A DNA stretch of 64,000 bases from Natrinema halophilum. GTDB taxonomy: Archaea > Halobacteriota > Halobacteria > Halobacteriales > Natrialbaceae. The notes beneath the pieces were generated by a model. The model worked only from the letters and a program-made list of their open reading frames with translations. It did not search any database and had not been told where the DNA came from. The stretch covers positions 1,984,001 through 2,048,000 of the forward strand of contig NZ_CP058601.1 of the NCBI RefSeq assembly GCF_013402815.2. The letters run 5' to 3'. Positions within the stretch are counted from its first letter, which is position 1. Each line of letters begins with the position of its first letter. Below are positions 1 through 64,000 of the stretch, piece after piece. Both the position numbers and the translations under genes were made by a program.

Positions 1-91
1 CAAGCGGACGATTCCGGGCGACGTGGCACTGGTTACTGCCGACGAGGTCGAACAAGTCGTCTCGGAAGATGCTGAAGAAATTTCGCGGTAG
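1..91 (+). CDS. C-terminal fragment of an unidentified protein
   Basis: The window opens inside a reading frame whose codons begin at base 2 and which ends with TAG at 89-91. It encodes about 29 residues, ending in an acidic tail (EDAEEISR). The acidic, D/E/V-rich composition fits a haloarchaeal coding frame. No domain can be recognised from so short a tail. The following 298 bases up to the next gene show no convincing feature. Confidence 0.55.
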   Translation, partial: KRTIPGDVALVTADEVEQVVSEDAEEISR

Positions 92-389
92 CTCAACGCC
101 GTTCTCACTGCCCGTCCGTGATTGGGTAGAGTAGTACAGATCGGTCAAATCAGCAGCGTGTAATTTGAAGCCACCGGACGCTGTCCTGTCTCACGGGTAC
201 GTGACCAACCCGACGAGTGCGCACCGGCGGAAGCAATGAATACGTGAGAGGAGCCTCCGCAATCGAAACGACGGTCTGATCTCACACGACCGAACTAATC
301 GATCCCACGGAGCCGGGTGAGAATAGCTACCACAATTGGACGGATCTGTCAGAAGGGCCTTTACAAGACACGGTCATCGGCCGAGTGCA

Positions 390-1580
390 ATGAATCGAAA
401 CACGACTATCGTACTTGCCCTTCTCGTCGCGACGACGGCCCTGCCGGTCGCGGTCGTCGGCGCAGGTGCAAACGCAGCATCGCCCTCCCAACAGTCTGAC
501 GGCAGTTCCGACGCAAGCGCCTACGCAGGGACGCACGTCGAATTCGACACCACGAGCGACGCCATCGTCGATTACCGCGTCAACGGCGAGCAGGTGTTCG
601 AGAACGTGACGGTTGCCTCCCAGAGCGACCACCACAGCAAAACCGGCCTTGGAGCCAACACCGGTATCGACGCAGTGGTGAACCTCTCGGGACTCGGCCT
701 CGAGCTCGGCGCAACGACCGAGACTCGCGCCGAGGTCCAAACCGAGGGATCCGCATCGCTGACGGCCCACGACAGCGAGCGCGGAATCCTGACCGTCGAC
801 GCCGGCGACGAGGCCCAGTACGTCGAAGTGGACCTCGTCGGAAGCGGGTCAGCCGAAGCGAAAAGCGAGGACCGCGTCGTCGTGAACAGCGGTAATCGGA
901 CCGGCGCGTTCGTCGTGGCCGGCGACGGTGCAGTGACCGTCAACAGCGCTGGCGACGTGACGGCAGACCTCGAGAAAAACGCGACGCTGGTCTTCCGTTC
1001 GTACACGGAAGGTGAGCGAGGCGAGAGCGCGAAATCCCAGGAGCAGTTGATCGCGAACGGGACCGCGACCGCTGAAGTCTACGCCGAGCAACGCAACGAC
1101 GAAACGGTCACCGATGTCGCGACCTACGGCCAGGACATCACCGTCGAGACCGCAAGCGAGAGCCAGCAGCGCCTCGAGATGACCGTCGAACGAGCGAAAA
1201 GCGACGGAACCGTCGTCATCGCGAGCATCTCCGAAGCCGCAGTGTCCGGAGCGGAACGCGCCGACGACATCACGGTGACCGTCGACGGCGAGGCCGCCGC
1301 GCAGGCGTCTTCGTACGGCGAACTTGAGGGCGGAATCGGCGAGGAACCCCGGTACATGGTGACCCAGTCGAGCGACGCGTCGGCGGACGCCGACGTGTTA
1401 GTCGCAATCGATCACTTCTCGAAACGAGAAGTGTCCATCGGGAGTGCTGACAGCGACGGTTCGGACGACGGATCGGACGGCGGAGCCGACGGAAGCAGCG
1501 GTGACAGCGTGCCCGGCTTCGGAGCCGGCGCTGCACTGGTTGCCTTGCTGACCGGTACCGCGGCGCGGATTCGATTGTAA
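390..1580 (+). CDS. Secreted PGF-CTERM surface protein
   Basis: A 396-aa exported protein of unknown function. The ATG at 390 was chosen because it puts a signal peptide at the very N-terminus (MNRNTTIVLALLVATTALP, ending near GANAAS). A longer in-frame start at 336 would bury it. The mature part is Thr/Ala/Asp-rich and predicted to be beta-rich. A low-complexity Asp/Ser/Gly linker near residues 355-375 is followed by VPGFGAGAALVALLTG and a final Arg pair. That is the PGF-CTERM tripartite signal, processed by archaeosortase A and lipid-anchored to the membrane. It is therefore probably an S-layer-associated surface protein. No catalytic motif is seen. Confidence 0.85.
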   Translation: MNRNTTIVLALLVATTALPVAVVGAGANAASPSQQSDGSSDASAYAGTHVEFDTTSDAIVDYRVNGEQVFENVTVASQSDHHSKTGLGANTGIDAVVNLSGLGLELGATTETRAEVQTEGSASLTAHDSERGILTVDAGDEAQYVEVDLVGSGSAEAKSEDRVVVNSGNRTGAFVVAGDGAVTVNSAGDVTADLEKNATLVFRSYTEGERGESAKSQEQLIANGTATAEVYAEQRNDETVTDVATYGQDITVETASESQQRLEMTVERAKSDGTVVIASISEAAVSGAERADDITVTVDGEAAAQASSYGELEGGIGEEPRYMVTQSSDASADADVLVAIDHFSKREVSIGSADSDGSDDGSDGGADGSSGDSVPGFGAGAALVALLTGTAARIRL

Positions 1581-2030
1581 CGCGACCACTCGGCGACATT
1601 TCTCGTTCCTATCGCTTCCTCGTGGCTTTTTCGTCCGCCGCTGCTGTCTCCGTGGTGTCGAGGACGACCGACGGCGAGGATTGCGGATGACTCGAGTAGC
1701 TCCACACCCCGTCGGACGAAAGCCGACCCGCCGAAGACGGCAAACCGATTGGATGACAGCACTGGCCAGATACATGCGAGTAGAACCATCATCGAATCGC
1801 CCCTCGAGAACGAGCGGATCCGAACCTCGTTGCCACGTTTCGTGACGGAAGAGAAGGTTATGGCAGCCTTGTGACAGTAGCCTACAGAAAAGGCAGGCCG
1901 AGGCGGTTCACTATCAGTTGCGATACGCGAATCGTATCGATATCTTCCAGCCGATTCATGGCTCCCTGACCGTATCGATGCGGTGCCTGTCGGGTATCGC
2001 TTTTTGGCGGCCGACGTGCAACACTCTGTC
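1581..2030. other. 450-bp intergenic stretch
   Basis: This lies between the PGF-CTERM gene and the acetyltransferase. Open frames on the minus strand here run into the PGF-CTERM gene as shadows and have an arginine-rich, non-haloarchaeal composition. AT-richer sequence around 1925-1960 could carry the promoter of the next gene. Nothing else is recognised. Confidence 0.5.
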
Positions 2031-2630
2031 GTGACTCGAGCCGTGCGTCAGGCGACGGTCGACGACGTTTGGACCATCCACGATGTCGCCCGGGAGAGTT
2101 GGCACGCCGCGTACGACGATATCCTCGGAGCCGACAGGGTGGATGAGGTCGTCGCTGACTGGTACGCGATCGGCGACCTCGAGTCAGCGATCATGGGAAC
2201 GAACGGACGCGAAAATGCCGTTTTTCTCGTCTCTGAAGCCCCACCGGCAGAGGAGGCCGCCGAACCCTGGACAGCAGACGACGGCTCAGCAGACGACGCC
2301 GCAAACGAGCCGCGGTTCGAGGCCGACCTCAACGCGTACGCACACGCCGTCCCCTGGCCGGAAGACACGTCGGTAGCATTTCTCGCTCGCCTCTACGTTC
2401 GACCCGACGACTGGAACGAGGGAATCGGGACCGCACTGCTCGAGGAACTCGAAGCGCGGCTTATGGCGGAATTCGATCGCCTCCGATTGGCCGTCCTGGC
2501 GGAAAACGAAATCGGGATCTCGTTCTACGAGTCGCGCGGCTTCCACCGGGTCGAGACGCGATCGTCCGACCTCGGGCCAGGGCTTACAGAGCACGTCTAC
2601 GAGAAACGGCTGTCGACCGGTGGCGAGTGA
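2031..2630 (+). CDS. GNAT family N-acetyltransferase
   Basis: This is a 199-aa acyl-CoA-dependent N-acetyltransferase of unknown substrate. The GTG at 2031 was chosen because the GNAT fold starts immediately (TRAVRQATVDDVWTIHDVA). A GTG at 1983 would add an unmatched 16-residue extension. Motif A is visible as RLYVRPDDWNEGIGTALLEE (acetyl-CoA pyrophosphate loop near residues 120-140). The C-terminal SFYESRGFHRVE is the usual beta6-beta7 region. An acidic insertion near residues 70-100 (PPAEEAAEPW onward) is typical haloarchaeal decoration. It is convergent with the ribonuclease gene, with the tandem repeats between them. Confidence 0.85.
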   Translation: MTRAVRQATVDDVWTIHDVARESWHAAYDDILGADRVDEVVADWYAIGDLESAIMGTNGRENAVFLVSEAPPAEEAAEPWTADDGSADDAANEPRFEADLNAYAHAVPWPEDTSVAFLARLYVRPDDWNEGIGTALLEELEARLMAEFDRLRLAVLAENEIGISFYESRGFHRVETRSSDLGPGLTEHVYEKRLSTGGE

Positions 2631-2698
2631 CCACTCGATTGCGGCTCGCAGACTGAAGACGGTGGCGACCGTCGACAAACGAAGACGGCTCGCTCTTT

Positions 2699-2881
2699 CG
2701 AGGCCTCGCTTACAGCGTCTTCTCGGCCTCGCCCTCCTCGCGGTTCGCTTCGCTCTCCGCTCGCTCCTCCGAGGCCTCGCCTACAGCGTCTTCTCGGCCT
2801 CGCCCTCCTCGCGGTTCGCTTCGCTCTCCGCTCGCTCTTCCGAGGCCTCGCCTACAGCGTCTTCTCGGCCTCGCCCTCCTC
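2699..2881. repeat. 71-bp tandem repeat covering the 3' end of the RNB ribonuclease gene
   Basis: About 2.6 copies of a 71-bp unit. The shared stretch tacagcgtcttctcggcc recurs at 2711, 2782 and 2853, exactly 71 bases apart, with only a few substitutions. The rightmost copy contains the last codons (EGEAEKTL) and TAG stop of the leftward ribonuclease gene. The other copies lie beyond the stop, as near-perfect duplications of the gene's own 3' end. Because 71 is not a multiple of three, each copy reads in a different frame. Confidence 0.95.
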
Positions 2882-4150
2882 GACAACTTCGATCCCGCGA
2901 TTGTTGACGGCCATCGGATCGAGACCGACCTCCTGGAGGAATGTCTTGTACTCGCGCTCGCACTGTTCGGCATCCTTTTGTTTGTCGCTGGCGCGGTCAC
3001 AGAGTTCGATCAGGTTCTCCGGCACGTCGTTTTTGTAGACGATCCAGTGGTTGATCAGGTCCGAGAGCCGCCGGATGGGACTGGTAAAGTGGCCGTAAAT
3101 CTCGAAGTTTAGCGCGTGGTGGCCGCCGAACGGATCGTTCATGTACCTCGCTCTGGGCATTACCTTCATCACCGCCCACTGGATCTTATCGAGTTGCCGG
3201 CCAGGGGCCTCCTCGAGCGTCGCGTTGACGGCTTTCCGCGGATCGTCCCAGGTGCTGCCGGGAATCGAAACCCCGTCGAGATCCTGAATTTCCTGGAGCG
3301 CCTTGGACCATTCGTCGGGGCTCGGCTGGGGGTGGACCCGGTACATGGCTTCGACGCCGCGATTCCACATGAGTTCGTGCGTGACGGCCTTGTTGGCCTT
3401 CAGCATGCACTCTTCGATGATGGTGTGAGCGCGGTCGCGACTCGGGTTGAGAACGAGCGAGCCGTCTTCCTTTCGCTGTTCGTGCATCTGATCCGCGAGT
3501 TCGTAGACCAACTTGTTTTCCTCGTGGAGCGGCGCGTCGGGGTCCTCGAGACGGTTTTCGGCCTGCGAATAGGTGAGCCGCTCGTCTGACTCGATGACGG
3601 ACTTGTAGATATCGATCGTTTCGTAACTCAGATTGTCCTTGTCGAGGTGCATCTCGACCGTATGGGCCAGTCGCTCTTCGTTGGGAACCAGCGAACAGAC
3701 AGTCTCGGCGAGGACCGGCGGCAGCATATGGATCGTGTAGCCGGGCAGGTAGACCGTGTTCCCCCGCTCGACGGCTTCGTCCCACATCGCCGTCTCGGGG
3801 TTGACGTAATGGGTGACGTCGGCGATGTGGACCCAGAGGACGTACTCGTCTTCGCGCTCCTCGATCGAGAGCGCGTCGTCGAAGTCCTGCGCGTCAATTG
3901 GATCCGTCGTCCACGTCGTCAGGTCACGGAGGTCCGTGCGTTCGTCGATTTCGTCCGAGATTTCCGACTGGACACCGTCCGTGCGCGCCTCTGCCTCCTC
4001 AAGGACGGTAGATGGGAATCCGTCGCGGATTTCGAGTTTTTCGAACAGTTCCTCGCGCTTGTTCTCGAGGTGGCGCGCGAGGTCCTCACTGATCTCCACT
4101 GGACCCTGCCCTTCGGCCGTGCCGGCGTCGGCCTGTGCGTCGTCGCTCAT
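2852..4150 (-). CDS. rnr: RNB-domain 3'-5' exoribonuclease (RNase R/II family)
   Basis: A 432-aa hydrolytic exoribonuclease that degrades RNA processively from the 3' end. Residues 78-100 hold the RNB signature TTDPIDAQDFDDALS. D83, D89, D91 and D92 have the same spacing as the four metal-binding Asp of E. coli RNase II. HIADVTHYV, LPPVLAETVCSL and ARYMNDPFGGHHALNFEIYG are further RNB blocks. The flanking cold-shock and S1 domains of bacterial RNase R are absent, as is usual for the short haloarchaeal form. The acidic N-terminus is not conserved. The C-terminus (VVEEGEAEKTL) lies in the 71-bp repeat, so its tail may vary between strains. Confidence 0.92.
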   Translation of the reverse strand: MSDDAQADAGTAEGQGPVEISEDLARHLENKREELFEKLEIRDGFPSTVLEEAEARTDGVQSEISDEIDERTDLRDLTTWTTDPIDAQDFDDALSIEEREDEYVLWVHIADVTHYVNPETAMWDEAVERGNTVYLPGYTIHMLPPVLAETVCSLVPNEERLAHTVEMHLDKDNLSYETIDIYKSVIESDERLTYSQAENRLEDPDAPLHEENKLVYELADQMHEQRKEDGSLVLNPSRDRAHTIIEECMLKANKAVTHELMWNRGVEAMYRVHPQPSPDEWSKALQEIQDLDGVSIPGSTWDDPRKAVNATLEEAPGRQLDKIQWAVMKVMPRARYMNDPFGGHHALNFEIYGHFTSPIRRLSDLINHWIVYKNDVPENLIELCDRASDKQKDAEQCEREYKTFLQEVGLDPMAVNNRGIEVVEEGEAEKTL

Positions 4151-4334
4151 ACAGTGACGTACGAACGTAAGGGTGAAAGTCGTGTCGGGATAGCTGCCTA
4201 CGGGGCGAGTGCGACTGACGCAGTATCCCGTATCGCTCGCGGTGTATCGCTTCCATCACGGTCGATGCTCGATTCCTACTATCTTTAACCAGGTGCAAAC
4301 CCCGGCCATTCAGGCCAGAGGTTCGCGTCATAAG

Positions 4335-4645
4335 CTTAAATTATCGGGTAGTCGTAACTATGGGCGTACACGGAAACTGGCAGTTGACTTAGTGGTTGCC
4401 TCAACGAAACGTAAGCCGACCGCGGCGACTGTCGGAAACCAATCAGGTAACTCGAAGCCCAGTGCAGGTTCGAGTCTCGGCTTCGTGACAAAGCCACTGG
4501 CTGACAGTCCACAAGCCGTAGATTTCCGATCACTCGAACCGTCGGGAGTAACGTAGGACCCTCAGGAAGTTCCGCCGTCGTCGGGCTCTGCCCGACTGCC
4601 TGAGGAATCTTCGATCCCGCTTCGTTTACGGCGGGGTGGATGTCA
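4335..4645 (+). mobile_element. IS605/IS1341-derived remnant (MITE-like) with omega-RNA-like 3' end
   Basis: This gene-free 310-bp stretch looks like an IS200/IS605-family remnant with no transposase. It begins with an AT-rich left portion (ttaaattatcgggtagtcg). Near its right end is a nested hairpin. CCTCAGG at 4560-4566 pairs with CCTGAGG at 4599-4605, and inside it GTCGGGC-TCT-GCCCGAC forms a perfect 7-bp stem at 4580-4596. After that comes a short unpaired segment ending gcggggtggatgtca at 4645. A structured 3' end abutting the insertion boundary is what TnpB guide (omega/sot) RNAs of haloarchaeal IS1341-type elements look like. Plus-strand frame 3 stays open to 4556 and could be a tnpB 3' remnant. 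The family assignment is inference; the hairpins are seen. Confidence 0.5.
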
Positions 4646-4933
4646 CCCTTCTTCGAGCGGTCCATATCGCTCTTCGACCGCGTCGAGATAGTTCGCGAGA
4701 AACGCGTCCTGCCCTCGCTCACCGGCCTCGAGATCGATTAGCAGCGCCTCGAGACCGTTACGTGGGTGGTGACACAGGTCACGATGGCAGGTTTTACAGA
4801 GATGTTCGAACGTCTTGTCCTCGCGATCCCAGCGGTCGCCGTGTTTGTCGTATTCGCGGGCCTCATCGCGCGGACGCTCGGTGCCACAGGCGAGACATGT
4901 TACCGTCTCCGTGCGGTTCCGAGAGGGCCACAT
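4643..4933 (-). CDS. Small zinc-binding protein of unknown function
   Basis: A 96-aa protein that starts MWPSRNRTETVTCLACGTE. It has two CxxC-type pairs (CLACG near residue 14, and CKTCHRDLC with a following HH near residues 46-56), so one treble-clef or HNH-like zinc site is likely. The C-terminal half is helical (GLEALLIDLEAGERGQDAF). No enzyme family can be assigned. Its TGA stop (4643-4645) coincides with the last bases of the IS605-like remnant, so the element may supply the stop and may have replaced the original C-terminus. Confidence 0.75.
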   Translation of the reverse strand: MWPSRNRTETVTCLACGTERPRDEAREYDKHGDRWDREDKTFEHLCKTCHRDLCHHPRNGLEALLIDLEAGERGQDAFLANYLDAVEERYGPLEEG

Positions 4934-5065
4934 ACTCCATCCGACGGCGTGGTGCTACTTAGCAATTGTCACATATCTCTTCACCCCGATGGGGGAACTC
5001 GGATCGGTGGATCGGCCGCTCGCAGGAACGGGCCTTTTAACACCAGACCAGCCGTTGACCCGGAT

Positions 5066-5545
5066 ATGCAGGTCAAATCCCGTCACCACCTCCGCAGCGA
5101 CGCCGTCTCCGACCTCGAAGCTGAACTCGAGGACAAACTAGGCGTCTCACCCGATGGTGACGCTTACGAGCGCGTCGAGTTCGAAGAGGCAGAGCGCGAA
5201 GTCATCCTCATCGACGGTGAGCCACAAATTGCCTTCTTCGACGAGGAGCCGTTCGTAACGGTTCGCGGCGCGAACGCCTACGAGCCCGAAAAGCGGGTAG
5301 TGACAGTCGACGCAGGTGCCGTCTCGTTCGTCAGCGACGGCGCGGACATCATGCGCCCGGGGATTACCGAGGCGACACCAGACATTTCGCCGGACGATTT
5401 CGTCGTGATCGCAGAGGAGTCCCACGGGAAGGTACTGGCTGTCGGTCGCGCTCGAGTCGAAGGCGCGGATATGGTCGGCGACGAGGGGAAGGTCGTCGAC
5501 TCGGTACACCACGTCGGCGACGAACTGTTCGAGTTTACCGGGTAG
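5066..5545 (+). CDS. PUA-domain RNA-binding protein
   Basis: A 159-aa protein. ATG 5066 was chosen because it follows a TATA-like ccttttaa at 5033-5040 at leaderless distance. Residues 1-70 (MQVKSRHHLRSDAVSDLEAE onward) match the N-terminal module found with PUA domains in archaeal Tma20/MCT-1-like and arcTGT-associated proteins. Residues 75-155 form the PUA fold: VVTVDAGAVSFVSDGADIMR, PGITEATPDISPDDFVVI, and HGKVLAVGRARVEGADM. It is expected to bind structured RNA such as tRNA or rRNA. It stands alone, not in an operon. Confidence 0.85.
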   Translation: MQVKSRHHLRSDAVSDLEAELEDKLGVSPDGDAYERVEFEEAEREVILIDGEPQIAFFDEEPFVTVRGANAYEPEKRVVTVDAGAVSFVSDGADIMRPGITEATPDISPDDFVVIAEESHGKVLAVGRARVEGADMVGDEGKVVDSVHHVGDELFEFTG

Positions 5546-5747
5546 TCCTTCTGCGATGAGTAACTCAGTCGATCCGTCGCGACGGCCCACGACCTTCATT
5601 GCCTCCGTCCGTACGATTTGATGCAAATATCGATGACGAACGAACGGTAGCCAGGCCATTACCCTCGAATTGTGCTAGCAATATTAGGAATAATGTACCA
5701 TATGTCCATGGCTCCTATATCCCGGTATCTGGTATCACGGAACGCCC

Positions 5748-6197
5748 ATGATCGAAACGACAGTCGAATCCGTCGGACTCTGTCCGTCGGTGACGATCGC
5801 GCCCGATACGTCAGTGACTGAGGCAGCTCGACAGCTTCGTCGCACTGACGTACCTGCGCTCGTGGTCATAGAGAGCGATGCCGTCGTCGGGGTCGTGTCC
5901 GAATCGGATCTCGTCGCGATGGTCGCGGAGACGGACGAACGGCCAACCGTGCGAGCACTCATGTCGACACCGGTCACGACAACGACGCCGTCCGCGACGT
6001 TGTCTGAGGCGGCGGAAACGATGCGGGCCAGCGGGGTCAAACATCTCCCGGTCGTTAGCGACGGCCGTTTCCGCGGCCTGCTTTCGGCCCGGGCGCTGGC
6101 TCCGTACCTCCCGCGTCACCGCCTCGAGATCGAGTGGCGAGACGAGCCGATGCGACTCGAGTCTGCCGACGACCTGGGAGTCACGTCGGGCGACTGA
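5748..6197 (+). CDS. Two-CBS-domain protein
   Basis: A 149-aa protein made of a CBS pair, which commonly senses adenine nucleotides or S-adenosylmethionine. CBS1 (residues 8-60) runs from PSVTIAPDTSVTEAARQL to GVVSESDLVAMV. CBS2 (about 68-125) runs from ALMSTPVTTTTPSATLSEA to HLPVVSDGRFRGLLSARAL. A short charged tail (EIEWRDEPMRLES) follows. No effector domain is attached, so it may act on a separate partner. The ATG at 5748 fits the start of CBS1. Confidence 0.88.
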   Translation: MIETTVESVGLCPSVTIAPDTSVTEAARQLRRTDVPALVVIESDAVVGVVSESDLVAMVAETDERPTVRALMSTPVTTTTPSATLSEAAETMRASGVKHLPVVSDGRFRGLLSARALAPYLPRHRLEIEWRDEPMRLESADDLGVTSGD

Positions 6198-6537
6198 AAG
6201 AGATACTACTACTCCAGGGATTTCAGTACCGCTCTCCAGTTTCGCCGAGCGAGTCAGCTTCGAACGCACCTCCATCCGACGGGCTCAGTCCCCTGTCTCT
6301 TTCAACTGCGACAGTGTCAGACTCGCGCGGCCCGTGATCGGTAACTCGGTACCATCGTTCTGTCGAACAGCGATCGGCGGTTCGTGGAGCGGCTTACTTC
6401 TGGATTTCCTGCCAAGCCCTATCAACGGTAACCGTTGCACTCGAGAGGGACGGGAGCCGTCGAATTCCCGGATCGTTTCGCTGACTTGACTGTGTCTGAC
6501 GTAAGAACTATACTGGCGGCGGCGGTGAATACCGCCA
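6198..6537. other. 340-bp intergenic stretch with the sepF promoter
   Basis: No convincing gene is seen. A minus-strand open frame (6285-6554) is weak. The right end carries a TATA-like aactatac at 6506-6513, about 27 nt before the sepF ATG, which suggests leaderless transcription of sepF. Confidence 0.5.
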
Positions 6538-6900
6538 ATGGGACTCATGAGCAAAATTCTCGGCGGGAATCAGTCGCGGACCGTCGAGGATTACGCCGAA
6601 CTGAACCTCGAGGATATCTCGGCGGAATCGGCAGAGGCGACGATGCAGGTGCACATCGCGGAGGTCGGTAGTCAGGCGGACGCGATCGACATCAAAGACG
6701 CCGTCTACGACGGCGACATCGTCATCGCAGACATTACGCGCCTACGGACTAACGACAGCACCGTCGAGCACATCATCGACGAACTGCGACAGGTCGCCCA
6801 GGAGGTCGACGGCGACATCGTTCGCAAGGGCGACGACCAGATGATCATCGCACCGACTGGAATCAGGATCAGCCGCGAGAAGTTAGGCCAGCAACTCTGA
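6538..6900 (+). CDS. sepF: Archaeal cell-division protein SepF
   Basis: A 120-aa SepF, the membrane anchor that recruits FtsZ to the division site in archaea. The N-terminal MGLMSKILGGN (residues 1-11) is the amphipathic membrane-targeting segment typical of haloarchaeal SepF. After a short linker the globular SepF domain (residues 40-115) includes MQVHIAEVGSQADAIDIKDA, VYDGDIVIADITRLRTNDST and GDDQMIIAPTGIRIS. A second ATG lies three codons in, but the longer start keeps the conserved MGxM opening. The preceding TATA-like element supports a monocistronic leaderless mRNA. Confidence 0.93.
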   Translation: MGLMSKILGGNQSRTVEDYAELNLEDISAESAEATMQVHIAEVGSQADAIDIKDAVYDGDIVIADITRLRTNDSTVEHIIDELRQVAQEVDGDIVRKGDDQMIIAPTGIRISREKLGQQL

Positions 6901-6973
6901 GGCAGCCGCCTAATTTTTCACTCCGCGGGAATTCCGGAGTCGGTTATCTCCCAGGCAGACGAATCGACGAAGT

Positions 6974-7621
6974 ATGACGGGGTTTCGCGCAACGGTCGTT
7001 ATCGACGATCCGACGGACTGTCCGGTCGCGGACGTCTCGGAACACACCGACGAACCGGTCGATTCTGTCTCTCGGTCATCCCAGAGAACGGATGACGGGA
7101 CGGTAATAGAGGAATTCGGCGTGGCTGCGGACGCCTCGGTCGACGGCGGTGCCGACGTCGAGATGACGCCTGTTCAGTCGAACGACAACGAGTCGATTTA
7201 TCGGTTCGAACGGGACGGAGCGACCGACTGTGCCTGCGAGATCGTCGAAGGAACGGGAACGCCCGTCGCATCAGTGCGTGCACAGGACGGTGCGTTGCTC
7301 GTCTCGTTCCGGACGTTCGAACTGACGGAAGTCGCTGAAATCGTCGACGAACTACGGGCGTACTTCGACGGGGTGATCGTCGAAGAGCTTTCACAGAACC
7401 ACGAGGACGCAATCGCCGACCCGGTCATCGTCGATCGTGACCAGCTTACGGCCAGACAACGAGAAATTATCGACGTGGCCCACGAGATGGGCTACTTCGA
7501 CTATCCCAAGGGTGCGAACGCGACCGACGTAGCCGAGGAACTCGGCGTCGCTCGTTCGACCTTTACCGAGCATCTGGCAGCAGCCCAGACGAAGCTCCTG
7601 GACGAAATTCTCGAGCGGTGA
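6974..7621 (+). CDS. HTH-10 (Bat-type) transcriptional regulator
   Basis: A 215-aa regulator of the bacterioopsin-activator-like family. The N-terminal 150 residues form the family's variable sensor region with no recognised ligand site (CACEIVEGTGTPVASV and ALLVSFRTFELTEVAEIVDE are its most structured parts). The C-terminus (about 157-215) is the HTH-10 DNA-binding domain: LTARQREIIDVAHEMGYFDY, PKGANATDVAEELGVARS, TFTEHLAAAQTKLLDEIL. Its targets are unknown, and no photoreceptor or carotenoid genes are nearby. The ATG at 6974 is the only sensible start. Confidence 0.88.
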   Translation: MTGFRATVVIDDPTDCPVADVSEHTDEPVDSVSRSSQRTDDGTVIEEFGVAADASVDGGADVEMTPVQSNDNESIYRFERDGATDCACEIVEGTGTPVASVRAQDGALLVSFRTFELTEVAEIVDELRAYFDGVIVEELSQNHEDAIADPVIVDRDQLTARQREIIDVAHEMGYFDYPKGANATDVAEELGVARSTFTEHLAAAQTKLLDEILER

Positions 7622-7851
7622 AGGTGTCGCTACGGCGGCCGATTCGATAGATCACGTCCTATTCGGTCGATAGATCATCGCACGTCGGAACCGAGACCGA
7701 ACCGAGCAGTCCGTCGTAGAACTGAATCTGTACAAACTGATCGCACAGTTGACGTGCGATTAGTTGTCCGCTGACGTTCAGTGGCTATTGTATTCTAGAT
7801 CGTCGGAGGAGGATCAGTAGTGATTTGAGGGACAACGGTTTCTATGAGCGT

Positions 7852-8226
7852 ATGGACGTCATTCACACAGCCCTGTGGGTTTCGGACATCGAACAGACTC
7901 GAGACTTCTATGTCGACGCCCTCGGCCTTCGCGAGAAATGGTCGTTCACAGGGGATGACGGCGTCGAAAACGTCTACATTGGCGGTGACAACGCCGAGTT
8001 TCAGTTCAAATACGATCCGGAAGGTAGCCCGGAGATCGATTCGGGATCGGTGGCACACGTTGCGGTTGGAGTCGACAGTACCGACGAAACGTTCGACCGA
8101 CTCGTCGAGCGAGCGGACCCACCGATTCGTACGGAACCGACCACGATGGTCGACATCGGTTGTCGCGTCGCGTTCGTCGAGGGTCCCGACGGTTACGTCG
8201 TCGAACTGGTCGAGGAACTCGAGTAA
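7852..8226 (+). CDS. VOC family protein (glyoxalase/bleomycin-resistance fold)
   Basis: A 124-aa single vicinal-oxygen-chelate protein. The ATG at 7852 was chosen over a TTG nine codons upstream because the fold begins at once with DVIHTALWVSDIEQTRDFYV. Candidate metal ligands are the early His (IHTALW), a His in SVAHVAVGVDS and the Glu in FVEGPDGYVVELVEEL. This is the usual H-H-E pattern of metal-dependent VOC enzymes. The substrate cannot be named; lactoylglutathione lyase-like and dioxygenase-like relatives are both possible. Confidence 0.85.
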   Translation: MDVIHTALWVSDIEQTRDFYVDALGLREKWSFTGDDGVENVYIGGDNAEFQFKYDPEGSPEIDSGSVAHVAVGVDSTDETFDRLVERADPPIRTEPTTMVDIGCRVAFVEGPDGYVVELVEELE

Positions 8227-8589
8227 CTACGCGTCGGAATTCGCAGGATCAGTGTCGGTCGGTGACGTCCGGACGACCGACACGTAACGGACCGACGCAA
8301 CGACGACGAACGGGTAGGACGACCTGAAACTGCTCTCTCCGCAGTCACAGAGGCCCGTTTCGTCACCCGACCAGGAGAACACGAACGACGGACCCCGTTC
8401 ACCATCGATGGCAATGGATCGCGGCCGACGGCGGCGTCGTTCGATCGGGTATCGACTGACTGTGTGTTCGATTACGGAACGACCCTGTCACACGGAAGTC
8501 AAAACAGCAAAATACAGACTTCTGATGTCCTGATTACCGACAATGGGCAAACGATAATACTTTTCCATTGGGGTCCGAAATCCCTGAGT
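8227..8589. other. 363-bp intergenic stretch upstream of citrate synthase
   Basis: No gene is seen. The right-hand 120 bases are AT-richer and hold a TATA-like aatactttt near 8552-8560, placed 30-38 nt before the citrate synthase ATG, the likely promoter. Confidence 0.5.
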
Positions 8590-9738
8590 ATGTCTGACGA
8601 CCTCAAGAAAGGGCTCGAGGGTGTGTTAGTTGCCGAATCGGAACTCAGTTCGATCGACGGCGACGCCGGCCGTCTGATTTACCGCGGCTACACGATCGAA
8701 GATCTCGCTCGCGGCGCAAGCTACGAAGAGGTCCTCTACCTGCTCTGGAACGGTCACCTCCCATCCGAAGACGAACTCGAGTCGTTTACTGCGGCGCTCA
8801 TGGACGAACGCGAGGTCGACGACGACGTCCTCGAGACGATGAAGAAACTCGCTGACGCCGGGGAGCAGCCGATGGCTGCCCTGCGGACAGCTGTGTCGAT
8901 GTTTTCCGCCTCGGAACCCGAAACCGACGCGGCGCCCGAAGACCTCGAGGCGACGCTTCGGAAAGGGCGTCGGATCACGGCCAAGATCCCGACTGCACTC
9001 GCGGCTTTCGAGCGCTATCGCCTCGGCGAGGAGCCGGTTGATCCCCACTCAGATCTCGGTCTCGCAGCGAATTTCCTCTACATGCTGTCCGGCGAGGAAC
9101 CCGACGAAATCGCGGCAGAAACGTTCGATCAGGCGCTGATCCTGCACGCCGACCACGGTCTGAACGCCTCTACGTTCACCGCGATGGTCATCGGTTCGAC
9201 GATGGCCGACATTTACAGCGCCGTCACCGGCGGTATCAGCGCCCTTTCGGGGCCGCTCCACGGCGGCGCGAACCAGGACGTGATGGAAGTCCTCATCGAA
9301 ATCGACGAAAGCGATCTCGACCACCGCGAGTGGGTCGAGCAAGCCACCGAGGAGGGGAGACGCATTCCGGGCTTCGGTCATCGCGTCTACAACGTCAAGG
9401 ACCCACGCGCGAAAATCCTTCAGGAACGAAGCGAGGAACTCGCCGAAACGGGTGAGAGCAAGTGGTACGACTACACCACGACCATCGAACAATACCTCTC
9501 GGAAGAGAAGGGACTCACCGAGAAGGGGATCGCGCCGAACGTCGACTTCTACTCCGGATCCGTCTACTACCAGCTCGGCATTCCGATCGACATGTACACC
9601 CCGATCTTCGCGATGAGCCGCGTCGGCGGCTGGATCGCTCACGTCCTCGAGTACCAGGAAGACAATCGCCTCATTCGCCCGCGCGCCCGATACACCGGTC
9701 CGCAGGACCAGAAGCTCGTCCCGCTCGAAGAGCGGTAG
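8590..9738 (+). CDS. citZ: Citrate synthase
   Basis: A 382-aa enzyme that condenses acetyl-CoA with oxaloacetate to citrate, the entry step of the TCA cycle. The ATG at 8590 gives MSDDLKKGLEGVLVAES, matching the short N-terminus of archaeal citrate synthases; the frame extends further upstream without a likely start. Catalytic residues are visible: H224 in SGPLHGGANQD, H264 in GFGHRVYNVKDPRAK and D319 in APNVDFYSG. HADHGLNAS (186-194) is the conserved helix before the active site. The length is typical of the archaeal/Gram-positive type. 2-methylcitrate synthase activity is a less likely alternative. Confidence 0.95.
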   Translation: MSDDLKKGLEGVLVAESELSSIDGDAGRLIYRGYTIEDLARGASYEEVLYLLWNGHLPSEDELESFTAALMDEREVDDDVLETMKKLADAGEQPMAALRTAVSMFSASEPETDAAPEDLEATLRKGRRITAKIPTALAAFERYRLGEEPVDPHSDLGLAANFLYMLSGEEPDEIAAETFDQALILHADHGLNASTFTAMVIGSTMADIYSAVTGGISALSGPLHGGANQDVMEVLIEIDESDLDHREWVEQATEEGRRIPGFGHRVYNVKDPRAKILQERSEELAETGESKWYDYTTTIEQYLSEEKGLTEKGIAPNVDFYSGSVYYQLGIPIDMYTPIFAMSRVGGWIAHVLEYQEDNRLIRPRARYTGPQDQKLVPLEER

Positions 9739-10264
9739 TCCGATACACCTCACCGACGGATATCGGGACCGTTCGTATCATACGAAGGTCTGTTCAGCAC
9801 TATTCTGCCTCCTGTCGATCCATACCCCGCTATCGAGCTACCAACGGACTGAGACTCGCTTGCTGATCGCTACGCAGACGAGTTCGATATCGGCACCGAC
9901 CAGAATCGATGCGAAATCGATGTGATCTTCTCGGAGATCTGTCTGTTCTGTTTTCCCATCGGACGATTGTTTCAATAGTTCAGTCTTTTGCAAACATATG
10001 CGGATGACATTCGTCATTCCTGCGTCTGACGTAGCAATATTCGGGCTGCAGTCTTGCGATTTCACTTTCGCCACGGGTGCATGAGATTTATATGCTATCG
10101 GCTCCCTTTTCCATTTGCACGTCACACGCCGTGCATTCCCTGTATTCCCTGTCGTGTTGCCCGGATTGGCAGCACACCCTGTTGGGGACGACGGTGTGGG
10201 CCAACCGATTGGCTCTCCCCGCCTCGACAGTAATTCTTACACTGCACGCCGAGTAGACGGGCGT
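9739..10264. other. 526-bp intergenic stretch upstream of ilvA
   Basis: An AT-rich stretch relative to its surroundings. A TATA-like gatttatatgc at 10085-10095 and taattctta at 10231-10239 are candidate promoter elements. The latter lies about 27-34 nt before the ilvA ATG. A minus-strand open frame (9838-10125) has no recognisable features and is not called. Confidence 0.45.
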
Positions 10265-11476
10265 ATGCTAGAACTCGCAGATGTTCTCGAGGCGCGCGAG
10301 AGAGTGCGGGAAACCTCCCGACGAACGCCGCTCGAGCGGTCGCATACGTACTCGGCGATGACCGGGGCCGATATTCGCCTGAAGTTGGAAAATTTCCAGC
10401 GGACGGGAGCGTTCAAGATTCGCGGTGCGACCAACCGGATTGCCACGCTCTCCGAGGATCAGAAAGAGGCCGGCGTCGTCACCGCAAGCGCGGGCAATCA
10501 CGCCCAAGGCGTCGCCCTCGCAGCGACGCGATCGGGCGTCGATTCGAAGATCGTCATGCCCGAACACGCGCCGATCTCGAAGGTCAAAGCCACCAAAAGT
10601 TACGGTGCAGAGGTCGTCCTCGCAGGTCGCGATTACGATGCGGCCGCCGAGCGCGCCCACGAGATCGAACGCGAGGAAGGCCGAACGTACGTCCACGCGT
10701 TCGACGACGAATACGTGATGGCCGGCCAGGGAACGATCGGGCTCGAGATCGTAGACGATTGCCCCGACGTCGAGACGGTCGTTGTCCCCATCGGCGGAGG
10801 CGGACTCATCAGCGGAATCGCGACCGCTATCAAGGAGCAAAAACCGGAGACGCGCGTAATCGGCGTTCAAGCCGCGGGCGCCTCGAGCGCTGCGGACTCT
10901 CTCGCCGCGGGCGAACGCGTTTCGATCGACGAAGTCGATACGATCGCGGACGGCATCGCGACCCGTAGTGTCGGCGAGCAGACTTTTCCGCACATTCAGA
11001 AGTACGTCGACGAGGTGGTTACCGTCTCGGATCCCGAAATCGCCGTCGCGTTGGTCTACCTGCTCGAGCGCTCCAAGACGCTCGTCGAGGGTGCGGGCGC
11101 GGTCCCCCTCGCCGCAGTCCTCTTCGAGAAATTCGATTACGACGAGGACGAAGTTATCGTCACCGCGCTTTGCGGAGGGAATATAGACCTCAACACCCTC
11201 ACCAACGTCATCATCCGCGGACTGGTCGAGACCGGCCGCTACCTGAAGATCAGGACCGTACTAAAGGATCGGCCGGGCGCACTCGAGGATTTGCTCGAAA
11301 TTTTCACCGCCCACCGGGCGAACATCTACGCGATCCACCACGACCGCACCTCGCGCGACGTCGAAATGAGCGACACCGAAGTCGAGATCGAACTCGAGAT
11401 GCGGGGTCCCGACCACGTCGACGCCTTCCTCGCCGACCTCCGAGAGGCAGGATACACGGTTGACATCCTCGCCTGA
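10265..11476 (+). CDS. ilvA: Threonine ammonia-lyase (threonine deaminase)
   Basis: A 403-aa PLP enzyme that converts threonine to 2-oxobutanoate and ammonia, the first step of isoleucine synthesis or threonine catabolism. The fold-type II catalytic domain carries the PLP lysine K51 in TGAFKIRGATNR and the phosphate-binding loop VVPIGGGGLISG. The C-terminal 75 residues form an ACT-like domain (LKIRTVLKDRPGALEDLLEI), giving possible amino-acid feedback control. The ATG at 10265 is supported by an upstream TATA-like element. RidA, which removes the reactive enamine/imine intermediates this enzyme releases, is encoded about 2.8 kb downstream. Confidence 0.94.
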   Translation: MLELADVLEARERVRETSRRTPLERSHTYSAMTGADIRLKLENFQRTGAFKIRGATNRIATLSEDQKEAGVVTASAGNHAQGVALAATRSGVDSKIVMPEHAPISKVKATKSYGAEVVLAGRDYDAAAERAHEIEREEGRTYVHAFDDEYVMAGQGTIGLEIVDDCPDVETVVVPIGGGGLISGIATAIKEQKPETRVIGVQAAGASSAADSLAAGERVSIDEVDTIADGIATRSVGEQTFPHIQKYVDEVVTVSDPEIAVALVYLLERSKTLVEGAGAVPLAAVLFEKFDYDEDEVIVTALCGGNIDLNTLTNVIIRGLVETGRYLKIRTVLKDRPGALEDLLEIFTAHRANIYAIHHDRTSRDVEMSDTEVEIELEMRGPDHVDAFLADLREAGYTVDILA

Positions 11477-11654
11477 CGATGGCAACGGCGTTCTCGCTGT
11501 GCGGTACCCTCGGTATCACAGTCGGCGACCGTTCTTTCCCGTTGGACGCGCTCCGTAGTTAACGCTCCAAGTGGTTCCCAGCGCTCGAGAATCGACGAGG
11601 CCCCATCAAACGTCGGGCGAATATATTCGACCGGGTACACGCCCGGAGAGTTCC

Positions 11655-13187
11655 ATGGTGGATCCAGTCCTCGCCAGTCGGCTCCAGTTTGCGCTGACGA
11701 CCATCGTTCACATCGTCTTCCCCGTGATGAGCATGGGGCTCGCCCCCTTCCTCGTCTATTTTACGTGGAAGTCGATCCGATCGTCCGACCCGCTCTGGGA
11801 ACGTCAGCGTCGGTTCTGGACCCGGATCTTCGCCGTCAGTTTCGTTGTCGGAACCGTGACCGGGCTCGTCCTCGAGTTCGAATTCGGGACGAACTTCGCA
11901 GCCTTCGCGACGTTCGCCGGTGAACTGTTCGGCGGACCACTGGCAATCGAGGGAATGATGGCGTTTTTCCTCGAGGCCACGTTCCTTGGGGTCTTCGTCT
12001 TCGGGCGCGAGAAGGTCGGCGACGCCCTCTACATGATATCGGCCGTCGCCGTCGGCCTGGGAACATGGCTCTCGGCGGTCTGGATCCTGATCGCTAACTC
12101 GTGGATGCAGACCCCGCGCGGGTACGAACTCGCCCGACAGAACGGCCAGTCGGTGGTAACGCTGGTCGATCCCGTCGCGGCCTATCTCAACCCGCGGTTT
12201 CCGTGGATGTTCGTCCACATGCAATCGGCGGCCGTCCTCTCGGTCGCGCTGTTCATGGCCGGAGTCGCGGCGTACTTCGTGTATCGCTCGAACGATGGTC
12301 GACGGGAGCATGCCGACGAGACGGACCCGGAAAGTGACTCGAGTGCTGCGAAAGGCGGTCCGTCCGGTCCCGAAACGACCGCCGGGACCGACGACGAGCG
12401 ATTCTGGCGCACGACGTTGAAGATCGCCCTAATCGTACTGCTCGTGACCGCACCGTTCCAGGTCGTCCACGGCGACTCCTACGCCCGTCACGTAGCAGAC
12501 ACGCAACCGCAGAAGTTCGCCGCGATGGAGGCACAGTACGAGACCGAAGCGCCGGCCGCGCTCCACCTCGTCGCGATTCCGACCGATCCGAGTGCCCTTA
12601 CCGATCCCCGCGCGGAAAACCTCTGGACGATCGACATCCCCGCGCTCGCATCGGTCCTGGCCAGCGGCGGCGATCCGTCGTACGCGGTACAGGGCCTCGA
12701 CGAGTTCGAGGGATCGCCGCCGGTCGCGATCGTGTTCTGGTCCTTTCGTGTCATGGTATTGCTCGGCTTCTGGTTCGCCGGCCTGGCGGTATGGGGTGCC
12801 TACCGATGGGGGAGCGGCGATCTGTTCTCGGATCGGAAACTTCACCTCGCGCTAATGGCCTCCGCCCCCCTCGGTTTCCTCGCCGTCGAGACCGGTTGGA
12901 TCGTCACCGAAGTCGGGCGCCAGCCGTGGGTCGTCCAGGGCCTCCTCAAGACCGAATCCGGCGTCTCGCCCGGTCTCACCGGAACGGAAGCGACGGTGAC
13001 GCTGGCCGGTTTCGCCCTCGTCTACACCGGATTGCTCCTTGGATACGGCTACGTCGTAACGCGGATCATCCGAGCGGGACCGCCCGCGATCGAATCCACC
13101 GACGGCGCTGCGTCGGACGGACAGCAGAATCGGGCCTCGAGACCGGAGGACGACGCAGCGACTGCGGAGGTGTCGGGTGATGACTGA
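11655..13187 (+). CDS. cydA: Cytochrome bd ubiquinol oxidase subunit I
   Basis: The 510-aa quinol-oxidising subunit of the bd-type terminal oxidase. H19 in TTIVHIVFPVMSMG is the position of the conserved N-terminal heme ligand. EFEFGTNFAAFATFAGELFG and GPLAIEGMMAFFLEATFLGV are hallmark helices. VHMQSAA carries the second heme His. An Asp/Ser-rich loop (residues about 215-250) replaces part of the Q-loop region. Nine or so TM segments are visible. The ATG at 11655 gives this canonical N-terminus. The stop overlaps cydB by 8 nt, so the two are translationally coupled. The bd oxidase allows respiration at low oxygen. Confidence 0.95.
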   Translation: MVDPVLASRLQFALTTIVHIVFPVMSMGLAPFLVYFTWKSIRSSDPLWERQRRFWTRIFAVSFVVGTVTGLVLEFEFGTNFAAFATFAGELFGGPLAIEGMMAFFLEATFLGVFVFGREKVGDALYMISAVAVGLGTWLSAVWILIANSWMQTPRGYELARQNGQSVVTLVDPVAAYLNPRFPWMFVHMQSAAVLSVALFMAGVAAYFVYRSNDGRREHADETDPESDSSAAKGGPSGPETTAGTDDERFWRTTLKIALIVLLVTAPFQVVHGDSYARHVADTQPQKFAAMEAQYETEAPAALHLVAIPTDPSALTDPRAENLWTIDIPALASVLASGGDPSYAVQGLDEFEGSPPVAIVFWSFRVMVLLGFWFAGLAVWGAYRWGSGDLFSDRKLHLALMASAPLGFLAVETGWIVTEVGRQPWVVQGLLKTESGVSPGLTGTEATVTLAGFALVYTGLLLGYGYVVTRIIRAGPPAIESTDGAASDGQQNRASRPEDDAATAEVSGDD

Positions 13188-14184
13188 TCTCGGTGTCTTC
13201 TCACCTGTCGCGTTCGCGCTCGCGTCGGCCATCGACCTGCCGACGATATGGGTCGTCATCGTCTTCGCATTCCTCGGCACGTTCCTCTTCCTCGACGGGT
13301 TCGATTTCGGGGCCGGCGCGCTGTTCGCGACGCGGACGGACGAGGCCGAGCGCGAGCGCATTCTCGCGGCGATCGGTCCGTTCTGGGACGGGAACGAGGT
13401 GTGGCTGGTCGTCTTTGGCGGGGGGCTGTTCGCCGCGTTCCCACCGATCTACGCGGCCCTGTTCAGCCGGCACTACCTGCTGTTATTCGGGGTTCTCGGG
13501 GCGCTTATCTGCCGCGGCCTCGCGCCGGAGTTCTACGAACAGCGCGACGACGAGCGATGGCAGCGCTGGTGGGGCCGAGCTTTCGTCGTCGGCAGCGTTG
13601 CTTCCCCCTTCCTGCTCGGCACATTCGTCGGCAACTGGCTGCTCGGAACGACCGTCACCGAGGCGCCGGCGACGCTCCTCGTCGGCCTCGCCATCGTCTC
13701 ACTCACCGTCGTCACCGGCGGTGCGTTCCTCGCACTAAAGACCGACGGGGACCTCGCGGCAGATGCCCGAACGTGGGGACGGCGCGCCCTCGTGGCCTAC
13801 CTCTCGGTGATCGCCGTGGTCCTCTTCGCGCTGGCCACCCGCTTTTCGGTTCGAGAAACACTGCTCGAGCCGGTCCCGCTGTCGCTCGTCGTCGTTTCGG
13901 CCGCGGTAGGCGGTGGTTACGTCCTCGCACTCCGTCGCAAACGCGATCTCGTCGCATTTATCGCCGCCGGCGGCCTGACCTACGTGCTAGTCGCGCTCGT
14001 CGCAACGCTCCTGTATCCGACGCTCGACCCTGCGACCGGGCTGACCGCCACGGAGGCCGCGATCTCGCCGCTCTCACTTCGTCTGTTGTCGCTATCTGCG
14101 GCCCTTCTCGTGCCGCTCGTCTGCGTCTACTTCGCGGTTCTCTACTCGACGTTCTCCGGCCCGGTCGAGACGGAGGGGTACTGA
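13180..14184 (+). CDS. cydB: Cytochrome bd ubiquinol oxidase subunit II
   Basis: A 334-aa integral membrane partner of CydA. LDGFDFGAGALFA (about residues 38-50) and GPFWDGNEVWLVVFGGGLFA (about 65-85) are the conserved CydB blocks, followed by AALFSRHYLLLFGVLGA. About eight TM segments are seen. ATG 13180 was chosen; a GTG one codon upstream is possible. It overlaps cydA by 8 nt. No cydX or cydDC gene is present in the window. Confidence 0.94.
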   Translation: MTDLGVFSPVAFALASAIDLPTIWVVIVFAFLGTFLFLDGFDFGAGALFATRTDEAERERILAAIGPFWDGNEVWLVVFGGGLFAAFPPIYAALFSRHYLLLFGVLGALICRGLAPEFYEQRDDERWQRWWGRAFVVGSVASPFLLGTFVGNWLLGTTVTEAPATLLVGLAIVSLTVVTGGAFLALKTDGDLAADARTWGRRALVAYLSVIAVVLFALATRFSVRETLLEPVPLSLVVVSAAVGGGYVLALRRKRDLVAFIAAGGLTYVLVALVATLLYPTLDPATGLTATEAAISPLSLRLLSLSAALLVPLVCVYFAVLYSTFSGPVETEGY

Positions 14185-14309
14185 CAGTCCCCGATCGAGA
14201 GCCCACAGATCTCCGCTCTCAGTCCGTCGTTCGGCGCTGTGCTGGTCGGTACCTCACCGGCGTTTGCGGATCTCGGGGCTTTAAGCACGGTCGGACATTC
14301 GCTCCGCGT

Positions 14310-14690
14310 GTGAAACGAATCATCGAAACCGACGATGCGCCCGCTGCGGTCGGTGCGTACAGCCAGGCGACGGAGAACGGTTCGTTGCTGTTCACCGCCG
14401 GTCAGATTCCGATGACGGCCGACGGCGAACTGCTCGACGACGAACCCATCGAGGCACAGACAGAACAGGCCCTCTACAATCTCGACGCCGTTCTCGACGA
14501 AGCGGACGCGACGTCAGCGGACATCCTCAAGGTGACCGTCTTTCTCGAGGACATCGGCGATTTCGACGCGATGAACGAAACCTACGCCGAGTATTTCGAC
14601 GCCGAACCGCCGGCTCGCAGCGCCGTCGAGGTCGCCGCACTTCCGAAAGGCGTCGCCGTCGAGATCGAAGCCATCGCGAGCCTCGAGTGA
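14310..14690 (+). CDS. ridA: RidA family reactive enamine/imine deaminase
   Basis: A 126-aa YjgF/YER057c/UK114 protein that hydrolyses 2-aminoacrylate and related imines released by PLP enzymes such as IlvA. The GTG at 14310 starts the standard opening KRIIETDDAPAAVGAYSQAT. Conserved RidA motifs follow: LFTAGQIPMTADGEL, KVTVFLEDIGDFDAMNE, and PPARSAVEVAALPKGVAVEI with the substrate-binding Arg and Glu. It functions as a cytosolic trimer. It is the first of two RidA paralogues here. The stop codon is the first base of a 9-bp tandem repeat. Confidence 0.93.
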   Translation: MKRIIETDDAPAAVGAYSQATENGSLLFTAGQIPMTADGELLDDEPIEAQTEQALYNLDAVLDEADATSADILKVTVFLEDIGDFDAMNETYAEYFDAEPPARSAVEVAALPKGVAVEIEAIASLE

Positions 14691-14723
14691 TCGCGGTGAT
14701 CGCGGTGATCGCGGTGATCGTCG
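14688..14723. repeat. 9-bp tandem repeat beginning at the ridA stop codon
   Basis: There are four consecutive copies of tgatcgcgg, the last with one change. The first three bases of the first copy are the TGA stop of ridA. Each copy carries another TGA in the same frame, so the gene is followed by a series of stops. Confidence 0.9.
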
Positions 14724-14724
14724 C

Positions 14725-14970
14725 GTGAGCGGCCATCCGGCCGAAAAGAGGGGGATCGATTCGCGCACCAGATCGGCGGTCCTGTGGGGAATCGTCGGCT
14801 TCCTCTCGTTTCTCGTCCTCCTCCAGGGGTATGCGCTCGTCGACGAGCCGATCGTCTCGATCGGATGGGGGCTGGTAATCGCATCGCTGGTCGGCTTCGG
14901 ATCGCTGGTCGGGTCGTACCTGCTCGAACCGCGAATCGCCGCGTGGTCGAACTGTCGGAACGGAAAGTGA
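14725..14970 (+). CDS. Small two-TM membrane protein
   Basis: An 81-aa protein starting at GTG 14725. Two hydrophobic helices are visible: AVLWGIVGFLSFLVLLQGYA and GWGLVIASLVGFGSLVGSYL, with charged ends. No motif suggests a function. It immediately follows the 9-bp repeats and precedes tRNA-Ser. Confidence 0.65.
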   Translation: MSGHPAEKRGIDSRTRSAVLWGIVGFLSFLVLLQGYALVDEPIVSIGWGLVIASLVGFGSLVGSYLLEPRIAAWSNCRNGK

Positions 14971-15017
14971 CCGAATCTCGTAACAGTTAAACGACGGACG
15001 GAGTAAGGATCACGTGG

Positions 15018-15099
15018 GCCAGGATGGCCGAACGGTAAGGCGCACGCCTGGAAAGCGTGTTCCCTTTCGGGATTCAGGGTTCAAATCCCTGTCCTGGCG
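15018..15099 (+). tRNA. tRNA-Ser (anticodon GGA)
   Basis: An 82-nt cloverleaf. Acceptor arms GCCAGGA and TCCTGGC pair fully. The D-arm stem is GCC/GGC. The anticodon stem CACGC/GCGTG closes the loop CTGGAAA (anticodon GGA). A long variable arm (CCC-TTTC-GGG) is the class II mark of serine. The T-arm is CAGGG-TTCAAAT-CCCTG with discriminator G, and CCA is not encoded. Its 3' end is the integration site of the element that follows: 15 bp from 15086 are repeated at 29285. Confidence 0.97.
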
Positions 15100-15100
15100 T
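15086..15100 (+). repeat. attL: 3' end of tRNA-Ser
   Basis: The 15-bp sequence tccctgtcctggcgt, spanning the T-arm and acceptor 3' strand of tRNA-Ser, is exactly repeated at 29285-29299. Together they bracket the integrase-bearing element. Confidence 0.82.
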
Positions 15101-15173
15101 CCAATTTTAGGTTTAGATCCAACACCGATAAAGGAGTTGGGCCCGACGCGGTCTTGCGGTTTTTCTCTTTGGG

Positions 15174-18100
15174 GTGGTCTGCGTGACGATTCCGCCGGCA
15201 CAGCAGTGCACGCTGCCAAGCTGTGAAGAGGAAGCCGTCGACCCAACTAACCCCGGCGCCCTCTGCCAGAATCATCTTGGCGGACTCGAGTCGGAGGAAC
15301 CTGTCACGAAACCCGACGAGTCGGACGGATCGGACCCCCTTTGCGACACCTCTCCAGTTGTAGATACATCACATGTACAACGAATAGAGACCATCCCGTC
15401 GCCACTCGACGAACTCGGTGAGGCGTTCATCCCGTTTGACCCCGGCGAGAAGGGTGCACGCCGATCGCGGACCTCAGAGCACCTGCTTGCGCCTGACGAC
15501 CCAGTTCTTGAGGCATACCTCGAGGCAGGCCACAACTACGGTGTCGTCACGCGCGGCGATCTGGCCGTCGTCGACGCGGACGAACCCGAGCGCCTTCGGG
15601 GGTTGCTCGACGCACTTCCGGCGACCGCGTGGCAGGTGTCCGGTTCGCGAACGAGCGAGCACTACTTCCTTCGCGTGCCCGGTCTCGATGCTGACCTCCC
15701 ACTCGTTGATCCCGATTCCGGCGCCGAACTCGGTCACATCAAGGGTGCCGAACAGTCCTATGTCGTTGGTCCAGGGTCCCGCCACCCGTCGGGCAACCGA
15801 TACGGCCCTCTCGAGGGTGACGCGATCGCGACCGTCGACGAAGACGAACTCCGCGAGTTGATCGACCCCTTCCGTCCGGGCGACGTCGACCGCGACCGGG
15901 TACCAACGGACCTGGAGAGAGCTCGGAACGCCAACGCTGGAGATTCTACCGGCCTCTCTGTTCATGACGTACTCTCTCGACGGCGCTACCCCGAAAGTGA
16001 GCGTCGCGACCACCCGTTCCACGGTTCCGACACGGGGGCGAACTTCATGGTGGACGATGGTGGTGACACCTGGCGCTGCTGGCGACACGGGTGTACCGGC
16101 AACGCGCTCCACCTCGTTGGCATTGAGCAGGGCGTTATCAGCTGTGGCGACTGGAAGCACACCGGGCTCAACACCGACACTTGGCGCGACGTCTTCACCG
16201 CCGCCCGTGACGCGGGATATGATCTACCGGAGCACGAGGGCGCCGGGGACGACGGTGTCGAACAGGTCGCCGCACTTCCCGATACTGAACTCCTGAAGGG
16301 TGCCGCATCGGGTTGGGACTGGCGTCATGCCGGCGCTCGGGAGGCCACTGAGGAGGACCTCCTCGAGCAGGCTCGGGGTCGAACGACGGAGAAGATCGCC
16401 GGCGCTATCGGAAGCGGTGACCGCGTCCTTGTCGAAGCACTCCCAACGCTCGGCAAGTCCTACGGCGCCGTGAAGGCCGCCGCCGAGACGGGAAACCCGG
16501 TGACGATACTCACCACTCGTGGGAACAAAGAGCAGTACGGACAGATCGAGGAGTGGTGTGAGAAGTTCGGTCTAACGCACAAACGGCTGCCGGCGTTCAC
16601 ACGCCACTGCGAGACCGCACGAGGAGACCACGGAGAGGATTGGAAGCAAACCGTTCTCGACTGGTACAATCGCGGTGCGACGCCGAAGCAGATCCACGCC
16701 CTCGCCGAGCAGGCTCACGGAAGCGAACTACCGTGCCAGCACGACGGTCAGTGTGAGCTCGCAAGCGCGTGGGACTTCGATCCCGACGAGCACCCGGACA
16801 CCGTCGGTGATGACGTCGAGAGCCGTCCGTGGGACGTCCTCATCGGGCACTACACACACGCCTACAAGTCGAAGGTGGTGCATGGGCGGACGGTACTGTT
16901 CGACGAGTTCGCTGAAGAGGCCTTTGAGCAGCGGCTCGACCACGGCATCGAGGGCGCGGTCTCGTACTTCCTCCAGCAGCACGAGCCGCTCCCCTTCGAC
17001 GACTACGCCGATCTCCTCGAGGGGCGCCACGACGATCAGCGCCGAGCGGACGCTCTCGCCTTCCTGGATGAGTACGGTATCGACTCCGATCCCACTGCTG
17101 TCCTCGGTGACCAAGCCGGTCACGCCGGGGCTCCGGCGGCGGTGTTCACCATCCTCGTCAGTGCGAAGGAGAACCTCGGTAACGGGTGGGAACGAGCAGA
17201 ACTCCCCGATGACCGTGTCGGGCTGTTCGATCGCGAAACCGGTGCCGTGTCAATTCTCTCGCCACCCGAGCTCACCTACACCAGTGCAGTCGTCGGTCTC
17301 GACGGCACCCCCACGCGGGAGCTGTGGGAACTCGTCCTCGGGGAACGCCTGAACCACACGCAGGTACTCACTGACGCCGAGCGACGGGAGTACCTTGCCG
17401 ATGGCCTCAACCTGAACCTCGTGCGGACGACCGAGGCGATCAAGCCCTACAACAACCCGGATCACGTCGCGGTCGACCGCGACCTCGCGCTCCTGGACGC
17501 GATCGCCGAGCAGCACGATACCAAGCCCGGCGTCATCACCTCAAGGAGGGCTCTCGATGTCTATTCAGATGCCGGTGCAATCGAGTACGACCCGGAGAGC
17601 GGCGACGTCGACGATGGTCCAGCCGACCGCGTCGCGTGGTTCGGTAACGTCATCGGGAGCAACCGGTTCAAGGAAACCCGCGTCGGCGCCGTCATCGGAT
17701 CGAATCATTACGGTGACCGGTACATCCAGAAGTGGGGTGCCTACGCCGGCGAAGCTGTCGAAAGAGGTGATGGAAGAGGCGCTGATCTATCGTATGGTCG
17801 ACTCGGTGACAAAGTCCTCGCTCACATGCGGGAGCACGATACACTCCAGGCGGCGATGCGCTTCGGTCGCGACGGCAACGGCGCCGTCGTCTACGTTCAC
17901 ACCGATACGCTGCCAGAGTGGGTGCCGATCGCCGGCGAGGGGCGCGTCCTCTCCACCTGGAGCGACGGCATGCGGCAGGTGATCGACGTCGCGAACGAGC
18001 TGGGGGAGTGGACGACCGCCGAGATCGCCACCCACCCGGACGTCGAGATCGGCGAGCGGCAGGTGCGTGACCACCTGACCACGCTTGCAGAAAAGCACGG

Positions 18101-18380
18101 CGTCCTCGAGCGGCGAACTGAAGGCTGCGGGTTCGTCTGGCGTGACAGCGGACTCCATCGGATCGGTGAGCACGGTGACGTCGAACTCGAGCCGGTCGAA
18201 CTCGAGACGTTGACTGGCGAGGAAAGTGCGGAACTGGCACGTAGTAGTATCTATACGTGGGAGTTCCGGACTTCGCGACCGTCTCGGTCAGTGACTGCCC
18301 GAGCCACTGGCACAGCAGTCGATCGGTCGGCTAAAGCATCAACAAACGGAGGAGACCCGCCGCCAGATGATGGTGAATGA
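15174..18380 (+). CDS. Bifunctional primase-polymerase/helicase (replication protein)
   Basis: This is the 1068-aa replication protein of the element. Residues 10-35 hold a Cys/His cluster (CTLPSCEEE, CQNH). Residues 80-235 form a prim-pol domain: GEAFIPFDPGEKG, HNYGVVTRGDLAVVDADEP (acidic catalytic pair) and GPGSRHPSGNRYGPL. Residues 280-330 form a CHC2-like zinc segment (WRCWRHGCTGNALHL). The helicase part has the P-loop EALPTLGKSYGAVK (421-434) and a Walker B-like VLFDEFAEEA near 570. The C-terminus adds a winged helix (ATHPDVEIGERQVRDHL). The start is GTG 15174, with GTG 15183 possible. It resembles replication proteins of haloarchaeal plasmids and proviruses, so the element probably replicates when excised. 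Confidence 0.85.
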   Translation: MVCVTIPPAQQCTLPSCEEEAVDPTNPGALCQNHLGGLESEEPVTKPDESDGSDPLCDTSPVVDTSHVQRIETIPSPLDELGEAFIPFDPGEKGARRSRTSEHLLAPDDPVLEAYLEAGHNYGVVTRGDLAVVDADEPERLRGLLDALPATAWQVSGSRTSEHYFLRVPGLDADLPLVDPDSGAELGHIKGAEQSYVVGPGSRHPSGNRYGPLEGDAIATVDEDELRELIDPFRPGDVDRDRVPTDLERARNANAGDSTGLSVHDVLSRRRYPESERRDHPFHGSDTGANFMVDDGGDTWRCWRHGCTGNALHLVGIEQGVISCGDWKHTGLNTDTWRDVFTAARDAGYDLPEHEGAGDDGVEQVAALPDTELLKGAASGWDWRHAGAREATEEDLLEQARGRTTEKIAGAIGSGDRVLVEALPTLGKSYGAVKAAAETGNPVTILTTRGNKEQYGQIEEWCEKFGLTHKRLPAFTRHCETARGDHGEDWKQTVLDWYNRGATPKQIHALAEQAHGSELPCQHDGQCELASAWDFDPDEHPDTVGDDVESRPWDVLIGHYTHAYKSKVVHGRTVLFDEFAEEAFEQRLDHGIEGAVSYFLQQHEPLPFDDYADLLEGRHDDQRRADALAFLDEYGIDSDPTAVLGDQAGHAGAPAAVFTILVSAKENLGNGWERAELPDDRVGLFDRETGAVSILSPPELTYTSAVVGLDGTPTRELWELVLGERLNHTQVLTDAERREYLADGLNLNLVRTTEAIKPYNNPDHVAVDRDLALLDAIAEQHDTKPGVITSRRALDVYSDAGAIEYDPESGDVDDGPADRVAWFGNVIGSNRFKETRVGAVIGSNHYGDRYIQKWGAYAGEAVERGDGRGADLSYGRLGDKVLAHMREHDTLQAAMRFGRDGNGAVVYVHTDTLPEWVPIAGEGRVLSTWSDGMRQVIDVANELGEWTTAEIATHPDVEIGERQVRDHLTTLAEKHGVLERRTEGCGFVWRDSGLHRIGEHGDVELEPVELETLTGEESAELARSSIYTWEFRTSRPSRSVTARATGTAVDRSAKASTNGGDPPPDDGE

Positions 18381-18543
18381 GTCGAATGACCGGGACAGAC
18401 CGCCGCCTCCGGAAGCAACCGGTAATCGACAGGAATGGCCAGCAAACCGTAACGAAGCAGCATACAACCAACACAAAAACGATGAAAGGAAACCGAAAAC
18501 CGACGCGAAACGCCCTAATAACGGGTCAAACCCCAGGGGTTAG
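18367..18543 (+). CDS. Small hydrophilic element protein
   Basis: A 58-aa frame that starts ATG ATG inside the last codons of the replication gene (14-nt overlap) and ends TAG at 18541. It is rich in Asn, Pro, Arg and Lys (NESNDRDRPPPPEATGNR) with no hydrophobic core, so it is probably disordered. The overlap in a compact operon is the main support for a gene here. Its function is unknown. Confidence 0.5.
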   Translation: MMVNESNDRDRPPPPEATGNRQEWPANRNEAAYNQHKNDERKPKTDAKRPNNGSNPRG

Positions 18544-18549
18544 CTTTCG

Positions 18550-18828
18550 ATGAGCTCCGACGCGAGCACGGGCGCGAGCGAGCCAGATGCGAGCTCCGCG
18601 GAGTACGATCAGATGCTCGAAACGATCGACGTCGCGATCGCCGAGGCACGTCGGAAAGTCGAGTCGGGGCGTGTGTACGACGCCGAAAACGAGAAGGTCC
18701 GCATCAAGTGGATTCGAGCGCTGGCTTACGCGGTGAACGTCCGGCGCCAGGTGACCACCGATCGCGACCTCGAGGAGCTGGCCGAAGAGGTCGAACGGAT
18801 GAAAGAACTCCGAGGTATAGACCGATGA
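18550..18828 (+). CDS. Small helical protein of haloarchaeal mobile elements
   Basis: A 92-aa protein with a Ser/Ala/Asp-rich N-terminus (residues 1-18) and two long charged helices (DQMLETIDVAIAEARRKVES, KWIRALAYAVNVRRQVTTDR). The VYDAENEKVRIKWI segment is characteristic of a small family seen next to replication genes in haloarchaeal plasmids and proviruses. The function is unknown. Its TGA overlaps the next ATG in an ATGA arrangement, so translation is coupled. Confidence 0.7.
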   Translation: MSSDASTGASEPDASSAEYDQMLETIDVAIAEARRKVESGRVYDAENEKVRIKWIRALAYAVNVRRQVTTDRDLEELAEEVERMKELRGIDR

Positions 18829-19187
18829 CGGCCGTCGCGAGTAGGAGTCTACTGGTTGACGGTCCTGTGATGACCTCCGGAGTCGCGCCCGGAGCGAGCA
18901 TAGCGAGCATGCTACCTATGGAAACAGAACCAACGACGCTGTCCGAGTTCGCTGACAGTACCGCCGATGGGGATGACGTCGACGTGACGCCTGAGCAGAA
19001 CGCGACGGACATCCAGAATCTCATCGGACTTGTCGGCACGCTGACTGACAAAGTCGGTCAGCTCGCGGAGGATCTCGAACAGCAGAAAACGGACCAACCA
19101 CAGCCGGCTGAAGATTCCGAACAGGCTACCGCTGGTGACATGATGAACAGAGAAGCAAATACGACGACGGAGCGGATGTTCCAATGA
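18825..19187 (+). CDS. Element protein with heptad-like helix, unknown function
   Basis: A 120-aa protein starting at ATG 18825, overlapping the preceding stop by 4 nt; an internal ATG (MLPMETEPTT) could also be used. The central segment NLIGLVGTLTDKVGQLAEDL (about residues 69-88) has heptad spacing of Leu/Val and is likely a coiled coil. The N- and C-termini are polar and low-complexity. It ends in an ATGA overlap with the next gene. Confidence 0.6.
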   Translation: MTAVASRSLLVDGPVMTSGVAPGASIASMLPMETEPTTLSEFADSTADGDDVDVTPEQNATDIQNLIGLVGTLTDKVGQLAEDLEQQKTDQPQPAEDSEQATAGDMMNREANTTTERMFQ

Positions 19188-19537
19188 ACATGAGTGACAA
19201 AAATAACGCAATTGAAGAGGCCCCTGAGTGGGCGCTCGGACTTATCGAAATGATTGAACAGAACGCAAAACGAATTGACGAAATCGAAGCAAGCAGTGGG
19301 AAAAGTGCAGTCTCTGATTCGGGCTACACCCTTCGCCCGGACGAATCCCGACACCGTGGGAAGCAGCTACTGGATAATCGCCAGGCTCGAAAGAAGGTGC
19401 CAAGCAGCGGCGAGTCTGAGGGTGCCTTCACTCTCGATCCGCGAAAGACGAAATTGGCGGCAGAGGATACCGACGAACCGGAAGACGAGAATGAGAAGGA
19501 GGGTGGCTTCACCCTCGACCCACGGAGGGCCGAGTGA
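19184..19537 (+). CDS. Repeat-containing small acidic protein
   Basis: A 117-aa protein. A helical N-terminus (EWALGLIEMIEQNAKRIDEI) is followed by three copies of a short motif: GYTLRPDES near residue 46, GAFTLDPRKTK near 83 and GGFTLDPRRAE at the end, separated by polar linkers. Repeated short linear motifs on a disordered tail suggest multivalent binding to a partner. No family is recognised. It overlaps its neighbours by 4 nt upstream and 1 nt downstream. Confidence 0.6.
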   Translation: MNMSDKNNAIEEAPEWALGLIEMIEQNAKRIDEIEASSGKSAVSDSGYTLRPDESRHRGKQLLDNRQARKKVPSSGESEGAFTLDPRKTKLAAEDTDEPEDENEKEGGFTLDPRRAE

Positions 19538-19917
19538 TGGATAACCTGTTCAAACTCACGGGACGGAAGCGGTACCACTGGCCTGCGATAGACGTCACTG
19601 TCTCTCGAGACGAGGACCCGTTTCTGTTCATCGCCGACGAGGAGCGAAAGGAGCTTCTCCTCGAGCGCGACGCGTTCGAACATGTGCCTGGTGACACGCT
19701 TGAGGCCGCCCTCGAAGACGACGTCGACGACGTCACAGCGGCAATCGAGAGCGGAGAGTGGGACGAGATTCTCGACTTCCTACTCTACGCAGAGCAAGAA
19801 GCTGAGCCCCGTCCGCCAGTCTGTGAGGCGATCGTCCACCGCAGCGAGACGCTGAAACTCCAGCGGGAGAATGACGACACCTCAATCGACCCGACTGGAC
19901 TGACGGTCGGGAGGTGA
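19537..19917 (+). CDS. Element protein of unknown function
   Basis: A 126-aa acidic protein. ATG 19537 shares its A with the preceding TGA; a GTG one codon earlier is also possible. NLFKLTGRKRYHWPAIDVTV opens a small beta-rich part, and WDEILDFLLYAEQEAEPRPP follows an acidic helix. No catalytic motif is seen. The position within the coupled rightward operon is its main context. Confidence 0.6.
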   Translation: MDNLFKLTGRKRYHWPAIDVTVSRDEDPFLFIADEERKELLLERDAFEHVPGDTLEAALEDDVDDVTAAIESGEWDEILDFLLYAEQEAEPRPPVCEAIVHRSETLKLQRENDDTSIDPTGLTVGR

Positions 19918-19923
19918 CGGACC

Positions 19924-20079
19924 GTGGCAAACGCACACCAGGTGCCGTCTTCGCGAAAGGTCTGTCGTCAGTGCGGGGCGTACATGCGGTACGTCGGTAG
20001 CTCACCCCCAGCGGGGGGCGGCCACCACCGGACGGTGTTCCACTGCCCAGAGTGTAATGAACGGAGGCAGCGAGGATGA
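19924..20079 (+). CDS. Small CxxC zinc-finger protein
   Basis: A 51-aa frame starting at GTG 19924 and ending TGA 20077-20079, overlapping the next ATG by 4 nt. It has two zinc-binding pairs, CRQCG near residue 14 and CPECN near residue 43, with a glycine-rich turn between. Such micro zinc-finger proteins are abundant in haloarchaea and their viruses, and most lack an assigned role. Confidence 0.65.
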   Translation: MANAHQVPSSRKVCRQCGAYMRYVGSSPPAGGGHHRTVFHCPECNERRQRG

Positions 20080-20399
20080 CGCGACGTTCAAAGCGGGAGA
20101 TCGAGCGAGCGCTCGAGGAACTATCGAGCGGCAGGGCCGCCGCTGCCGAGTCGGCCGACTTCGAGATCTCTGAGGCAGTGCGACATGACGCTCTCGCGTT
20201 CATCCGCTACTGCCACCATGTCGCGGCAGAAACCCAGGTCCATATTCAGCCAGCTGACCTTCCTGGGAACCTGATCAAAACGGCGCTGGGAACGGTTGAG
20301 CAGGGAGGGTTGACCGTCGATCGTATCGAAGCCGCAGCTGAACACGTCGGGTTCGAGCCAAGGAATCGCTCCACCTACGGGCGGGGGGAACAGGCATGA
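20076..20399 (+). CDS. Element protein of unknown function
   Basis: A 107-aa protein with a basic helical N-terminus (TRRSKREIERALEELSSGRA), then HDALAFIRYCHHVAAETQVH and a C-terminal LGTVEQGGLTVDRIEAAAEH. It is predicted to be wholly helical. It overlaps both neighbours by ATGA, so it is co-translated with them. No family is recognised. Confidence 0.6.
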   Translation: MTRRSKREIERALEELSSGRAAAAESADFEISEAVRHDALAFIRYCHHVAAETQVHIQPADLPGNLIKTALGTVEQGGLTVDRIEAAAEHVGFEPRNRSTYGRGEQA

Positions 20400-20782
20400 C
20401 GCTCGTCGATGGAATTGCGAATAGCGAGGAGTTCCGTGAGACGCTCGGAGCTATCGGGACCGTATTCAAGGGGGACGGTGGCGGCCTCTTTGCGGTCGTT
20501 CCAAGTGGGTTGTTCGACGACGGACAGCTCCCAGATGTCAATTTCGACGATGTAACTGTGGAGGGTTCCAATGGCTCAAAGGTCGCAGTCCCTCACTACC
20601 GCCCGAGATGCCTCCGTGGCGGTGTTCACATTCTCGCTCGAGAACACATCGCGGCAGCATGGTACGACATGAGTCCGGAGGCGCTCGAGTGGGAGTACAC
20701 CCACCGAATCCAGACTAATCAGCCGATTCCGCCGTTGCTCGCCGATTCAGTTGACGATGGCAAAGAGGGTGAGAAAGCGTGA
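20396..20782 (+). CDS. Element protein of unknown function
   Basis: A 128-aa protein with alternating strands and helices: SEEFRETLGAIGTVFKGDGG, GLFAVVPSGLFDDGQLPDVN and HYRPRCLRGGVHILAREHIA. The only Cys is in the middle. It lies directly before the large glycine-rich protein and overlaps it by 4 nt, so the two are probably needed in fixed ratio. A helper or chaperone role for the downstream protein is speculation. Confidence 0.6.
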   Translation: MTLVDGIANSEEFRETLGAIGTVFKGDGGGLFAVVPSGLFDDGQLPDVNFDDVTVEGSNGSKVAVPHYRPRCLRGGVHILAREHIAAAWYDMSPEALEWEYTHRIQTNQPIPPLLADSVDDGKEGEKA

Positions 20783-22125
20783 GTGAGTTCTCTACTACAG
20801 CCACCGTTGAACTCGAACTGGACGATCGCTCCGTTCGGAACGTTGAGCAGCAGATTAAGTCGGCGGTAGGCACGACAGAGGTAGGTTTCACTGACGGTGG
20901 GTCGATGTCCGCCCAGGTCGCAACCGACGGGGGAGGTGGCGGGCGTGGGCGCCGCCGGCGACGTCGCGAGTATCGTTGGGCCCGCGAGCGCACCGATTAC
21001 CTCGAGGAGACGGTCACGTATCTCGAGTCGATCGAGGATGGAATTGGTGGAGGCGAAGGTGGAGGGATTCTCGGCGATCTGCTCGGCGGTGGTATGGTCG
21101 GCGGTCTGCTCGGTGGGACCGCTGGAGGAGGTGGCCTTGGAACCGGGCTGGCAGCGCTTGGGATCGGTGCCGGTGCCGGGATCGGAGCTGTCGGCATCGG
21201 GAAAGGTCTTGGAGAAGCGCTCGGGGGAACAGGAGACTTCGCAGAGGGCGTCGGCGAAGGGCTTGGCGGGACTCTTGAAGGGACGGGGGACTTTGCACAG
21301 GGCGTCGGAGAAGGACTGGGTGACGTCCTCAGCGGGCTTGGCGATCTCGGCCCCGACTCAGTCGAAGTAAACCCCGAAGTCGACTTCTCCCCGACTCTAA
21401 AACCGGAGTTCAACCCTCGGTTCGATGTGTCTCCGGAAATATCTCCTGAAATAAATATCGGGGCAGAACACGAGGTTAGTGGAACGGTCCCGGTTGAAGA
21501 GCCAACAGAACCCTATCCAGTCGAAGATGTCGAGCCCCTCGAGGTGGAGGATATCGACCCGATCGAGATTACTGTGTCAGTAAATGGTCCGGCACCGGCC
21601 GGTGTTACTGAGGGTTCGTCGGTATCTACAACCGGCAATTCCTTCTCAGAAACTGCTGATGATGAGTTTGGGGATCCGTTCGGTCGTGCAAGTCAACTCG
21701 GGTCCGCTGTCCCTGCAGCTGGACACGGAGCAGGCTTCGCTATCGGTGCAATTGAGTCAACCACCAGTTACGATTCAGCCGCTGAAATGGAAGCCGATAG
21801 GCTGGATCCGAACCACTACAAAACAACACCGACTGATACTGGTTCTATCCCTCTCTCAGAAACTGGAATCGACCCGTCTACGTTTGACACGGATACTGCT
21901 TCTGGAACGTCCGCGTCGACTGTGTCCGTCACTACCGACCCCCAAATAACATTGGAGAATAGTTTCGAGACCGAAATTGTTGTTGACGAACTACGACAAT
22001 TCCGTCAGAAGACATTGACTGAAATTGAGAAGATGGTGAACGACGCATTCGATGAACTAGAAGACGAACTCGAGAATGTGAAGGACGACGTCGATAGCCT
22101 TGAGCGAGCCTTCAACGGCCGGTGA
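20779..22125 (+). CDS. Glycine-rich, tape-measure-like protein
   Basis: A 448-aa protein from GTG 20779. The N-terminus VELELDDRSVRNVEQQIKSA resembles the opening of tail tape-measure proteins, followed by a basic patch (GRGRRRRRREYR). Residues 85-190 form a long Gly/Leu/Ala hydrophobic stretch with repeated GTGDFAEGVGEGLGG units. Residues 195-300 are Pro/Glu/Val-rich with repeats (NPEVDFSPTLKPEFNPRFD). The C-terminal 45 residues form an acidic coiled coil (DELEDELENVKDDVDSLERA). Possible roles are a membrane-inserting virion or DNA-delivery component, or a surface protein. Codon use becomes AT-richer in its 3' half, suggesting mosaic origin. Confidence 0.65.
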   Translation: MSEFSTTATVELELDDRSVRNVEQQIKSAVGTTEVGFTDGGSMSAQVATDGGGGGRGRRRRRREYRWARERTDYLEETVTYLESIEDGIGGGEGGGILGDLLGGGMVGGLLGGTAGGGGLGTGLAALGIGAGAGIGAVGIGKGLGEALGGTGDFAEGVGEGLGGTLEGTGDFAQGVGEGLGDVLSGLGDLGPDSVEVNPEVDFSPTLKPEFNPRFDVSPEISPEINIGAEHEVSGTVPVEEPTEPYPVEDVEPLEVEDIDPIEITVSVNGPAPAGVTEGSSVSTTGNSFSETADDEFGDPFGRASQLGSAVPAAGHGAGFAIGAIESTTSYDSAAEMEADRLDPNHYKTTPTDTGSIPLSETGIDPSTFDTDTASGTSASTVSVTTDPQITLENSFETEIVVDELRQFRQKTLTEIEKMVNDAFDELEDELENVKDDVDSLERAFNGR

Positions 22126-22135
22126 TATTTATACC
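22125..22135 (+). promoter_or_regulatory. TATA-like promoter of the two-TM protein
   Basis: The sequence atatttatacc lies 22-32 nt before ATG 22157 and just after the preceding stop, so a leaderless transcript is likely. Confidence 0.5.
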
Positions 22136-22156
22136 AATGGTAATCAATCTGCTCTT

Positions 22157-22420
22157 ATGAAAAAGGGTGCTGGCGATAGGCGAAATGTGTCAGAAAACAC
22201 GGTCGGGTACTTTCTATTAATCACGGTAGTTGGGGTTATGCTATTTGGGGTGGCAAGTTTCGTAATGGAATCCTTGGGAGATCTCTGGATTCTGCTCTTT
22301 GGAGCAGGGGTTCTCGTAGTGATGTTTCATGGTGCAACAAAGATGAGGGCAACCAATAACAAACAGGACGGCCCAGACAATCCAATTGACGAGCCGAAGA
22401 GTCTCGAGGACAGTGAATAG
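22157..22420 (+). CDS. Small two-TM membrane protein of the element
   Basis: An 87-aa protein starting at ATG 22157, placed 22-32 nt after a TATA-like element; an upstream TTG in frame is less likely. Two adjacent hydrophobic helices are visible (VGYFLLITVVGVMLFGVASF and LWILLFGAGVLVVMF), flanked by a basic N-terminus (MKKGAGDRR) and a polar acidic tail. It could be a membrane component paired with the glycine-rich protein upstream. Codons are markedly AT-richer than in host genes. Confidence 0.65.
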   Translation: MKKGAGDRRNVSENTVGYFLLITVVGVMLFGVASFVMESLGDLWILLFGAGVLVVMFHGATKMRATNNKQDGPDNPIDEPKSLEDSE

Positions 22421-22465
22421 GTACCGACCGAACGCTTAACCACCTACCACCCATACACACGCCCA

Positions 22466-22765
22466 ATGAGCACAGACACCGGTTCGAACGACTCTCCGCA
22501 CGGGGTAACGCGGATCACGCTCACCAAAGAGGACGAATGGTGGGTGGCGAAAGACGAAGAGACCGGCGTCGCGAGCCAGGGCAAGACGCGGACCGAGGCG
22601 CTCGACATGCTCGACGAGGCGGTCGCGCTCTATAACGGCGAAATCGGCGAGCCGATAGAGACGTGGGAAGAGGAGAAAGAGGTGCTGGAGGAGATCGGAC
22701 TCGACCCCGAAGAAGTGAAGGCGAATCGAGAAGCCGCTGACGGGCTTCCAGAGTTCATGCAGTAA
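22466..22765 (+). CDS. hicB: HicB-like antitoxin
   Basis: A 99-aa protein with the HicB partial RNase H-like fold: VTRITLTKEDEWWVAKDEET, then GVASQGKTRTEALDMLDEAV, the conserved glycine turn and helix. The acidic C-terminal helix (EEEKEVLEEIGLDPEEVKAN) is where HicB proteins carry their oligomerisation or operator-binding part. The antitoxin-first order, with HicA nine bases downstream, is a common arrangement in archaea. It neutralises HicA and probably autoregulates the pair. Confidence 0.85.
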   Translation: MSTDTGSNDSPHGVTRITLTKEDEWWVAKDEETGVASQGKTRTEALDMLDEAVALYNGEIGEPIETWEEEKEVLEEIGLDPEEVKANREAADGLPEFMQ

Positions 22766-22774
22766 CCGCGACAG

Positions 22775-23023
22775 ATGCCGACAACCGATTTTTCCGGACT
22801 CGATGTCGTGAAAGCCCTCACCAAAAACCGGTTCCGTGTCGTCGATCGCGAAGGGAGTCACGTAAAACTCCGGTACGTACACCCGACCAACTCCGACGAT
22901 GTCCGAGTGGTCTCGGTGCCGATGCACGACCGGATCAAACAGGGCACGTTGCGGAATATCGCCGAACAATCCGGTGCGAATGACTTTCACGCCTGGTGTG
23001 AGTGGGTCGATCGAAATCGGTAA
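22775..23023 (+). CDS. hicA: HicA-like mRNA interferase toxin
   Basis: An 82-aa dsRBD-fold toxin that cleaves mRNA when HicB is lost. SGLDVVKALTKNRFRVVDRE leads to H29 in GSHVKLRY, the catalytic His position. VSVPMHDRIKQGTLRNIAEQ is the second conserved block. Gene spacing and reading frame are intact, so the module is probably functional. Its place at the junction of the element's two arms suggests a maintenance role. Confidence 0.88.
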   Translation: MPTTDFSGLDVVKALTKNRFRVVDREGSHVKLRYVHPTNSDDVRVVSVPMHDRIKQGTLRNIAEQSGANDFHAWCEWVDRNR

Positions 23024-23093
23024 CACGCCGACCGGAGTCGAAAACTTCCGTCGGCAGTGAAAAAGGGCGAAGGGGAGTCGGCCGATGGCTGTA

Positions 23094-23336
23094 CTATTCC
23101 TCGGTCTCGTCCTGTTCGTCGACGGCGATCGGCTCCAGGACGTTTTCAACGTACCAGTCGAACTCACTGAGAGTGATTGACAGGCGTTCAACGTCTCCTG
23201 TTCGAAGGGCCTTCCCCTCCCTGAGGCGGTCTGCGATTTCGTAGCAGTCCTCGCAGACCGCGTCGCTTAGCTCGAGCGTTTCTCGGGGGACAGATCGGCG
23301 TGCAGCCGCTTCCCAGTCCGGGCTTTCTTCAGTCAT
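23094..23336 (-). CDS. Small helical protein, last gene of the leftward operon
   Basis: An 80-aa protein beginning MTEESPDWEAAARRSVPRE, whose ATG overlaps the end of the TnpB-like gene by 8 nt. A CEDC pair near residue 28 might bind metal but has no partner pair. The rest is helical with an acidic tail (EQDETEE). It reads leftward, converging on hicA. Its coupling to the nuclease suggests a shared function, but none can be assigned. Confidence 0.6.
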   Translation of the reverse strand: MTEESPDWEAAARRSVPRETLELSDAVCEDCYEIADRLREGKALRTGDVERLSITLSEFDWYVENVLEPIAVDEQDETEE

Positions 23337-23991
23337 CTTTCCCCCTGGCATCAGGTCTGCGTTTCGCGATCGAGACAGCAGCACTTCGGTCGCGGTCGAC
23401 AACGTCGACGGGACACGACTCGGTCGTGCACTCGAGCCCGGCGCTATCCACATCCCCCAGTTGATCGCACACGTGGCACTGCTGTGTGGTGTACTTCGGG
23501 TTGATGTATTCCACATCGTAGTCTTCGGCGACCGCTGCATCCGCGAATGCATGCTGTAACACCGGAAGTAGCCACGACCCCAGGTCAGTTTCACCCCGCC
23601 GGCACTCTGACAGCGGTCGGAGGGGGTAGGTGATTTCCTCGAGGACGACGGTCCCGGCGTCGGTGGCCTCGAGGTAAGCGAGCAGCTGCTCCGTAGCATC
23701 GGCAACACGGACGGCGAGGCGATCTCGATACGCCACGAACGCGTGAACTTCGGCGGCTGTTGTATCGCCGGGAAGTGCCTGCAGCCGGCGGGTCGTCGCA
23801 CCAAGCTCATCGTAGAGGGCACGTACTATCCCCCCGTCGGCGATGTAGGCGTTCCTAACAGTCGGGTCGGCGGTGATCGGCGATGCAGCGAACAGCTGAC
23901 GAACGCCGAGGTCAACCCCGACGCGTCGATCGGCGCCGGTCGCGGTTCCCACCGGTCGGACAGAGACCGGCGTAGAGGAGTCGGTACTCAT
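23329..23991 (-). CDS. RuvC-only TnpB-like nuclease, not in an IS
   Basis: A 220-aa protein carrying the whole TnpB/Cas12-type RuvC core but little else. RuvC-I is VGVDLGVRQLFA (D27), RuvC-II is TVVLEEITYPL (E118) and RuvC-III is VVDRDRSAAVSIAKR (D199/D201). A target-nucleic-acid-binding zinc finger is present: C172, C175, C188, C193. RuvC-I begins at residue 24, so the roughly 170-residue WED/REC part that binds omega-RNA and TAM in TnpB is absent. There is no tnpA, no IS ends and no adjacent omega-RNA. The start at 23991 overlaps the upstream stop (ATGA), and the stop overlaps the next gene. It looks like a domesticated, operon-integrated nuclease with intact catalytic residues. Confidence 0.75.
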   Translation of the reverse strand: MSTDSSTPVSVRPVGTATGADRRVGVDLGVRQLFAASPITADPTVRNAYIADGGIVRALYDELGATTRRLQALPGDTTAAEVHAFVAYRDRLAVRVADATEQLLAYLEATDAGTVVLEEITYPLRPLSECRRGETDLGSWLLPVLQHAFADAAVAEDYDVEYINPKYTTQQCHVCDQLGDVDSAGLECTTESCPVDVVDRDRSAAVSIAKRRPDARGKDD

Positions 23992-24293
23992 CGGCTCACC
24001 CACTCCTCTCGGTCGGCTGGACCGTAGGCCACGAGCTCGTTGAGGAAGCTCTCGAGTTCGCTCAGTGTCCGGAAGGTCTCAAGGTTCAGCGTCTCGACAA
24101 AGGCACCCTCGGGGCTGTAGATCGACCACACTCGGGGGCCGCTCTCGTGATGGTGGCTTTCGAGATGGAAGCCGTGGTGGTCGAGAATTACTCCAGGTGG
24201 GAATGCTCCCTCGAGCATCTCCCGGTAGAAATCGAGCCCGCCACGGTACAGGTCGGGACGTGGGGCGATCACGATGTCCGGGTCTTCGGTCAT
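23988..24293 (-). CDS. Element protein of unknown function, His-rich loop
   Basis: A 101-aa protein beginning MTEDPDIVIAPRPDLYRG. The middle carries LDHHGFHLESHHHESG, a dense His/Glu cluster that could bind metal, then PRVWSIYSPEGAFVETLNLE and a C-terminal helix (LSELESFLNELVAYG). No family is recognised. It is coupled to both neighbours by ATGA overlaps and directly precedes the TnpB-like gene. Confidence 0.62.
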   Translation of the reverse strand: MTEDPDIVIAPRPDLYRGGLDFYREMLEGAFPPGVILDHHGFHLESHHHESGPRVWSIYSPEGAFVETLNLETFRTLSELESFLNELVAYGPADREEWVSR

Positions 24294-24799
24294 CGCGAAC
24301 GCCCACCTCCAGTAGTATCCGCGGTGTCCACAGCTGGGCGACCCGTGGCCCCGTCGTCGCCGGCGGTGGTGTCAGCGTTTCGCTCGGTGGCGTGTTGCTC
24401 GTGGCGGTACCGGAGCGTCATCTCCTCGATCGTCTTCTTACAGCTGAGGAATTCGCGGACGTCGTCGTCGAACAGTGCGTTCAGGTCGACGTCTCCCATC
24501 GCAAGCGTGACGTCGCACAGCCTGTCAGCGGCTCGCTCGAGGGTCTCGGAATCACTCATCAGATTCCCCCCGTTCCCACCGGCGGAAGTTCGTGGTGGCC
24601 TATCCTCGTCCGTCTCGTGAGTCTCGTCGGCCGCAACCCGGCCCTCAGTTTCCGGGGCCGTGACGGCCTTGGCACGTTCGATCTCCTCGAACTCGGCCTG
24701 AATCCGCTCCTCAGGCCACTCCTCAACGCGGTCAGTACGCCGGCCGCGATCGCGAGGTCGGACTCGAGGACCACCGAGTGGGCTTCGCCACGCCGTCAT
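24290..24799 (-). CDS. Element protein of unknown function, possibly two genes in one frame
   Basis: One open frame of 169 codons from ATG 24799, which overlaps the preceding stop (ATGA). The first 25 residues are Arg-rich (PRVRPRDRGRRTDR), then acidic helical sequence (EERIQAEFEEIERAKAVTAP). An internal ATG at 24559 (MSDSETLERAADRLCDVTLA) opens a more compact helical part with EFLSCKKTIEEMTLRYRHEQ, so an 89-aa product starting there is an alternative. The C-terminus is Gly/Thr/Asp low complexity. The function is unknown. Confidence 0.55.
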   Translation of the reverse strand: MTAWRSPLGGPRVRPRDRGRRTDRVEEWPEERIQAEFEEIERAKAVTAPETEGRVAADETHETDEDRPPRTSAGGNGGNLMSDSETLERAADRLCDVTLAMGDVDLNALFDDDVREFLSCKKTIEEMTLRYRHEQHATERNADTTAGDDGATGRPAVDTADTTGGGRSR

Positions 24800-25056
24800 T
24801 GGTCCCCTCCCTCTTCGCTTTCGTCACCATCGGCCTCTCCGGGCTGCAACTCTCGAGCTCGGTCGACTACTTCCGCCTCGAGGTATTTCATCGCCCGCTT
24901 GTGCTTCGAGACCGCGTCGACGAGGGTGTGGCCCTTCGCCTTGATGGTGTGGACGTCCTGGTCTCGCGTGCCGGTTCCACGCGTCAGTTTCGACGTGATC
25001 GAGACACCGGTATCGGTCCGCTCAACGAGCTGGTCCGCGTCGACGTCGTCGGTCAT
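24796..25056 (-). CDS. Small protein conserved in haloarchaeal elements
   Basis: An 86-aa protein starting MTDDVDADQLVERTDTGVSI, with its ATG overlapping the stop of the SWIM gene. A short beta part (VSITSKLTRGTGTRDQDVHT) is followed by a long helix (DAVSKHKRAMKYLEAEVVDR) and an acidic tail. The VERTDTGVSI...KLTRGTGTRDQD signature recurs in haloarchaeal mobile elements, without a known role. Confidence 0.65.
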   Translation of the reverse strand: MTDDVDADQLVERTDTGVSITSKLTRGTGTRDQDVHTIKAKGHTLVDAVSKHKRAMKYLEAEVVDRARELQPGEADGDESEEGGDQ

Positions 25057-25631
25057 CGGTCGCTCACCTCGGCAAACCGGCATCCGTCACGGTGGGTGAC
25101 GAGGTCGCGGTCGATGTCCTCGTGAACCTCGCGGCTGCAGTCTCGGCACTGGTAGTATCGCGCACCGGTCGGTTCGCCGTACTTGTCGTATTCGACGTGA
25201 GGGCCGTCCCACGGATCGACGTCGTCGCTCTCGAGGATCTCGGCATCGTCGCCGGCGATCGCCCCGGTCACGCCACCGTCGGACGTCGCGACGCGCGGGC
25301 CGTTGGCGTGTTCGCCCAGGCGGGGGTCGACGTCCAACTCGGCGAGGGTCCTCGCGTCGACCGTCTCGTGTCCCATCGCGATCCGCGCACGGCGGACGTG
25401 TTTGCACCCACCGTCGGGGTGGCGGTACTCCGAGTCGGGGCACTCACACACGCCCTCGCGGACGTCCACGAGGTACTCCTTGCCGCTCTGTGAGGTGACA
25501 AGGGTCAGGTCATCGGCGCCGCGAGCCCGGCCGATCTCGGGCGTGACAGTCAGATACTCCTCGAGAGCGCGGACGTCGCGCTCGTCGAGCGTGTCGATAC
25601 ATTCTTCCGCTGCTTTGTCGTAGTTCGTCAT
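25053..25631 (-). CDS. SWIM zinc-finger protein
   Basis: A 192-aa protein, first gene of the leftward operon. VREGVCECPDSEYRH with GGCKHVRRARIA (about residues 57-85) is a SWIM motif (CxCx(n)CxH), which binds nucleic acid or protein. A second Cys/His cluster near the C-terminus (YYQCRDCSREVHEDI, then THRDGC) looks like another zinc site. Between them is a low-complexity acidic linker. SWIM proteins of this size are frequent in haloarchaeal plasmids and viruses. ATG 25631 faces the winged-helix gene at 25836 across a shared control region. Confidence 0.78.
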   Translation of the reverse strand: MTNYDKAAEECIDTLDERDVRALEEYLTVTPEIGRARGADDLTLVTSQSGKEYLVDVREGVCECPDSEYRHPDGGCKHVRRARIAMGHETVDARTLAELDVDPRLGEHANGPRVATSDGGVTGAIAGDDAEILESDDVDPWDGPHVEYDKYGEPTGARYYQCRDCSREVHEDIDRDLVTHRDGCRFAEVSDR

Positions 25632-25737
25632 GGCTTTCTGGTCTAACGAAAGCCGACGTCGGGTGCTGATGACACCCGGCGCAATCCTTCAGAAGATCAC
25701 GCCCGAGGACGTCTGCTTTCTATCCTATGCAACTACC

Positions 25738-25827
25738 TGCAAAGGCTTAAAGGTTGTCCTTTGCAAGGTTCTGCAAAGGACTTATTACAGATAGCCACCA
25801 AATCACTAATGCAGATGGATGCAAAGG
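25738..25827. promoter_or_regulatory. TGCAAAGG operator array in a divergent promoter region
   Basis: The 8-mer TGCAAAGG occurs three times in direct orientation (25738-25745, 25772-25779, 25820-25827) and once inverted as CCTTTGCA (25758-25765), all within 90 bases between the divergent SWIM operon and the winged-helix gene. Spacing between sites is 34, 14 and 48 bases. An AT-rich cttattac near 25781 could be the rightward TATA element. Repression by the adjacent regulator is inference. Confidence 0.7.
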
Positions 25828-25835
25828 TCCAAATA

Positions 25836-26069
25836 ATGGCCGATCGCGACGATGACTCGGGGCGGTACACGGAAACCTTCCCGCTCGAAGAATTCACAGA
25901 AGCGCTCAAGAACCTTGGAGGTTCAGCCGGGACTCAAGAGGTTGCCGACGAAGTTGGATGTAAGTATCGTACAGCGAACGCAAAGCTCCACGAGCTCAAG
26001 GAACGTGGAGAGGTGACCGCTCGTAAGGTCGGAAACGCCTATCTCTGGATGATTGATGGTGGGGGATGA
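25836..26069 (+). CDS. Winged-helix regulator of the element
   Basis: A 77-aa DNA-binding protein. ATG 25836 gives MADRDDDSGRYTETFPLEEF, the opening typical of this haloarchaeal family; in-frame ATGs at 25809 and 25815 exist. The helix-turn-helix is GTQEVADEVGCKYRTANAKL, followed by the wing ERGEVTARKVGNAYLWM. It is divergent from the six-gene leftward operon, with the TGCAAAGG array between them, so it is the likely autoregulator of both. Confidence 0.82.
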   Translation: MADRDDDSGRYTETFPLEEFTEALKNLGGSAGTQEVADEVGCKYRTANAKLHELKERGEVTARKVGNAYLWMIDGGG

Positions 26070-26278
26070 TCGCCGTGGCTCTTTCAACTAACCGCAAGCA
26101 TAATGTCCTCCGTTGCCCGGAGTGCGACGAGGATCTCGAGGGCAACCTCGGTCGGGTGCCGGCGGCCGTCGACGGCGACGCCGTCCGAGTGGCGATCGAC
26201 TGCCCGGGGTGTGCGACGTCGCTCGAGTTCTCCGGCGTCCAGGTGGGGATATCAATCGAAGCTGTCGGTGGAGGGTGA
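26066..26278 (+). CDS. Small zinc-finger protein
   Basis: A 70-aa protein whose ATG overlaps the stop of the regulator (ATGA). Two CPxC pairs are present, CPECDEDL near residue 18 and CPGCATSLEF near residue 46, typical of a single zinc ribbon. The rest is beta-rich. It is probably co-transcribed with the regulator. Its role is unknown. Confidence 0.65.
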   Translation: MIAVALSTNRKHNVLRCPECDEDLEGNLGRVPAAVDGDAVRVAIDCPGCATSLEFSGVQVGISIEAVGGG

Positions 26279-26282
26279 CATC

Positions 26283-26432
26283 ATGCCTGAATGCGCGGGC
26301 TGTGGTGCCCACGTCACGTCTGACTACCATCGCGTCTTCTCGGCCCGCGACGGTGAACTGAAGGCGTGCATCAACTGCTCGAGCAATCGCGTGGCCCGCG
26401 ACGCCGGTCGAAGCGAAGCGGGTTCAATGTGA
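26283..26432 (+). CDS. Micro zinc-finger protein
   Basis: A 49-aa protein starting MPECAGCGAHVTSDYHRVFS and continuing with KACINCSSNRVARDAG. The paired CxxC motifs (PECAGC, CINC) make one zinc site. Close relatives of this size and layout are widespread in haloarchaeal genomes and viruses. It follows the previous gene by four bases, so it belongs to the same short operon. Confidence 0.7.
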   Translation: MPECAGCGAHVTSDYHRVFSARDGELKACINCSSNRVARDAGRSEAGSM

Positions 26433-26508
26433 AAATGGGCCGTCAAGTCTCATGCAAACCGAAGGACGGGAGCGAGGTGGATGAAACTTCACGCGCGCGA
26501 GGCTATTC

Positions 26509-27129
26509 TCAGCTTTCGGACTCGAGTTTCAACTGCATGATCTTTGCATACTCCTCGTTATTCAGGTCACCCCGTCGAAAAAGTAGATCGAGCATACGAC
26601 GGGGGAGGGTCGCGAGTTCCTCGTCGGTCATATCGCCTGTGGAGTCGCCGAGAGACACCACCAGCTCGTTTGTCACTTCTTCCGGGACGCGGTCATCGCC
26701 CCGAAATTCAATCGCGGTACTCACTCCCTTTTCTACCTGGTTATTGAACGATTTGGTCACTCGAGCCAAGTGTTCTTCAGACGAATACTCCTTGTCTGGC
26801 GAGGACAGGAATTCTCTGACGTCGGTCTCATTGGTGAACATCGGCCGTTTCTGTGCCCACAGATACAACATCGCTGCAAGTGGCCAGGCCGGGGGCGCCT
26901 CTTCACCATCCGAATCCTCGTCCCTTTTAAATATCTCTTCCAGTTCGTTCTCATCCAAGTATTCAACGAGAACTTTGAGGTCGAGTAAACCGTTCCGTGC
27001 ACGCTCCCGAATCGCGTTACGTCGCTTGGTTCTGGCCGGTGGACTATATATGCTGTTGCGTCTAACCTCGCCCATTTCGAGGTATTCCCGATCACTGTCA
27101 GTCAGTATTCCGCGTGGTCGATTAACCAT
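26509..27129 (-). CDS. Uncharacterised haloarchaeal family protein (element paralogue)
   Basis: A 206-aa protein from ATG 27129. The N-terminus NRPRGILTDSDREYLEMG and the following basic helix TKRRNAIRERARNGLLDLKV align with the host protein at 62685 (DRPRGILTPSDRDFLLG; KQKRNRIRRRVRNAILDFSI). The two are members of one family, with one copy carried by the element. The C-terminus is helical (MTDEELATLPRRMLDLLFRR). No catalytic residues stand out. The basic N-terminal helices suggest nucleic-acid binding. The gene lies alone on the minus strand in AT-richer DNA. Confidence 0.75.
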   Translation of the reverse strand: MVNRPRGILTDSDREYLEMGEVRRNSIYSPPARTKRRNAIRERARNGLLDLKVLVEYLDENELEEIFKRDEDSDGEEAPPAWPLAAMLYLWAQKRPMFTNETDVREFLSSPDKEYSSEEHLARVTKSFNNQVEKGVSTAIEFRGDDRVPEEVTNELVVSLGDSTGDMTDEELATLPRRMLDLLFRRGDLNNEEYAKIMQLKLESES

Positions 27130-27197
27130 ATTGGGCAACAATAGACACCAATGGCACCAAAGCAGTTAAACCTATGGGCCTCCATTGTCAAAACAGA

Positions 27198-27344
27198 ATG
27201 TCAGCTGAAGCCGATCGATCCCACACGACACTGTGGGTAAGCAAAACGACAGCCTCTCGGCTGGAGGATCTAAAGCCCTTTGAGAGTCTCACGTGGGACG
27301 AGTGGTTGGCAGAGTTGGCCGATCAATACGAAAACACGGCGTAG
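27198..27344 (+). CDS. Small ribbon-helix-helix-like protein
   Basis: A 48-aa frame from ATG 27198 to TAG 27342-27344. TTLWVSKTTASRLEDLKPFE has the strand-then-helix pattern of ribbon-helix-helix (CopG/Arc-type) DNA-binding proteins, followed by LTWDEWLAELADQYENT as the second helix. It may be an antitoxin-like or copy-control repressor. No toxin gene follows. The gene is short, so its coding status is tentative. Confidence 0.55.
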   Translation: MSAEADRSHTTLWVSKTTASRLEDLKPFESLTWDEWLAELADQYENTA

Positions 27345-27528
27345 ACACTCATGAACAGTGGATCCAACAGGGAGATGACCCGACCGCGCCCACGGCCGGC
27401 GAGCCCTGCAAAGACTACTGACGAGTACCGCAACGACAACCCCGATAGTCCCGACGACGGTGTTGTCTATCTGTCCTTTCGGGCGGATGGGTCTTATTTC
27501 TGTCGTCGGGGCACCGCGAGCCCACGAC

Positions 27529-27771
27529 ATGATCACTGAGAACAATCAATCAGACAGAACAGCGGCTGAACTAACCGACCCGGATACGGATGCGAGCGCC
27601 GGATATGCTGAAGAATACCTCCACCAAGGCGTTGAGTCGGCCAGTGACTCAATGGAACCGGATGAGGAGTTCGACCGATTACTTGAGTTTGCCGACCGAC
27701 TCGCCGCCGCGACTCGCGAGGATCGACCGATGCAGTACCGCGAGAAACACGCACGGAGGGTGACGAGCTGA
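27529..27771 (+). CDS. Small acidic element protein
   Basis: An 80-aa protein from ATG 27529, preceded at leaderless distance by a TATA-like cttattt (27493-27499). It is acidic and helical (EEFDRLLEFADRLAAATRED) with a basic tail (QYREKHARRVTS). No family is recognised. It is followed two bases later by the next small gene. Confidence 0.55.
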   Translation: MITENNQSDRTAAELTDPDTDASAGYAEEYLHQGVESASDSMEPDEEFDRLLEFADRLAAATREDRPMQYREKHARRVTS

Positions 27772-27772
27772 T

Positions 27773-27973
27773 ATGAGTTTAGCCACAGATACGAATCCTG
27801 ACGAGTACGTTCGGAAGAATCGAGAGACGTTGGTGAAGATCATCAAGCACGGCAACGACGATTTCGTCCGATCGCTGGCACTCGCTGCGATAGTTGAATT
27901 TGGCGGAGAGCCCGACCTGGAGAAGGTCCGCCGCGAGATCGACCGGGTTATCGAGATGGAGGGTGCGGCATGA
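27773..27973 (+). CDS. Small helical element protein
   Basis: A 66-aa protein, wholly helical (YVRKNRETLVKIIKHGNDDF, VRSLALAAIVEFGGEPDLEK). It starts one base after the stop of the preceding gene and converges on the integrase, whose stop is eight bases away. Such a gene next to the integrase could be an excision or accessory factor, but no winged-helix excisionase motif is visible. Confidence 0.58.
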   Translation: MSLATDTNPDEYVRKNRETLVKIIKHGNDDFVRSLALAAIVEFGGEPDLEKVRREIDRVIEMEGAA

Positions 27974-27981
27974 TCACCGCC

Positions 27982-29232
27982 TCAGCTGTCAGCGTCGACC
28001 GCGTCGACGAACTGCCGTGCAGTTTCAATGACGTCCGGATCACCACCGAGCGCTTCGACGAGCGGCTCGAGGTCCTCCAGGCTGGCGAGGAGTTCGGGAT
28101 GTTCCTTCGCGAGTCCGAGGAGTTGTCGCCGTTGCTCGTCCTGCTCCCGTTCGATCTCGTCGACGGCACCATGCTCGAGGGCTTGGTGGCACCACATGCA
28201 GAACGGTTCGTGTCGCGGGGTTTCCTTTTCACACCGGTCACACACAACAGCAGCCGTGGGTTCGGGTTCGTCGACTTCGACGTCGAGTCCGTGAGCACGG
28301 GCGAGCTCGCGATCACTCGCTTCAGCGAAGACCGAGATGTATCGAGAAGCCGCTTTGCTCCCGCGGGTCCATCCGTGGTGATCCTCGAGGACGGCCTGGT
28401 TCACGCCCTGACTCGCAAGGTGGCTCGCCGAGGACTTGCGGAAGTTCGTGAAGGTGACGGGCTTAGTGATGCCTGCACGTTCGGCTGCTTTTTTAGGGAT
28501 CTTCGCCGCCATCTGGTACGACATCTCTTCGCCGTTCTGAAGTTTGCACCACAGCAGCGCGTTGGGGTCGTCACTCCGAGGGTGGTCGGTCAGCCAGCGG
28601 TTGAGGTACGGAACCGACGTGATGAGCGTGATCGAGCGCTGTCCCTTCTTTCCGTCGACGGTGATCTGGAGACCGTGTTTGTGGTCGGTGACGTCGCCGA
28701 CAGTGAGCCCGAGAAGCTCGCCCGAGCGCGGGCCGCCGTCCCATGCGACTGCAATCAGGGCGGCGTCGCGGGCGTTCATCGTCGCGTCAATCATCGGGCG
28801 GACGTCTTCGTCCCACTCGAGCATGTCGCCCGGATCCGGGATCGGGTTGTAGTTCGACGACGTGCCGGTCGGGATCCACTCGAGACTCTCTGGGACGTCG
28901 TCGCCGGGAGTGAGGAAACGACCGAAGGCACGGAGGGCGTTGCGATTGTCCTTGTTGCTTTCGACGTTGTCGTATTCCTGGTGGATGACACGGACAACGT
29001 GCTCGGCGGCTTCGCGATCGTCGAGGACGTCCGCCAGGCCGTCACTTCGTTCGGCGAGGATTGTGCAGTGACGGAGCAGCTTCTCGTGGCGAGCGACACC
29101 GATCCGCGACGGGACGAGGGCCAGGGCCTTGCTGAAGTCGAGGAGCAGCTCACGATCGGCGTCGGAGACGTCACGCTCGCCGTCTTCGATCTGTTCGACG
29201 AGACGGTCGAGCGCGAGTTGCTTGTCGGGCAT
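27982..29232 (-). CDS. Tyrosine recombinase/integrase with zinc ribbon
   Basis: A 416-aa site-specific recombinase. The SAM-like core-binding part spans about residues 25-120. The catalytic domain shows R169 in GGPRSGELLGL, R265 in TNFRKSSASHLA, H286 in DHHGW and the nucleophile Y298 in SRYISVF. The usual His before Arg II is replaced (TNFR). After the catalytic domain comes a zinc ribbon, CDRCEKETPRHEPFCMWC, common in haloarchaeal integrases. It lies 53 bases inside the right copy of the tRNA-Ser repeat and reads inwards. It is expected to integrate and excise the element. Confidence 0.92.
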   Translation of the reverse strand: MPDKQLALDRLVEQIEDGERDVSDADRELLLDFSKALALVPSRIGVARHEKLLRHCTILAERSDGLADVLDDREAAEHVVRVIHQEYDNVESNKDNRNALRAFGRFLTPGDDVPESLEWIPTGTSSNYNPIPDPGDMLEWDEDVRPMIDATMNARDAALIAVAWDGGPRSGELLGLTVGDVTDHKHGLQITVDGKKGQRSITLITSVPYLNRWLTDHPRSDDPNALLWCKLQNGEEMSYQMAAKIPKKAAERAGITKPVTFTNFRKSSASHLASQGVNQAVLEDHHGWTRGSKAASRYISVFAEASDRELARAHGLDVEVDEPEPTAAVVCDRCEKETPRHEPFCMWCHQALEHGAVDEIEREQDEQRRQLLGLAKEHPELLASLEDLEPLVEALGGDPDVIETARQFVDAVDADS

Positions 29233-29284
29233 GTGGTGACGGTACCCTTTTTTATATTAATTGGAGTTAAACCTTCCGTTCATT

Positions 29285-29299
29285 TCCCTGTCCTGGCGT
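29285..29299 (+). repeat. attR: duplicate of the tRNA-Ser 3' end
   Basis: An exact 15-bp copy of tccctgtcctggcgt from the 3' end of tRNA-Ser (15086-15100), with no tRNA body attached. It marks the right boundary of the integrated element. Confidence 0.82.
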
Positions 29300-29506
29300 T
29301 TTCCGTCGCGAGCAATCCGCGAGCGACGAAAACTCGACGAGAGGACGCGATTCCGTGAGGCGTAGCGACCGACGTGACGCTGGCCGTCGCCGATCTGTCG
29401 GTACCCGCTCCGGTGGGTTCATCCCGTCGGTAGGCCGGCAGCTATCGTCGTTTTGGATTGGGCTATCGAAGACGAAAGGGAGGGGTACGCAAAGGCGGTG
29501 CCGGAC

Positions 29507-29770
29507 TTATTGCTCGAGTTCCACGGGGGAATCGGTCGCAATCCAGCAGTCGGGGTCATCCGGATCTCTGAGTCGAAGATTGCCGCTCTGACACACCACC
29601 ATTTCGTATCGATCGTTCATGATGACCCCGATGGGGACTCTCTCGGGATCGGTTATCGTAACGGGGCGCGTACCCACCGGGACCGACGGAGTAAGATGCC
29701 CATACTGGGCATCGAAAGGAAGCCGATCGGGAGGTCGTTCCCGGATCGGTCCGCGTCCCGTCTCTCCCAC
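29507..29770 (-). CDS. Possible small haloarchaeal protein
   Basis: An 87-codon frame. The C-terminal third (MNDRYEMVVCQSGNLRLRDP, DDPDCWIATDSPVELEQ) has natural haloarchaeal composition and resembles small proteins ending in a DPDxPxxWI-type motif. A 38-aa product starting at ATG 29620 is an alternative. The N-terminal part is Arg/Pro-rich and may not be translated. It is divergent from the SRAP gene, with 43 bases between. Confidence 0.42.
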   Translation of the reverse strand: MGETGRGPIRERPPDRLPFDAQYGHLTPSVPVGTRPVTITDPERVPIGVIMNDRYEMVVCQSGNLRLRDPDDPDCWIATDSPVELEQ

Positions 29771-29813
29771 AGCGAGCGGGCAGCCTTTGGTTTCGCGGTT
29801 GCTTAGTGCGAGT

Positions 29814-30596
29814 ATGTGCGGTCGCTACACACTAACCGTCGAGCAGGACGACCTCGAGGCGCGATTCGACGCGCAGTTTCGGGGCGGTGACTCCGGATCG
29901 GGACATGTAACAGGGTCGGAGTCCGGATCTGAGTTTACACCCCGATACAACATGGCGCCCGGACAGGAGCTGCCGGTCATCACCGACGAGGACCCGACAA
30001 TGATCCGCCGCCTCGAGTGGGGGCTGGTGCCGTCGTGGGCGGACGACGACACGGGCGGGCTGATCAACGCTCGAGCGGAATCCGTCGACGAGAAACCGAG
30101 TTTCCGCGGAGCATACGAACGGCCCAGCGGTTCTCGCGATCCCAGCGAGGGGCCGGACACGTCGTCGGCGGGTCGGTGTCTCGTTCCAGCAGACGGGTTT
30201 TACGAGTGGGTAGAAACGGAAGACGGAAAACGGCCCTACCGAGTCACCTTCGAGGACGACCGCGTTTTCGCCATGGCCGGCCTCTGGGAGCGATGGGAAC
30301 CGGAGACGACGCAGACTGGACTCGACGCCTTCGGCGGGGGCATCGACGACGAAATAGAGGCCGAACCGCTCGAGACGTACACGATACTCACGACGGAACC
30401 GAACGACCTCGTATCGGATTTGCACAACCGGATGGCGGTCATCGTCGACCCCGGCGACGAGGAGCGCTGGCTATCGGCTGCCGATCCCCAGGAGCTATTC
30501 GAGCCGTATCCGGCCGACGGGATGTGCACCGCTCCGGTGTCGATGGCGGTGAATAATCCGTCGACCGACGATCCATCGATACTCGAGCCATCGTAA
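29814..30596 (+). CDS. SOS response-associated peptidase (SRAP/HMCES/YedK family)
   Basis: A 260-aa protein that crosslinks to and shields abasic sites in single-stranded DNA. ATG 29814 is fixed by the catalytic Cys2, which must become N-terminal after Met removal (MCGRYTLT). Other active-site residues are N85 in LINARAESVDEKPSFRG, E131 in CLVPADGFYEW and H204 in DLHNRMAVIVD. YNMAPGQELPVI and LEWGLVPSW are conserved core blocks. The two Gly/Ser/Asp insertions (residues about 24-41 and 105-120) are haloarchaeal additions. Confidence 0.93.
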   Translation: MCGRYTLTVEQDDLEARFDAQFRGGDSGSGHVTGSESGSEFTPRYNMAPGQELPVITDEDPTMIRRLEWGLVPSWADDDTGGLINARAESVDEKPSFRGAYERPSGSRDPSEGPDTSSAGRCLVPADGFYEWVETEDGKRPYRVTFEDDRVFAMAGLWERWEPETTQTGLDAFGGGIDDEIEAEPLETYTILTTEPNDLVSDLHNRMAVIVDPGDEERWLSAADPQELFEPYPADGMCTAPVSMAVNNPSTDDPSILEPS

Positions 30597-30679
30597 GTCC
30601 GGCGTCGTGACGCACTCGGTGACAGGACGACGTCGGTACCCGATCGGTGGCGGTCCGGCGTCGGTTCGCGGGGAGGATG

Positions 30680-31915
30680 TCAAGGCTGAAACTCGACAGC
30701 GGTAACATCGAATCGGGCACCGTCGTCGATGTCGGCAAGCGAGACGGCCCAGCCGTGTGCGTCCGCGATGGTTTCGACGATGGTCAATCCGAAACCGGTC
30801 CCGGAATCTTGTGTCGAAAAGCCGTGTGTGAAGATCCGATCTCGATCGTCGGCCGGAACACCCGGCCCGTCGTCTTCGACGTAGAAGCCGACTGGATCGG
30901 TCTCCTTGCGAAGCAGGCCGATTCGGACAGTGGGTGACGACGATCCGTGTTCGACCGAATTTCGCACGAGATTTTCGAGCAGTTGGATGAGACGACTTTC
31001 GTCGGCAGCGATACAAACGTCCTCGAGCGACTCGGTCCGGAGTGTCGCATCGCCGGTGTCGACGTGCGCCCAGGCGGCGGTAACGACGTGCTCGAGGGAA
31101 ACGGAATCGGGGTCGTCGACGCGCTGGCCGTCACGAGCAAGTGTCAGAAGGCTATCTATGAGCGCGCTCATACGGTCGTGTGACTCCTCGACGGCCTCGA
31201 GATGATCGAGGACGCGCGACGACTCGGTGTGCTCTCGAGCGAGTACGAGATGGCCCTGTGCGACGTTCAGGGGATTTCGAAGGTCGTGACTGACGACGCT
31301 TGCGAACTGCTCGAGTTGTTCGGTCTGATTCTCGAGCATGCATTCTCGTCGTTTTCGCTCGGTGATATCCACGTAAATGCCGTATCCTTCGACTCGGCCG
31401 CCTTCTCTGGTAACCGTAACGGGACGGAATATAAACGTTCGAACGTCACCGTCAGCCGTCTTCCGTCGAAGCTCCTGCCCGTTGTCGGACGAGACTAACC
31501 AGTGATCGATACCGTTCGCACTGTCATCACCCGGAACGATGAGGGCTGAAAGTGACGTTCCGACGGCGGCCGAACCGTACCCGAAGGTCTCCTGAAACGC
31601 CGGGTTGAGCCACGTGACGATCGGTTCGTTGTCTTCGAATTCGACGACGACGACTGGATCCGAAATTCGCTCGAGCAACGCCTCGAATCGCTGTTGGGCC
31701 TGCTGGTGGACGCGAATTTCCTGGGCGACGAGCGCTATATACCCCTCGTAACGGTCCGCAATCACGGAACAGAGATCCTCGAGTTCGTAGGGAGTGTACT
31801 GATCTTCCCCTTCGAGACCGATCGTCTCTGCAGCCTCTTCGACGAGCGCTTCGGCTCTCTCCACGCCGACCGTCTGGCTGAACTTCGAGACCAACCGCTC
31901 GTGATCAGTGTTCAT
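30680..31915 (-). CDS. PAS-domain sensor histidine kinase
   Basis: A 411-aa cytoplasmic sensor kinase from ATG 31915. A helical N-terminal part is followed by a PAS domain (about 97-215: FEALLERISDPVVVVEFEDN, FQETFGYGSAAVGTSL, YGIYVDITERKRRE). The HisKA dimerisation helix carries the phospho-acceptor in ASVVSHDLRNPLNVAQG. The HATPase shows N, G1 and G2 boxes (LLENLVRNSVEHG, VEDDGPGVP, GTGFGLTIVE). There are no TM segments and no response regulator nearby. Its ATG overlaps the FIST gene stop (ATGA), so FIST is probably its co-sensor. Confidence 0.9.
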   Translation of the reverse strand: MNTDHERLVSKFSQTVGVERAEALVEEAAETIGLEGEDQYTPYELEDLCSVIADRYEGYIALVAQEIRVHQQAQQRFEALLERISDPVVVVEFEDNEPIVTWLNPAFQETFGYGSAAVGTSLSALIVPGDDSANGIDHWLVSSDNGQELRRKTADGDVRTFIFRPVTVTREGGRVEGYGIYVDITERKRRECMLENQTEQLEQFASVVSHDLRNPLNVAQGHLVLAREHTESSRVLDHLEAVEESHDRMSALIDSLLTLARDGQRVDDPDSVSLEHVVTAAWAHVDTGDATLRTESLEDVCIAADESRLIQLLENLVRNSVEHGSSSPTVRIGLLRKETDPVGFYVEDDGPGVPADDRDRIFTHGFSTQDSGTGFGLTIVETIADAHGWAVSLADIDDGARFDVTAVEFQP

Positions 31916-33105
31916 TTCGGGAGAAGCATGACGACGCTCGAGGTGTTGTGAAAGCCGCTGAGTTGTCCCATCTGGAGACACATCTCCCCGTAGGTTTCGT
32001 ACCCGCAAAGTGGCGCACCGAGTTCCTCGCTCATCGCGGAGACGCCATCCTGAAACCGATCCTCGAGGATGATTTCGCGACAGGCGCAGTCGTAAACGAA
32101 CGCTCCGGCGATCGAATCATCCGTCTTGGCCATCGCTTCGCGGACCGTTTCGCGGGCAGACTCGATCTGTGCGTCGGGCCTGCCGTACATCACACGCAGT
32201 ACCGTCCCCTCCGGGATCTCGACGGCGAAGCGAAGCGTTCCGTCGTCGGCCTCGACTCTCGGCCATCGGATCTTGTACGTCCCGCCCTGATCGACGCCGA
32301 ATTCGAAGGCACCCATAATCCGAAGCATCTGCGGACCGGTCGGTGGGACCTCGTCGATCTCGACGCCGAATTCCGCCTGGACGTGCTCTCTGACAGCGGC
32401 TTCCCAGACCTCGTAGGCCGGCCGACCGTCGAGTTCGGAGACGACGCAGCCATCGGCTGCCGTCACTGTCATCGGTTCGGAGATCGGTTCGTGACCGTGG
32501 CCGACGGCGATCGGGAGGCGGTCCTGTGAGGCGACGAGCGCGATTGCGACGGCGTCGTCGGTGACGGTATCATTTGTGAAAACGTGGGTGGCTTCCTGCT
32601 CGTATCTGTCCGATGCAGCGCCGCCGACGACGCTCACCCGGGGGCCGAGTTTCTGTTGAGCGACTAACGCGAGTTGCTCGCCGACGCCGCTGAGCCCGTC
32701 GTGGAGACTGATTGCCGAGAGGTACGGGTATCCGCCTACTTCCGTCGGAAGATCCCCGACTGCCTCTCGCACTGTGTTCGAAACGCTGGTCCGAAGTCCC
32801 GTTCCGAGGCCCGTAAAGAAGCGAAGCGAATCGCTGGCAACGAGGGCGACGACCACGCTCTCCGTGGCCACGATGTTCCCGGTGAACTCGCCGGCCGCAG
32901 AACAACCGAGTAATTCGGCTCCGGAACCGATCGACGAACGCACCCCATCGATGACTTTTTCGTACGCATATTCCGGCGAACAGAACAGATGACAGAAGTC
33001 GACTCGGTCCGTCGGCAGTTCGGCGAGTGCGCTATCCGCTGCGTGCCTTCCCGCTCGAGCGCTCTCACTGTCGGTCGCGTGACCCGTTGATACGACCGTT
33101 TCCAT
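31912..33105 (-). CDS. FIST N/C domain sensory protein
   Basis: A 397-aa FIST (F-box and intracellular signal transduction) protein, an input module thought to bind small ligands such as amino acids. The N-part (TDRVDFCHLFCSPEYAYEKV, GAELLGCSAAGEFTGN) and the C-part (IAGAFVYDCACREIILEDRF, APLCGYETYGEMCLQMG, GFHNTSSVVMLLP) carry the family's Gly/Cys blocks. It is translationally coupled to the PAS kinase, a common pairing in which FIST modulates kinase output. Confidence 0.88.
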   Translation of the reverse strand: METVVSTGHATDSESARAGRHAADSALAELPTDRVDFCHLFCSPEYAYEKVIDGVRSSIGSGAELLGCSAAGEFTGNIVATESVVVALVASDSLRFFTGLGTGLRTSVSNTVREAVGDLPTEVGGYPYLSAISLHDGLSGVGEQLALVAQQKLGPRVSVVGGAASDRYEQEATHVFTNDTVTDDAVAIALVASQDRLPIAVGHGHEPISEPMTVTAADGCVVSELDGRPAYEVWEAAVREHVQAEFGVEIDEVPPTGPQMLRIMGAFEFGVDQGGTYKIRWPRVEADDGTLRFAVEIPEGTVLRVMYGRPDAQIESARETVREAMAKTDDSIAGAFVYDCACREIILEDRFQDGVSAMSEELGAPLCGYETYGEMCLQMGQLSGFHNTSSVVMLLPK

Positions 33106-33277
33106 GACGTCTCGAGGAAAAGAAAATGCGAACGGTAATAAATTGTTTTACTTCCGGTACCGTCTCGGGAAGAACCGAGCGTGCCTTCCTCCGTTCGGCA
33201 ACCACTCCTCACGACCGACGGCCGTCTGTCACCGCCGCCGTCAGTGGCAGCGAAACTCGTTCCAACGAGTATAAGTT

Positions 33278-33291
33278 TTAGGTTTGCCTAA
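33278..33291. promoter_or_regulatory. Iron box 1 (TTAGGTTTGCCTAA)
   Basis: A TTAGG-N4-CCTAA palindrome 10 bases before the ATG at 33301 and directly after a TATA-like ataagttt. It matches the DtxR/IdeR-type operator form and recurs at four other promoters here. Confidence 0.8.
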
Positions 33292-33300
33292 TACTTCGCG

Positions 33301-33822
33301 ATGGAACTGACCAGACGAGACGCGGTCGCCGCGCTGTCGGCACTCGGGGTCAGCGGGTCGTTATCCGGCTGTGTCGCCCCGCCCGGTGCCGACTCGGCGG
33401 TCGACGTCGACCGGGTCATCGAGGGACAGGTAGCGGCTGCGGCGGTCGTCTACCCGGACGAGGTTTCGGGGACGGCAGCGTTCGTCGAGACATTCCTCGA
33501 ACGCCGACTCGAGGATCCGACGCACGCGAAAGGGATGGAGGAAGCGATCACGGAACTGGACACCAACGCGGAGGTATGGTACCAGAACCGGTTCGCAGCC
33601 CTGTCGGTCGCGGACCGCGAGCAGGTTCTTCGGAACGTGAGCGCAGACACCGCAGACGAAGACCCATCGGGAACTGCGTCGGAGCGAGTTCGATACTACG
33701 TCGTCAACGATCTCCTGCTCGCGCTGTACGCTTCGCCGACGGGCGGCCAGCTCGTCGGAATCGAGAACCCGCAGGGATTCGCGGGCGGACTCGAGACCTA
33801 TCAGCGAGGGCCGAACGTGTGA
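33301..33822 (+). CDS. Gluconate 2-dehydrogenase subunit 3-like Tat lipoprotein
   Basis: A 173-aa small subunit. The N-terminus has a twin-arginine start (MELTRRDAVAALSAL) and a lipobox (LSGC, C24), so it is exported folded and lipid-anchored. The mature part matches the subunit-3 family (VYPDEVSGTAAFVETFLERR, VRYYVVNDLLLALYASPTGG) that pairs with GMC dehydrogenases. Its stop overlaps the GMC gene start (GTGA), so it would carry that partner, which has no signal of its own, through Tat by hitchhiking. The iron box in the promoter suggests induction under iron limitation. Confidence 0.85.
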   Translation: MELTRRDAVAALSALGVSGSLSGCVAPPGADSAVDVDRVIEGQVAAAAVVYPDEVSGTAAFVETFLERRLEDPTHAKGMEEAITELDTNAEVWYQNRFAALSVADREQVLRNVSADTADEDPSGTASERVRYYVVNDLLLALYASPTGGQLVGIENPQGFAGGLETYQRGPNV

Positions 33823-35456
33823 GCGGAAGTCGGCCGCCAGCCGAATCGGCGACGCTCGCCACGGGTGCATCGGCCGATCGGTCGCCGGTCGACGACGCCG
33901 ACGTCTGCGTAATCGGTGCGGGGCCCGCAGGCGGAATCGTCGCTGATCGCCTCGTCGAGGCCGGCCAGACGGTCGTACTCCTCGAGGCCGGGCCGCGATT
34001 CGATCGCGCAGATAGGCTCGCCAGACAGGAGCGGGCGATCCGCCCGTTCTATGGACCGCAGGACGTCTGGGACGGCGATGCCGAGCGGGACGCGTACTCG
34101 TCGTCTGGCGGACGGTCCTACCCGCTAAATCAGGCCCGCGTCAAGGGCGTGGGCGGATCGACGCTCCACTGGCAAGGGATGGTGATGCGGCTCCACGAGG
34201 CCGATTTCAACTCCCGAAGCGTCCGCACGGTCGGCACCGATTGGCCGATCGACTACGACGAGTTGCGCCCGTACTACGCCGCCGCGGAGCGCGAGTTGGG
34301 TGTGGCCGGTGCCGACGACAACCCCTTCGCGGCGCCACGAGAGAACCCTCATCCGATGCCGGCGTTCCCGCCCTCCTACAGCGACGGGCTGTTCGCCGAG
34401 GCCTGCGACGAACTCGAGATCGCGATGCACTCCGTTCCGAACGCACGCAATTCGGAATCGTACGACGGTCGCGGGGCCTGCGCCGGGTACGGTACCTGCC
34501 GGCCGGTCTGTCCGTCCGGCGCGAAGTACGACGCGACCGTCCACGTCGAGCGCGCCGAAGGGGCGGGAGCGACGGTGATCGACCGCGCACCGGTCCAGCG
34601 CCTCGAACACGACGCCGATTCGATCACGGCGGCCGTTTACGCCACGCCCGACGACGAGCGCCATCGACAGGAGGCCGACGCCTTCGTGATCGCCTGCGGC
34701 GGCGTCGAGACGCCGCGTCTGCTCTTGCTCTCCGAGTCGAGTCACTACCCCGACGGCCTGGCGAACTCGAGCGGACGCGTCGGAAAGTACTTCATGGACC
34801 ACCTCTTCGCGGGCGTAAACGGCGTCTTAGACGAGCCCACTCGGCAGAACCACGTCGGCTTTCTCACCAGCGAGTCCCACCAGTTCTACGACGACGCCGA
34901 CGACGAGTACGCGCCGTTCAAACTCGAGTTCTTCAACTTCGCCGGTCCGTCTCCGGTCAGGATGGCGCTTTCCGGCGACGACTGGGGCGACGAACTGCTC
35001 GAGCGGCTTCGACGCGACTACGGCAACCACATCGGGGTCGGCGCGCTGGTCGAGCAACTCCCTCGCGAGGACAGCTACGTCGGTCTCGACCCCGACCGCA
35101 CCGACGGCCGCGGCAATCCCGTCCCCGACATTCACTGGACCGTGGGCGACCGGGCCCTCCGGACGATTGAGCGGGCGAACGAGATCCAACGGGAGATCCT
35201 CGCCGAGCTCGGCGCAGAGATCACCGGACAGATCGGCCCGGAAAACACGTTTCCCACGTTTCACCACATGGGAACGACTCGAATGGGAACCGATCCGACC
35301 GAAAGCGTCGTTGATCCCACCCTCCGGACCCACGACCTCGAAAACTGCTGGATCGCCTCGAGCAGCGTCTTCCCAACCGGCGGCGCGATGAACCCGACGC
35401 TGACCATCGCGGCGCTGGCGCTGAAGGCCGCCGATCACATAGCGGAGACACTGTAA
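33819..35456 (+). CDS. GMC family oxidoreductase (sugar/alcohol dehydrogenase)
   Basis: A 545-aa FAD enzyme starting at GTG 33819, overlapping the subunit-3 gene. The FAD-binding motif is VCVIGAGPAGGIVADRLVEA (about 29-48). VKGVGGSTLHWQGM is the GMC signature 1 region. CAGYGTCRPVCPSGAKYDA is a Cys cluster of the gluconate/sorbitol dehydrogenase branch. The C-terminal HHMGTTRMG and NPTLTIAALA hold the active-site His/Asn region. It probably oxidises a sugar or sugar acid at the outer membrane face, passing electrons to the respiratory chain. The substrate is not determinable. Confidence 0.88.
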   Translation: MSGSRPPAESATLATGASADRSPVDDADVCVIGAGPAGGIVADRLVEAGQTVVLLEAGPRFDRADRLARQERAIRPFYGPQDVWDGDAERDAYSSSGGRSYPLNQARVKGVGGSTLHWQGMVMRLHEADFNSRSVRTVGTDWPIDYDELRPYYAAAERELGVAGADDNPFAAPRENPHPMPAFPPSYSDGLFAEACDELEIAMHSVPNARNSESYDGRGACAGYGTCRPVCPSGAKYDATVHVERAEGAGATVIDRAPVQRLEHDADSITAAVYATPDDERHRQEADAFVIACGGVETPRLLLLSESSHYPDGLANSSGRVGKYFMDHLFAGVNGVLDEPTRQNHVGFLTSESHQFYDDADDEYAPFKLEFFNFAGPSPVRMALSGDDWGDELLERLRRDYGNHIGVGALVEQLPREDSYVGLDPDRTDGRGNPVPDIHWTVGDRALRTIERANEIQREILAELGAEITGQIGPENTFPTFHHMGTTRMGTDPTESVVDPTLRTHDLENCWIASSSVFPTGGAMNPTLTIAALALKAADHIAETL

Positions 35457-35621
35457 CGATTGCGATCTCTTTGATGACCGCAGTGAACATCCGTACAGTT
35501 GCGTGAGCGAGGTTCCGTCGGCAAAACGACACGGGTAGCAGCCTGCTTTGTCACAGCCGGACGATCGGGTGTCAGGTCTACCGCGCGATCGAGCATCGGC
35601 GTTATCGGAAGTGTATATCCA

Positions 35622-37250
35622 TTATCGTTCCTGGTCCGCCTGTCGTGAGCCGCCGTCGGCTCCGAGAGCTCGTCCATCACTGGTCTGGCCGGAAACCCGC
35701 GAGACGTCTAACACAGTCTGGATATCGTCGGGGACGTCGTTGTAGGAGCAAGTGTCCGTCACGAGCGAGACACCGATGAACACGAGGATACCGAGCACCG
35801 TCGCCACCTGGCCGCCCAGCAGTCCCACGGGGAGGGTGAGGCCGACGTACTGCGCGCCGTAGGCGAACGCCACCGTCGTACCGAGACCGACGGCGCCGCC
35901 CCAGAGAATGCCCTCGGTGGTCGCGCCCCGCCAGTTGTACGCCAGGGCAACGCCCGGGAAGATGACCGAGGCGAAGATCGCCCAGCCGGCGGCCCCGAGG
36001 ACGAAGATGAGCCCCGGGAAAGTCGCGGCGATAACGCCCGCGCCGACGAGCAGCCCGCCCGTCACGACGCGACTCCAGAGCACCTGCTGGCTGTCGGAGA
36101 GATCGGTGTTCATGTACTGGATCAGGAAATCGTGGACGATGGCCGCCGCGCCGATGTTGAGGAAGGCGTTGCTCGTCGACATGATGGCCGCGACGATACT
36201 CGTCAGCACGAACGCCGTGACCACCGGCGGGGCGTACTCGATGAGCGCCATCGGCAGGGCGACGTCGGTCGCCGGGAGTTCACCGCCGAACTGCCCGCGC
36301 GAGACTGCGGCACGCATCAGCGGGCCGACCCACCAGTACAGTGAGGTCATCAGGTAGCCGAGACCGGAGATCAGGGCACCCCACTTGAGGATGGAGACGC
36401 GTTTGGACATGTAGAACTTCGTGATGGCGTGTGGTTGGCCTGGCAACGTGAGGCCGATGATGATGGCCGAGAGCAGGAACCCGACCGACGCCAGTCCGTC
36501 ACCGCCGAGTAGCGTGAACTGAAACATTTCGGGGGACTGGGACTGGAGGGTCGTCACCATTCCGTCGAAACCGCCCTCGAAATTCGTGAAGACGTAGAAG
36601 ACGGTCAGGAACGCGCCGATTATCATCATGCCACCCTGGATGGCGTCGGACCAGATGGCCGCGAGGATACCGCCGATGACGGTGTAAAAGCCGAGAACGA
36701 TGAGGCCGACGATAAGCGCCTCGTAGAAGCCGACCGGCAACACCAGTGCGCCGATGATGCCGAGTGCCGCATACTGTGAGGCGAGGTACCCCATCGACCC
36801 CAGAAAGACCGCCGCCGCACCGAGTAGACGCACCCGCTCGTCCTCGAAGCGGTAGTACATCGCGTCCGGGGCGGTGATTGCGTTGCGAACCTCGCCGAGC
36901 AGGCGCATCTTTCGGGCCAACAACCAGTACGCGACCACGAAGCCCAGAATAACGGACGTCCCCATGATGAAGATGAATTCGAACCCCGTCTGGTAGGCCG
37001 AACCGGGGAAGCCGACGATCCCCCAACCGCTCTGTATCGAGGCGAACACGGAGAGGGCGATGACGAGGATGCCCGCGCTTCGACCGGCGACGTAGTAGTC
37101 CTCTTCGCTCGACTGATACCGACCGGCGAGGATGCCGATACCGATCATCACCAGCGAGAAGATCACCATGAAGACGATAGCGAGGTTGCTGCTGTACTGC
37201 ACGGGCAGTTCTCCGCCCCACGTCTGCAGGGGAACGATCGCCACGGTCAT
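35622..37250 (-). CDS. Sodium:solute symporter (SSS family)
   Basis: A 542-aa transporter with about 13 TM segments. ATG 37250 was chosen because it overlaps the stop of the small accessory gene (ATGA). VQYSSNLAIVFMVIFSLVMI is TM1, and YYVAGRSAGILVIALSVFAS is the family's TM2 signature after a Y/F-x-AGR loop. LTLPGQPHAITKFYMSKR and TSIVAAIMSTSNAFLNIGAA match later SSS blocks with the sodium-site Ser residues. The substrate is unknown; carboxylates and amino acids are typical. Confidence 0.9.
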   Translation of the reverse strand: MTVAIVPLQTWGGELPVQYSSNLAIVFMVIFSLVMIGIGILAGRYQSSEEDYYVAGRSAGILVIALSVFASIQSGWGIVGFPGSAYQTGFEFIFIMGTSVILGFVVAYWLLARKMRLLGEVRNAITAPDAMYYRFEDERVRLLGAAAVFLGSMGYLASQYAALGIIGALVLPVGFYEALIVGLIVLGFYTVIGGILAAIWSDAIQGGMMIIGAFLTVFYVFTNFEGGFDGMVTTLQSQSPEMFQFTLLGGDGLASVGFLLSAIIIGLTLPGQPHAITKFYMSKRVSILKWGALISGLGYLMTSLYWWVGPLMRAAVSRGQFGGELPATDVALPMALIEYAPPVVTAFVLTSIVAAIMSTSNAFLNIGAAAIVHDFLIQYMNTDLSDSQQVLWSRVVTGGLLVGAGVIAATFPGLIFVLGAAGWAIFASVIFPGVALAYNWRGATTEGILWGGAVGLGTTVAFAYGAQYVGLTLPVGLLGGQVATVLGILVFIGVSLVTDTCSYNDVPDDIQTVLDVSRVSGQTSDGRALGADGGSRQADQER

Positions 37251-37441
37251 CCGTCGGACTCCTCCACTCGGGATGTCGCGTTTCTGCCTTGCCCGCCGCG
37301 GCCCTGATCGATGTCCACTTCGTCGAGACCAGTGAAGTTCAGACCGAAGTAAATCGCCGTCACGAGAAACAGGAGGACACCCCCGAGAACCAGTTCGATT
37401 ACGGGAGTCGGGAGTCCGAGAAGGTACAGGATTCCGTTCAC
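37247..37441 (-). CDS. Symporter small accessory protein
   Basis: A 64-aa protein starting at GTG 37441 with one TM helix (PVIELVLGGVLLFLVTAIYF) and a basic/polar tail. It sits directly before the symporter with a 4-nt overlap, the arrangement of the small accessory subunits that accompany archaeal SSS transporters. Its GTG also overlaps the stop of a short upstream frame (GTGA). Confidence 0.8.
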   Translation of the reverse strand: MNGILYLLGLPTPVIELVLGGVLLFLVTAIYFGLNFTGLDEVDIDQGRGGQGRNATSRVEESDG

Positions 37442-37587
37442 AGCGGTTCACCTCCGGGACTTCGGGGTTTTGCTGGCTGTAACTGTTGTCGAGAGACGAC
37501 CGGGAGACGCTCCTGACGCACCTCGTCTATCGGTCGGCCCATTCCATCTACTACCGATATCGAACCCATTCTTGCCTTTTGTTCCAT
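37438..37587 (-). CDS. Possible short leader gene of the symporter operon
   Basis: A 49-codon frame from ATG 37587 (MEQKARMGSISVVDGMGRP) whose TGA overlaps the GTG of the accessory gene; an earlier ATG at 37632 also exists. The sequence is polar with no TM helix and no recognised family. The tight overlap is the only support. It may be a coupling leader rather than a functional protein. Confidence 0.35.
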   Translation of the reverse strand: MEQKARMGSISVVDGMGRPIDEVRQERLPVVSRQQLQPAKPRSPGGEPL

Positions 37588-37779
37588 TTCGAGCGATGTT
37601 CCGCTGCAAGTTTGATTGTTTTTAGGCATCATAAGTTACGATAGTACCGCATGGTAATCCGGCACATGACATTATAAGGATTGGCGCTGCAGTTTCGCTG
37701 GACGTGACCACCGGATTGCGGTATTACCGTCGGTAGCGAAGAGACGTGTCGATTACACAACCGAAATCCGACACTCATC

Positions 37780-38115
37780 ACCAGACGGGAGCGAAGAAGT
37801 TCACACTCACCGAACGAGGACTCACGAGCGAGTAGGATGGTGAGGGAGCGCGTTCGACGCGCTTTTCGTCCGGAAGAACATCCCCATCGAACACGCGAGT
37901 GGGCCAAAACAGACCACTCGCGCGAGCCACCGTACCAAGGTCTCGAGATCGAAAACGGGAGTCGGTCTCGATACCGAAAATCAACCCGGCAGAATCTACC
38001 GAGATCTCGCGTTCGAATTCGGCAACCACCCGCTTTGGCCGCCCTGACCGGGCTTTACAGGTCGACCACCGTAACGAGACTGCTCGAACGCGACCCCGAA
38101 ACCGCCCTTTGACTC
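37780..38115 (+). pseudogene. Degraded coding remnant, possibly a regulator
   Basis: In the roughly 580-bp gap between the symporter operon and the GT2 gene, protein-like pieces occur in different plus-strand frames. KKFTLTERGLTSE ends in TAG near 37834. GRIYRDLAFEFGNHPLWPP ends in TGA at 38045-38047. LTGLYRSTTVTRLLERDPET continues in another frame to TGA at 38110. The last two pieces read as one sequence broken by a frameshift, with a helix-turn-helix look. This may be a decayed MarR-like regulator gene. It is inference from composition only. Nothing else is seen between 37633 and 38165. Confidence 0.33.
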
Positions 38116-38165
38116 ACCGCCGAGGGATGCCTCGAAAGCACTAGTGATATTCCACGAGCATTATT

Positions 38166-38179
38166 TTAGGCAAACCTAA
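38166..38179. promoter_or_regulatory. Iron box 2 (TTAGGCAAACCTAA)
   Basis: A TTAGG-N4-CCTAA palindrome 34 bases before the GT2 start at 38213, overlapping an AT-rich ttatttta that could be the TATA element. Binding there would block transcription initiation. Confidence 0.8.
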
Positions 38180-38212
38180 ACGCATAAGTGCGACCGGCGG
38201 CGAGAGCCACCA

Positions 38213-38962
38213 ATGAGCAGTGGGGAACAAGCCGAGGCGACTGGCGGCACCGACGAGCACGGCGAGCAAGGTGTCCAGAACGCGGAGTACACCTTCGAAG
38301 ACGTCAGCGTCGTCATGGGAACCTACAACGAGGAAGAAGCGATCGGCAACGTACTCTCGGACATCGAGGACGTCACCGACGGACAGGCCGAGGTCGTCTG
38401 CGTCGACGGGTCCTCGGATCGATCCCCCGAAATCGCTCGCGAACACGGCGCGACGGTCGTCGAACAACGACCGCAGGGGTACGGCGTCGCCGTTCGCGCG
38501 GCGATACTCGAGCCTGACAGGCCGATCGTCGTCACCACCGACTGCGACGACACCTATCCGATGGAACAACTCCCCGAGTTTCTCGAATCGATCAACGAGG
38601 GGTACGACGTCGTCAGCGGCGACCGGCTCTACCACGGTGCCGACGCGATGCCGGCGTTCAACCGCCTCGGAAACCACGCCTTTGCAGCGCTCGCGAGCGT
38701 ACTGATGGGGACCCGCGTTCACGACACGACGACCGGGATGCGCGCCTACCGCCGCGAGGTCGTCGAATCGATCAGGTGGACGGAAAACACCGGTCTCTCC
38801 GCGGAGCTCCTGATCCGTCCGCTGATGCGAGGCTACGACGTTCGCGAACACCCGATCGAATACCGCGAACGCGCCGGCGAGACCAAACTCGACCCGATCG
38901 AGGGCGGCGCAGCGATCGCGAAATCGATCGTCACGGTCTGTCTCGAGGAGCGATTCGGGTAG
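38213..38962 (+). CDS. GT2 family glycosyltransferase (DPM-synthase-like)
   Basis: A 249-aa cytosolic GT-A enzyme, without TM segments. VSVVMGTYNEEEAIGNVLSD opens the nucleotide-sugar domain, VVCVDGSSDRSPEIA follows, and TDCDDTYPMEQLPEF carries the metal-binding DxD. NHAFAALASVLMGTRVHDTT and GMRAYRREVV match polyprenyl-phosphate sugar transferases, so it probably loads a sugar onto dolichyl phosphate. The N-terminal 28 residues are acidic and not conserved. The iron box upstream ties it to the regulon that includes the downstream ABC transporter. Confidence 0.87.
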   Translation: MSSGEQAEATGGTDEHGEQGVQNAEYTFEDVSVVMGTYNEEEAIGNVLSDIEDVTDGQAEVVCVDGSSDRSPEIAREHGATVVEQRPQGYGVAVRAAILEPDRPIVVTTDCDDTYPMEQLPEFLESINEGYDVVSGDRLYHGADAMPAFNRLGNHAFAALASVLMGTRVHDTTTGMRAYRREVVESIRWTENTGLSAELLIRPLMRGYDVREHPIEYRERAGETKLDPIEGGAAIAKSIVTVCLEERFG

Positions 38963-39020
38963 CCCGAACGCGCTGAGGCGGCATGTCACCGGTCCTCCAG
39001 CCAATACCGAACGCTTTCTA

Positions 39021-40064
39021 TCAGTGTTGAACGCTCTGTGTCAGAACGAAGACCAGAAGCGCCATCAGGAGCGATCCGAGTAGGGTTTCAGCAGCAGCGA
39101 TAGCGCGAGCCATCCCAGCAACCGGTTGTATATCGCCGTATCCAAGCGTCGCGAAGGTGATCACGCTGAAGTAGAGGCTCTTGAGGTATGCTTGCCCGAG
39201 GACGCGACTCGGTGTCTCGGTGGGGTCTTCTATCTCGTACGTGACGGCGGTCTCGGTCCCCACCTCCTGTATGCCGCCAGTCAGTGGGTACAGCGTCGCA
39301 CAGACGAGAATCAGCAGTAACGAGGCGGCGACGACGCGCCACGGACTCGTCCCGTAGCGCATGATCCATCGCGACCCGGCCAGCCGAATCGCTCGACGGT
39401 AGTCCCCGGTCCGCCAGGCGTCGCGGCGGCGAAAGTCCATCTCCCGCAGGTAAAACGTGTTGGCCTGCTCCGGAAACGCGTTCTCCCTGTAGAGTCGCTG
39501 TAGTTCTCGATACACCCACTGCGTGGATTCGACACGCTCTGCAGCGCCGTCGACCGACGCCTCCCGATCGATCTCCGTTTCGTAGACCGGGCGCTCGCCG
39601 AACGTCGTCTCGAGGTTGATCCGCACATCAGTCAAGCCGGCGCGATAGAGCCGCGAACCTCGAAAATCCGCGCTTCGAAGGTCGGCAAAGACGAACACGG
39701 TGTCGTGTAGGTTGGCGTCGCGAAACGACGCCCCGTGGGCGTCGACGTCCCGAAACGTTGCTCGGCGAAGATCCGCCTCGGAGAGATCGGCGTCGTCGAG
39801 GACCGCGTTGGAGAAGTCGGCCTCGACGAGCGATCGTCCTTCGAGAAACGACGTCGCATTCAACCGTGCCCCCTTGAAATTCGCCCCGTCGAGACGCGCT
39901 CCCGGTACCGGTGGGTTCTGCTCGTAAACCGTCGTTGGAACGACAGTCTCGGTGTGCCAGAGACAACGGTCATCGCGTTCCCACGTCGGTCGCCAGCAAC
40001 AGACCGCACCGGCTTCGTCGACCCCGCTGCTGTTCGTCACGTGGCCGCAGCGCTCGATGGTCAT
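39021..40064 (-). CDS. Pentapeptide-repeat potassium-channel protein
   Basis: A 347-aa protein. A Cys-containing N-terminal segment (residues 1-45, CGHVTN, CCW, CLWH) may bind metal. Residues 55-150 form pentapeptide repeats (ARLDGANFKGARLNATSF, ADLSEADLRRATF), a right-handed beta-helix. The C-terminus has two TM helices around the selectivity filter in FATLGYGDIQPV, so it is an Ion_trans_2 potassium channel. The combination of cytosolic beta-helix and pore is a known haloarchaeal layout. It has no iron box and is convergent with the GT2 gene. Confidence 0.9.
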   Translation of the reverse strand: MTIERCGHVTNSSGVDEAGAVCCWRPTWERDDRCLWHTETVVPTTVYEQNPPVPGARLDGANFKGARLNATSFLEGRSLVEADFSNAVLDDADLSEADLRRATFRDVDAHGASFRDANLHDTVFVFADLRSADFRGSRLYRAGLTDVRINLETTFGERPVYETEIDREASVDGAAERVESTQWVYRELQRLYRENAFPEQANTFYLREMDFRRRDAWRTGDYRRAIRLAGSRWIMRYGTSPWRVVAASLLLILVCATLYPLTGGIQEVGTETAVTYEIEDPTETPSRVLGQAYLKSLYFSVITFATLGYGDIQPVAGMARAIAAAETLLGSLLMALLVFVLTQSVQH

Positions 40065-40195
40065 AGGTATGCTGGGAGCGGGCGACCTCTAACGCTATTG
40101 CCTGAAATACGTCTCCCGTCACCTCCCAAAACGGTTACTCGTGAGGGTTCGGTGTACCCCCTCGGTTCGCGGCCAGCGCCGACGCGTCCGATACG

Positions 40196-42202
40196 CTACT
40201 CTTCGACGGCGGCGAGTTCGGTTCGGATGAACACCCCGTCCGGAGACTGCTCCGGGATGTAGGCCGCCTCCCCACCGCAATCGCGGATTCCGCTACATCG
40301 TTCTACCCTGGGCGTTAGCGCACGGACGGTCTCGCCATCCGTCCGGATCGGCACCTCGAGTCGGTAGCTGAAACTACTCCCGGGCCCCCGGTCGGCAAAG
40401 ACGTCGAGTACGACGTCGTCGCGATCTGCGATGCGGACCGGTTCGGCGGTCTCGATGCCCGTTCCGTGCAATTGCACCGCCCCGTCGGTAGCGGTCAGCC
40501 GAACGGTGGTTTCGGTAGCGGTGTTCTCGAGTACGTGTGTGGAACTCCCTTCGGCTGTTGTGACGGTCACCGTAACGCTCTCAGCCGCCGACGGGACACC
40601 GACGCTGGCGTTCAATTCGACCGCGGAACCAGCGGTGTGCTCGACCGGCTGAAGCCGAGCTGTCCGCGGCGATCCATCGTGTGGAGCCCAGGTGCCGCGA
40701 TACGCGAGCCGGTACAGCGACCGGTCGGAATACTCGTCGAAGACGGCGAACGGGCGCTCGTCCATCGCGTACACCGTCCGGCCGTCGAAATCCGGATCGT
40801 TACGAAGGGCCTGAAACGGATGGGCCAGCCAGTCGCCGTACGGCGTCGGGAGGAAGACGATCGATCTCTCGGTCGGGCCGTCCTCGAATGGCTCGTAAAC
40901 CCGCTCGTAAGTATCGGTAACGGCAGCGTTTCGATCGATCTTCTGGTCGACGTTCACCGCCGTCGCGCCGCCTAGGGCGAGCGCGCTTACCAGCAGCGCA
41001 GCGACGAACGTCACACGTGCGGCCCGCGGCGTCAGATTTCGGGTTGCCGTTCGCCGGGCGACTGCGACCAGCGCCAGCGCGCCGACAGCGGCGAACGCGG
41101 CGAACGGCAACAGGAGATCGAAGTGGTAGTACGGGCCGTGGGTGGCGATGAGGCCGTCGCCGGCGCGGTCGAGATCGCCGAGGAGATTGTAGTTGCCCCA
41201 GAAGTAGACGTTCCCGACGGATATGGTGAGGATCTGCCCGGCGAGGATCCCTGCACGGGGCGAGAGACCGCGCCGGACGGCGACGCCGAACCCGATCGCG
41301 GCGACGACCGCGCCGAAAATTCCTCCCGCGATCCAACCGGTGACGAATTCCGTCAAAACCAGAGCGTTCGACCGCAGCGCCAGTCTCACGGTGTACTCCG
41401 TTCCGGGGCCGAGAAGCTGTCGGCGGCCGAAGCCGAGGCCGTCCAGCGGCGCGAACGCTTCGTAGGGAAACACCAGCGGCGATCCGGTCACGGTTGCGTT
41501 GTAGGCCAGCGCGAGTCCGACGCCCGCTACCCCGAGCGTGGCCGTAGCAATCTGCCTGGAGAGTGCCCCGCGGAGATCACGCCAGAGCGTCCAGCACGCG
41601 TGGACGACGAAGGGGGCGGCGAACAGCACCGCGGTGTACGGACGCGAAAAAAAGGCCAACCCGATTGCCACACCGGCCACTCCGGCCCAGCGTCTATCGT
41701 CCGTCCGATCGGCTCTGAGATAGCTGAAGGCGAACGTCAGGTTGAGCATCGCTGTCGGCGCGTACGGCAAGAAGACGGCCGCTTCGATCAGAAAGAGCGG
41801 CGAACACAGCACGATCACAGCCGCTGCGAATCCGGTCCGCCGATCGAACACTTCGCGGACCACCAGTGCGACGAGCGCGAGTATGGCAGCCCCGACTCCA
41901 GGAAGCGCGAGTCGATACCCTCCCACGAGTTCGCCAAGCGCGAACATCGCCGCGGGCACGGGTGCGTATTTCGGGTACAGCCGATCACCGTCTTCGACGA
42001 AGAACCAGGGACGGAAGACGTCCTCGACGGGCGGACGAACGAACAACTGCCCGTCCAGCAGCATCGCTGCCTGCTGGAGGTAAACCCCCTCGTCGTGGTT
42101 CACCGAGAGGTACGGAAACGTCCGCGTCTCGAGCAGCCATATGGCGATGGCACCGGCAAAGGCGATCACGGCGACGGCGAGTCGCCACGTTCGACGTCTC
42201 AT
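40196..42202 (-). CDS. GT39/ArnT-like membrane glycosyltransferase
   Basis: A 668-aa membrane enzyme. TM1 (LAVAVIAFAGAIAIWLLETR) is followed by SVNHDEGVYLQQAAMLLDGQ, the outside-facing acidic motif of GT-C glycosyltransferases. About 11 further TM helices run to residue 430. A C-terminal extracellular beta domain of about 210 residues follows, with polar Thr/Val sequence and a Cys pair (CSGIRDC). It probably transfers a sugar from a lipid-phosphate donor to a surface polymer. The gene starts 33 bases after the permease stop, so it is likely the third gene of the iron-transport operon. Confidence 0.85.
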   Translation of the reverse strand: MRRRTWRLAVAVIAFAGAIAIWLLETRTFPYLSVNHDEGVYLQQAAMLLDGQLFVRPPVEDVFRPWFFVEDGDRLYPKYAPVPAAMFALGELVGGYRLALPGVGAAILALVALVVREVFDRRTGFAAAVIVLCSPLFLIEAAVFLPYAPTAMLNLTFAFSYLRADRTDDRRWAGVAGVAIGLAFFSRPYTAVLFAAPFVVHACWTLWRDLRGALSRQIATATLGVAGVGLALAYNATVTGSPLVFPYEAFAPLDGLGFGRRQLLGPGTEYTVRLALRSNALVLTEFVTGWIAGGIFGAVVAAIGFGVAVRRGLSPRAGILAGQILTISVGNVYFWGNYNLLGDLDRAGDGLIATHGPYYHFDLLLPFAAFAAVGALALVAVARRTATRNLTPRAARVTFVAALLVSALALGGATAVNVDQKIDRNAAVTDTYERVYEPFEDGPTERSIVFLPTPYGDWLAHPFQALRNDPDFDGRTVYAMDERPFAVFDEYSDRSLYRLAYRGTWAPHDGSPRTARLQPVEHTAGSAVELNASVGVPSAAESVTVTVTTAEGSSTHVLENTATETTVRLTATDGAVQLHGTGIETAEPVRIADRDDVVLDVFADRGPGSSFSYRLEVPIRTDGETVRALTPRVERCSGIRDCGGEAAYIPEQSPDGVFIRTELAAVEE

Positions 42203-42234
42203 CGATCGATTCTCATGGGTATCTCATGGGTAGG

Positions 42235-43845
42235 TCACCGTCCTTCCTGAGCGACGATCACGGCCATCGACAGGCCGGAGATACAGATCAAAACGAGCGC
42301 CGGGACTGCGGCCTGTCCGTACAGGCCCGTTTCCTCGACCCGCCAGATGAACGTCACGAGCGTCTCGAATCCCAGCGGGCGCAACATGAGCGTCGCGGGC
42401 AGTTCTTTCATCGTCGTGAGAAACACCAGCGCAGCCCCCGCTGCGACTCCCGGCAGGATGAGCGGGAGCGTCACCGTACGGAAGGTGTTCAACCGCGACC
42501 GTCCCAGGGTGTGGGCCGCTTCGACGAGTTGCCGGTCCACCTGCAGCGTCGAGGTCCGGATCGATCCGATCGCCTGGGGCATGAATCTGACGACGTACGC
42601 GAACACGAGCAGCGGTACCGTCTTGTAAATCGCCGGGAAGACGTCGAGCGTGAAACTGAGCAACGCGAGAGCCAGGACGACCCCGGGCGTCGCGTATCCG
42701 ACGTACGGGACGCGATTGGCCAGCGCAGCCAGGCGCGAATCGGCCGTCACCGACGCGATCGCGATCGGCAACGCGACGAGGACCGAAACGGCGGCGGCCA
42801 GCACCGCGACGTAAGCCGAGTTCACCCCGTACTCCCAGCTGAACGTCAGCCGGCCGACCTGATACCCGGGCCCGCCCGTGGTCAGCCACATTCCGAAGAT
42901 GGCGATAGGCAGGACGATCGCGAGCAACGAGACCACGATCGGAAGGAGCAGGGCCGGATACCGCCAGGCCCCGAGCTCGAGACCGATGCTGCCGCGATGG
43001 CTACTGCTCTCGTACGCCCCCGATTCGTCCACGCCGAGTCGGGATTCGATCGCGAGGATAATCGCGGACACGGTCAGCAGCTGTAGCGAGAGCAACGCGG
43101 CGTAATCGCGGGCGAAGACGTGCCGGGCGTAGATGAACTGCGTGAAAACCTCGACTCGCATGATGTTTGGCGTGCCGAAGTCCGAAAGCGCGTACAGTGC
43201 TACGAGCAGTGCACCAGCCGTAATCCCCGGAAGGATTTGTGGGAACGTGATCCGACGGAAAGCCTCCCACCGGCCGGTGTTGAGCGTTCGCGCTGCCTCG
43301 ACGAGCGAACCGTCGAACGAGAGCAGCGCCGCGCGCGTCGTCAGGAACACGTAGGGATAGGTGTAAAGCGTCAGCACGAACGCAGCCCCGGCGAACCCGT
43401 ACACCGAGGGAATCGACTCGATGCCAAGGGGTGCGAGGAGGTCCGCGAGTTCTCCCTGCGGACCGAATGCCGAGACGAACGCGAACGCCCCGAGATAACT
43501 CGGAACCGCGAGGGGAAGTGCAGCGAGAACGGTCCAGAATCGGGGGAACGGGATCTCTCCCTGAACGGTCAACACTGCGAGGGGAACCCCGAGGAGTACG
43601 CTCGCGCCGGTAACGACTGCCACGAGAGCGACGCTTCGGACCAGCACGTCGATGCTTTTGGGAGCGACGGCGAGTTCGAACGCCCGGACACCGAGGCCGG
43701 CGGCATCGACGACGAGCCAGGTCAGCGGAAGCACCAGTACGGCCGCGATGGCAGCCGCAAGCAGCGTGAGTCCGACGTCGACGGCGGAGTCGTCTCCGTC
43801 CGTCCCGCGATCGACTGTCCGCGAAACCTGCTCTCGGATCGTCAT
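42235..43845 (-). CDS. Iron(III) ABC transporter permease
   Basis: A 536-aa fused permease of the FbpB/ThiP type, with two BPD-transport domains in tandem and about 12 TM segments. The two EAA loops that contact the ATPase are visible: VEAARTLNTGRWEAFRRITF near residue 182 and VEAAHTLGRSRLNTFRTVTL near residue 452. Its ATG overlaps the binding-protein stop (ATGA). No ATP-binding gene follows or is found elsewhere in the window, so the ATPase must be supplied from another locus. Confidence 0.92.
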   Translation of the reverse strand: MTIREQVSRTVDRGTDGDDSAVDVGLTLLAAAIAAVLVLPLTWLVVDAAGLGVRAFELAVAPKSIDVLVRSVALVAVVTGASVLLGVPLAVLTVQGEIPFPRFWTVLAALPLAVPSYLGAFAFVSAFGPQGELADLLAPLGIESIPSVYGFAGAAFVLTLYTYPYVFLTTRAALLSFDGSLVEAARTLNTGRWEAFRRITFPQILPGITAGALLVALYALSDFGTPNIMRVEVFTQFIYARHVFARDYAALLSLQLLTVSAIILAIESRLGVDESGAYESSSHRGSIGLELGAWRYPALLLPIVVSLLAIVLPIAIFGMWLTTGGPGYQVGRLTFSWEYGVNSAYVAVLAAAVSVLVALPIAIASVTADSRLAALANRVPYVGYATPGVVLALALLSFTLDVFPAIYKTVPLLVFAYVVRFMPQAIGSIRTSTLQVDRQLVEAAHTLGRSRLNTFRTVTLPLILPGVAAGAALVFLTTMKELPATLMLRPLGFETLVTFIWRVEETGLYGQAAVPALVLICISGLSMAVIVAQEGR

Positions 43846-45002
43846 CCCGAGACGCCAGCTTCGTCCATCAGGTTCAGGGTTGGTTCCAGATTCGAGAGCT
43901 TCGCGAGGTCGATATCCGGTGGGTTCAGTTCATCGATAGTCGGGAGTCCGCCGACCGGTTCGACGCCGTCGATCATCGGATAGGCGAAACTGATCGTGGC
44001 GAAGTACTCCTGGGCCTCCGAAGATAGCAGGTGCCGGACGAAATCGTCGACGAGTTCGCCTCGCTGGGTTCCTTTCACCTTCAGCGTGCCGGCGACGTTA
44101 ATCAGGGCTCCGGCGTCACCTTCGGTAAAGGCAAGATCGATCGGCGCGTCTGACTGTTGATTTTTGACGCGCATCGCGTAGTAGTGGTTCGCGAATCCGG
44201 CCGCCAGGGAGCCGTTAGCGACAGCCTGCGAGACGGCGTATTCGTTACCGTGGCGCTCTGTACCGGCTTCTTTCATGTCAGACAGCCAGTTGCGGGTCGC
44301 GTCCTCTCCCTCGATCAAGCGCATGGCTGTCACGAACGATTTGAACGCCCCGTACGTCGGTGCCCAGCCCATCGACCCCTGAAGGGCGTCGGTCGACGGA
44401 AATTCCTGGACGGTAGACGGAATGTCCGACTCGTTCAACTCCTCTGTGTTGTACGGAACGGAACGTGCACGTCCGGCGACACCGGCCCACGCGTTGTCGT
44501 CGCCGACGAACTGGTCGTTTGCGACCGAGTCGACTGCTGTATCCGACAGTGGATCGTAGGCATCGTTATCCGCGACGAACCCCAGCGAACTGGCGTCGAT
44601 CGACCAGAACACGTCCGCCTGGGCCGCACCGGCCTCTACTTCCTCGACGATCGTCTGAGCCAGCGACGCCGAGTCGTTATCGTTCGGATGGACGGTGAAA
44701 TCGGGATAGATCTCCTGTAACATCTCCACGAACTCGTAGTAGATGCCGCCCTCGCCGCCGCCGATGTAGAGTGCGAGGTCACCCGAGAGATCCGGGAGGT
44801 CCTCTATCGACGTTCCACCCGGTGCAGGACGACCTTCGACGAGAGTCCCCGAGCCCCGGAACTCAGAGAGTGGCGGTATCTCGACGTTCTGATCGTTGGT
44901 AAAAAATCCCAGACAGCCCGCAAGCGAGGTGACGCCCAGTCCGGCCCCCATCTGCAACGCGTTTCTGCGCGTTACCACGCGCTCTCCGCTGTCTCCGTTC
45001 AT
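43842..45002 (-). CDS. Iron(III) ABC transporter substrate-binding lipoprotein
   Basis: A 386-aa binding protein exported by Tat: twin arginine in VTRRNALQMGAG and lipobox SLAGC with C30. The mature part follows the FbpA-type fold (LALYIGGGEGGIYYEFVEML, ADVFWSIDASSLGFVADNDA, SVPYNTEELNESDIP, AYPMIDGVEPVGGLPTIDEL). It delivers Fe3+ or a related ligand to the permease, with which it overlaps by 4 nt. The iron box sits 8-21 bases before its ATG, so repression when iron is plentiful is expected. Confidence 0.92.
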   Translation of the reverse strand: MNGDSGERVVTRRNALQMGAGLGVTSLAGCLGFFTNDQNVEIPPLSEFRGSGTLVEGRPAPGGTSIEDLPDLSGDLALYIGGGEGGIYYEFVEMLQEIYPDFTVHPNDNDSASLAQTIVEEVEAGAAQADVFWSIDASSLGFVADNDAYDPLSDTAVDSVANDQFVGDDNAWAGVAGRARSVPYNTEELNESDIPSTVQEFPSTDALQGSMGWAPTYGAFKSFVTAMRLIEGEDATRNWLSDMKEAGTERHGNEYAVSQAVANGSLAAGFANHYYAMRVKNQQSDAPIDLAFTEGDAGALINVAGTLKVKGTQRGELVDDFVRHLLSSEAQEYFATISFAYPMIDGVEPVGGLPTIDELNPPDIDLAKLSNLEPTLNLMDEAGVSG

Positions 45003-45009
45003 ACTCGGT

Positions 45010-45023
45010 TTAGGCCAACCTAA
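45010..45023. promoter_or_regulatory. Iron box 3 (TTAGGCCAACCTAA)
   Basis: A palindrome at -8 to -21 from the binding-protein ATG (leftward gene), immediately downstream of a TATA-like tataagttt on that strand. Occupancy would cover the transcription start. Confidence 0.82.
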
Positions 45024-45041
45024 AAACTTATAGTTGACGAT

Positions 45042-46277
45042 TCAATCGTCAGCGACGATCTGTGCGCGGTCAGTCTCGAGCCCGGCATCCGAACCCAGCG
45101 TCGCCAGGCACTCGACCCAATCGAGCATGTATTCGCCGACGTGGTTGAAGAACGCGCCGTTAGTGTACTCCTCCCAGTCACCGTCGGCGAGTTCACGCCC
45201 CATCGCCTCGAAGACGACCGCGTAGTCGTCCGCGTCTCCGGCGACCTCGACCGCAGACGGCTCCGCCGACTGAGCGGCCCGTGGAACCGCCGGTTCCACG
45301 CTGTCGATTATCCGCCAGAGGTGTTCGTTGAGTTCGAGGCCGGGAACCTCGTTATTGAGGTCGTCGAAGGTGCTTCGGGGGGCCTTGTTGTGTTCGCAAA
45401 GCGGCGCGCCGTTGTAGATCCGCTTGTCGAGGATGTCACAGGCTCGCTTGAGGAAGACTCCCGACCAGATATCGTCGAATCGCCCGACGTTCCACTCGTT
45501 ATCGTCCATCGGCAGCTGGTAGAACGCGGGGATCACCTCGCGCCGGAATGCGAGGTTCATCGAGCAGACCGTGAGGTAGTTCCCGCGAGCGGCGACGAAA
45601 TCGTCGCCGAAGTCCTCGCTGCTGGTTCGGGTCTGGGCCTGTCCCTCGAGGTCGCCGTCCATGAGAATGCGCACGGCGTCGAGGTCGGGGACGTTCGTCC
45701 ACAGACCCTGCGAGGCGACGACGTCACCACCGTCGATCTCGGTCGTTCCGGTCTCGACGGTCTCGCCCATCGCCGAGTAGGGATATCCGCGCGGATAGAG
45801 GCCGTGGTCGTCCGCGTTCTGATAGAGTACGTTCACCCACCGCTCGTCTGCGGACACCGACTCGATCTCGCCCTCGAAAGCCAAGTTCTGCATATGTGTT
45901 CCGAAGAAATCTTCGTCGGGGTGGGGGAGCGTATCGTCGTCGATGAAAAACCCGTAGTCGAACTCGTCGTGAGCCCACATGTAAAGCAGTCCGAAGCTCG
46001 TCTCGGCGTGGCTTGCATCCGGGACGACGTGGGCGTACTCCGCTACGTCGTGGTCTGCGTACCACTCCTCGCGGCGACTGCCGTCGAAAACGTCGCCCGA
46101 GACACCTTCGTCGTCGAGCATCGCCTGCATCGCGTCTGTCTCGCAGAAGTCCTCGGTGACGAGAACGACGTGGAGCCGCGAGAGGTCGAAGCCGTGATCG
46201 CGAGCGTTCCCGAAGTACGAGCGCAGACACTCGTACTCCCGGATCGTCGGCACGATAACGCAGATGTCGCGTTTCAT
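45042..46277 (-). CDS. Reversibly-glycosylated-polypeptide-like protein (GT75 family)
   Basis: A 411-aa protein of the family often annotated alpha-1,4-glucan-protein synthase, which includes plant UDP-arabinopyranose mutases. It starts MKRDICVIVPTIREYECLRS. The acidic metal site is YGFFIDDDTLPHPDEDFFG (about residues 109-127). GNYLTVCSMNLAFRREVIPA and GRFDDIWSGVFLKRACD are conserved blocks. It could interconvert or transfer a nucleotide sugar for surface glycans. A cytosolic location is likely. It has its own iron box at 46292. Confidence 0.82.
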   Translation of the reverse strand: MKRDICVIVPTIREYECLRSYFGNARDHGFDLSRLHVVLVTEDFCETDAMQAMLDDEGVSGDVFDGSRREEWYADHDVAEYAHVVPDASHAETSFGLLYMWAHDEFDYGFFIDDDTLPHPDEDFFGTHMQNLAFEGEIESVSADERWVNVLYQNADDHGLYPRGYPYSAMGETVETGTTEIDGGDVVASQGLWTNVPDLDAVRILMDGDLEGQAQTRTSSEDFGDDFVAARGNYLTVCSMNLAFRREVIPAFYQLPMDDNEWNVGRFDDIWSGVFLKRACDILDKRIYNGAPLCEHNKAPRSTFDDLNNEVPGLELNEHLWRIIDSVEPAVPRAAQSAEPSAVEVAGDADDYAVVFEAMGRELADGDWEEYTNGAFFNHVGEYMLDWVECLATLGSDAGLETDRAQIVADD

Positions 46278-46284
46278 TACACCA

Positions 46285-47523
46285 CTATCTTTTAGGCCAA
46301 CCTAAAAAACTGCCGGTCTGCCGTCTCGGTTTCGACTCCTTCGGCCCGTCCGAGAGTGAGAGACCCAGCGCGGCGATACATCCTGTACCGCCGATCAGCG
46401 TTACGCCGTTTTTCAGGGCGTGATCGACGATCGCAGCGGCGAGGGCCGTACTCGGACCGATCGGCGTCAGGCCGACGACCAGTGCCGTAAAGGCGGCCTC
46501 GTAGAGACCGACGCCTCCCTGCGAGAGCGGGAGGACTTTCGCGAGATTGCCGACGCTGACCGCAAGCGTCCCGACCGAAAGCAAGGAAGCGAACCCGAGA
46601 TCGTTCCCGAGCGACGCGAGGACGAGGACTGCAGTACACACGTCGAGCGACCACACTACCAGACTCTCGGCGCCGATGCGCACGAGGGCTCGCGGTCGTC
46701 GAGCAACTTCCTGTACGTCCTCTACAAACCGAAGCATAGCGTCGAGACCCCACTCGAGGCGCGGCCAGTTCTCGACCCGCGCGTGGAGCCACGCGCCAAG
46801 TCCGTGATCTGCTCGAGCGGACGTAACGACCGCCACGCCGATCCCCGCGGACGCAAGACTCACGACCGCCGCGACCAGAACGGCAGTTCGTCCGCGGTCG
46901 GCCGACGCGACGACCGCGAGCGGACCAGCTGCATCGGTAAGGACGAGCCACGCGGTAGAAAGCCCCGCGAGCGCGGCGATCGTCAGCAAATCGAACACGC
47001 GCTCGACGGACAGTGACGCGAACCCTGCGGTGTACGGAACGTCTCGGTTCGTTCGCATCACGTGGGCGCGTACCGCATCCCCGGCTCGTGCCGGAATTGC
47101 GAGGTTCGCCGTCTGACTGGCGAAAACGGCCATCGTCGCAAAGGTGGTGTCGCTTCGGTGACCCATCGCCGCCAGCGCGTCGCGATACCGCAGCCCGCGG
47201 AGTGGCCACGAAACGGCGTACACGACAATCGCACCAGCCAACAAGCGCGGATCGGCGCTCGAGACCTCGCCGACGACGGTTCGCACATCCAGTTCCCGGA
47301 GGGCCACGACCAGTGCGAGCAACACGACCACCGTCCCCGCGATAGCCAATCGGCCGCGAGTACAATCGGCGAGGCTGCGATTCGACGACCCACGGCACTC
47401 GCTCTCCCGTTCCGACTCGGTGCGTTCGGTTCTCGAGGGAGAGCGACCGTCGGCAGTAGGCGGGATCGATCGTTCGTCCTGGCCCGATCGCTCACCGCCG
47501 GTTCGCTCACCCCCGTTTTCCAT
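46285..47523 (-). CDS. Lysylphosphatidylglycerol synthase-like (YbhN/AglD-type) membrane protein
   Basis: A 412-aa protein starting at ATG 47523, which puts the TATA/iron box at 47550 at promoter distance. A polar 60-residue N-terminus is followed by about eight TM helices (AIAGTVVVLLALVVALRELD and beyond). PARAGDAVRAHVM, SVERVFDLLTIAAL and LPLSQGGVGLYEAAF are the signature blocks of the UPF0104 family. The haloarchaeal relative AglD acts in S-layer N-glycosylation, so a role in lipid-linked sugar handling is likely. No aminoacyl-transfer domain is present. Confidence 0.87.
   Translation of the reverse strand: MENGGERTGGERSGQDERSIPPTADGRSPSRTERTESERESECRGSSNRSLADCTRGRLAIAGTVVVLLALVVALRELDVRTVVGEVSSADPRLLAGAIVVYAVSWPLRGLRYRDALAAMGHRSDTTFATMAVFASQTANLAIPARAGDAVRAHVMRTNRDVPYTAGFASLSVERVFDLLTIAALAGLSTAWLVLTDAAGPLAVVASADRGRTAVLVAAVVSLASAGIGVAVVTSARADHGLGAWLHARVENWPRLEWGLDAMLRFVEDVQEVARRPRALVRIGAESLVVWSLDVCTAVLVLASLGNDLGFASLLSVGTLAVSVGNLAKVLPLSQGGVGLYEAAFTALVVGLTPIGPSTALAAAIVDHALKNGVTLIGGTGCIAALGLSLSDGPKESKPRRQTGSFLGWPKR
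46292..46305. promoter_or_regulatory. Iron box 4 (TTAGGCCAACCTAA)
   Basis: Identical in all 14 bases to iron box 3. It lies 15-28 bases before the ATG of the RGP-like gene (leftward) and inside the last codons of the YbhN-type gene, so the palindrome is also coding sequence. Confidence 0.8.
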
Positions 47524-47549
47524 GTGCGAGTTCTCCCGGGCCCAGATAT

Positions 47550-47563
47550 TTAAGCCCACCTAA
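47550..47563. promoter_or_regulatory. Iron box 5, degenerate (TTAAGCCCACCTAA)
   Basis: One mismatch from the TTAGG-N4-CCTAA consensus. It overlaps an atatttaa TATA-like element 27-40 bases before the YbhN-type gene start. Likely a weaker site of the same regulon. Confidence 0.6.
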
Positions 47564-47660
47564 AACGGATGGGATTGGGACCGACGGTCGCTCTCGAGAC
47601 CGTTTTCGCCAGGACCACGGCACAACGGATGCACGTCCGTTCCGCACCGACAGTACTCGG

Positions 47661-48590
47661 TTACTGAAATTCCTCGATGATCTCTCGAGTCGAGCGCCGC
47701 ACCGCCTCGTCACTCGAAAGGCTGGGTTCCCAGCCGAGCGCGGACAGCTTCTCGATGGAGAGGCGCATCTTCGGGACGTCGCCGGTCCATCCCCGTTCGC
47801 CGCCGGTGTATTCGCGGTCGGGGTCGACACCCAGCTCCTCGGCGACGATCGTCGCGATCCGGTCGACCGACGTCGTCGTGCGCGTCCCGAGATTGTAGGT
47901 GTTCATCGCCGCGTTCGCATGATCGACGACGTGGAACATGGCGTCGAGGCAGTCCTCGACGTGAAGGTAGGACTTCTCCTGACGGCCGTCACCGAGGATC
48001 GTCAGGTGCTCGGGGTCGTCCCGGAGCTTCTCGATGAAGTCCGGGATCACTGCGCCGCGCAGTCGCGGCCCCACGACGTTCGCGAAGCGGAAGTTCCAGA
48101 CGGTGAGATCGTGGCTGTGTGCCCGCGCGGAGAGTAACCCTTCGTCGGCTAACTTGCTGGCACCGTAGGCGCTGATCGGCTCGAGCGGCGCATAATCCTC
48201 GGGCGTCGGCCGCGGGGCCTCGCCGTAGACCGTCGAAGTGGAGGTGTAGGCGATTTCCGTCACGTCGGCGTCGGCCATCGCTTCGAGGATGTTTCGCGTC
48301 ATTCGCGTATTGTCGTCGAACTGACCGTGTGGCCGGTCCGTGTCGACGTGCTTCGACGCCGCCAGGTGAAAAACGACGTCGACATCGTCGAGGTGGCCGT
48401 CGAGCGCGGTTGGCTCCGTGAGATCGGCCTCGAGAAACTCCGCGCCGTCCGGGATACGATCGCGATCGCCATTCGAGAGGTCGTCGACGAGGAGCACGTC
48501 CGACCCGTCCGCGAGCAGGCGCTCGGCGAGGTGCGAGCCGATGAATCCGGCACCACCCGTGACGAGAGCCCGTCGATCCGAAAGTGACAT
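47661..48590 (-). CDS. NAD-dependent nucleotide-sugar epimerase/dehydratase
   Basis: A 309-aa extended short-chain dehydrogenase. The Rossmann motif is ALVTGGAGFIGSHLAERLL (residues 8-26). The catalytic set is T/S in YTSTSTVYGEA and the Tyr/Lys pair in SAYGASK (YxxxK). NVVGPRLRGAVIPDFI and GDGRQEKSYLHVEDCLDA are sugar-nucleotide-binding blocks of the UDP-glucose 4-epimerase group. It supplies sugars for surface glycans, in keeping with its neighbours. No iron box is seen upstream; the 37-bp repeats lie there instead. Confidence 0.9.
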   Translation of the reverse strand: MSLSDRRALVTGGAGFIGSHLAERLLADGSDVLLVDDLSNGDRDRIPDGAEFLEADLTEPTALDGHLDDVDVVFHLAASKHVDTDRPHGQFDDNTRMTRNILEAMADADVTEIAYTSTSTVYGEAPRPTPEDYAPLEPISAYGASKLADEGLLSARAHSHDLTVWNFRFANVVGPRLRGAVIPDFIEKLRDDPEHLTILGDGRQEKSYLHVEDCLDAMFHVVDHANAAMNTYNLGTRTTTSVDRIATIVAEELGVDPDREYTGGERGWTGDVPKMRLSIEKLSALGWEPSLSSDEAVRRSTREIIEEFQ

Positions 48591-48671
48591 ACTCTCTCGT
48601 TGCTCGGTGCGCTGTTAATCCTGTTGGGTTTCGCCGACTATGGATCGTGGGTCACTCCGTTCGTTTCACAC

Positions 48672-48850
48672 CGCTCAGACGAACGGGTGCCACGAGTAGA
48701 AGACACGTCGCTCAGACGAACGGGTGCCACGAGTAGAAGACACGTCGCTCAGACGAACGGGTGCCACGAGTAGAAGACACGTCGCTCAGACGAACGGGTG
48801 CCACGAGTAGAAGACACGTCGCTCAGACGAACGGGTGCCACGAGTAGAAG
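48672..48850. repeat. 37-bp tandem repeat, five copies, after the prf1 stop
   Basis: There are four perfect 37-bp units plus a fifth of 31 bases, beginning at 48672, 48709, 48746, 48783 and 48820. Each starts cgctcagacgaacgggtgcc. There are no spacers, so this is not a CRISPR array. It ends 12 bases short of the stop codon of the leftward prf1 gene, and the epimerase start is 81 bases to its left. Perfect identity points to recent expansion. Confidence 0.97.
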
Positions 48851-48862
48851 AAATAGGTCGAT

Positions 48863-50122
48863 CTAGACGCCGGTACTATACCGCAGAATCCCGGCAAACC
48901 CGCCGAACGCGTTGTAGAGCTGTTCTCCCTTCTCGAAGTCCGTCGAGATGAATTTCGTCTCCGTCCCCCGCTGTTCGGCGATATCGATGAGGTGGTCGAT
49001 AGCGTCCTCGCGGTCCTCGTCGGACGCCTCGACGTCAGTTCCGCACTCGGTACAGGTGTGGGTCGGAATCGACTTTCGGCGGTCGATCACCTCCCGCTCG
49101 GTGGTTCCGCATTCGGGACAGTCGTAGGTAATGACGTCCTTCCGGAGGTCCTCGCTGATCAGCAGGCGGTCGACCGCTCCCATCATCAGGTTTCGGCGAG
49201 TCTGCTCGAAGCCGTAGGTCGCCAGATCGCCGGCGTTGAGTTCCTCGAAAAACTCCTCCATCACCTGCTTGTCCTTCATCACCTCGGCGTCGGCCAACGC
49301 GTCTTCGGCGTTGTTGACGAGGTCCTTCAGGCCAGATTCGTCCGTGTAGGCGACGTCGAACTTCCCGATTACGTTGTCCTGAATCTCGTGGTGGAGGTAG
49401 TCACCGTCCAGAAACTCGTCTTTGGTCGGCGACGGGCCGCCGACGAGGATCCCGTCGAGTTCGTGGCGTTTCGGGACGAACAGATCGTTCGCCATCCCCG
49501 CGACCTCCTGATAGAAGTTGTCGATAGCCTCGAGGCGGAGGCGAGCGAATCGCTGGGCGGACTGGCCACCTTTGCGCTGCTTGCCAGGAACGAGCGAGGA
49601 GGCTGACTTGACCGGTTCGATGCGCTTTCCTTTCAACCAACCGACGTTTGCCTCGCGGCGATCGAGGACGATCAGGCCGTACAGGCCCTTGTCGGCGAGC
49701 ATCTCCTCGAGCGGTTCGGTTAGAAAGTCCGAGTCGCAGTGATAGCGGAAGGATTCGATTGGCTGGGGCGGGCTCTCGAGGACCTTGGTAACCATCTCGG
49801 TTCGGCCGCCACCGGAGTCGACGGCACCCGAGAACAACACGATGCCGTTGTCCGGCGGAAAGGTGTCGAAGTATCGGAGCCGGTCTTTGATGCTCGTCAA
49901 CGCGTCCTGGACGGCCGTTCGAGTCTGTTTGGATTTGATGTTAGCCGCTTCGCTGTGTTCCTGCGTGACGTGTTGAACGACGTCACTGATCTGTCTATCC
50001 TCGGGAACGTAGATCGTCACGAGCTGCGTTCCGGAGCCGTCGTAATTCTTGAGATCTTCGATGACCTTCCGGAACTCGTATTTCTTCCGGTCGGATTGCT
50101 CCTGCTCGCCCTCCTGGCTCAT
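48863..50122 (-). CDS. prf1: Peptide chain release factor aRF1
   Basis: A 419-aa archaeal class I release factor that recognises all three stop codons and triggers peptide release. ATG 50122 was chosen because residues 61-64 are then NIKS (EAANIKSKQTR), as in eukaryotic eRF1. GGQ is at 185-187 (QRKGGQSAQRFAR), in the middle domain that enters the peptidyl-transferase centre. The C-domain carries a zinc-ribbon-like insert (CPECGTTERE, CTECGTDVE). The gene is intact, and its 3' side abuts the 37-bp repeats. Confidence 0.96.
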   Translation of the reverse strand: MSQEGEQEQSDRKKYEFRKVIEDLKNYDGSGTQLVTIYVPEDRQISDVVQHVTQEHSEAANIKSKQTRTAVQDALTSIKDRLRYFDTFPPDNGIVLFSGAVDSGGGRTEMVTKVLESPPQPIESFRYHCDSDFLTEPLEEMLADKGLYGLIVLDRREANVGWLKGKRIEPVKSASSLVPGKQRKGGQSAQRFARLRLEAIDNFYQEVAGMANDLFVPKRHELDGILVGGPSPTKDEFLDGDYLHHEIQDNVIGKFDVAYTDESGLKDLVNNAEDALADAEVMKDKQVMEEFFEELNAGDLATYGFEQTRRNLMMGAVDRLLISEDLRKDVITYDCPECGTTEREVIDRRKSIPTHTCTECGTDVEASDEDREDAIDHLIDIAEQRGTETKFISTDFEKGEQLYNAFGGFAGILRYSTGV

Positions 50123-50190
50123 TAGCCGAACAAAACGGAGCTGTGGGTAAGAATCCTTTGACACACCCGTCATCGACCTATCGAGTTGGG

Positions 50191-50325
50191 GTGGACCACC
50201 GAACGTCGACGGAACCGCAGACCGCCGGCGAACAAATTACCGATGACGTTCGTCGCGACGTCTCTGAGTCCCTGATCGACGTGTCGATTCGACGGTACGA
50301 GCCGAAAAGCGAGGTGACGATTTAA
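50191..50325 (+). CDS. Possible small protein between prf1 and minD
   Basis: A 44-codon frame from GTG 50191 (VDHRTSTEPQTAGEQITDDV, ending YEPKSEVTI). The composition is acidic and haloarchaeal, but there is no motif or clear promoter. It is divergent from prf1 and ends 37 bases before minD. Coding status is uncertain. Confidence 0.3.
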   Translation: MDHRTSTEPQTAGEQITDDVRRDVSESLIDVSIRRYEPKSEVTI

Positions 50326-50361
50326 GGTGTTGCCGTTCTACAGTCTGGACAGTAACCGAGT

Positions 50362-51228
50362 ATGTCTCAGGAGACGGTCTACGCTATCGCGAGCGGGAAG
50401 GGTGGTGTCGGGAAAACGACGACGACGGTCAACCTCGGTACGGCGCTGGCCGAGGCAGGGAAGCGGGTCGTCGTCGTCGACGCCGACCTGGGAATGGCGA
50501 ATCTCGCCGGATTCGTCAGTCTCTCTCCCGACTCGACGACCCTATACGACGTATTGGCCGGCGATGCATCGATCGACGACGCAACGTATCGATTGGCGGA
50601 CAACATATTCGCCGTTCCGAGCGGGACCAGCCTCGACGATTACGCCGAAACTTCACCCGAAGGGCTCGGCAAGGCCGTCGCCAAGCTTCGGTCGAAGTTC
50701 GATTACGTTTTCCTCGACATCGGCGCCGGTATCAGCCACGAGACCGTCTTGCCGCTCGGACTCGCCGACGCGGTCGTTCTCGTTTCGACACCCGAACCGG
50801 CCGCCATTCACGACTCGAAGAAGACCCTCGAGCTGACCAAGCGCGCCGGTGGCTCCGTCGCCGGCCTGATCCTCACTCGGACCCGCCCCGATAGCGACGT
50901 CTCTCACGAAGACCTCGCCGACCGTCTCGGGGTGTCGCTACTCGGAAGCGTCCCCGAAGATTCCGCCGCCCGGGACAGCGTCTACGCCGGCACGCCGCTC
51001 GTCGTATTCGAACCGAACGGGCCCGGAGCCGTCGCCTACCGCCGAATCGCAGCGGATCTAACGGACGTCGACGTCGCGGAGCCCGCCACCGACGGCGGTG
51101 CGAACAGACCCGCGGAGACCGAAGCCGACTCGACGCAGACGGCCGAACCGGACGGCGACTCGGCGAGTCGGGAGGCAGCGCACGACGACGTTTCGAGTGC
51201 GATCACGGAAGCAGAAACCGACCCCTGA
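50362..51228 (+). CDS. minD: MinD/ParA-type ATPase
   Basis: A 288-aa deviant Walker A ATPase: SGKGGVGKTT at residues 11-20 with the signature Lys, VVVVDADLGMANLAGFVSL (switch I) and FDYVFLDIGAGISHET (Walker B). After about residue 235 it has an acidic disordered tail (ATDGGANRPAETEAD onward). No C-terminal amphipathic membrane-targeting helix is seen. No MinC/MinE partners exist nearby. In haloarchaea, MinD homologues position archaella and chemosensory arrays, so a spatial-organiser role is more likely than Min-type division control. Confidence 0.88.
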   Translation: MSQETVYAIASGKGGVGKTTTTVNLGTALAEAGKRVVVVDADLGMANLAGFVSLSPDSTTLYDVLAGDASIDDATYRLADNIFAVPSGTSLDDYAETSPEGLGKAVAKLRSKFDYVFLDIGAGISHETVLPLGLADAVVLVSTPEPAAIHDSKKTLELTKRAGGSVAGLILTRTRPDSDVSHEDLADRLGVSLLGSVPEDSAARDSVYAGTPLVVFEPNGPGAVAYRRIAADLTDVDVAEPATDGGANRPAETEADSTQTAEPDGDSASREAAHDDVSSAITEAETDP

Positions 51229-51548
51229 TCGGCCACTCGAGTAGCCGGCGGTCGACACCGCCTTCCGACGACCCGCCGGTAAAGAGTGCCTTCCACTGTT
51301 GTTTTCGCTCACACTGTACTCGTTTCTACCGAATGGGGTGAATACTCCGCACCGAGAACGGTCACACCCGCGTGACCGTCACGCACTGGAGACAGACTGT
51401 GGACCGCTGTTACGTCCGTAGGCCCGAGCGGTTTGCCGGTGGTTTCTCGATCCAGTTTTGGACCGATTACTCCCTAAATTCGTTGTCGTTGACGATAGAA
51501 ACGATAACGAACTGATTACTAATCAGACCGGTTCTCGATGGCTCGCCT
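51229..51548. other. 320-bp intergenic stretch with an operator-like palindrome
   Basis: No gene is seen. Near its right end is a perfect 7-1-7 palindrome (51512-51526), described separately. The AT-rich ccctaaattcg at 51474-51484 could be part of the promoter of the lipoprotein gene. Confidence 0.5.
51512..51526. promoter_or_regulatory. 15-bp perfect palindrome before the lipoprotein gene
   Basis: CTGATTACTAATCAG is a perfect inverted repeat with a one-base centre, ending 22 bases before the ATG at 51549. The position fits a repressor site over the transcription start. The cognate regulator is not identified. Confidence 0.55.
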
Positions 51549-52079
51549 ATGGAGCGACGAAAAATCCTCCTCGGCAGTGGTGCAACGCTCGCAACCGTCC
51601 TCGCTGGCTGTTCCAGCGACGAAACGGGCGACGAATCCAATCAAAACGACGGCTCCGACGGATCGCTCAACGGCGACGGAAACGGCAACGGGTCCGACGA
51701 TTCGAGCGAATCCGACAACACAGCCGACATCCCGGGCTTCGATCGCGACAAACTGAAACTCGACAGCGAGAAAGTGACGGTCGAGGACGTCAATAAAGCC
51801 GCCAAAGAAATCGACGTCGTCGCCACGACGACGACGACCGATCCCGAGACGCTGTTCGCGGAACTCGAATCTCTGGGCCCCGACATGAAGCGAGCGATTA
51901 CCGATCCCGAAGCGTTTGCGGCGGCGGTCGACAGCGTCGCATGGGTCCTCGAGAAAGATGGAGCGATGGTGATGTCGTTCACCGTCGACGTCGCGTGGGC
52001 GACCGAGTACATCAACGGCGAAATGGATCAGGCCGAATTCATGGAACATGTCCGCGAAACCGCGGACAAATCTCACTAA
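51549..52079 (+). CDS. Predicted Tat lipoprotein of unknown function
   Basis: A 176-aa protein with a short signal (MERRKILLGSGATLATVLAG) and lipobox Cys21. Residues 22-60 are a low-complexity Asp/Asn/Ser/Gly linker typical of haloarchaeal surface lipoproteins. The folded part (about 65-176) contains VTVEDVNKAAKEIDVVATTT and WVLEKDGAMVMSFTVDVAWA and ends HVRETADKSH. No ligand-binding family is recognised. Confidence 0.78.
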   Translation: MERRKILLGSGATLATVLAGCSSDETGDESNQNDGSDGSLNGDGNGNGSDDSSESDNTADIPGFDRDKLKLDSEKVTVEDVNKAAKEIDVVATTTTTDPETLFAELESLGPDMKRAITDPEAFAAAVDSVAWVLEKDGAMVMSFTVDVAWATEYINGEMDQAEFMEHVRETADKSH

Positions 52080-52168
52080 CGACGGCCGGAGTTAGCGCGG
52101 GTAGCGAACGTTCTTTTGGAGGAAGGGTAGACGTGATGAGAAGCGAGTATACGCCGTCGATGAAGGCT

Positions 52169-52255
52169 GAGCGCGGCGCGGCTACTCACATCGAGCGCGG
52201 CCCGGCTACTCACATCGAGCGCGGCGCGGCTACTCACATCGAGCGCGGCGCGGCA
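52169..52255. repeat. 24-bp tandem repeat covering the argS 3' end
   Basis: About 3.6 copies of a 24-bp unit (starts at 52169, 52193, 52217, 52241; each begins gagcgcgg). The unit is in frame with argS: on the minus strand each copy encodes V-A-A/G-P-R-S-M-stop. The argS stop (52234-52236) lies in one copy, and the rest are duplicated downstream. Confidence 0.92.
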
Positions 52256-54012
52256 ACGCCGAGGATCGACAGCGCGTTCGCGACCGCGTGTTTCGAGGCG
52301 GCCACCAGCGCCAGCCGTGCGTTGCGAAGGTCGGGATCGACGTCGTCAGCAAGCACCGGACACTCCCGGTAGAAAGCGTTGAATCGGTCGGCGAACTCGC
52401 GCGTGTACGTCGCGACCTGATGTGGCTCGAGGTCGTCCGCGGCCTCGTCGACGATAGCCGGGAACCGCGCGATCGTCTCGAGTAAGTCCCGTTCTTCGGG
52501 GGTTTCGAGGAGATCGGCGTCGACGGCCGTTTCGACGTCGTCCATGCCCGTGTCCGGATCGATTCCCGCTTCTTCCAGGATGCCACAGCAGCGCGCGTGA
52601 ACGTATTGGACGTACGGAGCGGACTGGGCCTCGAAGTCGAGTGCCCGGTCCCACTCGAAGGTGATCGCCTTCGTCGGCTGCTTGGAGACGATGTCGTAGC
52701 GGACGGCGCCGATTCCCACCTGATGGGCGATGCGCTCGATATCCGCGTCGTCCAGATCGTCATCCCGGATGCGGTCGTCGAGTCGGTCCTCTACTTCCCC
52801 GCGGGCGCGGTCGATCGCTTCGTCGAGCAGGTCGTCCAGATCGACGCCGGTGCCGCGGCGCGTACTCATCTTCCCTTCGGGAAGGTTGACGTACGAATAG
52901 AGGACCTGCTGCAGTTGATCCGTGTCGTTGCCCAACAACTCGAGCGTCGTTCGGAGCTGTCGGGCCTGGAGTTTGTGGTCCTCACCGAGGACGGTTACCG
53001 CGCGGTCGTACTCGTCGAACTTCCACTCGTGGTGGGCCAGGTCGCGGGTGACGTACAGCGAGGTGTCGTCCGACCGCAGGAAAACGAGATTCTTGTCGAT
53101 ACCGTGTTCGTCGAGTTCGAACTGCCAGGCGTCTTCCTCGTAGATCGCTTCGTCGAGAGCCCGGAGGCGATCGACGAGGTCGTCGGTCGCACCGTTTCGC
53201 ATGAACCGCGTCTCCTTGACGAACTCGTCAAACTCCGCGGGCAATCGAGCGAGGCACTCCGTCATTCCACCGAGAACCTGATCGACGACCTCGCTAACTC
53301 GCTCGTAGGCCTCGTCGTCGCCTGCCTCGAGTCCCTGCATAATCGACTCGATTTCCGCTTCGGCCGCCTCGACGTCGGCTTCCGGCGCATTTTCCAGGTA
53401 CGCGTTGCCCTTTCGGTAGTAGCGAACCAGGTCGTACTCGATGCGGTCGCGCTCGGGTTCGGCCTCGAGGTCGTCCTCGTCGAACGTCTCGTAGGCCCAG
53501 GTGAAGACGGCCATCTGCCGGCCCGCGTCGTTGACGTAGTAGTGTCGGTCGACGTCGTACCCGGCGAACGCGAGGACGTTCGCGACGGCGTCCCCGATGA
53601 TCGGATTCCGGGCGCGGCCGACGTGGACCGGTCCCGTCGGGTTCGCGCTCGTGTGTTCGACGACGACCGATTCCGACCGATCCGGGAGACTGCCGTAGGA
53701 GTCGTCGGTCGCCCGCTCGAGTGTCACCGCGAAGTAGTCGTCGCCCGGCAGAAAGTTGAGGTAGGGGCCCTGGGTCAGTACCTCGGATACGTACGTCAGC
53801 TCGTCGGCGTCGATTTCGGCCGCGATCCGCCCGGCGACCTGGGGCGGCGCCGCCCCCGCTTCGCCCGCCAGTCTGAACGCCACGCTCGAGGCGAGGACGC
53901 TGCCGACGTCGTCCGGCGGTTCTTCGAGTCCCAGATCGTCCGTCGGAAAATCGAGCGTCGAAAGCGCCCCTTCGAGGGCGTCCGCGACTTCCGCGCGTAG
54001 GGAGAGGAACAT
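52234..54012 (-). CDS. argS: Arginyl-tRNA synthetase
   Basis: A 592-aa class I synthetase charging tRNA-Arg. The HIGH motif appears as PVHVGRARN (residues 128-136), preceded by [11 protein letters not shown]. The KMSKS equivalent is the degenerate [10 protein letters not shown]. An N-terminal Add1 domain (residues 1-110) and a C-terminal anticodon-binding helical bundle ([20 protein letters not shown]) are both present, so the protein is full length. The last residues (AAPRSM) fall in the 24-bp repeat. Confidence 0.96.
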
Positions 54013-54086
54013 ACCCGCCCGTATTCAGGGCGCGAGTAAAGGAATGTCGGGTTTCGTTTCGCCCCCGATACGCGGACGCGGGTTCG

Positions 54087-54623
54087 TCATTCGAACAGCG
54101 TTGCGGCCTCCCGGAATCGGTCCTCGTGGATCGGCCGAAACGTTTCGCTCGAGGCGGCGAATTCGGCTGGCGTCCAGAAGCGGGCGTCCGTCGCGTCGCT
54201 TCCCGCCACCGGGTCGCCTTCGGCGTCGGCCCAGTCGGCCACGTAGTGGACCGTCACCACGTGTTTGTCTGCTCGCGGCGGCAACGCCGACGCGGCCATG
54301 ATCTCGAGATCGACCGTCTCGACGACGATTCCGGTCTCCTCGGCGAGTTCGCGGGCGGCCGCAGCGGCCGGTTCTTCGCCGATCTCTATGTGCCCACCGG
54401 GAATCGTCCACTCGCCGACCCCCGGCGGGATGCCGCGTTCGACGCAAAGAACGGCAGGTTCGGGCCCGGACGAATCGACCACCGCCACGCCGGCACAGGG
54501 GACCGGATTGTGCCAGACGATGGTCTCACAGGTCGGACACTGCATGCGCTCGCGGTCGTCGAACGTGATCGTCTCGAGTCGAGCGCCACAATCGGGGCAG
54601 AACGTCGGCGGTCGGCTGACCAT
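54087..54623 (-). CDS. NUDIX hydrolase with zinc ribbon
   Basis: A 178-aa pyrophosphohydrolase. Residues 9-37 form a zinc ribbon (CPDCGAR, CPTCET). The Nudix box spans about 74-96: GGHIEIGEEPAAAAARELAE followed by ETGI, matching GX5EX7REUXEEXGU. The zinc ribbon plus Nudix layout is that of the NudC/YfgJ-like group acting on NAD-related or nucleotide-sugar diphosphates. The substrate is unknown. It lies 74 bases upstream of argS, on the same strand. Confidence 0.88.
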   Translation of the reverse strand: MVSRPPTFCPDCGARLETITFDDRERMQCPTCETIVWHNPVPCAGVAVVDSSGPEPAVLCVERGIPPGVGEWTIPGGHIEIGEEPAAAAARELAEETGIVVETVDLEIMAASALPPRADKHVVTVHYVADWADAEGDPVAGSDATDARFWTPAEFAASSETFRPIHEDRFREAATLFE

Positions 54624-54648
54624 CTACCCGGGCTTCAGGACCGGCGGT

Positions 54649-55806
54649 TCAAAGGGTTTTCAATCCGCTTCCGGTCAGCGGGACGACGACGTCCGCGTCC
54701 GCTGCAAGGACCTCGTCCTCACGGAACTGCTCGAGGGCGGCGGGAGCCACCGCACAGGACGGTTCGACGTAGAACCCGTTCCGGTGGAGTCGGTCGAGCG
54801 CGGTCTCGATCGGATCGCCACCCAGGGCGATCACGTCCCCGTTCGTCTCTTCGATCGCCGCGAGGATTTCGTCTTTTCGCGCGGGATCGGAGATCTGGAT
54901 GCCGTCGGCGATGGTGGTTCCGTTGCCGTCCTCGTCGGTCGTTTCGCCGCCGAGAGCTTCGACGATCGGTGCGTAGCCGGCCGCCTGCGCACCGAGCAAT
55001 CGGGGCATCCCGTCGACGATTCCGGCCTCGTTGAGAAGCGAGAAACCTCGGTACGCACCGAGAAAGAGCGTTCCTTGCCCGATCGGGAGGACGACGGCGT
55101 CGGGGACGGACCATCCCTGCTGGGCGGCCACCTCGAAGGCGAACGTCATCGTGCCGGCGAGGAACGCAGGGTTCCAGGCGTGGCTGGCGTACCAGCCCTC
55201 GCCCGTCTGTTTCGGGACGGTACCGTTCGCGGTCGATCCATGTTCGTCGTCCGCCTCGCCTTCGACGGCTTCGTGACAGGCGGCCGCGACGTCTGCACGC
55301 GTCCCGTCGATTCGAACGGGACGGGCATCGGCCCGCTGAATCGTCATCAGCTTCGATTGTTTGACGTCCGCTGGAACGAAGATATCCGCCTCGAGCCCCG
55401 CATGGGCCGCGTAGGTCGCGATGGACGCGCCGGCGTTGCCCGAGGAATCTTCGATGACCTTCTCGACGCCGATTTCGACGGCCCGCGAAAGGGTCGTCGT
55501 CGCACCCCGATCCTTGAACGATCCGGTCGGGAAGACGTATTCGAGTTTGAACTGGGCGCCCCAGTCGGGAGCGTCGACTATCGGCGTGAACCCCTCGTAG
55601 AAGGTGACGTGCTGTTCGATCGGGAGAAACTCGAAGAACGTCCAGAGCCCCTCGCTGGTGTCGAGGCTGTGCAGCGGCAGCGGGTCTCCGTTCGGATGGG
55701 GTCGTTCCGTAAACTCGAGCGGATGTTCGCAGGCACAACGCCACGGTTCCGTGGGGCTGGCCTCGTAGACGGCGTCGCACCTGGGACAGGTGAGATTCGA
55801 TGCCAT
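54649..55806 (-). CDS. Threonine-synthase-like PLP enzyme
   Basis: A 385-aa fold-type II PLP enzyme. ATG 55806 gives an N-terminal zinc ribbon (CPRCDAVYE, WRCACEHPLEF) as in haloarchaeal threonine synthases. The PLP lysine lies in PTGSFKDRGATTT. DSSGNAGASIATYAAHAGLE binds the phosphate, and VVLPIGQGTLFLGAYRG is the glycine loop. Threonine synthase (phosphohomoserine to threonine) is the likely activity, but relatives with other beta-elimination chemistry exist. It starts one base after the M14 gene stop, forming an operon with it. Confidence 0.82.
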   Translation of the reverse strand: MASNLTCPRCDAVYEASPTEPWRCACEHPLEFTERPHPNGDPLPLHSLDTSEGLWTFFEFLPIEQHVTFYEGFTPIVDAPDWGAQFKLEYVFPTGSFKDRGATTTLSRAVEIGVEKVIEDSSGNAGASIATYAAHAGLEADIFVPADVKQSKLMTIQRADARPVRIDGTRADVAAACHEAVEGEADDEHGSTANGTVPKQTGEGWYASHAWNPAFLAGTMTFAFEVAAQQGWSVPDAVVLPIGQGTLFLGAYRGFSLLNEAGIVDGMPRLLGAQAAGYAPIVEALGGETTDEDGNGTTIADGIQISDPARKDEILAAIEETNGDVIALGGDPIETALDRLHRNGFYVEPSCAVAPAALEQFREDEVLAADADVVVPLTGSGLKTL

Positions 55807-55807
55807 G

Positions 55808-56767
55808 TCAGTACTCACCGATATCGGTTCCAACGGAGCAGACGTATTCACCGGTCGCGACCTGGGGGAGCCGCCGAATCCGCCAGAGGATGCCGTCGCT
55901 GTCGGCCGTCACCTCGGCTTTCGGCTCGCCGAAGGGAGTCGTGATCTCGAATATCGCGTCGCCGGGTCGAACTCGGTCGCCGAGTTCCCTGTGCATGGTC
56001 ACGAGTCCGCCCGCGGGCGCGCCGTACTGCTTGAACCCGCTGGCTCGGGTCTGTGGCTCGAGTTGCTGGTCGCCCTCGAGGAAGTCGTAGTATCGGAGTA
56101 CGTTAAAGACGCCTTCGACGCCCGCTTGAATGCTGTGTTCGTCCCAGCCGACCGCCCCGCCGAGTTCGGGATCGACCGTCGGAATGCCTTCGTCGGGAGC
56201 GGTACGAGCCAGTTGTCCGTCCGGGCCTTTCTGATCGAGCACGTAGCCGCAGCCGAAGGCCTTGGCCAGTTCGAGACACTGCTCGTGGAGCCGATGGCGC
56301 TTCCCGCAGCGAACGCGAACTTCGTCGAGCATTCGACTGGTCGATCCCTGATGGAGGTCGAGGATCAGATCCGCACGCATCGCATTGTCGAAGGTCGCAG
56401 CAGCGATCCGCTCGCTCGAGGTTCCGCCCTCGTTGCCGGGATACGTCCGGTTCATCTTCGTGTCGTCGATCGGGTTTCGATGTTCAGCAACCTGGAACGC
56501 GTGATAGTTTACGATTCCGACTATCAGGATCGTCCCAGAGAGTTCGGCGGGATCGAACTGCGGCACGATGCGCTGGATAACGCCCACACCGTTGAGTTCG
56601 TCACCGTCGCTCGCGGCCTGCATGTAGAGAGTCTTTCCCCGGGATTCGCCGTTTACCACGGCGACGGGGAGCCCGAACGGGCTCCCGTCCCGCGTTTCGC
56701 CGACCTCGAGACGGCCCGTGTCGATTTCGCCGGGCCCCGCGCTCGCCGTTCCGAGCGTCGTCGTCAT
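55808..56767 (-). CDS. M14 succinylglutamate desuccinylase/aspartoacylase family protein
   Basis: A 319-aa zinc amidohydrolase of the AstE/AspA group from ATG 56767. The usual first zinc motif GxHGxE appears as SDGDELNG, so Asp stands where His is expected. The Arg/Asn substrate block is MNRTYPG, and the second His is in LILDLHQGS. The C-terminal part is a biotinyl/lipoyl-like beta barrel (LVTMHRELGDRVRPGDAIFE). It probably removes an acyl group from an N-acylated amino acid or related metabolite. Its operon partner is the PLP enzyme. Confidence 0.83.
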   Translation of the reverse strand: MTTTLGTASAGPGEIDTGRLEVGETRDGSPFGLPVAVVNGESRGKTLYMQAASDGDELNGVGVIQRIVPQFDPAELSGTILIVGIVNYHAFQVAEHRNPIDDTKMNRTYPGNEGGTSSERIAAATFDNAMRADLILDLHQGSTSRMLDEVRVRCGKRHRLHEQCLELAKAFGCGYVLDQKGPDGQLARTAPDEGIPTVDPELGGAVGWDEHSIQAGVEGVFNVLRYYDFLEGDQQLEPQTRASGFKQYGAPAGGLVTMHRELGDRVRPGDAIFEITTPFGEPKAEVTADSDGILWRIRRLPQVATGEYVCSVGTDIGEY

Positions 56768-56889
56768 GTCCCTCACGATGAACCCGTTGGCCTTTATACT
56801 ATCCTTTGATCTCAGGTATTTCGATAGACTGGACGGCGACGGAAACGGACAGACGTTCCGATTTCGGACGGCGCAGTTCGGATCACCCT

Positions 56890-57165
56890 TTACCAATCCG
56901 CTTCCAGGTCACGATTATCGAGGTCCCCTTCGACCCACGAACGGCCTTTGTCAGTCAGGATATAATATCCCGAGTCATCGACTTTCTCGGTGAGTTCATG
57001 ATCAGTGAGCCGTTTCAGTCGGCGCTTTACCGTGGATCGATGCGGTGAGGCCCGTTCTTCGTATTCGAGATTAAACAAGATGACGCGCGGTGGGAGGGCC
57101 TTGCCGCTTTCGTAGAGCATCTCCAGAATTGGCCCATCGTACTTGCTCCACCAGCTCGGTTGCAC
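56890..57165 (-). CDS. PhiH1-repressor-like winged-helix regulator
   Basis: A 91-aa protein. GTG 57165 gives MQPSWWSKYDGPILEMLYES, the family's usual opening, with a TATA-like ttattt about 28-33 bases upstream; ATG 57231 would add an unusual hydrophobic extension. The helix-turn-helix is ERASPHRSTVKRRLKRLTDH and the wing is DSGYYILTDKGRSWVEG. A 31-bp palindrome lies 52-82 bases upstream in the divergent region, the likely operator. It resembles regulators controlling haloarchaeal proviruses and small operons. Confidence 0.83.
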   Translation of the reverse strand: MQPSWWSKYDGPILEMLYESGKALPPRVILFNLEYEERASPHRSTVKRRLKRLTDHELTEKVDDSGYYILTDKGRSWVEGDLDNRDLEADW

Positions 57166-57216
57166 AGTTCCTTGTTTATTTTCCGATGACCAAATAATCA
57201 GGAGTCTTACTAATAA

Positions 57217-57247
57217 CCCTATTTGTTGCATGATGCAACAGATAGGG
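57217..57247. promoter_or_regulatory. 31-bp imperfect palindrome (operator) between divergent genes
   Basis: Centred on GTTGCATGATGCAAC, a perfect 7-1-7 palindrome. The symmetry extends outwards to CCCTAT and ATAGGG with one mismatch, giving 31 bp in all. A further half-like gatgcaac occurs at 57261-57268. It lies between the leftward phiH1-like gene and the rightward gene at 57361. Confidence 0.75.
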
Positions 57248-57360
57248 TTAGGTTTATCGCGATGCAACGAAACGGGTTACCTGGTGACTTGCACGCGTGT
57301 TCATATCCTGTCAGGTGAAGTTGGCAAAGAATGCGCGAGATAACTAGACATCAATATACA

Positions 57361-57804
57361 ATGGCCGAAGACGACACACAAAGCCCCGAAATCTCCGCCC
57401 GCTCAGACGCATCACACGAGCACGACTGCCCCTTCCTGTCTGTCGACGGGACGACGTGGACCGACCTCACCGCGGTTCAACGCGACTGCCTCGAGATCGT
57501 GTCCCGTCGCGAGAACGACGCGAATCCAGTTGACGAACCCGAGATACTACGAACGCTCGAGCGGCGTTCTCCCGTCGCGAAGCAAACACACCGGTACGCG
57601 GATCTGATGGTGCTCGTCGGTCGTGTCCTCCTCTCGAGACGCGTGCGACACACTGAACGGACGTCCGAATACCGCCTCACGGATGAGGGTCGCGCTCTCC
57701 TGTTACAGCGCGCCGAGCGCCTCGCGGAGATCTGTGGCATCCGAACCGTCGAAGCCGAGCCCGCAACCGAGACTGTCGCTCGAGACGGGGGCAAGAACGG
57801 ATGA
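57361..57804 (+). CDS. Winged-helix-type protein, target of the divergent operator
   Basis: A 147-aa protein from ATG 57361; an in-frame ATG at 57331 has a TATA-like tcatat 25-30 bases before it and is a real alternative. LTAVQRDCLEIVSRRENDAN and ILRTLERRSPVAKQTHRYAD form a helical part, then VRHTERTSEYRLTDEGRALL looks like a wing and recognition region. It may be a second regulator in a divergent pair. A short disordered N-terminus precedes it. Its stop overlaps the next ATG. Confidence 0.65.
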   Translation: MAEDDTQSPEISARSDASHEHDCPFLSVDGTTWTDLTAVQRDCLEIVSRRENDANPVDEPEILRTLERRSPVAKQTHRYADLMVLVGRVLLSRRVRHTERTSEYRLTDEGRALLLQRAERLAEICGIRTVEAEPATETVARDGGKNG

Positions 57805-58088
57805 TCGAGGCCCGAGACCGCGGAACCAGGGGATGGCCGGATTGCAACCGGAAGAATCTCGAACGTGACCCGCTCGTCGGCTGGTGGCTCTGTGACAACT
57901 GTGCGCTCGCGGTCGACGAAGAGGATGCACCGCTTCAGGAGCCCGCTCTCGAGTCCCCCTCACCCGCTGAGAACCGCCCGGAGCGCGAATTTGAGGTTGT
58001 CGGTCCGTTCGGTGACCCGACGGTAGAAATACGATTTCCACCGATCGCCGTAGGGAACGTACTGCCAGACGTCGTATTCCGCGGCTAA
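57801..58088 (+). CDS. Small zinc-type protein overlapping the proline dehydrogenase gene
   Basis: A 95-codon frame from ATG 57801 (ATGA overlap with the previous gene). The first half (GWPDCNRKNLERDPLVGWWL, CDNCALAVDEED) resembles small haloarchaeal zinc proteins. The second half (from about residue 54) is antisense to the 3' end of proline dehydrogenase for 129 bases. It looks as if the original 3' end was lost and the frame now reads into the neighbour. A truncated but expressed protein is possible. Confidence 0.5.
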   Translation: MIEARDRGTRGWPDCNRKNLERDPLVGWWLCDNCALAVDEEDAPLQEPALESPSPAENRPEREFEVVGPFGDPTVEIRFPPIAVGNVLPDVVFRG

Positions 58089-58796
58089 CTCGTACTGGGC
58101 GTCCTCGCGGACGCCCATGAGCATCTGAATCTCGAAGTCGGTCCCGTACCAGTCGTGCAACGCTTTCGCGAATTCGATCATCGCCGGATCGTGGCTTCCG
58201 ACGCCGATACCACCGTCGTAGTGTTCGAACGCGTACTCGAGCAGTTTCCGGTACTCCTCGTCGATCCGATCGCTGTCAGAATAGGCGACGTCCGACGGGG
58301 GATCGTACGCCCCTTTGACGAAGCGAACCTTTCCGGGAACGTCTGCAAGCCGCCTCACGTCCGCTCGCGTCCGACGGAGGTTAGCTTGCACGCAAATTCC
58401 GACGCCGCTGCCGTGTCGTCGGGCCATGGCCTCGAACGCGTCCAGGGTCGCGTCGGTCGTCGTGTGATCTTCCATGTCGATCCAGACGAAGACGCCGCGG
58501 TCGGCAGCGGCGTCGACGACCTCGGTCAGTTCCGCTCGAAACACGTCCTCGCCGAGATCCAGTCCCAACTGCGAGGGTTTGACGGAGATAGCTGCCTCGA
58601 GTCCCGAATTCGCGATGTCGGAGACGAGCCGCCGGTATTCGGCGGCGTCCGCGGCGACTGGATCGTGTTCGTCGTAGTGCTCTCCGAGGAGATTGACGAT
58701 CGCGCTCACGTCGCGCTCGTTCAGTTGGCGGACGTGCTCGAGCGCTGTCGCCGGCGACTCCCCCGCGACGAACCGATTCGCTATCGGCGGGATCAT
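57960..58796 (-). CDS. Proline dehydrogenase
   Basis: A 278-aa FAD enzyme oxidising proline to pyrroline-5-carboxylate. ATG 58796 gives MIPPIANRFVAGESPATALE, the usual start. The TIM-barrel signature runs through ISVKPSQLGLDLG, VFVWIDMEDHTTTDATLDAF, CVQANLRRTRADVRRL and VRFVKGAYDPPSD. The C-terminal YVPYGDRWKSYFYRRVTER is the FAD/substrate-binding end with paired Arg. It is a stand-alone monofunctional enzyme with no P5C dehydrogenase in the window. It is divergent from the aminotransferase. Confidence 0.92.
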   Translation of the reverse strand: MIPPIANRFVAGESPATALEHVRQLNERDVSAIVNLLGEHYDEHDPVAADAAEYRRLVSDIANSGLEAAISVKPSQLGLDLGEDVFRAELTEVVDAAADRGVFVWIDMEDHTTTDATLDAFEAMARRHGSGVGICVQANLRRTRADVRRLADVPGKVRFVKGAYDPPSDVAYSDSDRIDEEYRKLLEYAFEHYDGGIGVGSHDPAMIEFAKALHDWYGTDFEIQMLMGVREDAQYELAAEYDVWQYVPYGDRWKSYFYRRVTERTDNLKFALRAVLSG

Positions 58797-59050
58797 ATCA
58801 GACACCTTGATCGCCACGTGTAAGACTGTTCCTCTGCGTTCAAAACGCTGCAAGAGATCGGAGACACGATCGTGTCCGCTCGTCCGTTCTGTTCAGCCGG
58901 GATCGTATTCCCGTCGTCGACTCGAGCGGTCGTCTCCCTGTCGGCAATTCGTATATGCTTTTCGTATACACCATCACCCGTATCGGGTTCCGATTCTGCC
59001 GCCGTAATCAATAACTGTATACCATCTTCATAGAAACTGTCGACAAGCTA

Positions 59051-59060
59051 TTTATAATTG
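59051..59060 (+). promoter_or_regulatory. TATA box of the aminotransferase gene
   Basis: The sequence tttataattg lies 19-28 bases before ATG 59079 and fits a leaderless haloarchaeal promoter. Confidence 0.6.
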
Positions 59061-59078
59061 TTTCACCTGCCCCTATGT

Positions 59079-60461
59079 ATGACGGCAGGACCGCCGATCG
59101 ACGAACTCCACTTCGAGGACGCACCGACCGTCGACTCCGTTCCCGGCCCGAAGACGCGAGCGCTGCTCGAGAAACAGGAACGGATCGACAGTAGCGCAGT
59201 CGCGTATCCGGACGACATTCCGATCGCGTTCGAAGAGGGAAAGGGCGCGACGGTCCGTGACGCCGACGGCAACACATACATCGACCTCTTTGCAGGCATC
59301 GGCGTCCTCAACGTCGGTCACTCGAATCCGTACGTTCTCGAAGCCGTACACGAACAGGCAGATAAGTTCGTTCACACGGTCGATTTCCCGACCGAGGCCC
59401 GCCTCGAACTGATCGAGAAGTTAGACGAGATCGCACCCGACGGCTTGCAGGGACAGAACAAGGTCGTCTTCGGCGGCCCGACCGGCAGCGACGCCATCGA
59501 GGCGTCGATCAAGCTGGCCAAATACAACACCGGCGGCGACGGTCTGATTGCGTTTCGCGGGGGCTACCATGGAGCGACGACGGGCGCGATGAGCGTCACG
59601 TCGAACAAGAAGTTCAAGGGCCCGTACACGCCGCTGCTCTCCGACGTCGTCCACGCGCCGTATCCCCACCCGTTCCGACAGGACAGGACGCCCGAGAATG
59701 CTGTCGACCGCGCGCTCGAGGAGGTCAAAGCGATCGTCGAAGATCCGTACGGCGGACTCGCGAATCCTGCCGGGATCATCGTCGAACCGATCCAGGGCGA
59801 AGGCGGCATCGTCACGCCGCCGGAAAGATTTCTGCAGGGCCTGCGCGATATCGCCGACGATAACGACGTCGTCCTCGTCTTCGACGAGATTCAGAGCGGC
59901 CTCGGCCGCACCGGGCGGTGGTGGGCCAGCGATTGGGAGGGCGTCGCACCAGACGTCATGACCTCCGCGAAGGCCCTGGGCGGCGCCGGGTTCCCACTCT
60001 CTGCGACCATCTACCACGAAGACCTCGATACGTGGGGAGCGGGCGACCACGCTGGCACCTACCGCGGTCACGTCGTCGGAATGCGAGCGGGAATGCGCGC
60101 CATCGAGTACATTCAGGACCACGACTTGCTAGCCCACGCCCGCGACCTCGGCGAATACATCCGCGGTCGGCTTCGCGAGGCGGGCGACGGAAACGACCGT
60201 CTCGCGGACGTCCGCGGCAGAGGCCTGTTCATCGGCGCCGAGTTCGTCGATGCCGACGGCGAACCGGACGGCGATACCGTCGACGCCGTCCAGCAGTATT
60301 GCTTCGAACGTGGGGTCCTCATCTGGACGGCCGGTCGCCACGGCAACGTCCTGCGATTCCTTCCGCCGCTCGTGCTCACTCGAGCGTTAGCCGAAACCGC
60401 ACTGGACGTCGTCGTCGAAGCGATCGAAGACGTAACAGCCGAATCCAAACGGGCCGTCTAA
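59079..60461 (+). CDS. Class III aminotransferase (4-aminobutyrate/acetylornithine type)
   Basis: A 460-aa PLP aminotransferase. ATG 59079 was chosen from the TATA distance; the frame extends seven codons further. [20 protein letters not shown] binds the PLP phosphate, and [20 protein letters not shown] holds D269. The Schiff-base lysine is K298 in [36 protein letters not shown] and the C-terminal RFLPPLVLT are standard. Relatives act on GABA, ornithine or other omega-amines. Neighbouring RidA and amidohydrolase genes suggest an amino-acid catabolic unit. Confidence 0.9.
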
Positions 60462-60526
60462 CCGGAATCCGATCGAGACCCGCGTCGTTTCGGGTTCGAC
60501 CGGACCATCCCGGATACTCCAGACCA

Positions 60527-60928
60527 ATGGCGAACGCACACCGAATTTACACGGACGACGCACCGAGCACCGACAACCCGTATTCGCAGGGCGTCCACGC
60601 CGGGGACACGCTCTACGTATCCGGCTACGGGCCCGTCGATCCAGACACTGGGGAGACAGTCGACGGCGATATAGCGTCACAGACCGACCGCGTACTCGAC
60701 AACGTCGCCGCGGTCGTCGACGAAGCCGGCGGCGACGGCCTCGCAGACGTCGTCAAGGTGACCGTCTATCTGACCGACCTCGAGGACTACGACCGGGTCA
60801 ACGAGGCGTACGGGGCCCGGTTCGGCGAGGTGCCGCCAGCCAGAGTCTGCGTCGAAGCCGCTCAGTTGCCCGAGGACGTGCGCGTGGAAATGGATGCGAT
60901 CGCATTTCTGGGCCACTCCACAGCGTGA
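60527..60928 (+). CDS. RidA family protein (second copy)
   Basis: A 133-aa RidA-type protein (ANAHRIYTDDAPSTDNPYSQ opening). LYVSGYGPVDPDTGETVDGD, VVKVTVYLTDLEDYDRVNE and PPARVCVEAAQLPEDVRVEM match the family, with Arg and Glu in the usual active-site places. It follows the aminotransferase by 65 bases, so it probably clears reactive imines from that pathway. It is clearly divergent from the ridA at 14310. Confidence 0.9.
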   Translation: MANAHRIYTDDAPSTDNPYSQGVHAGDTLYVSGYGPVDPDTGETVDGDIASQTDRVLDNVAAVVDEAGGDGLADVVKVTVYLTDLEDYDRVNEAYGARFGEVPPARVCVEAAQLPEDVRVEMDAIAFLGHSTA

Positions 60929-61282
60929 ACTACCCTCCAGTTCGGATGCTCTTCGGTCGCGGTTCCCCTTCTCGATGCTTCCCCTCTCGATGCTTCCCCT
61001 CTCGATGCTTCCCCTCTCGAGGCTTCCCCTCTCGAGGCTTCCCTTCTCGATGCTTCCCTTCTCGATGCTTCCCGTCTTTCCTACGGTCTGCCTTTTCGTC
61101 CGAGTGCGCTCGAGAGAGGGTCTTTCGACCATCGGGACCGACTTGCTGATTCCTGATCGGTCCCGGTCGCCGATTCGACCGAGTTTCCTGCTCGCTCCGT
61201 CGTCTTTCAGATCGATCGTCTCTCGGCCGTATTCGAGACTGACTACGGTTAAGTAGCCGCTTCCCCTATCTTCTGATAGAGA
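60929..61282. other. 354-bp intergenic stretch dominated by 15-bp repeats
   Basis: It contains the seven-copy 15-bp repeat (60971-61075) and about 200 bases beyond with no gene. Frames on both strands stay open across the repeats because 15 is a multiple of three. The apparent Ser/Ile/Glu/Lys repeats on the minus strand are judged not coding. Confidence 0.6.
60971..61075. repeat. 15-bp tandem repeat, seven copies, after ridA (copy 2)
   Basis: Seven consecutive 15-bp units based on ctcgatgcttcccct, with T/G and C/T/G variants at two positions. They begin 42 bases after the RidA stop. Variation is grouped (units 4-5 share gaggc; units 5-6 share ccctt), which suggests stepwise duplication. Confidence 0.95.
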
Positions 61283-62563
61283 ATGTCACACCAGGAGCGA
61301 AACAGAGTACGCGAACTTCGCCGAGCGTTCCACCGCCATCCCGAACCCGGTTGGCGCGAGTTCCGGACGACGGCACGGGTCGTCGAGGAACTCGAACAAA
61401 TCGGCGTCGACGAGATCGCCGTTGGCCGCGAAGCGCTGGCGACTGATGAACGCATGGCCGTGCCCCCGGAGTCGGAACTAGAGCCCTGGATCGAGCGCGC
61501 TCGTAACGCGGGTGTTCGATCGGACATCCTGGAACGCACCACTGGCGGCCACACGGGAGTTATCGCGGTCCTCGAGCAAGGGATGGGGCCGTGTATCGGC
61601 TTGCGCGTCGATCTCGACGCGATATCGATGGGGGAGTCGGCAGATCGCGATCACCGCCCGGCCGCAGAGGGCTTTCGCTCCGAGCACGACGGCTACATGC
61701 ACGCCTGTGGTCACGACGCCCACCTCGCGATGGCACTCGGCACGATCGAGGCGCTGAAAGAAAGCGAGTTCGAGGGAACGCTGAAAGTCTTTTTCCAGCC
61801 CGCCGAGGAGATCTCCGGTGGGGGGAAGGCGATGGCCGAGAGCGGTTACCTCGACGACGTCGACTACTTGCTCGCAGTGCACATCGGACTCGATCACCCG
61901 ACCGGCGAGGTCGTCGCCGGCATCGAAAAGCCCCTGGCGATGGCCCATCTGACCGCGACGTTCAGGGGTGCAAGCGCTCACGCCGGAAAAGCACCGAACG
62001 AAGGCGCAAACGCGATGCAGGCGGCCGCGACGGCGATCCAGAACGCCTACGCCATCCCGAGGCACAGCGACGGAATGACCCGGGTGAACGTCGGCCGGAT
62101 CGAGGGCGGCACCGCGAGCAACGTCATCGCCGAGGAGGTCGCTATCGAAGCCGAGGTCCGCGGCGAGACGACGGCCCTGATGGAGTATACCCGGACCGAA
62201 CTCGAGCGCGTTCTCTATGCGGCAGCCGAAATGCACGACTGCGACGTCACGCCGCGGGTGATCAGCGAGTCACCCCGGGTCGACAGCCATCCCGCACTCC
62301 GCGATCTCATCGGGAACGTCGCGTGGGAGGTCAAGGGCGTCGAGCGCGTCGTTCCGGCCGAAGACTTCGGGGTGAGCGAAGACGTGACGTACCTGATGGA
62401 GCGCGTCCAGGACGACGGCGGTCTCGCGTCGTACATTCTCGTCGGGACGGATCACCCGACGAGCCACCACACGCCGACGTTCGACATCGACGAAGAAAGC
62501 CTCGAGATCGGCGTGTCGCTGCTCTCGGAGACGATGATCGAACTTTCCCGGCGGCGGCCGTAG
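61283..62563 (+). CDS. M20 family amidohydrolase (AbgB-like)
   Basis: A 426-aa zinc peptidase/amidohydrolase. VRELRRAFHRHPEPGWREFR is the M20D N-terminal signature. HACGHDAHLAMALG carries the metal-binding Cys/His/Asp, and VFFQPAEEISGGGKAM has the catalytic Glu pair. HIGLDHPTGEVVAG and the late GTDHPTSHHTPTFDIDEESL hold the remaining His ligands. The substrate-domain segment FRGASAHAGKAPNEGANAMQ is standard. Aminobenzoyl-glutamate, N-acyl amino acids or indole-acetyl conjugates are candidate substrates. It completes the catabolic stretch begun at 57960. Confidence 0.9.
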   Translation: MSHQERNRVRELRRAFHRHPEPGWREFRTTARVVEELEQIGVDEIAVGREALATDERMAVPPESELEPWIERARNAGVRSDILERTTGGHTGVIAVLEQGMGPCIGLRVDLDAISMGESADRDHRPAAEGFRSEHDGYMHACGHDAHLAMALGTIEALKESEFEGTLKVFFQPAEEISGGGKAMAESGYLDDVDYLLAVHIGLDHPTGEVVAGIEKPLAMAHLTATFRGASAHAGKAPNEGANAMQAAATAIQNAYAIPRHSDGMTRVNVGRIEGGTASNVIAEEVAIEAEVRGETTALMEYTRTELERVLYAAAEMHDCDVTPRVISESPRVDSHPALRDLIGNVAWEVKGVERVVPAEDFGVSEDVTYLMERVQDDGGLASYILVGTDHPTSHHTPTFDIDEESLEIGVSLLSETMIELSRRRP

Positions 62564-62611
62564 TACCGTCCGTTTACGGCGGCCCACTCGTCCGAACTGT
62601 CAGTCGATGAT

Positions 62612-62653
62612 CACGGTCGACGGATGGTAAACCACGGTCGATGGATGGTAAAC
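62612..62653. repeat. 21-bp direct repeat before the gene at 62685
   Basis: Two adjacent 21-bp copies, each beginning cacggtcga, with one difference (cggatgg/tggatgg), at 62612 and 62633. They end just before the TATA-like gttaattta (62654-62662), so they could be an upstream regulatory site rather than neutral sequence. Confidence 0.75.
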
Positions 62654-62684
62654 GTTAATTTACGCGCACGCACTGTATTACTCT

Positions 62685-63332
62685 ATGAGCCAGGACGATG
62701 TGCCGGAGTCGCTCAAGACAGCGGCGGACTCGGACCGTCCGCGCGGTATTCTTACTCCCTCCGACCGCGACTTCTTGCTCGGGCGCAAGACCGACTACAC
62801 CGACCACTCGAAGAAACAGAAGCGAAACCGAATTCGGCGCCGGGTTCGGAACGCGATTCTCGACTTCAGTATCCTCTTCGAATACATGGAAGAGCGTGAT
62901 CGAGAGACGGTCTTCGATCCGAACGACGACGAACGAGACGCGTACACGCAGGGAATCACCGACATGCTGGCGTTTCTCCATCTCGGGACGATGGGCTACT
63001 ATACCCCGTTCAAGGATATGCTCTCGGAGGGGGTCGGGAAGGCAGAACAGCGCCTCGCGGGCTCGAACTACCGGATGGTCAACGTCGAATTCAACGTCGA
63101 GCCCGTCGGCCAGATCAACGTCGACGAAGTCATCGAGAAACTCGAAAACGAGGAGTTCGCCCAGCTCACCGACGAGGAACTCCGCGCATTCGTCCGGTTG
63201 CTGACGATGTCCGACGCGTTTTCTCCGGAGGATACCCGCGAAGAGATCAAGGATCGCGTCGACGAGTTTGCCGACCGAGTGACCGAGAGTGCCACGTCCC
63301 GCAAACAGACGTTCGAAGAAATGACGGACTAA
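62685..63332 (+). CDS. Uncharacterised haloarchaeal family protein (host copy)
   Basis: A 215-aa protein starting MSQDDVPESLKTAADSDRPR, with a TATA-like gttaattta 23-31 bases before the ATG. Residues 18-65 (RPRGILTPSDRDFLLG; KQKRNRIRRRVRNAILDFSI) match the element gene at 26509. The middle is helical (ITDMLAFLHLGTMGYYTPFK). VNVEFNVEPVGQINVDEVIE forms a beta hairpin, and the C-terminus is acidic helix (LTDEELRAFVRLLTMSDAFS). Basic N-terminal helices suggest DNA or RNA contact. No function is known. Confidence 0.75.
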   Translation: MSQDDVPESLKTAADSDRPRGILTPSDRDFLLGRKTDYTDHSKKQKRNRIRRRVRNAILDFSILFEYMEERDRETVFDPNDDERDAYTQGITDMLAFLHLGTMGYYTPFKDMLSEGVGKAEQRLAGSNYRMVNVEFNVEPVGQINVDEVIEKLENEEFAQLTDEELRAFVRLLTMSDAFSPEDTREEIKDRVDEFADRVTESATSRKQTFEEMTD

Positions 63333-63760
63333 CGGAACGCGGATCACGTCGGCGTCGAAATTCTGCCTCGCATCTTGGGTCGCCGATGTGGTCCAATTTC
63401 GGCGAGTGAGCTGACCTGGCCCTCTTCGAAGATCAGTCGCCAAAATCGCGGATCTGTACCGGTTCAGCCGCGTTTCCGACGTTCTCCTGGCAGATCTCGG
63501 TTTAGCGAACCGATCGCATCAGCCGATTTCCCTGCGTATTCTTTGCATGAACGAGACAAACTCGGGTTCAGGACCGTATGACTGTATTTTCAATCAGGCT
63601 CTTACTACCAGGAATAACTACAAAAATAATTATTGTTTCACGCGTAGTCAGTTCTCAACAGCCGTGATCGCTACCTCGAGCGTCCGACCAGTAAACACAA
63701 ACTGTGGATGAATTCCGCGAGTGAGAAACACTTATTGTATACGCCGTTAATGGTCCCGGT
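63333..63760. other. 428-bp intergenic stretch before the BCCT operon
   Basis: No gene is recognised. It is AT-rich from 63590 to 63650 (taactacaaaaataattattg). A TATA-like cttattgtat at 63731-63740 lies 21-30 bases before the ATG of a 27-codon leader frame. Confidence 0.5.
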
Positions 63761-63844
63761 ATGCCATTGTGCAGCATGGCGAATGGTAGGTGGAGGCACA
63801 GTCAATCTCCGAGCCGTCGCCCGGTTCCGGGGGTGAGACGATGA
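63761..63844 (+). CDS. 27-codon leader frame coupled to the BCCT transporter
   Basis: A frame from ATG 63761 to TGA 63842-63844 encoding a basic peptide (MPLCSMANGRWRHSQSPSRR, ending PGVRR). It starts at leaderless distance from the TATA-like element, and its stop overlaps the BCCT ATG (ATGA). The transporter therefore seems to depend on reinitiation after this leader. The peptide itself has no recognised function. Confidence 0.45.
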   Translation: MPLCSMANGRWRHSQSPSRRPVPGVRR

Positions 63845-64000
63845 GTGGTGAGCAAAAGGGGATGGTCGACGAGTTCCTCGAGGAGATTGATCCGACGGTC
63901 TTCCTGTTCGGCGCACTACTGACGGTCGGTGTCATCGTCGCGTTCTTCGTCGATCAACAGTTCGTCTCGAACGGAATCGCGGCGATCCAAAGCGAGATTC
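63841..64000 (+). CDS. BCCT family transporter, N-terminal part (cut by window end)
   Basis: The first 53 codons of a betaine/choline/carnitine transporter. A soluble start (MSGEQKGMVDEFLEEIDPT) is followed by TM1 (VFLFGALLTVGVIVAFFVDQ) and QFVSNGIAAIQSEI, the usual BCCT opening. Such carriers import compatible solutes such as glycine betaine. The gene continues beyond base 64000, so its length and substrate residues cannot be seen. Confidence 0.75.
   Translation, partial: MSGEQKGMVDEFLEEIDPTVFLFGALLTVGVIVAFFVDQQFVSNGIAAIQSEI

Follow-up and report, generated by a model that had tools for sequence, protein, structure and literature searches.

The window, a 64,000-nucleotide stretch of a Natrinema halophilum contig, contains a leftward gene for a "zinc protein" whose stop codon lies within a short element, bordered on its other side by a gene that we take to be rnb (Table 1). 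No TnpB was detected at the window by tblastn, and neither tnpA nor tnpB, which could not fit into 364 bp, was found. The only Rfam match above the gathering score in the window is a tRNA gene at 15018 to 15099 (+); a match to Rfam MS2 at 4297 to 4312 was set aside as chance (13.8 bits against a gathering score of 40).

Table 1. Positions in the window of the element, its parts, and the gene that it enters
Feature	Positions	Strand	Basis
Target motif (TAM) CTAT (ATAG on the gene strand)	4279–4282	+	Same in TnpB elements of the group
Whole TnpB-less element, 364 bp	4283–4646	+	Left-end match, divergence of copies, absence in relatives
Left-end hairpin, GGCC-ATTCA-GGCC core	4300–4321	+	Direct reading
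Candidate TATA box CTTAAATTAT	4335–4344	+	Putative; ~26 nt before helix 1 of the RNA model
RNA 5' domain, helices 1 and 2 (helix 3 absent here)	4362–4426	+	Match to model R1, covariation
Conserved 20-mer AACTGGCAGTTGACTTAGTG, 2 differences from consensus	4375–4394	+	
Helices 4 to 6	4427–4510	+	Apparent homologue of the omega/sot RNA scaffold that lies within the 3' coding part of tnpB
Right end, outer stem and two inner hairpins, last bases ...GGATGTCAC	4565–4646	+	Predicted omega-RNA 3' part
Predicted guide (flank)	4647–4666	+	Position of the right end
Host-gene stop codon TGA, element-supplied	4643–4645	−	
Host gene, leftward "zinc protein," DUF7562, 96 codons	4643–4933	−	Pfam, 146.7 bits

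In a blastn search of the window's own genome, positions 4300 to 4700 matched 19 places besides the locus itself, and the right end is present at 17 of them (at 15 over at least 62 bases with 79 to 92% identity). The nested hairpin and right end that had been predicted at the locus are therefore real and recurrent. Placed side by side, the copies are alike up to ...GGATGTCAC (...GTCAC) and their flanks then differ, which sets the end of the element at 4646. At the left, CTAT followed by CTTTAACCAG is also the start of full-length TnpB elements, and this match assigns 4279 to 4282 to the motif and 4283 to 4646 to the element. The left-end hairpin occupies the position that it has in the other IS605-type left ends known from the solo-element family, and the junctions as proposed read CTAT, element, CCTT, without target duplication. 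The original prediction had run from 4335 to 4645; its left edge proved to lie inside the element, near the candidate promoter, and its right edge one base short of the end, whereas its placing of the stop codon within the element was correct. A chance hairpin is excluded by these genome-wide repeats together with the order-wide occurrence of the 20-mer described below.

Sixty-one genomes were searched for the site and 50 matched, and 29 loci from other genomes (28 congeners and one member of the same family) were inspected. All 29 have the leftward gene, and in each of them it terminates with no element there, so the region is not a normal spacer conserved among relatives. Their proteins finish in LEERER, LEEES, LEEHER, or similar, compared with LEEG in the window. 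The stop codon falls inside CTAT in two relatives and inside TTAT in one, and locus L041 has CTATCGTTCCTCGAG where the window has CTAT, the element, and CCTTCTTCGAG. Five relatives keep the same gene order, with a spacer of 52 to 94 nt; in other relatives, the neighbor differs. We infer that the former host stop was a TAG, within the ATAG of the target motif, that was swapped for the TGA of the element: an empty site reading GAA GAA GGA TAG would have become GAA GAA GGG TGA. Read in this way on the gene strand, the protein is apparently unchanged; the stop is the element's own, which bears out the earlier suggestion that the host stop codon is supplied by the element. In a gene on the opposite strand, a TTAT target gives NNA TAA without and NNG TGA with the element, and the change from NNA to NNG is synonymous for all sense codons except ATA.

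Short elements in other genomes resemble the interior of the element. When up to 2 mismatches are allowed, the 20-mer AACTGGCAGTTGAMTCGGTG is present in 60 of 392 genomes of the order, representing 30 of 95 genera; a control pattern had two matches in the table. The maximum, 24 matches, was observed in genome G083, a single contig of 2.9 Mb. Species genomes were also scanned for exact copies of the 20-mer, which yielded 59 stretches, all titled as haloarchaeal. After 18 duplicates were dropped, 109 distinct places remained, and at 94 of these an element end with up to 4 mismatches lies within 330 bases (80 with up to 2 mismatches). The solo elements are mostly 329 to 385 bp long, and family copies were found with different flanks. 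Of 76 copies, 55 had a left end that could be placed with a pattern requiring nTAT, and 48 of these left ends lie behind TTAT; in the window copy, the motif is CTAT, and the right end is of the three-hairpin kind seen in the local TnpB group. What had been described as an orphan IS605-type remnant thus does lack TnpB but is one member of a short-element family that is widespread and has a conserved RNA of its own.

Two further copies are present in the own genome. The second, L021 (1254 to 1497; C1:2897053-2897296), has the 5' domain joined straight to the right end, with loss of the scaffold, and a TTAT target motif despite a right end of the CTAT group. The third, L118 (C1:1094358-1094498, −), scores 95.5 bits against the RNA model and apparently has no right end. 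Three near-identical TnpB-less elements of roughly 450 bp, L018, L019, and L025 (C1:138211, C1:2417127, and C1:323419), start behind CTAT at the left and contain a scaffold resembling an omega-RNA, without the 20-mer or the 5' domain; the right end is of the window type in L018 and L019, and L025 is truncated. Their differing flanks suggest recent movement.

Seventy-six of the 109 distinct places satisfied all conditions for a count of stop codons. An in-phase frame of at least 60 codons on the opposite strand is ended by 27 of these 76 copies, compared with 110 of 863 background sites (Fisher p = 1.5e-6), the background being TTAT only, drawn from the same loci, and inclusive of overlapping loci and the elements' own sites. 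The remaining two phases gave 14 and 6 at this length. The contrast was weaker with a threshold of 40 codons (30/76 versus 185/863; p = 5e-4), and at 100 codons the counts were 18/76 and 54/863; the CTAT background in the window is 33/146. Twenty of the 27 in-phase frames were scanned, and 11 of them have a Pfam domain (E 0.001), so some of the 27 may be spurious. By its coordinates, an SDR gene annotated on one plasmid has its stop on the element's TGA; at the plasmid hit L197, the annotated gene continues through the element and does not end there. As 110 of the 863 TTAT sites overlap stops anyway and insertions within genes are presumably purged, the excess is compatible with the absence of any evolved preference.

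For the RNA, removal of redundancy reduced 51 element sequences to 37; of these, 35 were aligned, with L100 and L125 left out, and were split by eye into class 1 (20 sequences, including the window) and class 2 (15 sequences). Paired cells make up 91.3% over the eight helices of class 1 and 94.5% over the seven helices of class 2, percentages that are inflated by drawing the structures from alignment members, which leaves the double changes unaffected. Covariation was 0.253 in class 1 (0.117 shuffled, 0/500; at most 0.064 slid) and 0.326 in class 2 (0.115 shuffled, 0/500; at most 0.097 slid). In helix 1, C-G is replaced by U-A in 8 of 19 sequences, and in helix 2, A-U by G-C in 4 of 20. At the scaffold of the window copy, GACTGTC (4427 to 4433) pairs with GACAGTC (4503 to 4509) around two hairpins, a combination seen in no other row of the 20 in class 1. 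RNAalifold, applied to the same alignment, retained helices 4 and 5 and the terminal stem and folded the first 44 columns differently, and helices 1 to 3 therefore rest on the counted double changes. The minimum-energy fold of the window copy differs from the drawn one and is of modest stability (z −2.1). One frame of the 20-mer reads KLAVDSV; protein coding was rejected, as the downstream frame is broken by indels and the variation preserves base pairs.

Model R1, built from the first 164 positions with the window left out, matched the window once in 64 kb, at 4362 to 4510 (104.2 bits; E 8e-27); besides lacking helix 3, the window copy has two of the six helix 1 pairs broken. All 59 loci of the species scan matched R1 (20.8 to 188.4 bits), some of these copies being also in the model. 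Among 49 class 1 copies, near-identical ones included, 17 of 22 matches to TATA-like hexamers fall between −41 and −38 relative to the 20-mer, consistent with a promoter a short way in from the left end; no such cluster was observed upstream of the 20-mer in class 2.

TnpB domains are encoded at 18 places in the own genome, in keeping with the proposal that candidate TnpB genes would be found away from the locus. Four of the 17 right-end places are directly behind a TnpB gene, in the TnpB elements L029 to L032, whose right ends are of the window type with 89 to 92% identity; the tnpB frame is unbroken in L029, L030, and L031 and broken in L032, and Pfam was used to check TnpB in L029 and L031. 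All seven TnpB elements examined in this group combine the CTAT motif with a window-type right end. The IS605/IS1341-type origin and the omega-RNA-like 3' part that had been proposed for the locus both agree with these shared ends, and the position of the right end would make the 3' end of the leftward gene the guide, again as proposed. The length of 20 nt given to the guide is the figure from other TnpB systems. Full-length L029 to L032 lack the 20-mer. TnpB loci L030, L031, L032, L079, L080, and L082 matched R1 at positions 99 to 156 alone, and L029 and L011 matched the whole of R1 weakly (26.8 and 25.4 bits). The scaffold thus appears to be common to TnpB and solo elements, with the 5' domain clearly seen only in those without TnpB. 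Of nine solo loci, eight matched Rfam sot0042, as did the two TnpB loci compared with it, in every case below the gathering score; the window copy gave no match.

It is plausible that TnpB proteins of the own genome with the same target motif and ends serve the solo RNA in trans. Twenty family-bearing genomes were tested; all 20 have TnpB-type genes (9 to 57 places), and 17 have Y1. As possible partners of the TTAT-type members, 19 loci with TnpB domains from other genomes were compared: 3 were unmatched by two TnpB queries, and 16 are distant (24 to 34% identity) and show no clear right end of the TTAT type. L011 of the own genome, with 54% identity, a candidate TTAT left end, and a right end ...GGATGTCAA, is no more than a lead. 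The sole Y1 transposase gene found there, L035 (C1:3443176-3443484), has an in-frame TAG, which makes the present mobility of the solo elements doubtful.

We consider the locus to be a transposase-less element of the IS200/IS605 type whose sole gene would be a guide RNA used by TnpB in trans, with a probability of about 0.68. The boundaries, absence in relatives, family, RNA fold, replaced stop, and ends and motif shared with TnpB on which this view builds were all read from sequence. Transcription would begin at the candidate promoter close to the left end and cross the right end into the host gene, the flank beyond that end becoming the guide. A TnpB from another element would bind the solo RNA and cut CTAT plus guide at chromosome copies that had lost the element, and retention would thereby be favored. 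Movement would need a Y1 transposase in trans, and landing on a stop codon would be harmless, with an in-frame stop restored by the element end. Extension to haloarchaea at large, as widespread satellite guide-RNA elements with their own promoter and a dedicated 5' domain, borrowed TnpB and TnpA, and silent landing on stop codons through the combination of target motif and right end, is more tentative, and we would put it at somewhat below even odds.

The chief competitor is a passive palindrome-associated transposable element (PATE), in which only the ends recognized by TnpA matter and the interior is a functionless leftover of an old TnpB element. Loss of the core of an IS605-type element is a known origin of PATEs (PMC3119063), and such decay would fit the own-genome copies L021, without the scaffold between 5' domain and right end, and L118, without the right end. 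However, the interior helices are still paired through double changes, in the window copy as elsewhere, and conservation across 30 genera extends to a 20-mer well away from the ends, so that we regard a purely passive element as unlikely.

A regulatory RNA of host or element, unrelated to TnpB guiding and acting, for example, as an antisense to the convergent gene or by titration of TnpB, would suit an element that often faces the end of a convergent gene, where read-through would be antisense, and a 5' domain not clearly seen in TnpB elements. Such a role is harder to reconcile with a right end and target motif that match those of TnpB elements and with a guide position free to vary with each insertion, and it seems improbable. 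Hardly any weight can be given to an ordinary intergenic spacer with a terminator-like hairpin: taken alone, the fold of the window copy is indeed only modestly unusual, but the element is absent at this gene in 29 of 29 relatives and is repeated in the genome and across the order.

Among known systems, IS200/IS605 insertion sequences carry tnpA and/or tnpB; the window element has neither and is thus a nonautonomous derivative, sharing the insertion behind a fixed motif of 4 to 5 bases. Its closest relatives in the own genome, the IS1341-type L029 to L032, have the same CTAT, left start, and right end but carry tnpB and lack the 20-mer. Stand-alone IscB omega-RNAs, reportedly found by Altae-Tran in 2021, are likewise guide RNAs set apart from their nuclease, which is of a different family and goes with a different RNA layout. 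The haloarchaeal sotRNA, or TnpB omega-RNA (RF02656, sot0042; PMC12558985), appears to have a homologous scaffold and right end; as described in the available part of that source, sotRNAs sit inside and behind tnpB, whereas the solo elements lack tnpB and have an extra 5' domain.

PATEs, as far as the available portions of their descriptions go (PMC3119063, PMC10544981, PMC7290912), resemble the solo element in noncoding length, IS605-type ends, near-terminal palindromes, and a left motif of 4 to 5 bases; they are also described as having neither terminal inverted repeats nor a target duplication, and no duplication is seen at the junctions proposed here. The window element likewise has near-terminal palindromes, is too short for a transposase, and shows different flanks and empty sites. 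Those portions report that PATE HqIRS71 contains a piece of the coding region for the TnpB C terminus and that strong transcription occurs at one end of a viral PATE, an element that its authors likened to the Halobacterium noncoding RNA; a conserved RNA family, 5' domain, own promoter, covariation, or stop-codon effect does not appear in them. Neither a conserved TnpB-less omega-RNA family nor a stop-codon effect is described in the titles and abstract openings listed by searches of open-licence papers. The exact 20-mer has no match in IMG/VR, and three members have no phage match; the published HRTV-DL1 PATE is therefore not tied to the family. The solo omega-RNA element is best classed as a variant of the known PATE/IS605 kind. 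If our reading is true, guide RNAs of Cas12 ancestors would spread as independent elements, so that many unlinked guides could be loaded into a single TnpB, perhaps a step on the way to separate guide arrays. It would also account for the persistence of PATEs without coding capacity and offer a testable route for harmless insertion at a gene end.

Weak matches to Rfam HgcC (RF00062), all below the gathering score (best E 4e-4), were also observed over the 3' half of solo elements, at L128:809-903(−), L075:2131-2263(+), L119:1154-1251(+), and L073:1859-1993(−), and HgcC itself may be an omega-RNA-like family.

What the first reader, a model, noticed from the sequence alone, without database searches (positions are those of the whole stretch)
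23329..23991. RuvC-only TnpB-like nuclease domesticated inside a six-gene operon
The protein keeps D27, E118 and D199/D201 plus the four-Cys zinc finger of TnpB, but starts about 170 residues too late to carry the WED/REC RNA-binding half. It has no TnpA, no IS ends and no adjacent omega-RNA. Overlaps on both sides fix it in an operon. A catalytically complete but guide-less TnpB core suggests a repurposed nuclease for element defence, replication or DNA processing.
Basis: partly seen in the sequence, partly recalled or inferred. Interest (0 to 1): 0.78.

Follow-up and report, generated by a model that had tools for sequence, protein, structure and literature searches.

The report
Guide-less TnpB-like nuclease in haloarchaeal elements
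A small haloarchaeal mobile element carries a gene for just the DNA-cutting half of TnpB, the ancestor of a CRISPR enzyme, with the RNA-guiding half gone; relatives of this stripped-down protein are conserved in many haloarchaeal elements, some joined to a CRISPR-like gene cluster, so a programmable nuclease seems to have been reused without its own guide.

Summary
Window 23991-23329 (-) encodes a 220-aa protein that is only the RuvC + zinc-finger (TNB) half of TnpB/Cas12f, in a six-gene overlapping operon of a 14.2-kb element integrated at tRNA-Ser. It is not a broken IS copy. About 25 haloarchaeal loci encode the same stand-alone form. Nearly all are 205-260 aa, they form one weakly supported clade apart from sampled full-length TnpBs, dN/dS is about 0.2, and D27, E118, D201 and the four cysteines are invariant. 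D199 is not. An AlphaFold model matches Cas12f/TnpB RuvC. The RuvC helices that bind omega-RNA in TnpB persist at unchanged spacing but have lost half of their basic residues, supporting loss of guiding.

In one branch the nuclease gene overlaps the first gene of HRAMP, an array-less type III CRISPR derivative. The window copy is not linked to HRAMP.

Best reading: a guide-independent TnpB-derived nuclease used in element-host or element-element conflict, recruited by partners, once by HRAMP. Activity and target are untested.

The parts
23329..23991 (-). Stand-alone RuvC + TNB protein (220 aa), catalytic D27, E118, D201; zinc ligands C172, C175, C188, C193
23988..24293 (-). F1, 101-aa partner gene, ATGA overlap with the RuvC gene; strong homologues occur only directly upstream of it; fold not identified
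24290..24799 (-). 169-aa protein of unknown function, operon gene 3
24796..25059 (-). DUF7389 protein (87 aa; GTG start at 25083 possible), operon gene 2
   Evidence: E 2.5e-22
25053..25631 (-). SWIM-type zinc-finger protein (192 aa, phrog_17897), first gene of the accessory operon
   Evidence: (SWIM, just below cut-off, in homologue L058)
23094..23336 (-). 80-aa protein, last operon gene, 8-nt overlap with the RuvC gene
25809..26069 (+). Divergent winged-helix regulator at the operon head (phrog_18890)
27982..29232 (-). Tyrosine integrase of the element
15174..18380 (+). Prim-Pol replication protein (1068 aa) of the element
   Evidence: PF09250 E 5e-10
15086..15100 (.). attL in the 3' end of tRNA-Ser (TCCCTGTCCTGGCGT)
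29285..29299 (.). attR, exact 15-nt copy
22466..23023 (+). DUF7387 antitoxin-like gene + HicA toxin pair

Best explanation
The gene encodes a metal-dependent RuvC-family nuclease derived from TnpB that has lost the RNA-guiding WED/REC half. It is cargo of an accessory operon of haloarchaeal plasmids and integrated elements. It most likely cuts or nicks DNA in conflicts between the element and its host or rival elements, without a guide RNA of its own; specificity would come from partner proteins (the translationally coupled F1 protein in part of the family; the HRAMP Cas7/Cas5-like complex in one branch) or from DNA structure. Shown by sequence: family, fold, intact catalytic and zinc sites, absence of WED/REC, erosion of the RNA-binding surface, purifying selection, operon and cargo context. 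Inferred: nuclease activity, guide independence, partners, and the conflict role.
For: About 25 loci with a stand-alone form and no upstream WED/REC extension; the mini proteins fall on one side of a branch from full-length haloarchaeal TnpBs (support 77/97); dN/dS 0.19-0.28 for ten pairs; invariant D27/E118/D201 and four Cys; model pLDDT 79.6, best PDB matches Cas12f E 1e-9, TnpB 1e-5. D-to-E spacing unchanged (91 in most; 93 in the window protein) but Lys+Arg in the intervening helices 8.8% against 16.8% in haloarchaeal full-length TnpB, no overlap between groups, p 4e-7 treating proteins as independent; in TnpB these helices bind omega-RNA through basic residues (PMC10097598). The same operon type elsewhere carries ArdC-like antirestriction, PLD nuclease plus GmrSD, ParB-like genes, or HRAMP.
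Against: No activity data. The operon also carries ParB-like and many unknown small genes, so a maintenance role fits too. F1 is missing in the more diverged members. The tree compares only the nearest full-length TnpBs and has long branches. The Lys/Arg test compares related proteins, so the p value overstates the independence.
Confidence: 0.5

Rival explanations
1. It is the nuclease subunit of HRAMP, the array-less haloarchaeal type III derivative, acting in cis where linked and in trans elsewhere.
For: In about 12 loci of one subclade the RuvC gene directly precedes RAMP1-hU-RAMP2 or their remnants, stop and start overlapping by 8 nt in most intact cases; on the Halomicrobium urmianum plasmid no other annotated nuclease lies in the island, apart from a transposase. 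HRAMP is known to associate with different nucleases, mostly HNH and PD-(D/E)xK (PMC12669027). The window's genome has two HRAMP loci elsewhere.
Against: The window operon has no RAMP gene. Outside that subclade only 2 of 8 genomes with the gene that were in the sample also have HRAMP, no more than the 27% background, and most HRAMP loci lack the gene. The corresponding position in HRAMP loci without it holds mostly small unknown proteins, not recognisable nucleases.
Confidence: 0.17
2. It is a DNA-processing enzyme of the element itself, such as a structure-specific (Holliday-junction or replication-intermediate) nuclease working with the Prim-Pol and integrase.
For: Free RuvC folds of this size exist as junction resolvases, and the model also matches RuvC and Ydc2 weakly (E about 2e-3). 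Where context was readable the gene lies on plasmids or next to integrases and ParA genes.
Against: Specific similarity is to TnpB/Cas12f including the TNB zinc finger, not to resolvases. Most elements with the same operon do without it, unexpected for a core replication or integration function. No dimer interface was tested.
Confidence: 0.17
3. Split RNA-guided nuclease: WED/REC function is supplied in trans by F1 or another operon protein with an unrecognised guide RNA.
For: F1 overlaps the gene by ATGA and its strong homologues occur only there.
Against: F1 (about 104 aa) is smaller than WED+REC (about 176 aa), has no fold match and is absent from diverged members; basic residues for omega-RNA are depleted; no non-coding stretch adjoins the gene.
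Confidence: 0.05
4. A truncated IS copy (decaying TnpB).
For: Haloarchaea carry many TnpB genes; the window's genome has three ordinary ones.
Against: Conserved length, gene overlaps, purifying selection and a separate clade across many genera. Only some copies are broken, e.g. Halopiger.
Confidence: 0.02
5. A DNA-binding regulator or anti-defence decoy that no longer needs catalysis.
For: TnpB-derived regulators (TldR) are known (own knowledge of the literature); the operon carries several zinc-finger proteins.
Against: TldRs lose catalytic residues (own knowledge); here the triad is invariant in all 18 aligned members.
Confidence: 0.09

Closest known systems
TnpB (IS200/IS605, IS607; e.g. 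ISDra2 TnpB)
   Same: RuvC fold, D/E/D triad, TNB zinc finger, D-E spacing as in haloarchaeal TnpB
   Different: No WED or REC, depleted RNA-contacting basic residues, no tnpA or IS context seen, no 3' non-coding flank; NCBIfam guided_TnpB 36 bits against a cut-off of 100
Cas12f (type V-F) and V-U effectors
   Same: Best sequence-profile and fold matches
   Different: Half the size, no WED/REC, no CRISPR array-like repeats in the element
HRAMP (haloarchaeal RAMP, type III-derived, array-less)
   Same: One branch of the family is operonic with HRAMP-like genes; HRAMP is known to use varied nucleases (PMC8730458, PMC12669027)
   Different: The window copy and most subclades have no RAMP genes nearby; the original HRAMP paper (Makarova 2019) could not be read, so it is unknown here whether it lists a TnpB-like nuclease
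RuvC / Ydc2 Holliday-junction resolvases
   Same: Free-standing RNase H-like nuclease of about 150-240 aa
   Different: Weak fold match only (E about 2e-3); TNB zinc finger present here

Membership tests
TnpB RNA-guided endonuclease | RuvC catalytic triad D/E/D | tested here: met
   Invariant D27, E118, D201
TnpB RNA-guided endonuclease | TNB zinc finger | tested here: met
   PF07282 above cut-off; four invariant Cys
TnpB RNA-guided endonuclease | WED and REC domains for RNA and TAM binding | tested here: not met
   Protein starts about 164 residues late; no long upstream in-frame extension in the window; no WED/REC match to the upstream gene
TnpB RNA-guided endonuclease | Basic omega-RNA-contacting helices in RuvC | tested here: not met
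   Lys+Arg 8.8% vs 16.8%, no overlap
TnpB RNA-guided endonuclease | omega-RNA at the 3' end | tested here: inconclusive
   No Rfam match and no non-coding flank; expression data not available
TnpB RNA-guided endonuclease | Residence in an IS with ends or tnpA | tested here: not met
   Operonic with overlaps across loci; ends not searched exhaustively
HRAMP | Cas7/Cas5-like RAMP genes in the locus | tested here: not met
   None in the window operon; nearest HRAMP loci are elsewhere on the chromosome. Met in one subclade
Cas12 / type V CRISPR | CRISPR array or cas genes nearby | tested here: not met
   No direct repeats of 20 nt or more in the element
RuvC Holliday-junction resolvase | Junction cleavage as a dimer | not testable with these tools
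   Only weak fold similarity

The most novel reading that the evidence does not exclude
A TnpB-derived RuvC nuclease shed its RNA guide and became an exchangeable nuclease subunit that a class 1-like, array-less CRISPR derivative (HRAMP) recruited: a class 2-type cutter on a class 1-type scaffold, with the window copy belonging to the free-standing form carried by mobile elements.
Probability: 0.2. Interest if true: 0.85.

Novelty: new variant of a known kind. Interest (0 to 1): 0.6.

Why it matters
TnpB evolution is usually told as gain of domains and guides (Cas12) or loss of catalysis (TldR; own knowledge). A conserved family that did the reverse, keeping the catalytic site and dropping the guide half, would show that the RuvC-TNB core is a usable nuclease by itself, give a minimal enzyme for study, and, in the HRAMP-linked branch, make the open question of how HRAMP destroys its target directly testable.

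Tried and rejected
Truncated IS copy: rejected. WED/REC supplied by the upstream gene: Pfam and Foldseek gave nothing usable (F1 model pLDDT only 70.7). HRAMP as partner in trans for the window copy: co-occurrence outside the linked subclade is at background. 'Nuclease slot' of HRAMP: where this gene is absent the position holds mostly small unknown proteins. Degenerate copies of the gene upstream of other HRAMP loci: none found, only one full-length TnpB. Searches of IMG/VR found no close member. The first genome-contig scan with the window protein alone found nothing. The HRAMP discovery paper (fnz079) and the TnpB diversity paper (PMC10691335) are not held.

Full report
OBSERVATION. The ORF is real: 220 aa on the minus strand, Pfam Cas12f1-like_TNB just above its cut-off, NCBIfam guided_TnpB recognised at 36 bits but far below the curated 100. 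A profile of its family aligns end to end with the RuvC+TNB part of solved Cas12f and TnpB. In ISDra2 TnpB the WED is residues 1-12 and 117-176, REC 13-116, RuvC 185-326 and 360-375, TNB 327-359, with D191/E278/D361 catalytic (PMC10097598). The window protein therefore holds everything from RuvC-I to RuvC-III and nothing before it.

CONTEXT. The gene is the fifth of six overlapping minus-strand genes that start with a SWIM zinc-finger gene and face a divergent winged-helix regulator. The whole lies in a 14.2-kb element between exact 15-nt repeats, one in the 3' end of tRNA-Ser (15086-15100) and one at 29285-29299, with a tyrosine integrase and a Prim-Pol replication protein. No capsid or packaging gene was convincingly recognised among the proteins scanned, so it looks like an integrative plasmid or satellite; not every gene was scanned.

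FAMILY. The window's genome has one copy and three ordinary TnpBs at 27-29% identity. Across haloarchaea the closest matches (33-46%) have open frames of about 170-275 aa, while the next tier (about 33% and less) is dominated by full-length TnpBs of about 410-510 aa. Counting plasmid hits and named genomes there are about 25 loci, including Halomicrobium urmianum, Haloferax gibbonsii pHG4, Halarchaeum pCBA1220-04, Halomarina oriensis, Natribaculum breve, Haloarcula salina and four copies in Natrialba chahannaoensis. One Natrinema plasmid has the domain at the N-terminus of a 735-aa protein with a possible further zinc finger. Invariant residues include D27, E118, D201, W140 and the four cysteines; D199 varies. 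In a maximum-likelihood tree the mini proteins and the nearest full-length TnpBs fall on two sides of one branch (77/97), with several long branches, so a single origin is favoured, not proved. dN/dS is 0.19-0.28. Two copies have an internal stop and one a deletion fusing it to F1, so loss also occurs.

STRUCTURE AND GUIDE. The AlphaFold model (pLDDT 79.6, pTM 0.77) matches Cas12f best (8dzj E 1e-9, TMq 0.62) and TnpB (8h1j E 1.4e-5). TnpB recognises its omega-RNA through WED and through basic residues of RuvC helices 1 and 2. Those helices persist here at nearly the same D-to-E spacing (91-93), but Lys+Arg falls to 8.8% from 16.8% in haloarchaeal full-length TnpBs, without overlap between the groups (L040 was left out because its glutamate motif was mis-set by the script). 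This is independent of the missing domains and argues that guide binding was given up.

OPERON AS CARGO CARRIER. The SWIM gene occurs in 67 of 341 haloarchaeal genomes, and only a handful of its loci have the RuvC gene (comparison). In 20 such loci the neighbourhoods differ, with ArdC-like antirestriction (just under its Pfam cut-off), a PLD nuclease near a GmrSD restriction gene, and two ParB-like genes (the last from sequence appearance) among them. One further locus (L187) had a second RuvC copy. So the RuvC protein is one optional cargo. The ~104-aa F1 gene overlaps it by ATGA in the window and one large subclade; its strong homologues were found nowhere else, weak ones occur in other contexts.

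HRAMP BRANCH. In about 12 loci of one subclade (100/97) the next genes are two RAMPs (Csm3-like, PADLOC E 9e-5; Cmr3-like, 7e-8) around an unknown protein, or their remnants. This is the layout described for HRAMP, an array-less type III derivative with Cas5/Cas7 homologues and varied nucleases, most often HNH and PD-(D/E)xK (PMC8730458, PMC12669027). RAMP1 is present in 106 of 391 genomes, so most HRAMPs lack the RuvC gene, and outside the linked subclade co-occurrence is at background. HRAMP thus looks like cargo that joined this operon in one branch; whether the RuvC protein serves it is open.

VERDICT. A genuine, apparently undescribed family of guide-less TnpB derivatives with an intact catalytic site in haloarchaeal mobile elements. 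The absence of a description rests on the papers that could be searched, which miss most subscription journals. Function is inferred.

Noticed in passing
L038:3706-5538 and L094-L108 upstream of HRAMP: A divergent ~610-aa DDE transposase-like gene, or its remnants, lies upstream of HRAMP operons in 13 of 20 loci (33-68% identity to the L038 copy), hinting that HRAMP may travel with it.
   Followed up: partly
G000:C1:313419-314276 and 3864676-3865503 (L094, L095): The window's own genome carries two different HRAMP loci outside the window.
   Followed up: partly
L041:4986-7193: Natrinema sp. DC36 plasmid protein of 735 aa with the mini RuvC domain at its N-terminus and a long cysteine-rich C-terminal part of unknown function.
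   Followed up: no
window 22466-23023: HicA toxin with a DUF7387 partner in the same element.
   Followed up: no
L115, L118-L120: Natrialba chahannaoensis has four copies of the mini RuvC gene, several with decayed HRAMP genes behind them.
   Followed up: no
window 26509-27129 and 62685-63332: Two similar-looking proteins (RGILT.SDR... near the start), one inside and one outside the element, seen in the ORF list.
   Followed up: no

Follow-up and report, generated by a model that had tools for sequence, protein, structure and literature searches.

A stand-alone TnpB-derived RuvC nuclease and a structured leader RNA in a six-gene operon of a haloarchaeal integrative element

What does a compact operon of nucleic-acid-binding and nuclease genes do for the haloarchaeal mobile element that carries it? 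The locus that raises this question lies in a 64,000-nt stretch of the Natrinema halophilum chromosome, hereafter called the window. A preliminary description had proposed that a SWIM zinc-finger protein, a TnpB-like nuclease, and four other proteins are encoded in one operon with overlaps of 4–8 nt, controlled from a dedicated divergent regulator region and set in a mobile element; the overlapping ORFs, the divergent regulator gene, and the mobile setting were borne out. Six in-frame ORFs, with coordinates read from the sequence, run on the minus strand from 25631 to 23094 with successive overlaps of 4, 4, 4, 4, and 8 nt. The four 4-nt overlaps are each an ATGA, and the 8-nt overlap joins the TnpB-like ORF to a last ORF of 80 aa. 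ATGA overlaps are frequent in haloarchaeal operons, so coupling by itself is unremarkable; all six products are acidic, as is usual for halophiles.

The SWIM-type zinc-finger protein (192 aa, 25053–25631, minus strand like the rest of the operon) leads the operon and matches phrog_17897 (3e-36). The SWIM motif CxCx(n)CxH is present as CxCx(n)CKH, which is invariant in nine homologues together with two C-terminal Cys residues; the Pfam SWIM profile gave only a sub-threshold match, in a homologue. It is followed by a DUF7389 protein (86 aa, 24796–25056; PF24115, 3e-22), whose copy in a sister element (L104) is 80% identical, and by a 169-aa ORF (24290–24799). The latter is probably a fusion product of two small genes, which stand apart in the sister element; its C-terminal half is kept in L104 and L196. 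The fourth gene encodes a 101-aa partner protein (p101, 23988–24293) with 41–54% identical homologues immediately upstream of the nuclease in HRAMP loci. The AlphaFold model of p101 has a pLDDT of 71, and assignment to a known fold was dropped after Foldseek gave no PDB match (best E 0.17). The dense His/Glu loop described earlier in one of the proteins is real and belongs to p101 (HHGFHLESHHHESG), but it is not conserved among p101 relatives and is thus probably not a metal site. The nuclease gene (220 aa, 23329–23991) most likely starts at ATG 23991 rather than at GTG 24003. For the 80-aa acidic ORF (23094–23336), no relative was found in Pfam, PHROGs, NCBIfam, PADLOC, or the loci searched, and the SWIM, DUF7389, 169-aa, p101, and 80-aa proteins were without meaningful matches in PADLOC.

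By its sequence, the window nuclease is the RuvC and TNB half of TnpB standing alone, with the N-terminal guide-binding half missing; we call it mini-TnpB. It matches PF07282 (5e-6), and the residues D27, E118, and D201 and the cysteines 172, 175, 188, and 193 are invariant in an alignment of 18 minis and agree with full-length TnpB, so the active site is intact. Only 26 residues precede the first catalytic Asp, compared with 180 in the 410-aa TnpB of the same host, which indicates that the RNA- and target-binding half was lost while the cutting half was retained. The RuvC D/E/D triad and the TNB zinc finger that define TnpB/OMEGA nucleases are therefore present, whereas the guide-RNA-binding WED and REC domains are absent. 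The AlphaFold model (pLDDT 83) was matched by Foldseek to Cas12f (8dzj, E 1e-8), Fanzor2, and TnpB (8iaz) across nearly the whole chain.

Profile scores and phylogeny place the minis in a small haloarchaeal clade that is distinct from full-length TnpB. In 392 genomes, the mini profile found 17 copies in 14 genomes at 267–367 bits; a further, divergent relative (L196, in a SWIM-led operon) scored 173 bits, and full-length TnpB 165 bits or less. Searches of IMG/VR returned, for the mini profile, only distant TnpB-like matches and, for the SWIM and Cas5 queries, none. In the tree, the HRAMP-linked minis and two relatives that lack RAMPs and keep p101 form one shallow clade (support 97/96), nested among more diverse copies from mobile elements, several of which sit on long branches that leave the deeper order unsure. 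Placement of the window mini inside the HRAMP-linked clade was rejected by the AU test (p-AU 0.003), and on the tree and this test together we rejected an origin of the window nuclease as an escaped HRAMP subunit.

The element that carries the operon spans about 15100–29299 (14.2 kb) and is integrated in a tRNA-Ser gene of a 4.84-Mb chromosome (G000). Its attachment site copies are 22-nt direct repeats on the plus strand, 91% identical to each other, at 15079–15100, the 3′ end of the tRNA-Ser gene (15018–15099), and at 29278–29299. A replication protein of 1068 aa with a primase-polymerase (Prim-Pol) domain (15174–18380, plus strand; PF09250, 5e-10) has a homologue in the L100 element and gave no match to phage records, and a tyrosine integrase of 416 aa (27982–29232, minus strand; PF00589, 9e-18) is 87% identical to that of the sister element. 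The operon lies between these replication and integrase genes. This position would suit a housekeeping role, in which the RuvC nuclease acts on intermediates formed when its own element replicates or excises, resolving or nicking them, with the SWIM protein as a DNA-binding helper; RuvC folds do serve in resolvases, and SWIM proteins are found in operons of haloarchaeal tailed viruses. However, the sister element, close as its integrase is, has the SWIM, DUF7389, and small genes and lacks both p101 and the mini, so that the nuclease appears to be dispensable for the element and the p101–mini pair to be optional cargo. The same nuclease family also occurs in HRAMP loci with no such element nearby, and we regard the housekeeping role as unlikely.

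We instead read the locus as an accessory operon, in which a TnpB-derived RuvC nuclease and its protein partners would be silenced by two layers of control, most likely for conflict with rival mobile elements or viruses. To this reading as a whole we give about an even chance, and to the nuclease serving in conflict or defence a chance slightly below even. As the nuclease lacks the WED/REC part of TnpB, the SWIM protein and p101 may deliver or restrain it, and it would cut the DNA of competitors. One mini lineage would have been recruited by HRAMP, where the RAMP proteins probably supply the targeting RNA.

The genomic neighbourhoods recur in two layouts. In mobile loci without RAMPs, a divergent winged-helix gene faces an operon that begins with SWIM and runs through small genes and, in most cases, a zinc-finger gene (geneX) to the mini. 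In HRAMP loci (L093, L094, L096, L097, L101, and L133), a regulator gene faces a short first ORF followed by geneX, p101, the mini, Cas7, a middle gene, and Cas5, with geneX not recognisable in some; L095, L099, L128, and L131 are decayed copies of this second layout. Plasmid pHG4 (L199) has no RAMPs but carries geneX, p101, and the mini. In the window, the p101–mini pair occurs within the SWIM-led layout. The exact six-gene set was found nowhere else among the loci searched, and most members of the set can be exchanged, but their homologues are not scattered singly across genomes, an outcome that the preliminary description had set against its proposal. SWIM and the nuclease share one operon in seven loci (the window, L098, L100, L102, L103, L196, and plasmid pCBA1220-04, L200), and a p101 gene is immediately upstream of the mini in about a dozen.

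HRAMP has been predicted to derive from CRISPR systems (PMC8730458, PMC12669027), and the 2019 paper on it, cited in PMC8730458, states in its title that a CRISPR array is lacking. The RAMP proteins of our HRAMP loci match PF03787 weakly and the Csm3 and Cmr3 profiles more strongly, in agreement with HRAMP as described in PMC8730458 and PMC12669027. Homologues of p101 and the mini stand directly upstream of cas7 in all six HRAMP loci of the second layout, as an HRAMP-type associated nuclease would, while profiles of Cas7, Cas5, and the middle gene found nothing in the window element. The statement in the preliminary description that no system with these parts is known is thus only partly right: HRAMP loci too contain the p101–nuclease pair, and the control region, with a winged-helix gene, a structured leader, and a short first ORF, is common to HRAMP.

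The host itself encodes Cas7 at two loci, about 1.7 and 1.9 Mb from the window. One (C1:311710–314276) is an HRAMP locus that also has the middle gene and Cas5; the other lies at 3864676. Neither p101 nor a mini is near the first, which is otherwise complete, and the genome has no p101 or mini-type nuclease other than the window copies. The window pair might accordingly be imagined to act in trans, supplying the host HRAMP with its missing nuclease, the more so as both share the leader RNA. We consider this improbable. The window nuclease branches outside the HRAMP-linked clade in the AU test, so a co-evolved fit is not expected, and HRAMP Cas7 was not detectable in five mini-carrying genomes (G046, G157, G230, G248, and G271).

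An anti-defence role was also weighed, in which p101 and the mini are decoys or inhibitors of HRAMP or the common leader titrates an HRAMP regulator. Such a role would explain why the element carries homologues of a defence nuclease subunit with the rest of the complex absent, under a control architecture that is the same as in HRAMP. Decoys, however, commonly lose their active site, and that of the minis is intact in the window and invariant in copies without RAMPs; moreover, the HRAMP copies branch within the mobile ones. We therefore judge this alternative very improbable.

Two control layers are predicted upstream of the operon. The first is a winged-helix regulator encoded divergently (25836–26069, plus strand; phrog_18890, 3e-9); the ORF extends back to 25761, and the true start is probably near 25836. 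Homologues of this gene are also divergent from SWIM-led, pHG4, and HRAMP operons. Between the regulator and the operon are a 26-bp palindrome with perfect 10-bp arms and a 6-nt centre (25756–25781, minus strand), a probable operator, and a putative TATA-like box, CCTTTAAGC (25745–25753, minus strand), about 25 nt upstream of the leader RNA. Palindromes of different sequence and similar geometry occur at the same position in L103, L194, and L199. The winged-helix protein would bind the promoter palindrome and repress the operon.

The second layer, a structured leader RNA, is the most novel part of the locus and was absent from the preliminary description. The leader region, including the P4 segment described below, covers 25632–25720 (minus strand); the RNA is a three-way junction of ~75 nt at the 5′ end of the operon that terminates near the SWIM start codon (ATG 25631). 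Its helices are P1 (25720–25708/25660–25648), P2 (25703–25678), and P3 (25677–25661). The window leader folds at −41.3 kcal/mol (z −4.45) and scores 58–60 bits against the covariance model, and the same structure is found upstream of HRAMP and other SWIM operons. A first covariance model, built from 10 leaders, found 24 in the loci at hand, and genome searches gave 50 aligned matches, about 42 of them outside the training set. Double-sided changes affect 22 of 26 pairs in the 24 leaders and 23 of 26 in the 50, counts that are inflated by the fitting of the two alignments (A10 and A11) to the structure. The covariation score was 0.546 for the 24 leaders, against 0.196 ± 0.017 in shuffled and 0.08–0.11 in slid controls, and 0.571 for the 50, against 0.200 when shuffled. 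RNAalifold, unaided, recovered nearly the same fold. These compensatory changes are those expected of a structured cis-regulatory RNA, and we are highly confident that the leader is real. It was rejected as a member of a known RNA family, as gathering and E-value scans of Rfam 15 yielded chance-level scores only.

The leader is widespread. With a second covariance model, 64 of 117 genomes proved to carry the leader at least once, and the host genome alone yielded 19 copies at E<0.002. At least 20 of 30 HRAMP cas7 loci have a leader 0.2–1.2 kb upstream on the same strand, where ~0.15% per locus is expected. It also precedes operons with neither nuclease nor RAMPs and is thus not specific to this system. 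Among viruses, the leader abuts the first gene of a SWIM operon in the Antarctic tailed virus DL1 (E 0.015), a match in virus BJ1 is weaker-placed (E 0.012), and HFTV1, for which RNA-seq is published, has no copy. In IMG/VR, 52 stretches with the short core motif (493 kb) gave no match to the leader model at E 0.1, which doubles as a control of its specificity.

An alternative helix, P4 (25654–25648/25638–25632), adjoins the start codon. Almost every leader also allows the 3′ strand of P1 to pair with the bases directly before the AUG (in the window, GGCTTTC with GAAAGCC). The longest P4 helix averages 5.96 bp in 46 leaders, compared with 4.48 bp after shuffling of the pre-AUG segments among the leaders (highest value 4.98 bp; none of 2000 permutations reaches the observed mean), and 5.75 against 4.39 bp in 28 representatives below 70% identity, although P4 is short (4–9 bp) and imperfect in some leaders. 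An alternative start-codon helix that competes with P1 is therefore present, and since P1 and P4 have bases in common, the two are mutually exclusive. We infer from this arrangement, which is the layout of a translational switch, that the pre-AUG stretch would be free when P1 is formed and sequestered when P4 is formed; the ATGA overlaps could then make all six genes follow the translational state of the first.

The RNA might instead be a processed guide or scaffold for HRAMP or for the mini nuclease, given its location 5′ of most HRAMP operons, array-less by the title mentioned above, and of mini operons. This appears quite improbable, since the leader abuts a start codon in 49 of 50 cases (partly built in, as the ATG is part of the model), also stands upstream of operons with neither RAMP nor nuclease, and has at the AUG a P4 helix that would be of no use in a guide. 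Returning to the leader as a cis-acting switch, we tentatively suggest, as a possible though doubtful extension, a new class of archaeal control RNA, present in about half of the sampled haloarchaeal species with about 19 copies in the host. It would sense a signal, either a protein or a metabolite linked to infection or to nucleic acids, and switch translation of HRAMP operons, of the mini-TnpB operon, and of SWIM-led operons carried by plasmids, by proviruses, and by some tailed viruses. If true, a single RNA-based alarm would be common to defence and mobile elements.

Several known systems resemble parts of this locus. HRAMP (Makarova et al. 2019, FEMS Microbiol Lett fnz079, cited in PMC8730458) has the p101–mini pair, the leader RNA, and the divergent winged-helix gene in common with the window locus. 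A short first ORF sits at the corresponding place, and in some HRAMP loci it is similar to the C-terminal zinc domain of SWIM. The window locus differs in lacking Cas7, Cas5, and the middle gene and in belonging to an integrative element, with SWIM, DUF7389, and other small genes instead. For HRAMP, our data add a conserved RNA, with coordinates, 5′ of most of its operons. TnpB (IS200/IS605 and IS607) and Cas12f share with the window protein the RuvC domain, the TNB zinc finger, the catalytic D/E/D, and the four cysteines, whereas the window protein lacks the N-terminal WED/REC half and its operon has a conserved context and no tnpA. The minis are a family of TnpB-derived nucleases cut down to the RuvC half, and the branching of mobile, RAMP-less members outside the HRAMP-linked ones suggests a possible route of a transposon nuclease into a multi-subunit defence system. 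TldRs have lost the RuvC active site, while the window protein keeps it (D27/E118/D201) and has lost the RNA-binding half. Like mini-TnpB, TldRs are TnpB-derived, borne by mobile elements, and used outside transposition, in their case as TnpB-like RNA-guided transcription factors (PMC13418256). Finally, riboswitches and protein-bound mRNA leaders share the multi-helix junction and a basal P1 that competes with a start-codon helix; the window leader differs in being haloarchaeal and in having no match in Rfam 15. As of 2021, the fluoride riboswitch was the only natural archaeal riboswitch determined experimentally (PMC8241225), and beside it the leader described here would place a widespread archaeal leader RNA.

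In the host genome, the leader RNA, the three-way-junction structure that ends close to the first start codon of the six-gene operon, occurs about 19 times (loci L204-L223). Downstream of many of these copies, the first ORF is short or decayed but retains an N-terminus of a similar kind, suggesting many relics of leader-headed operons. The leader RNA (at L188, 6014-6103, minus strand; L189, 5623-5714, plus strand; and L191, 3989-4076, minus strand) also heads operons that contain a distant homolog of p101 (the 101-aa partner of the mini-TnpB nuclease) and lack SWIM, mini-TnpB, and RAMP genes.

The six-gene operon is adjoined by a DUF7387 gene, HicB-like in position, and a HicA toxin gene (window 22466-23023, plus strand), which probably form a toxin-antitoxin pair. 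A similar pair adjoins the SWIM gene at L109. A 210-aa protein with no assigned function (window 26509-27141, minus strand) recurs near SWIM-led and mini-TnpB operons, namely at L100, L092, L102, and L196. The zinc-finger geneX proteins of L094 (8206-8673) and L100 (8849-9436) carry the N-terminal Tat-like motif RRTFLGAAAAL, which is also found in geneX proteins of further loci. Such a start is unexpected for an intracellular partner of a nuclease.

In Natrialba chahannaoensis, a single species has several mini-TnpB copies (L128, L131, and L132; L194 is in the same group of loci), and Cas7 or p101 is truncated or decayed beside most copies of this group, a picture of HRAMP decay. The second HRAMP-like Cas7 and middle gene of the host (L150, C1:3857000-3873000) adjoin a tyrosine integrase, which suggests that HRAMPs, too, are carried by mobile elements.
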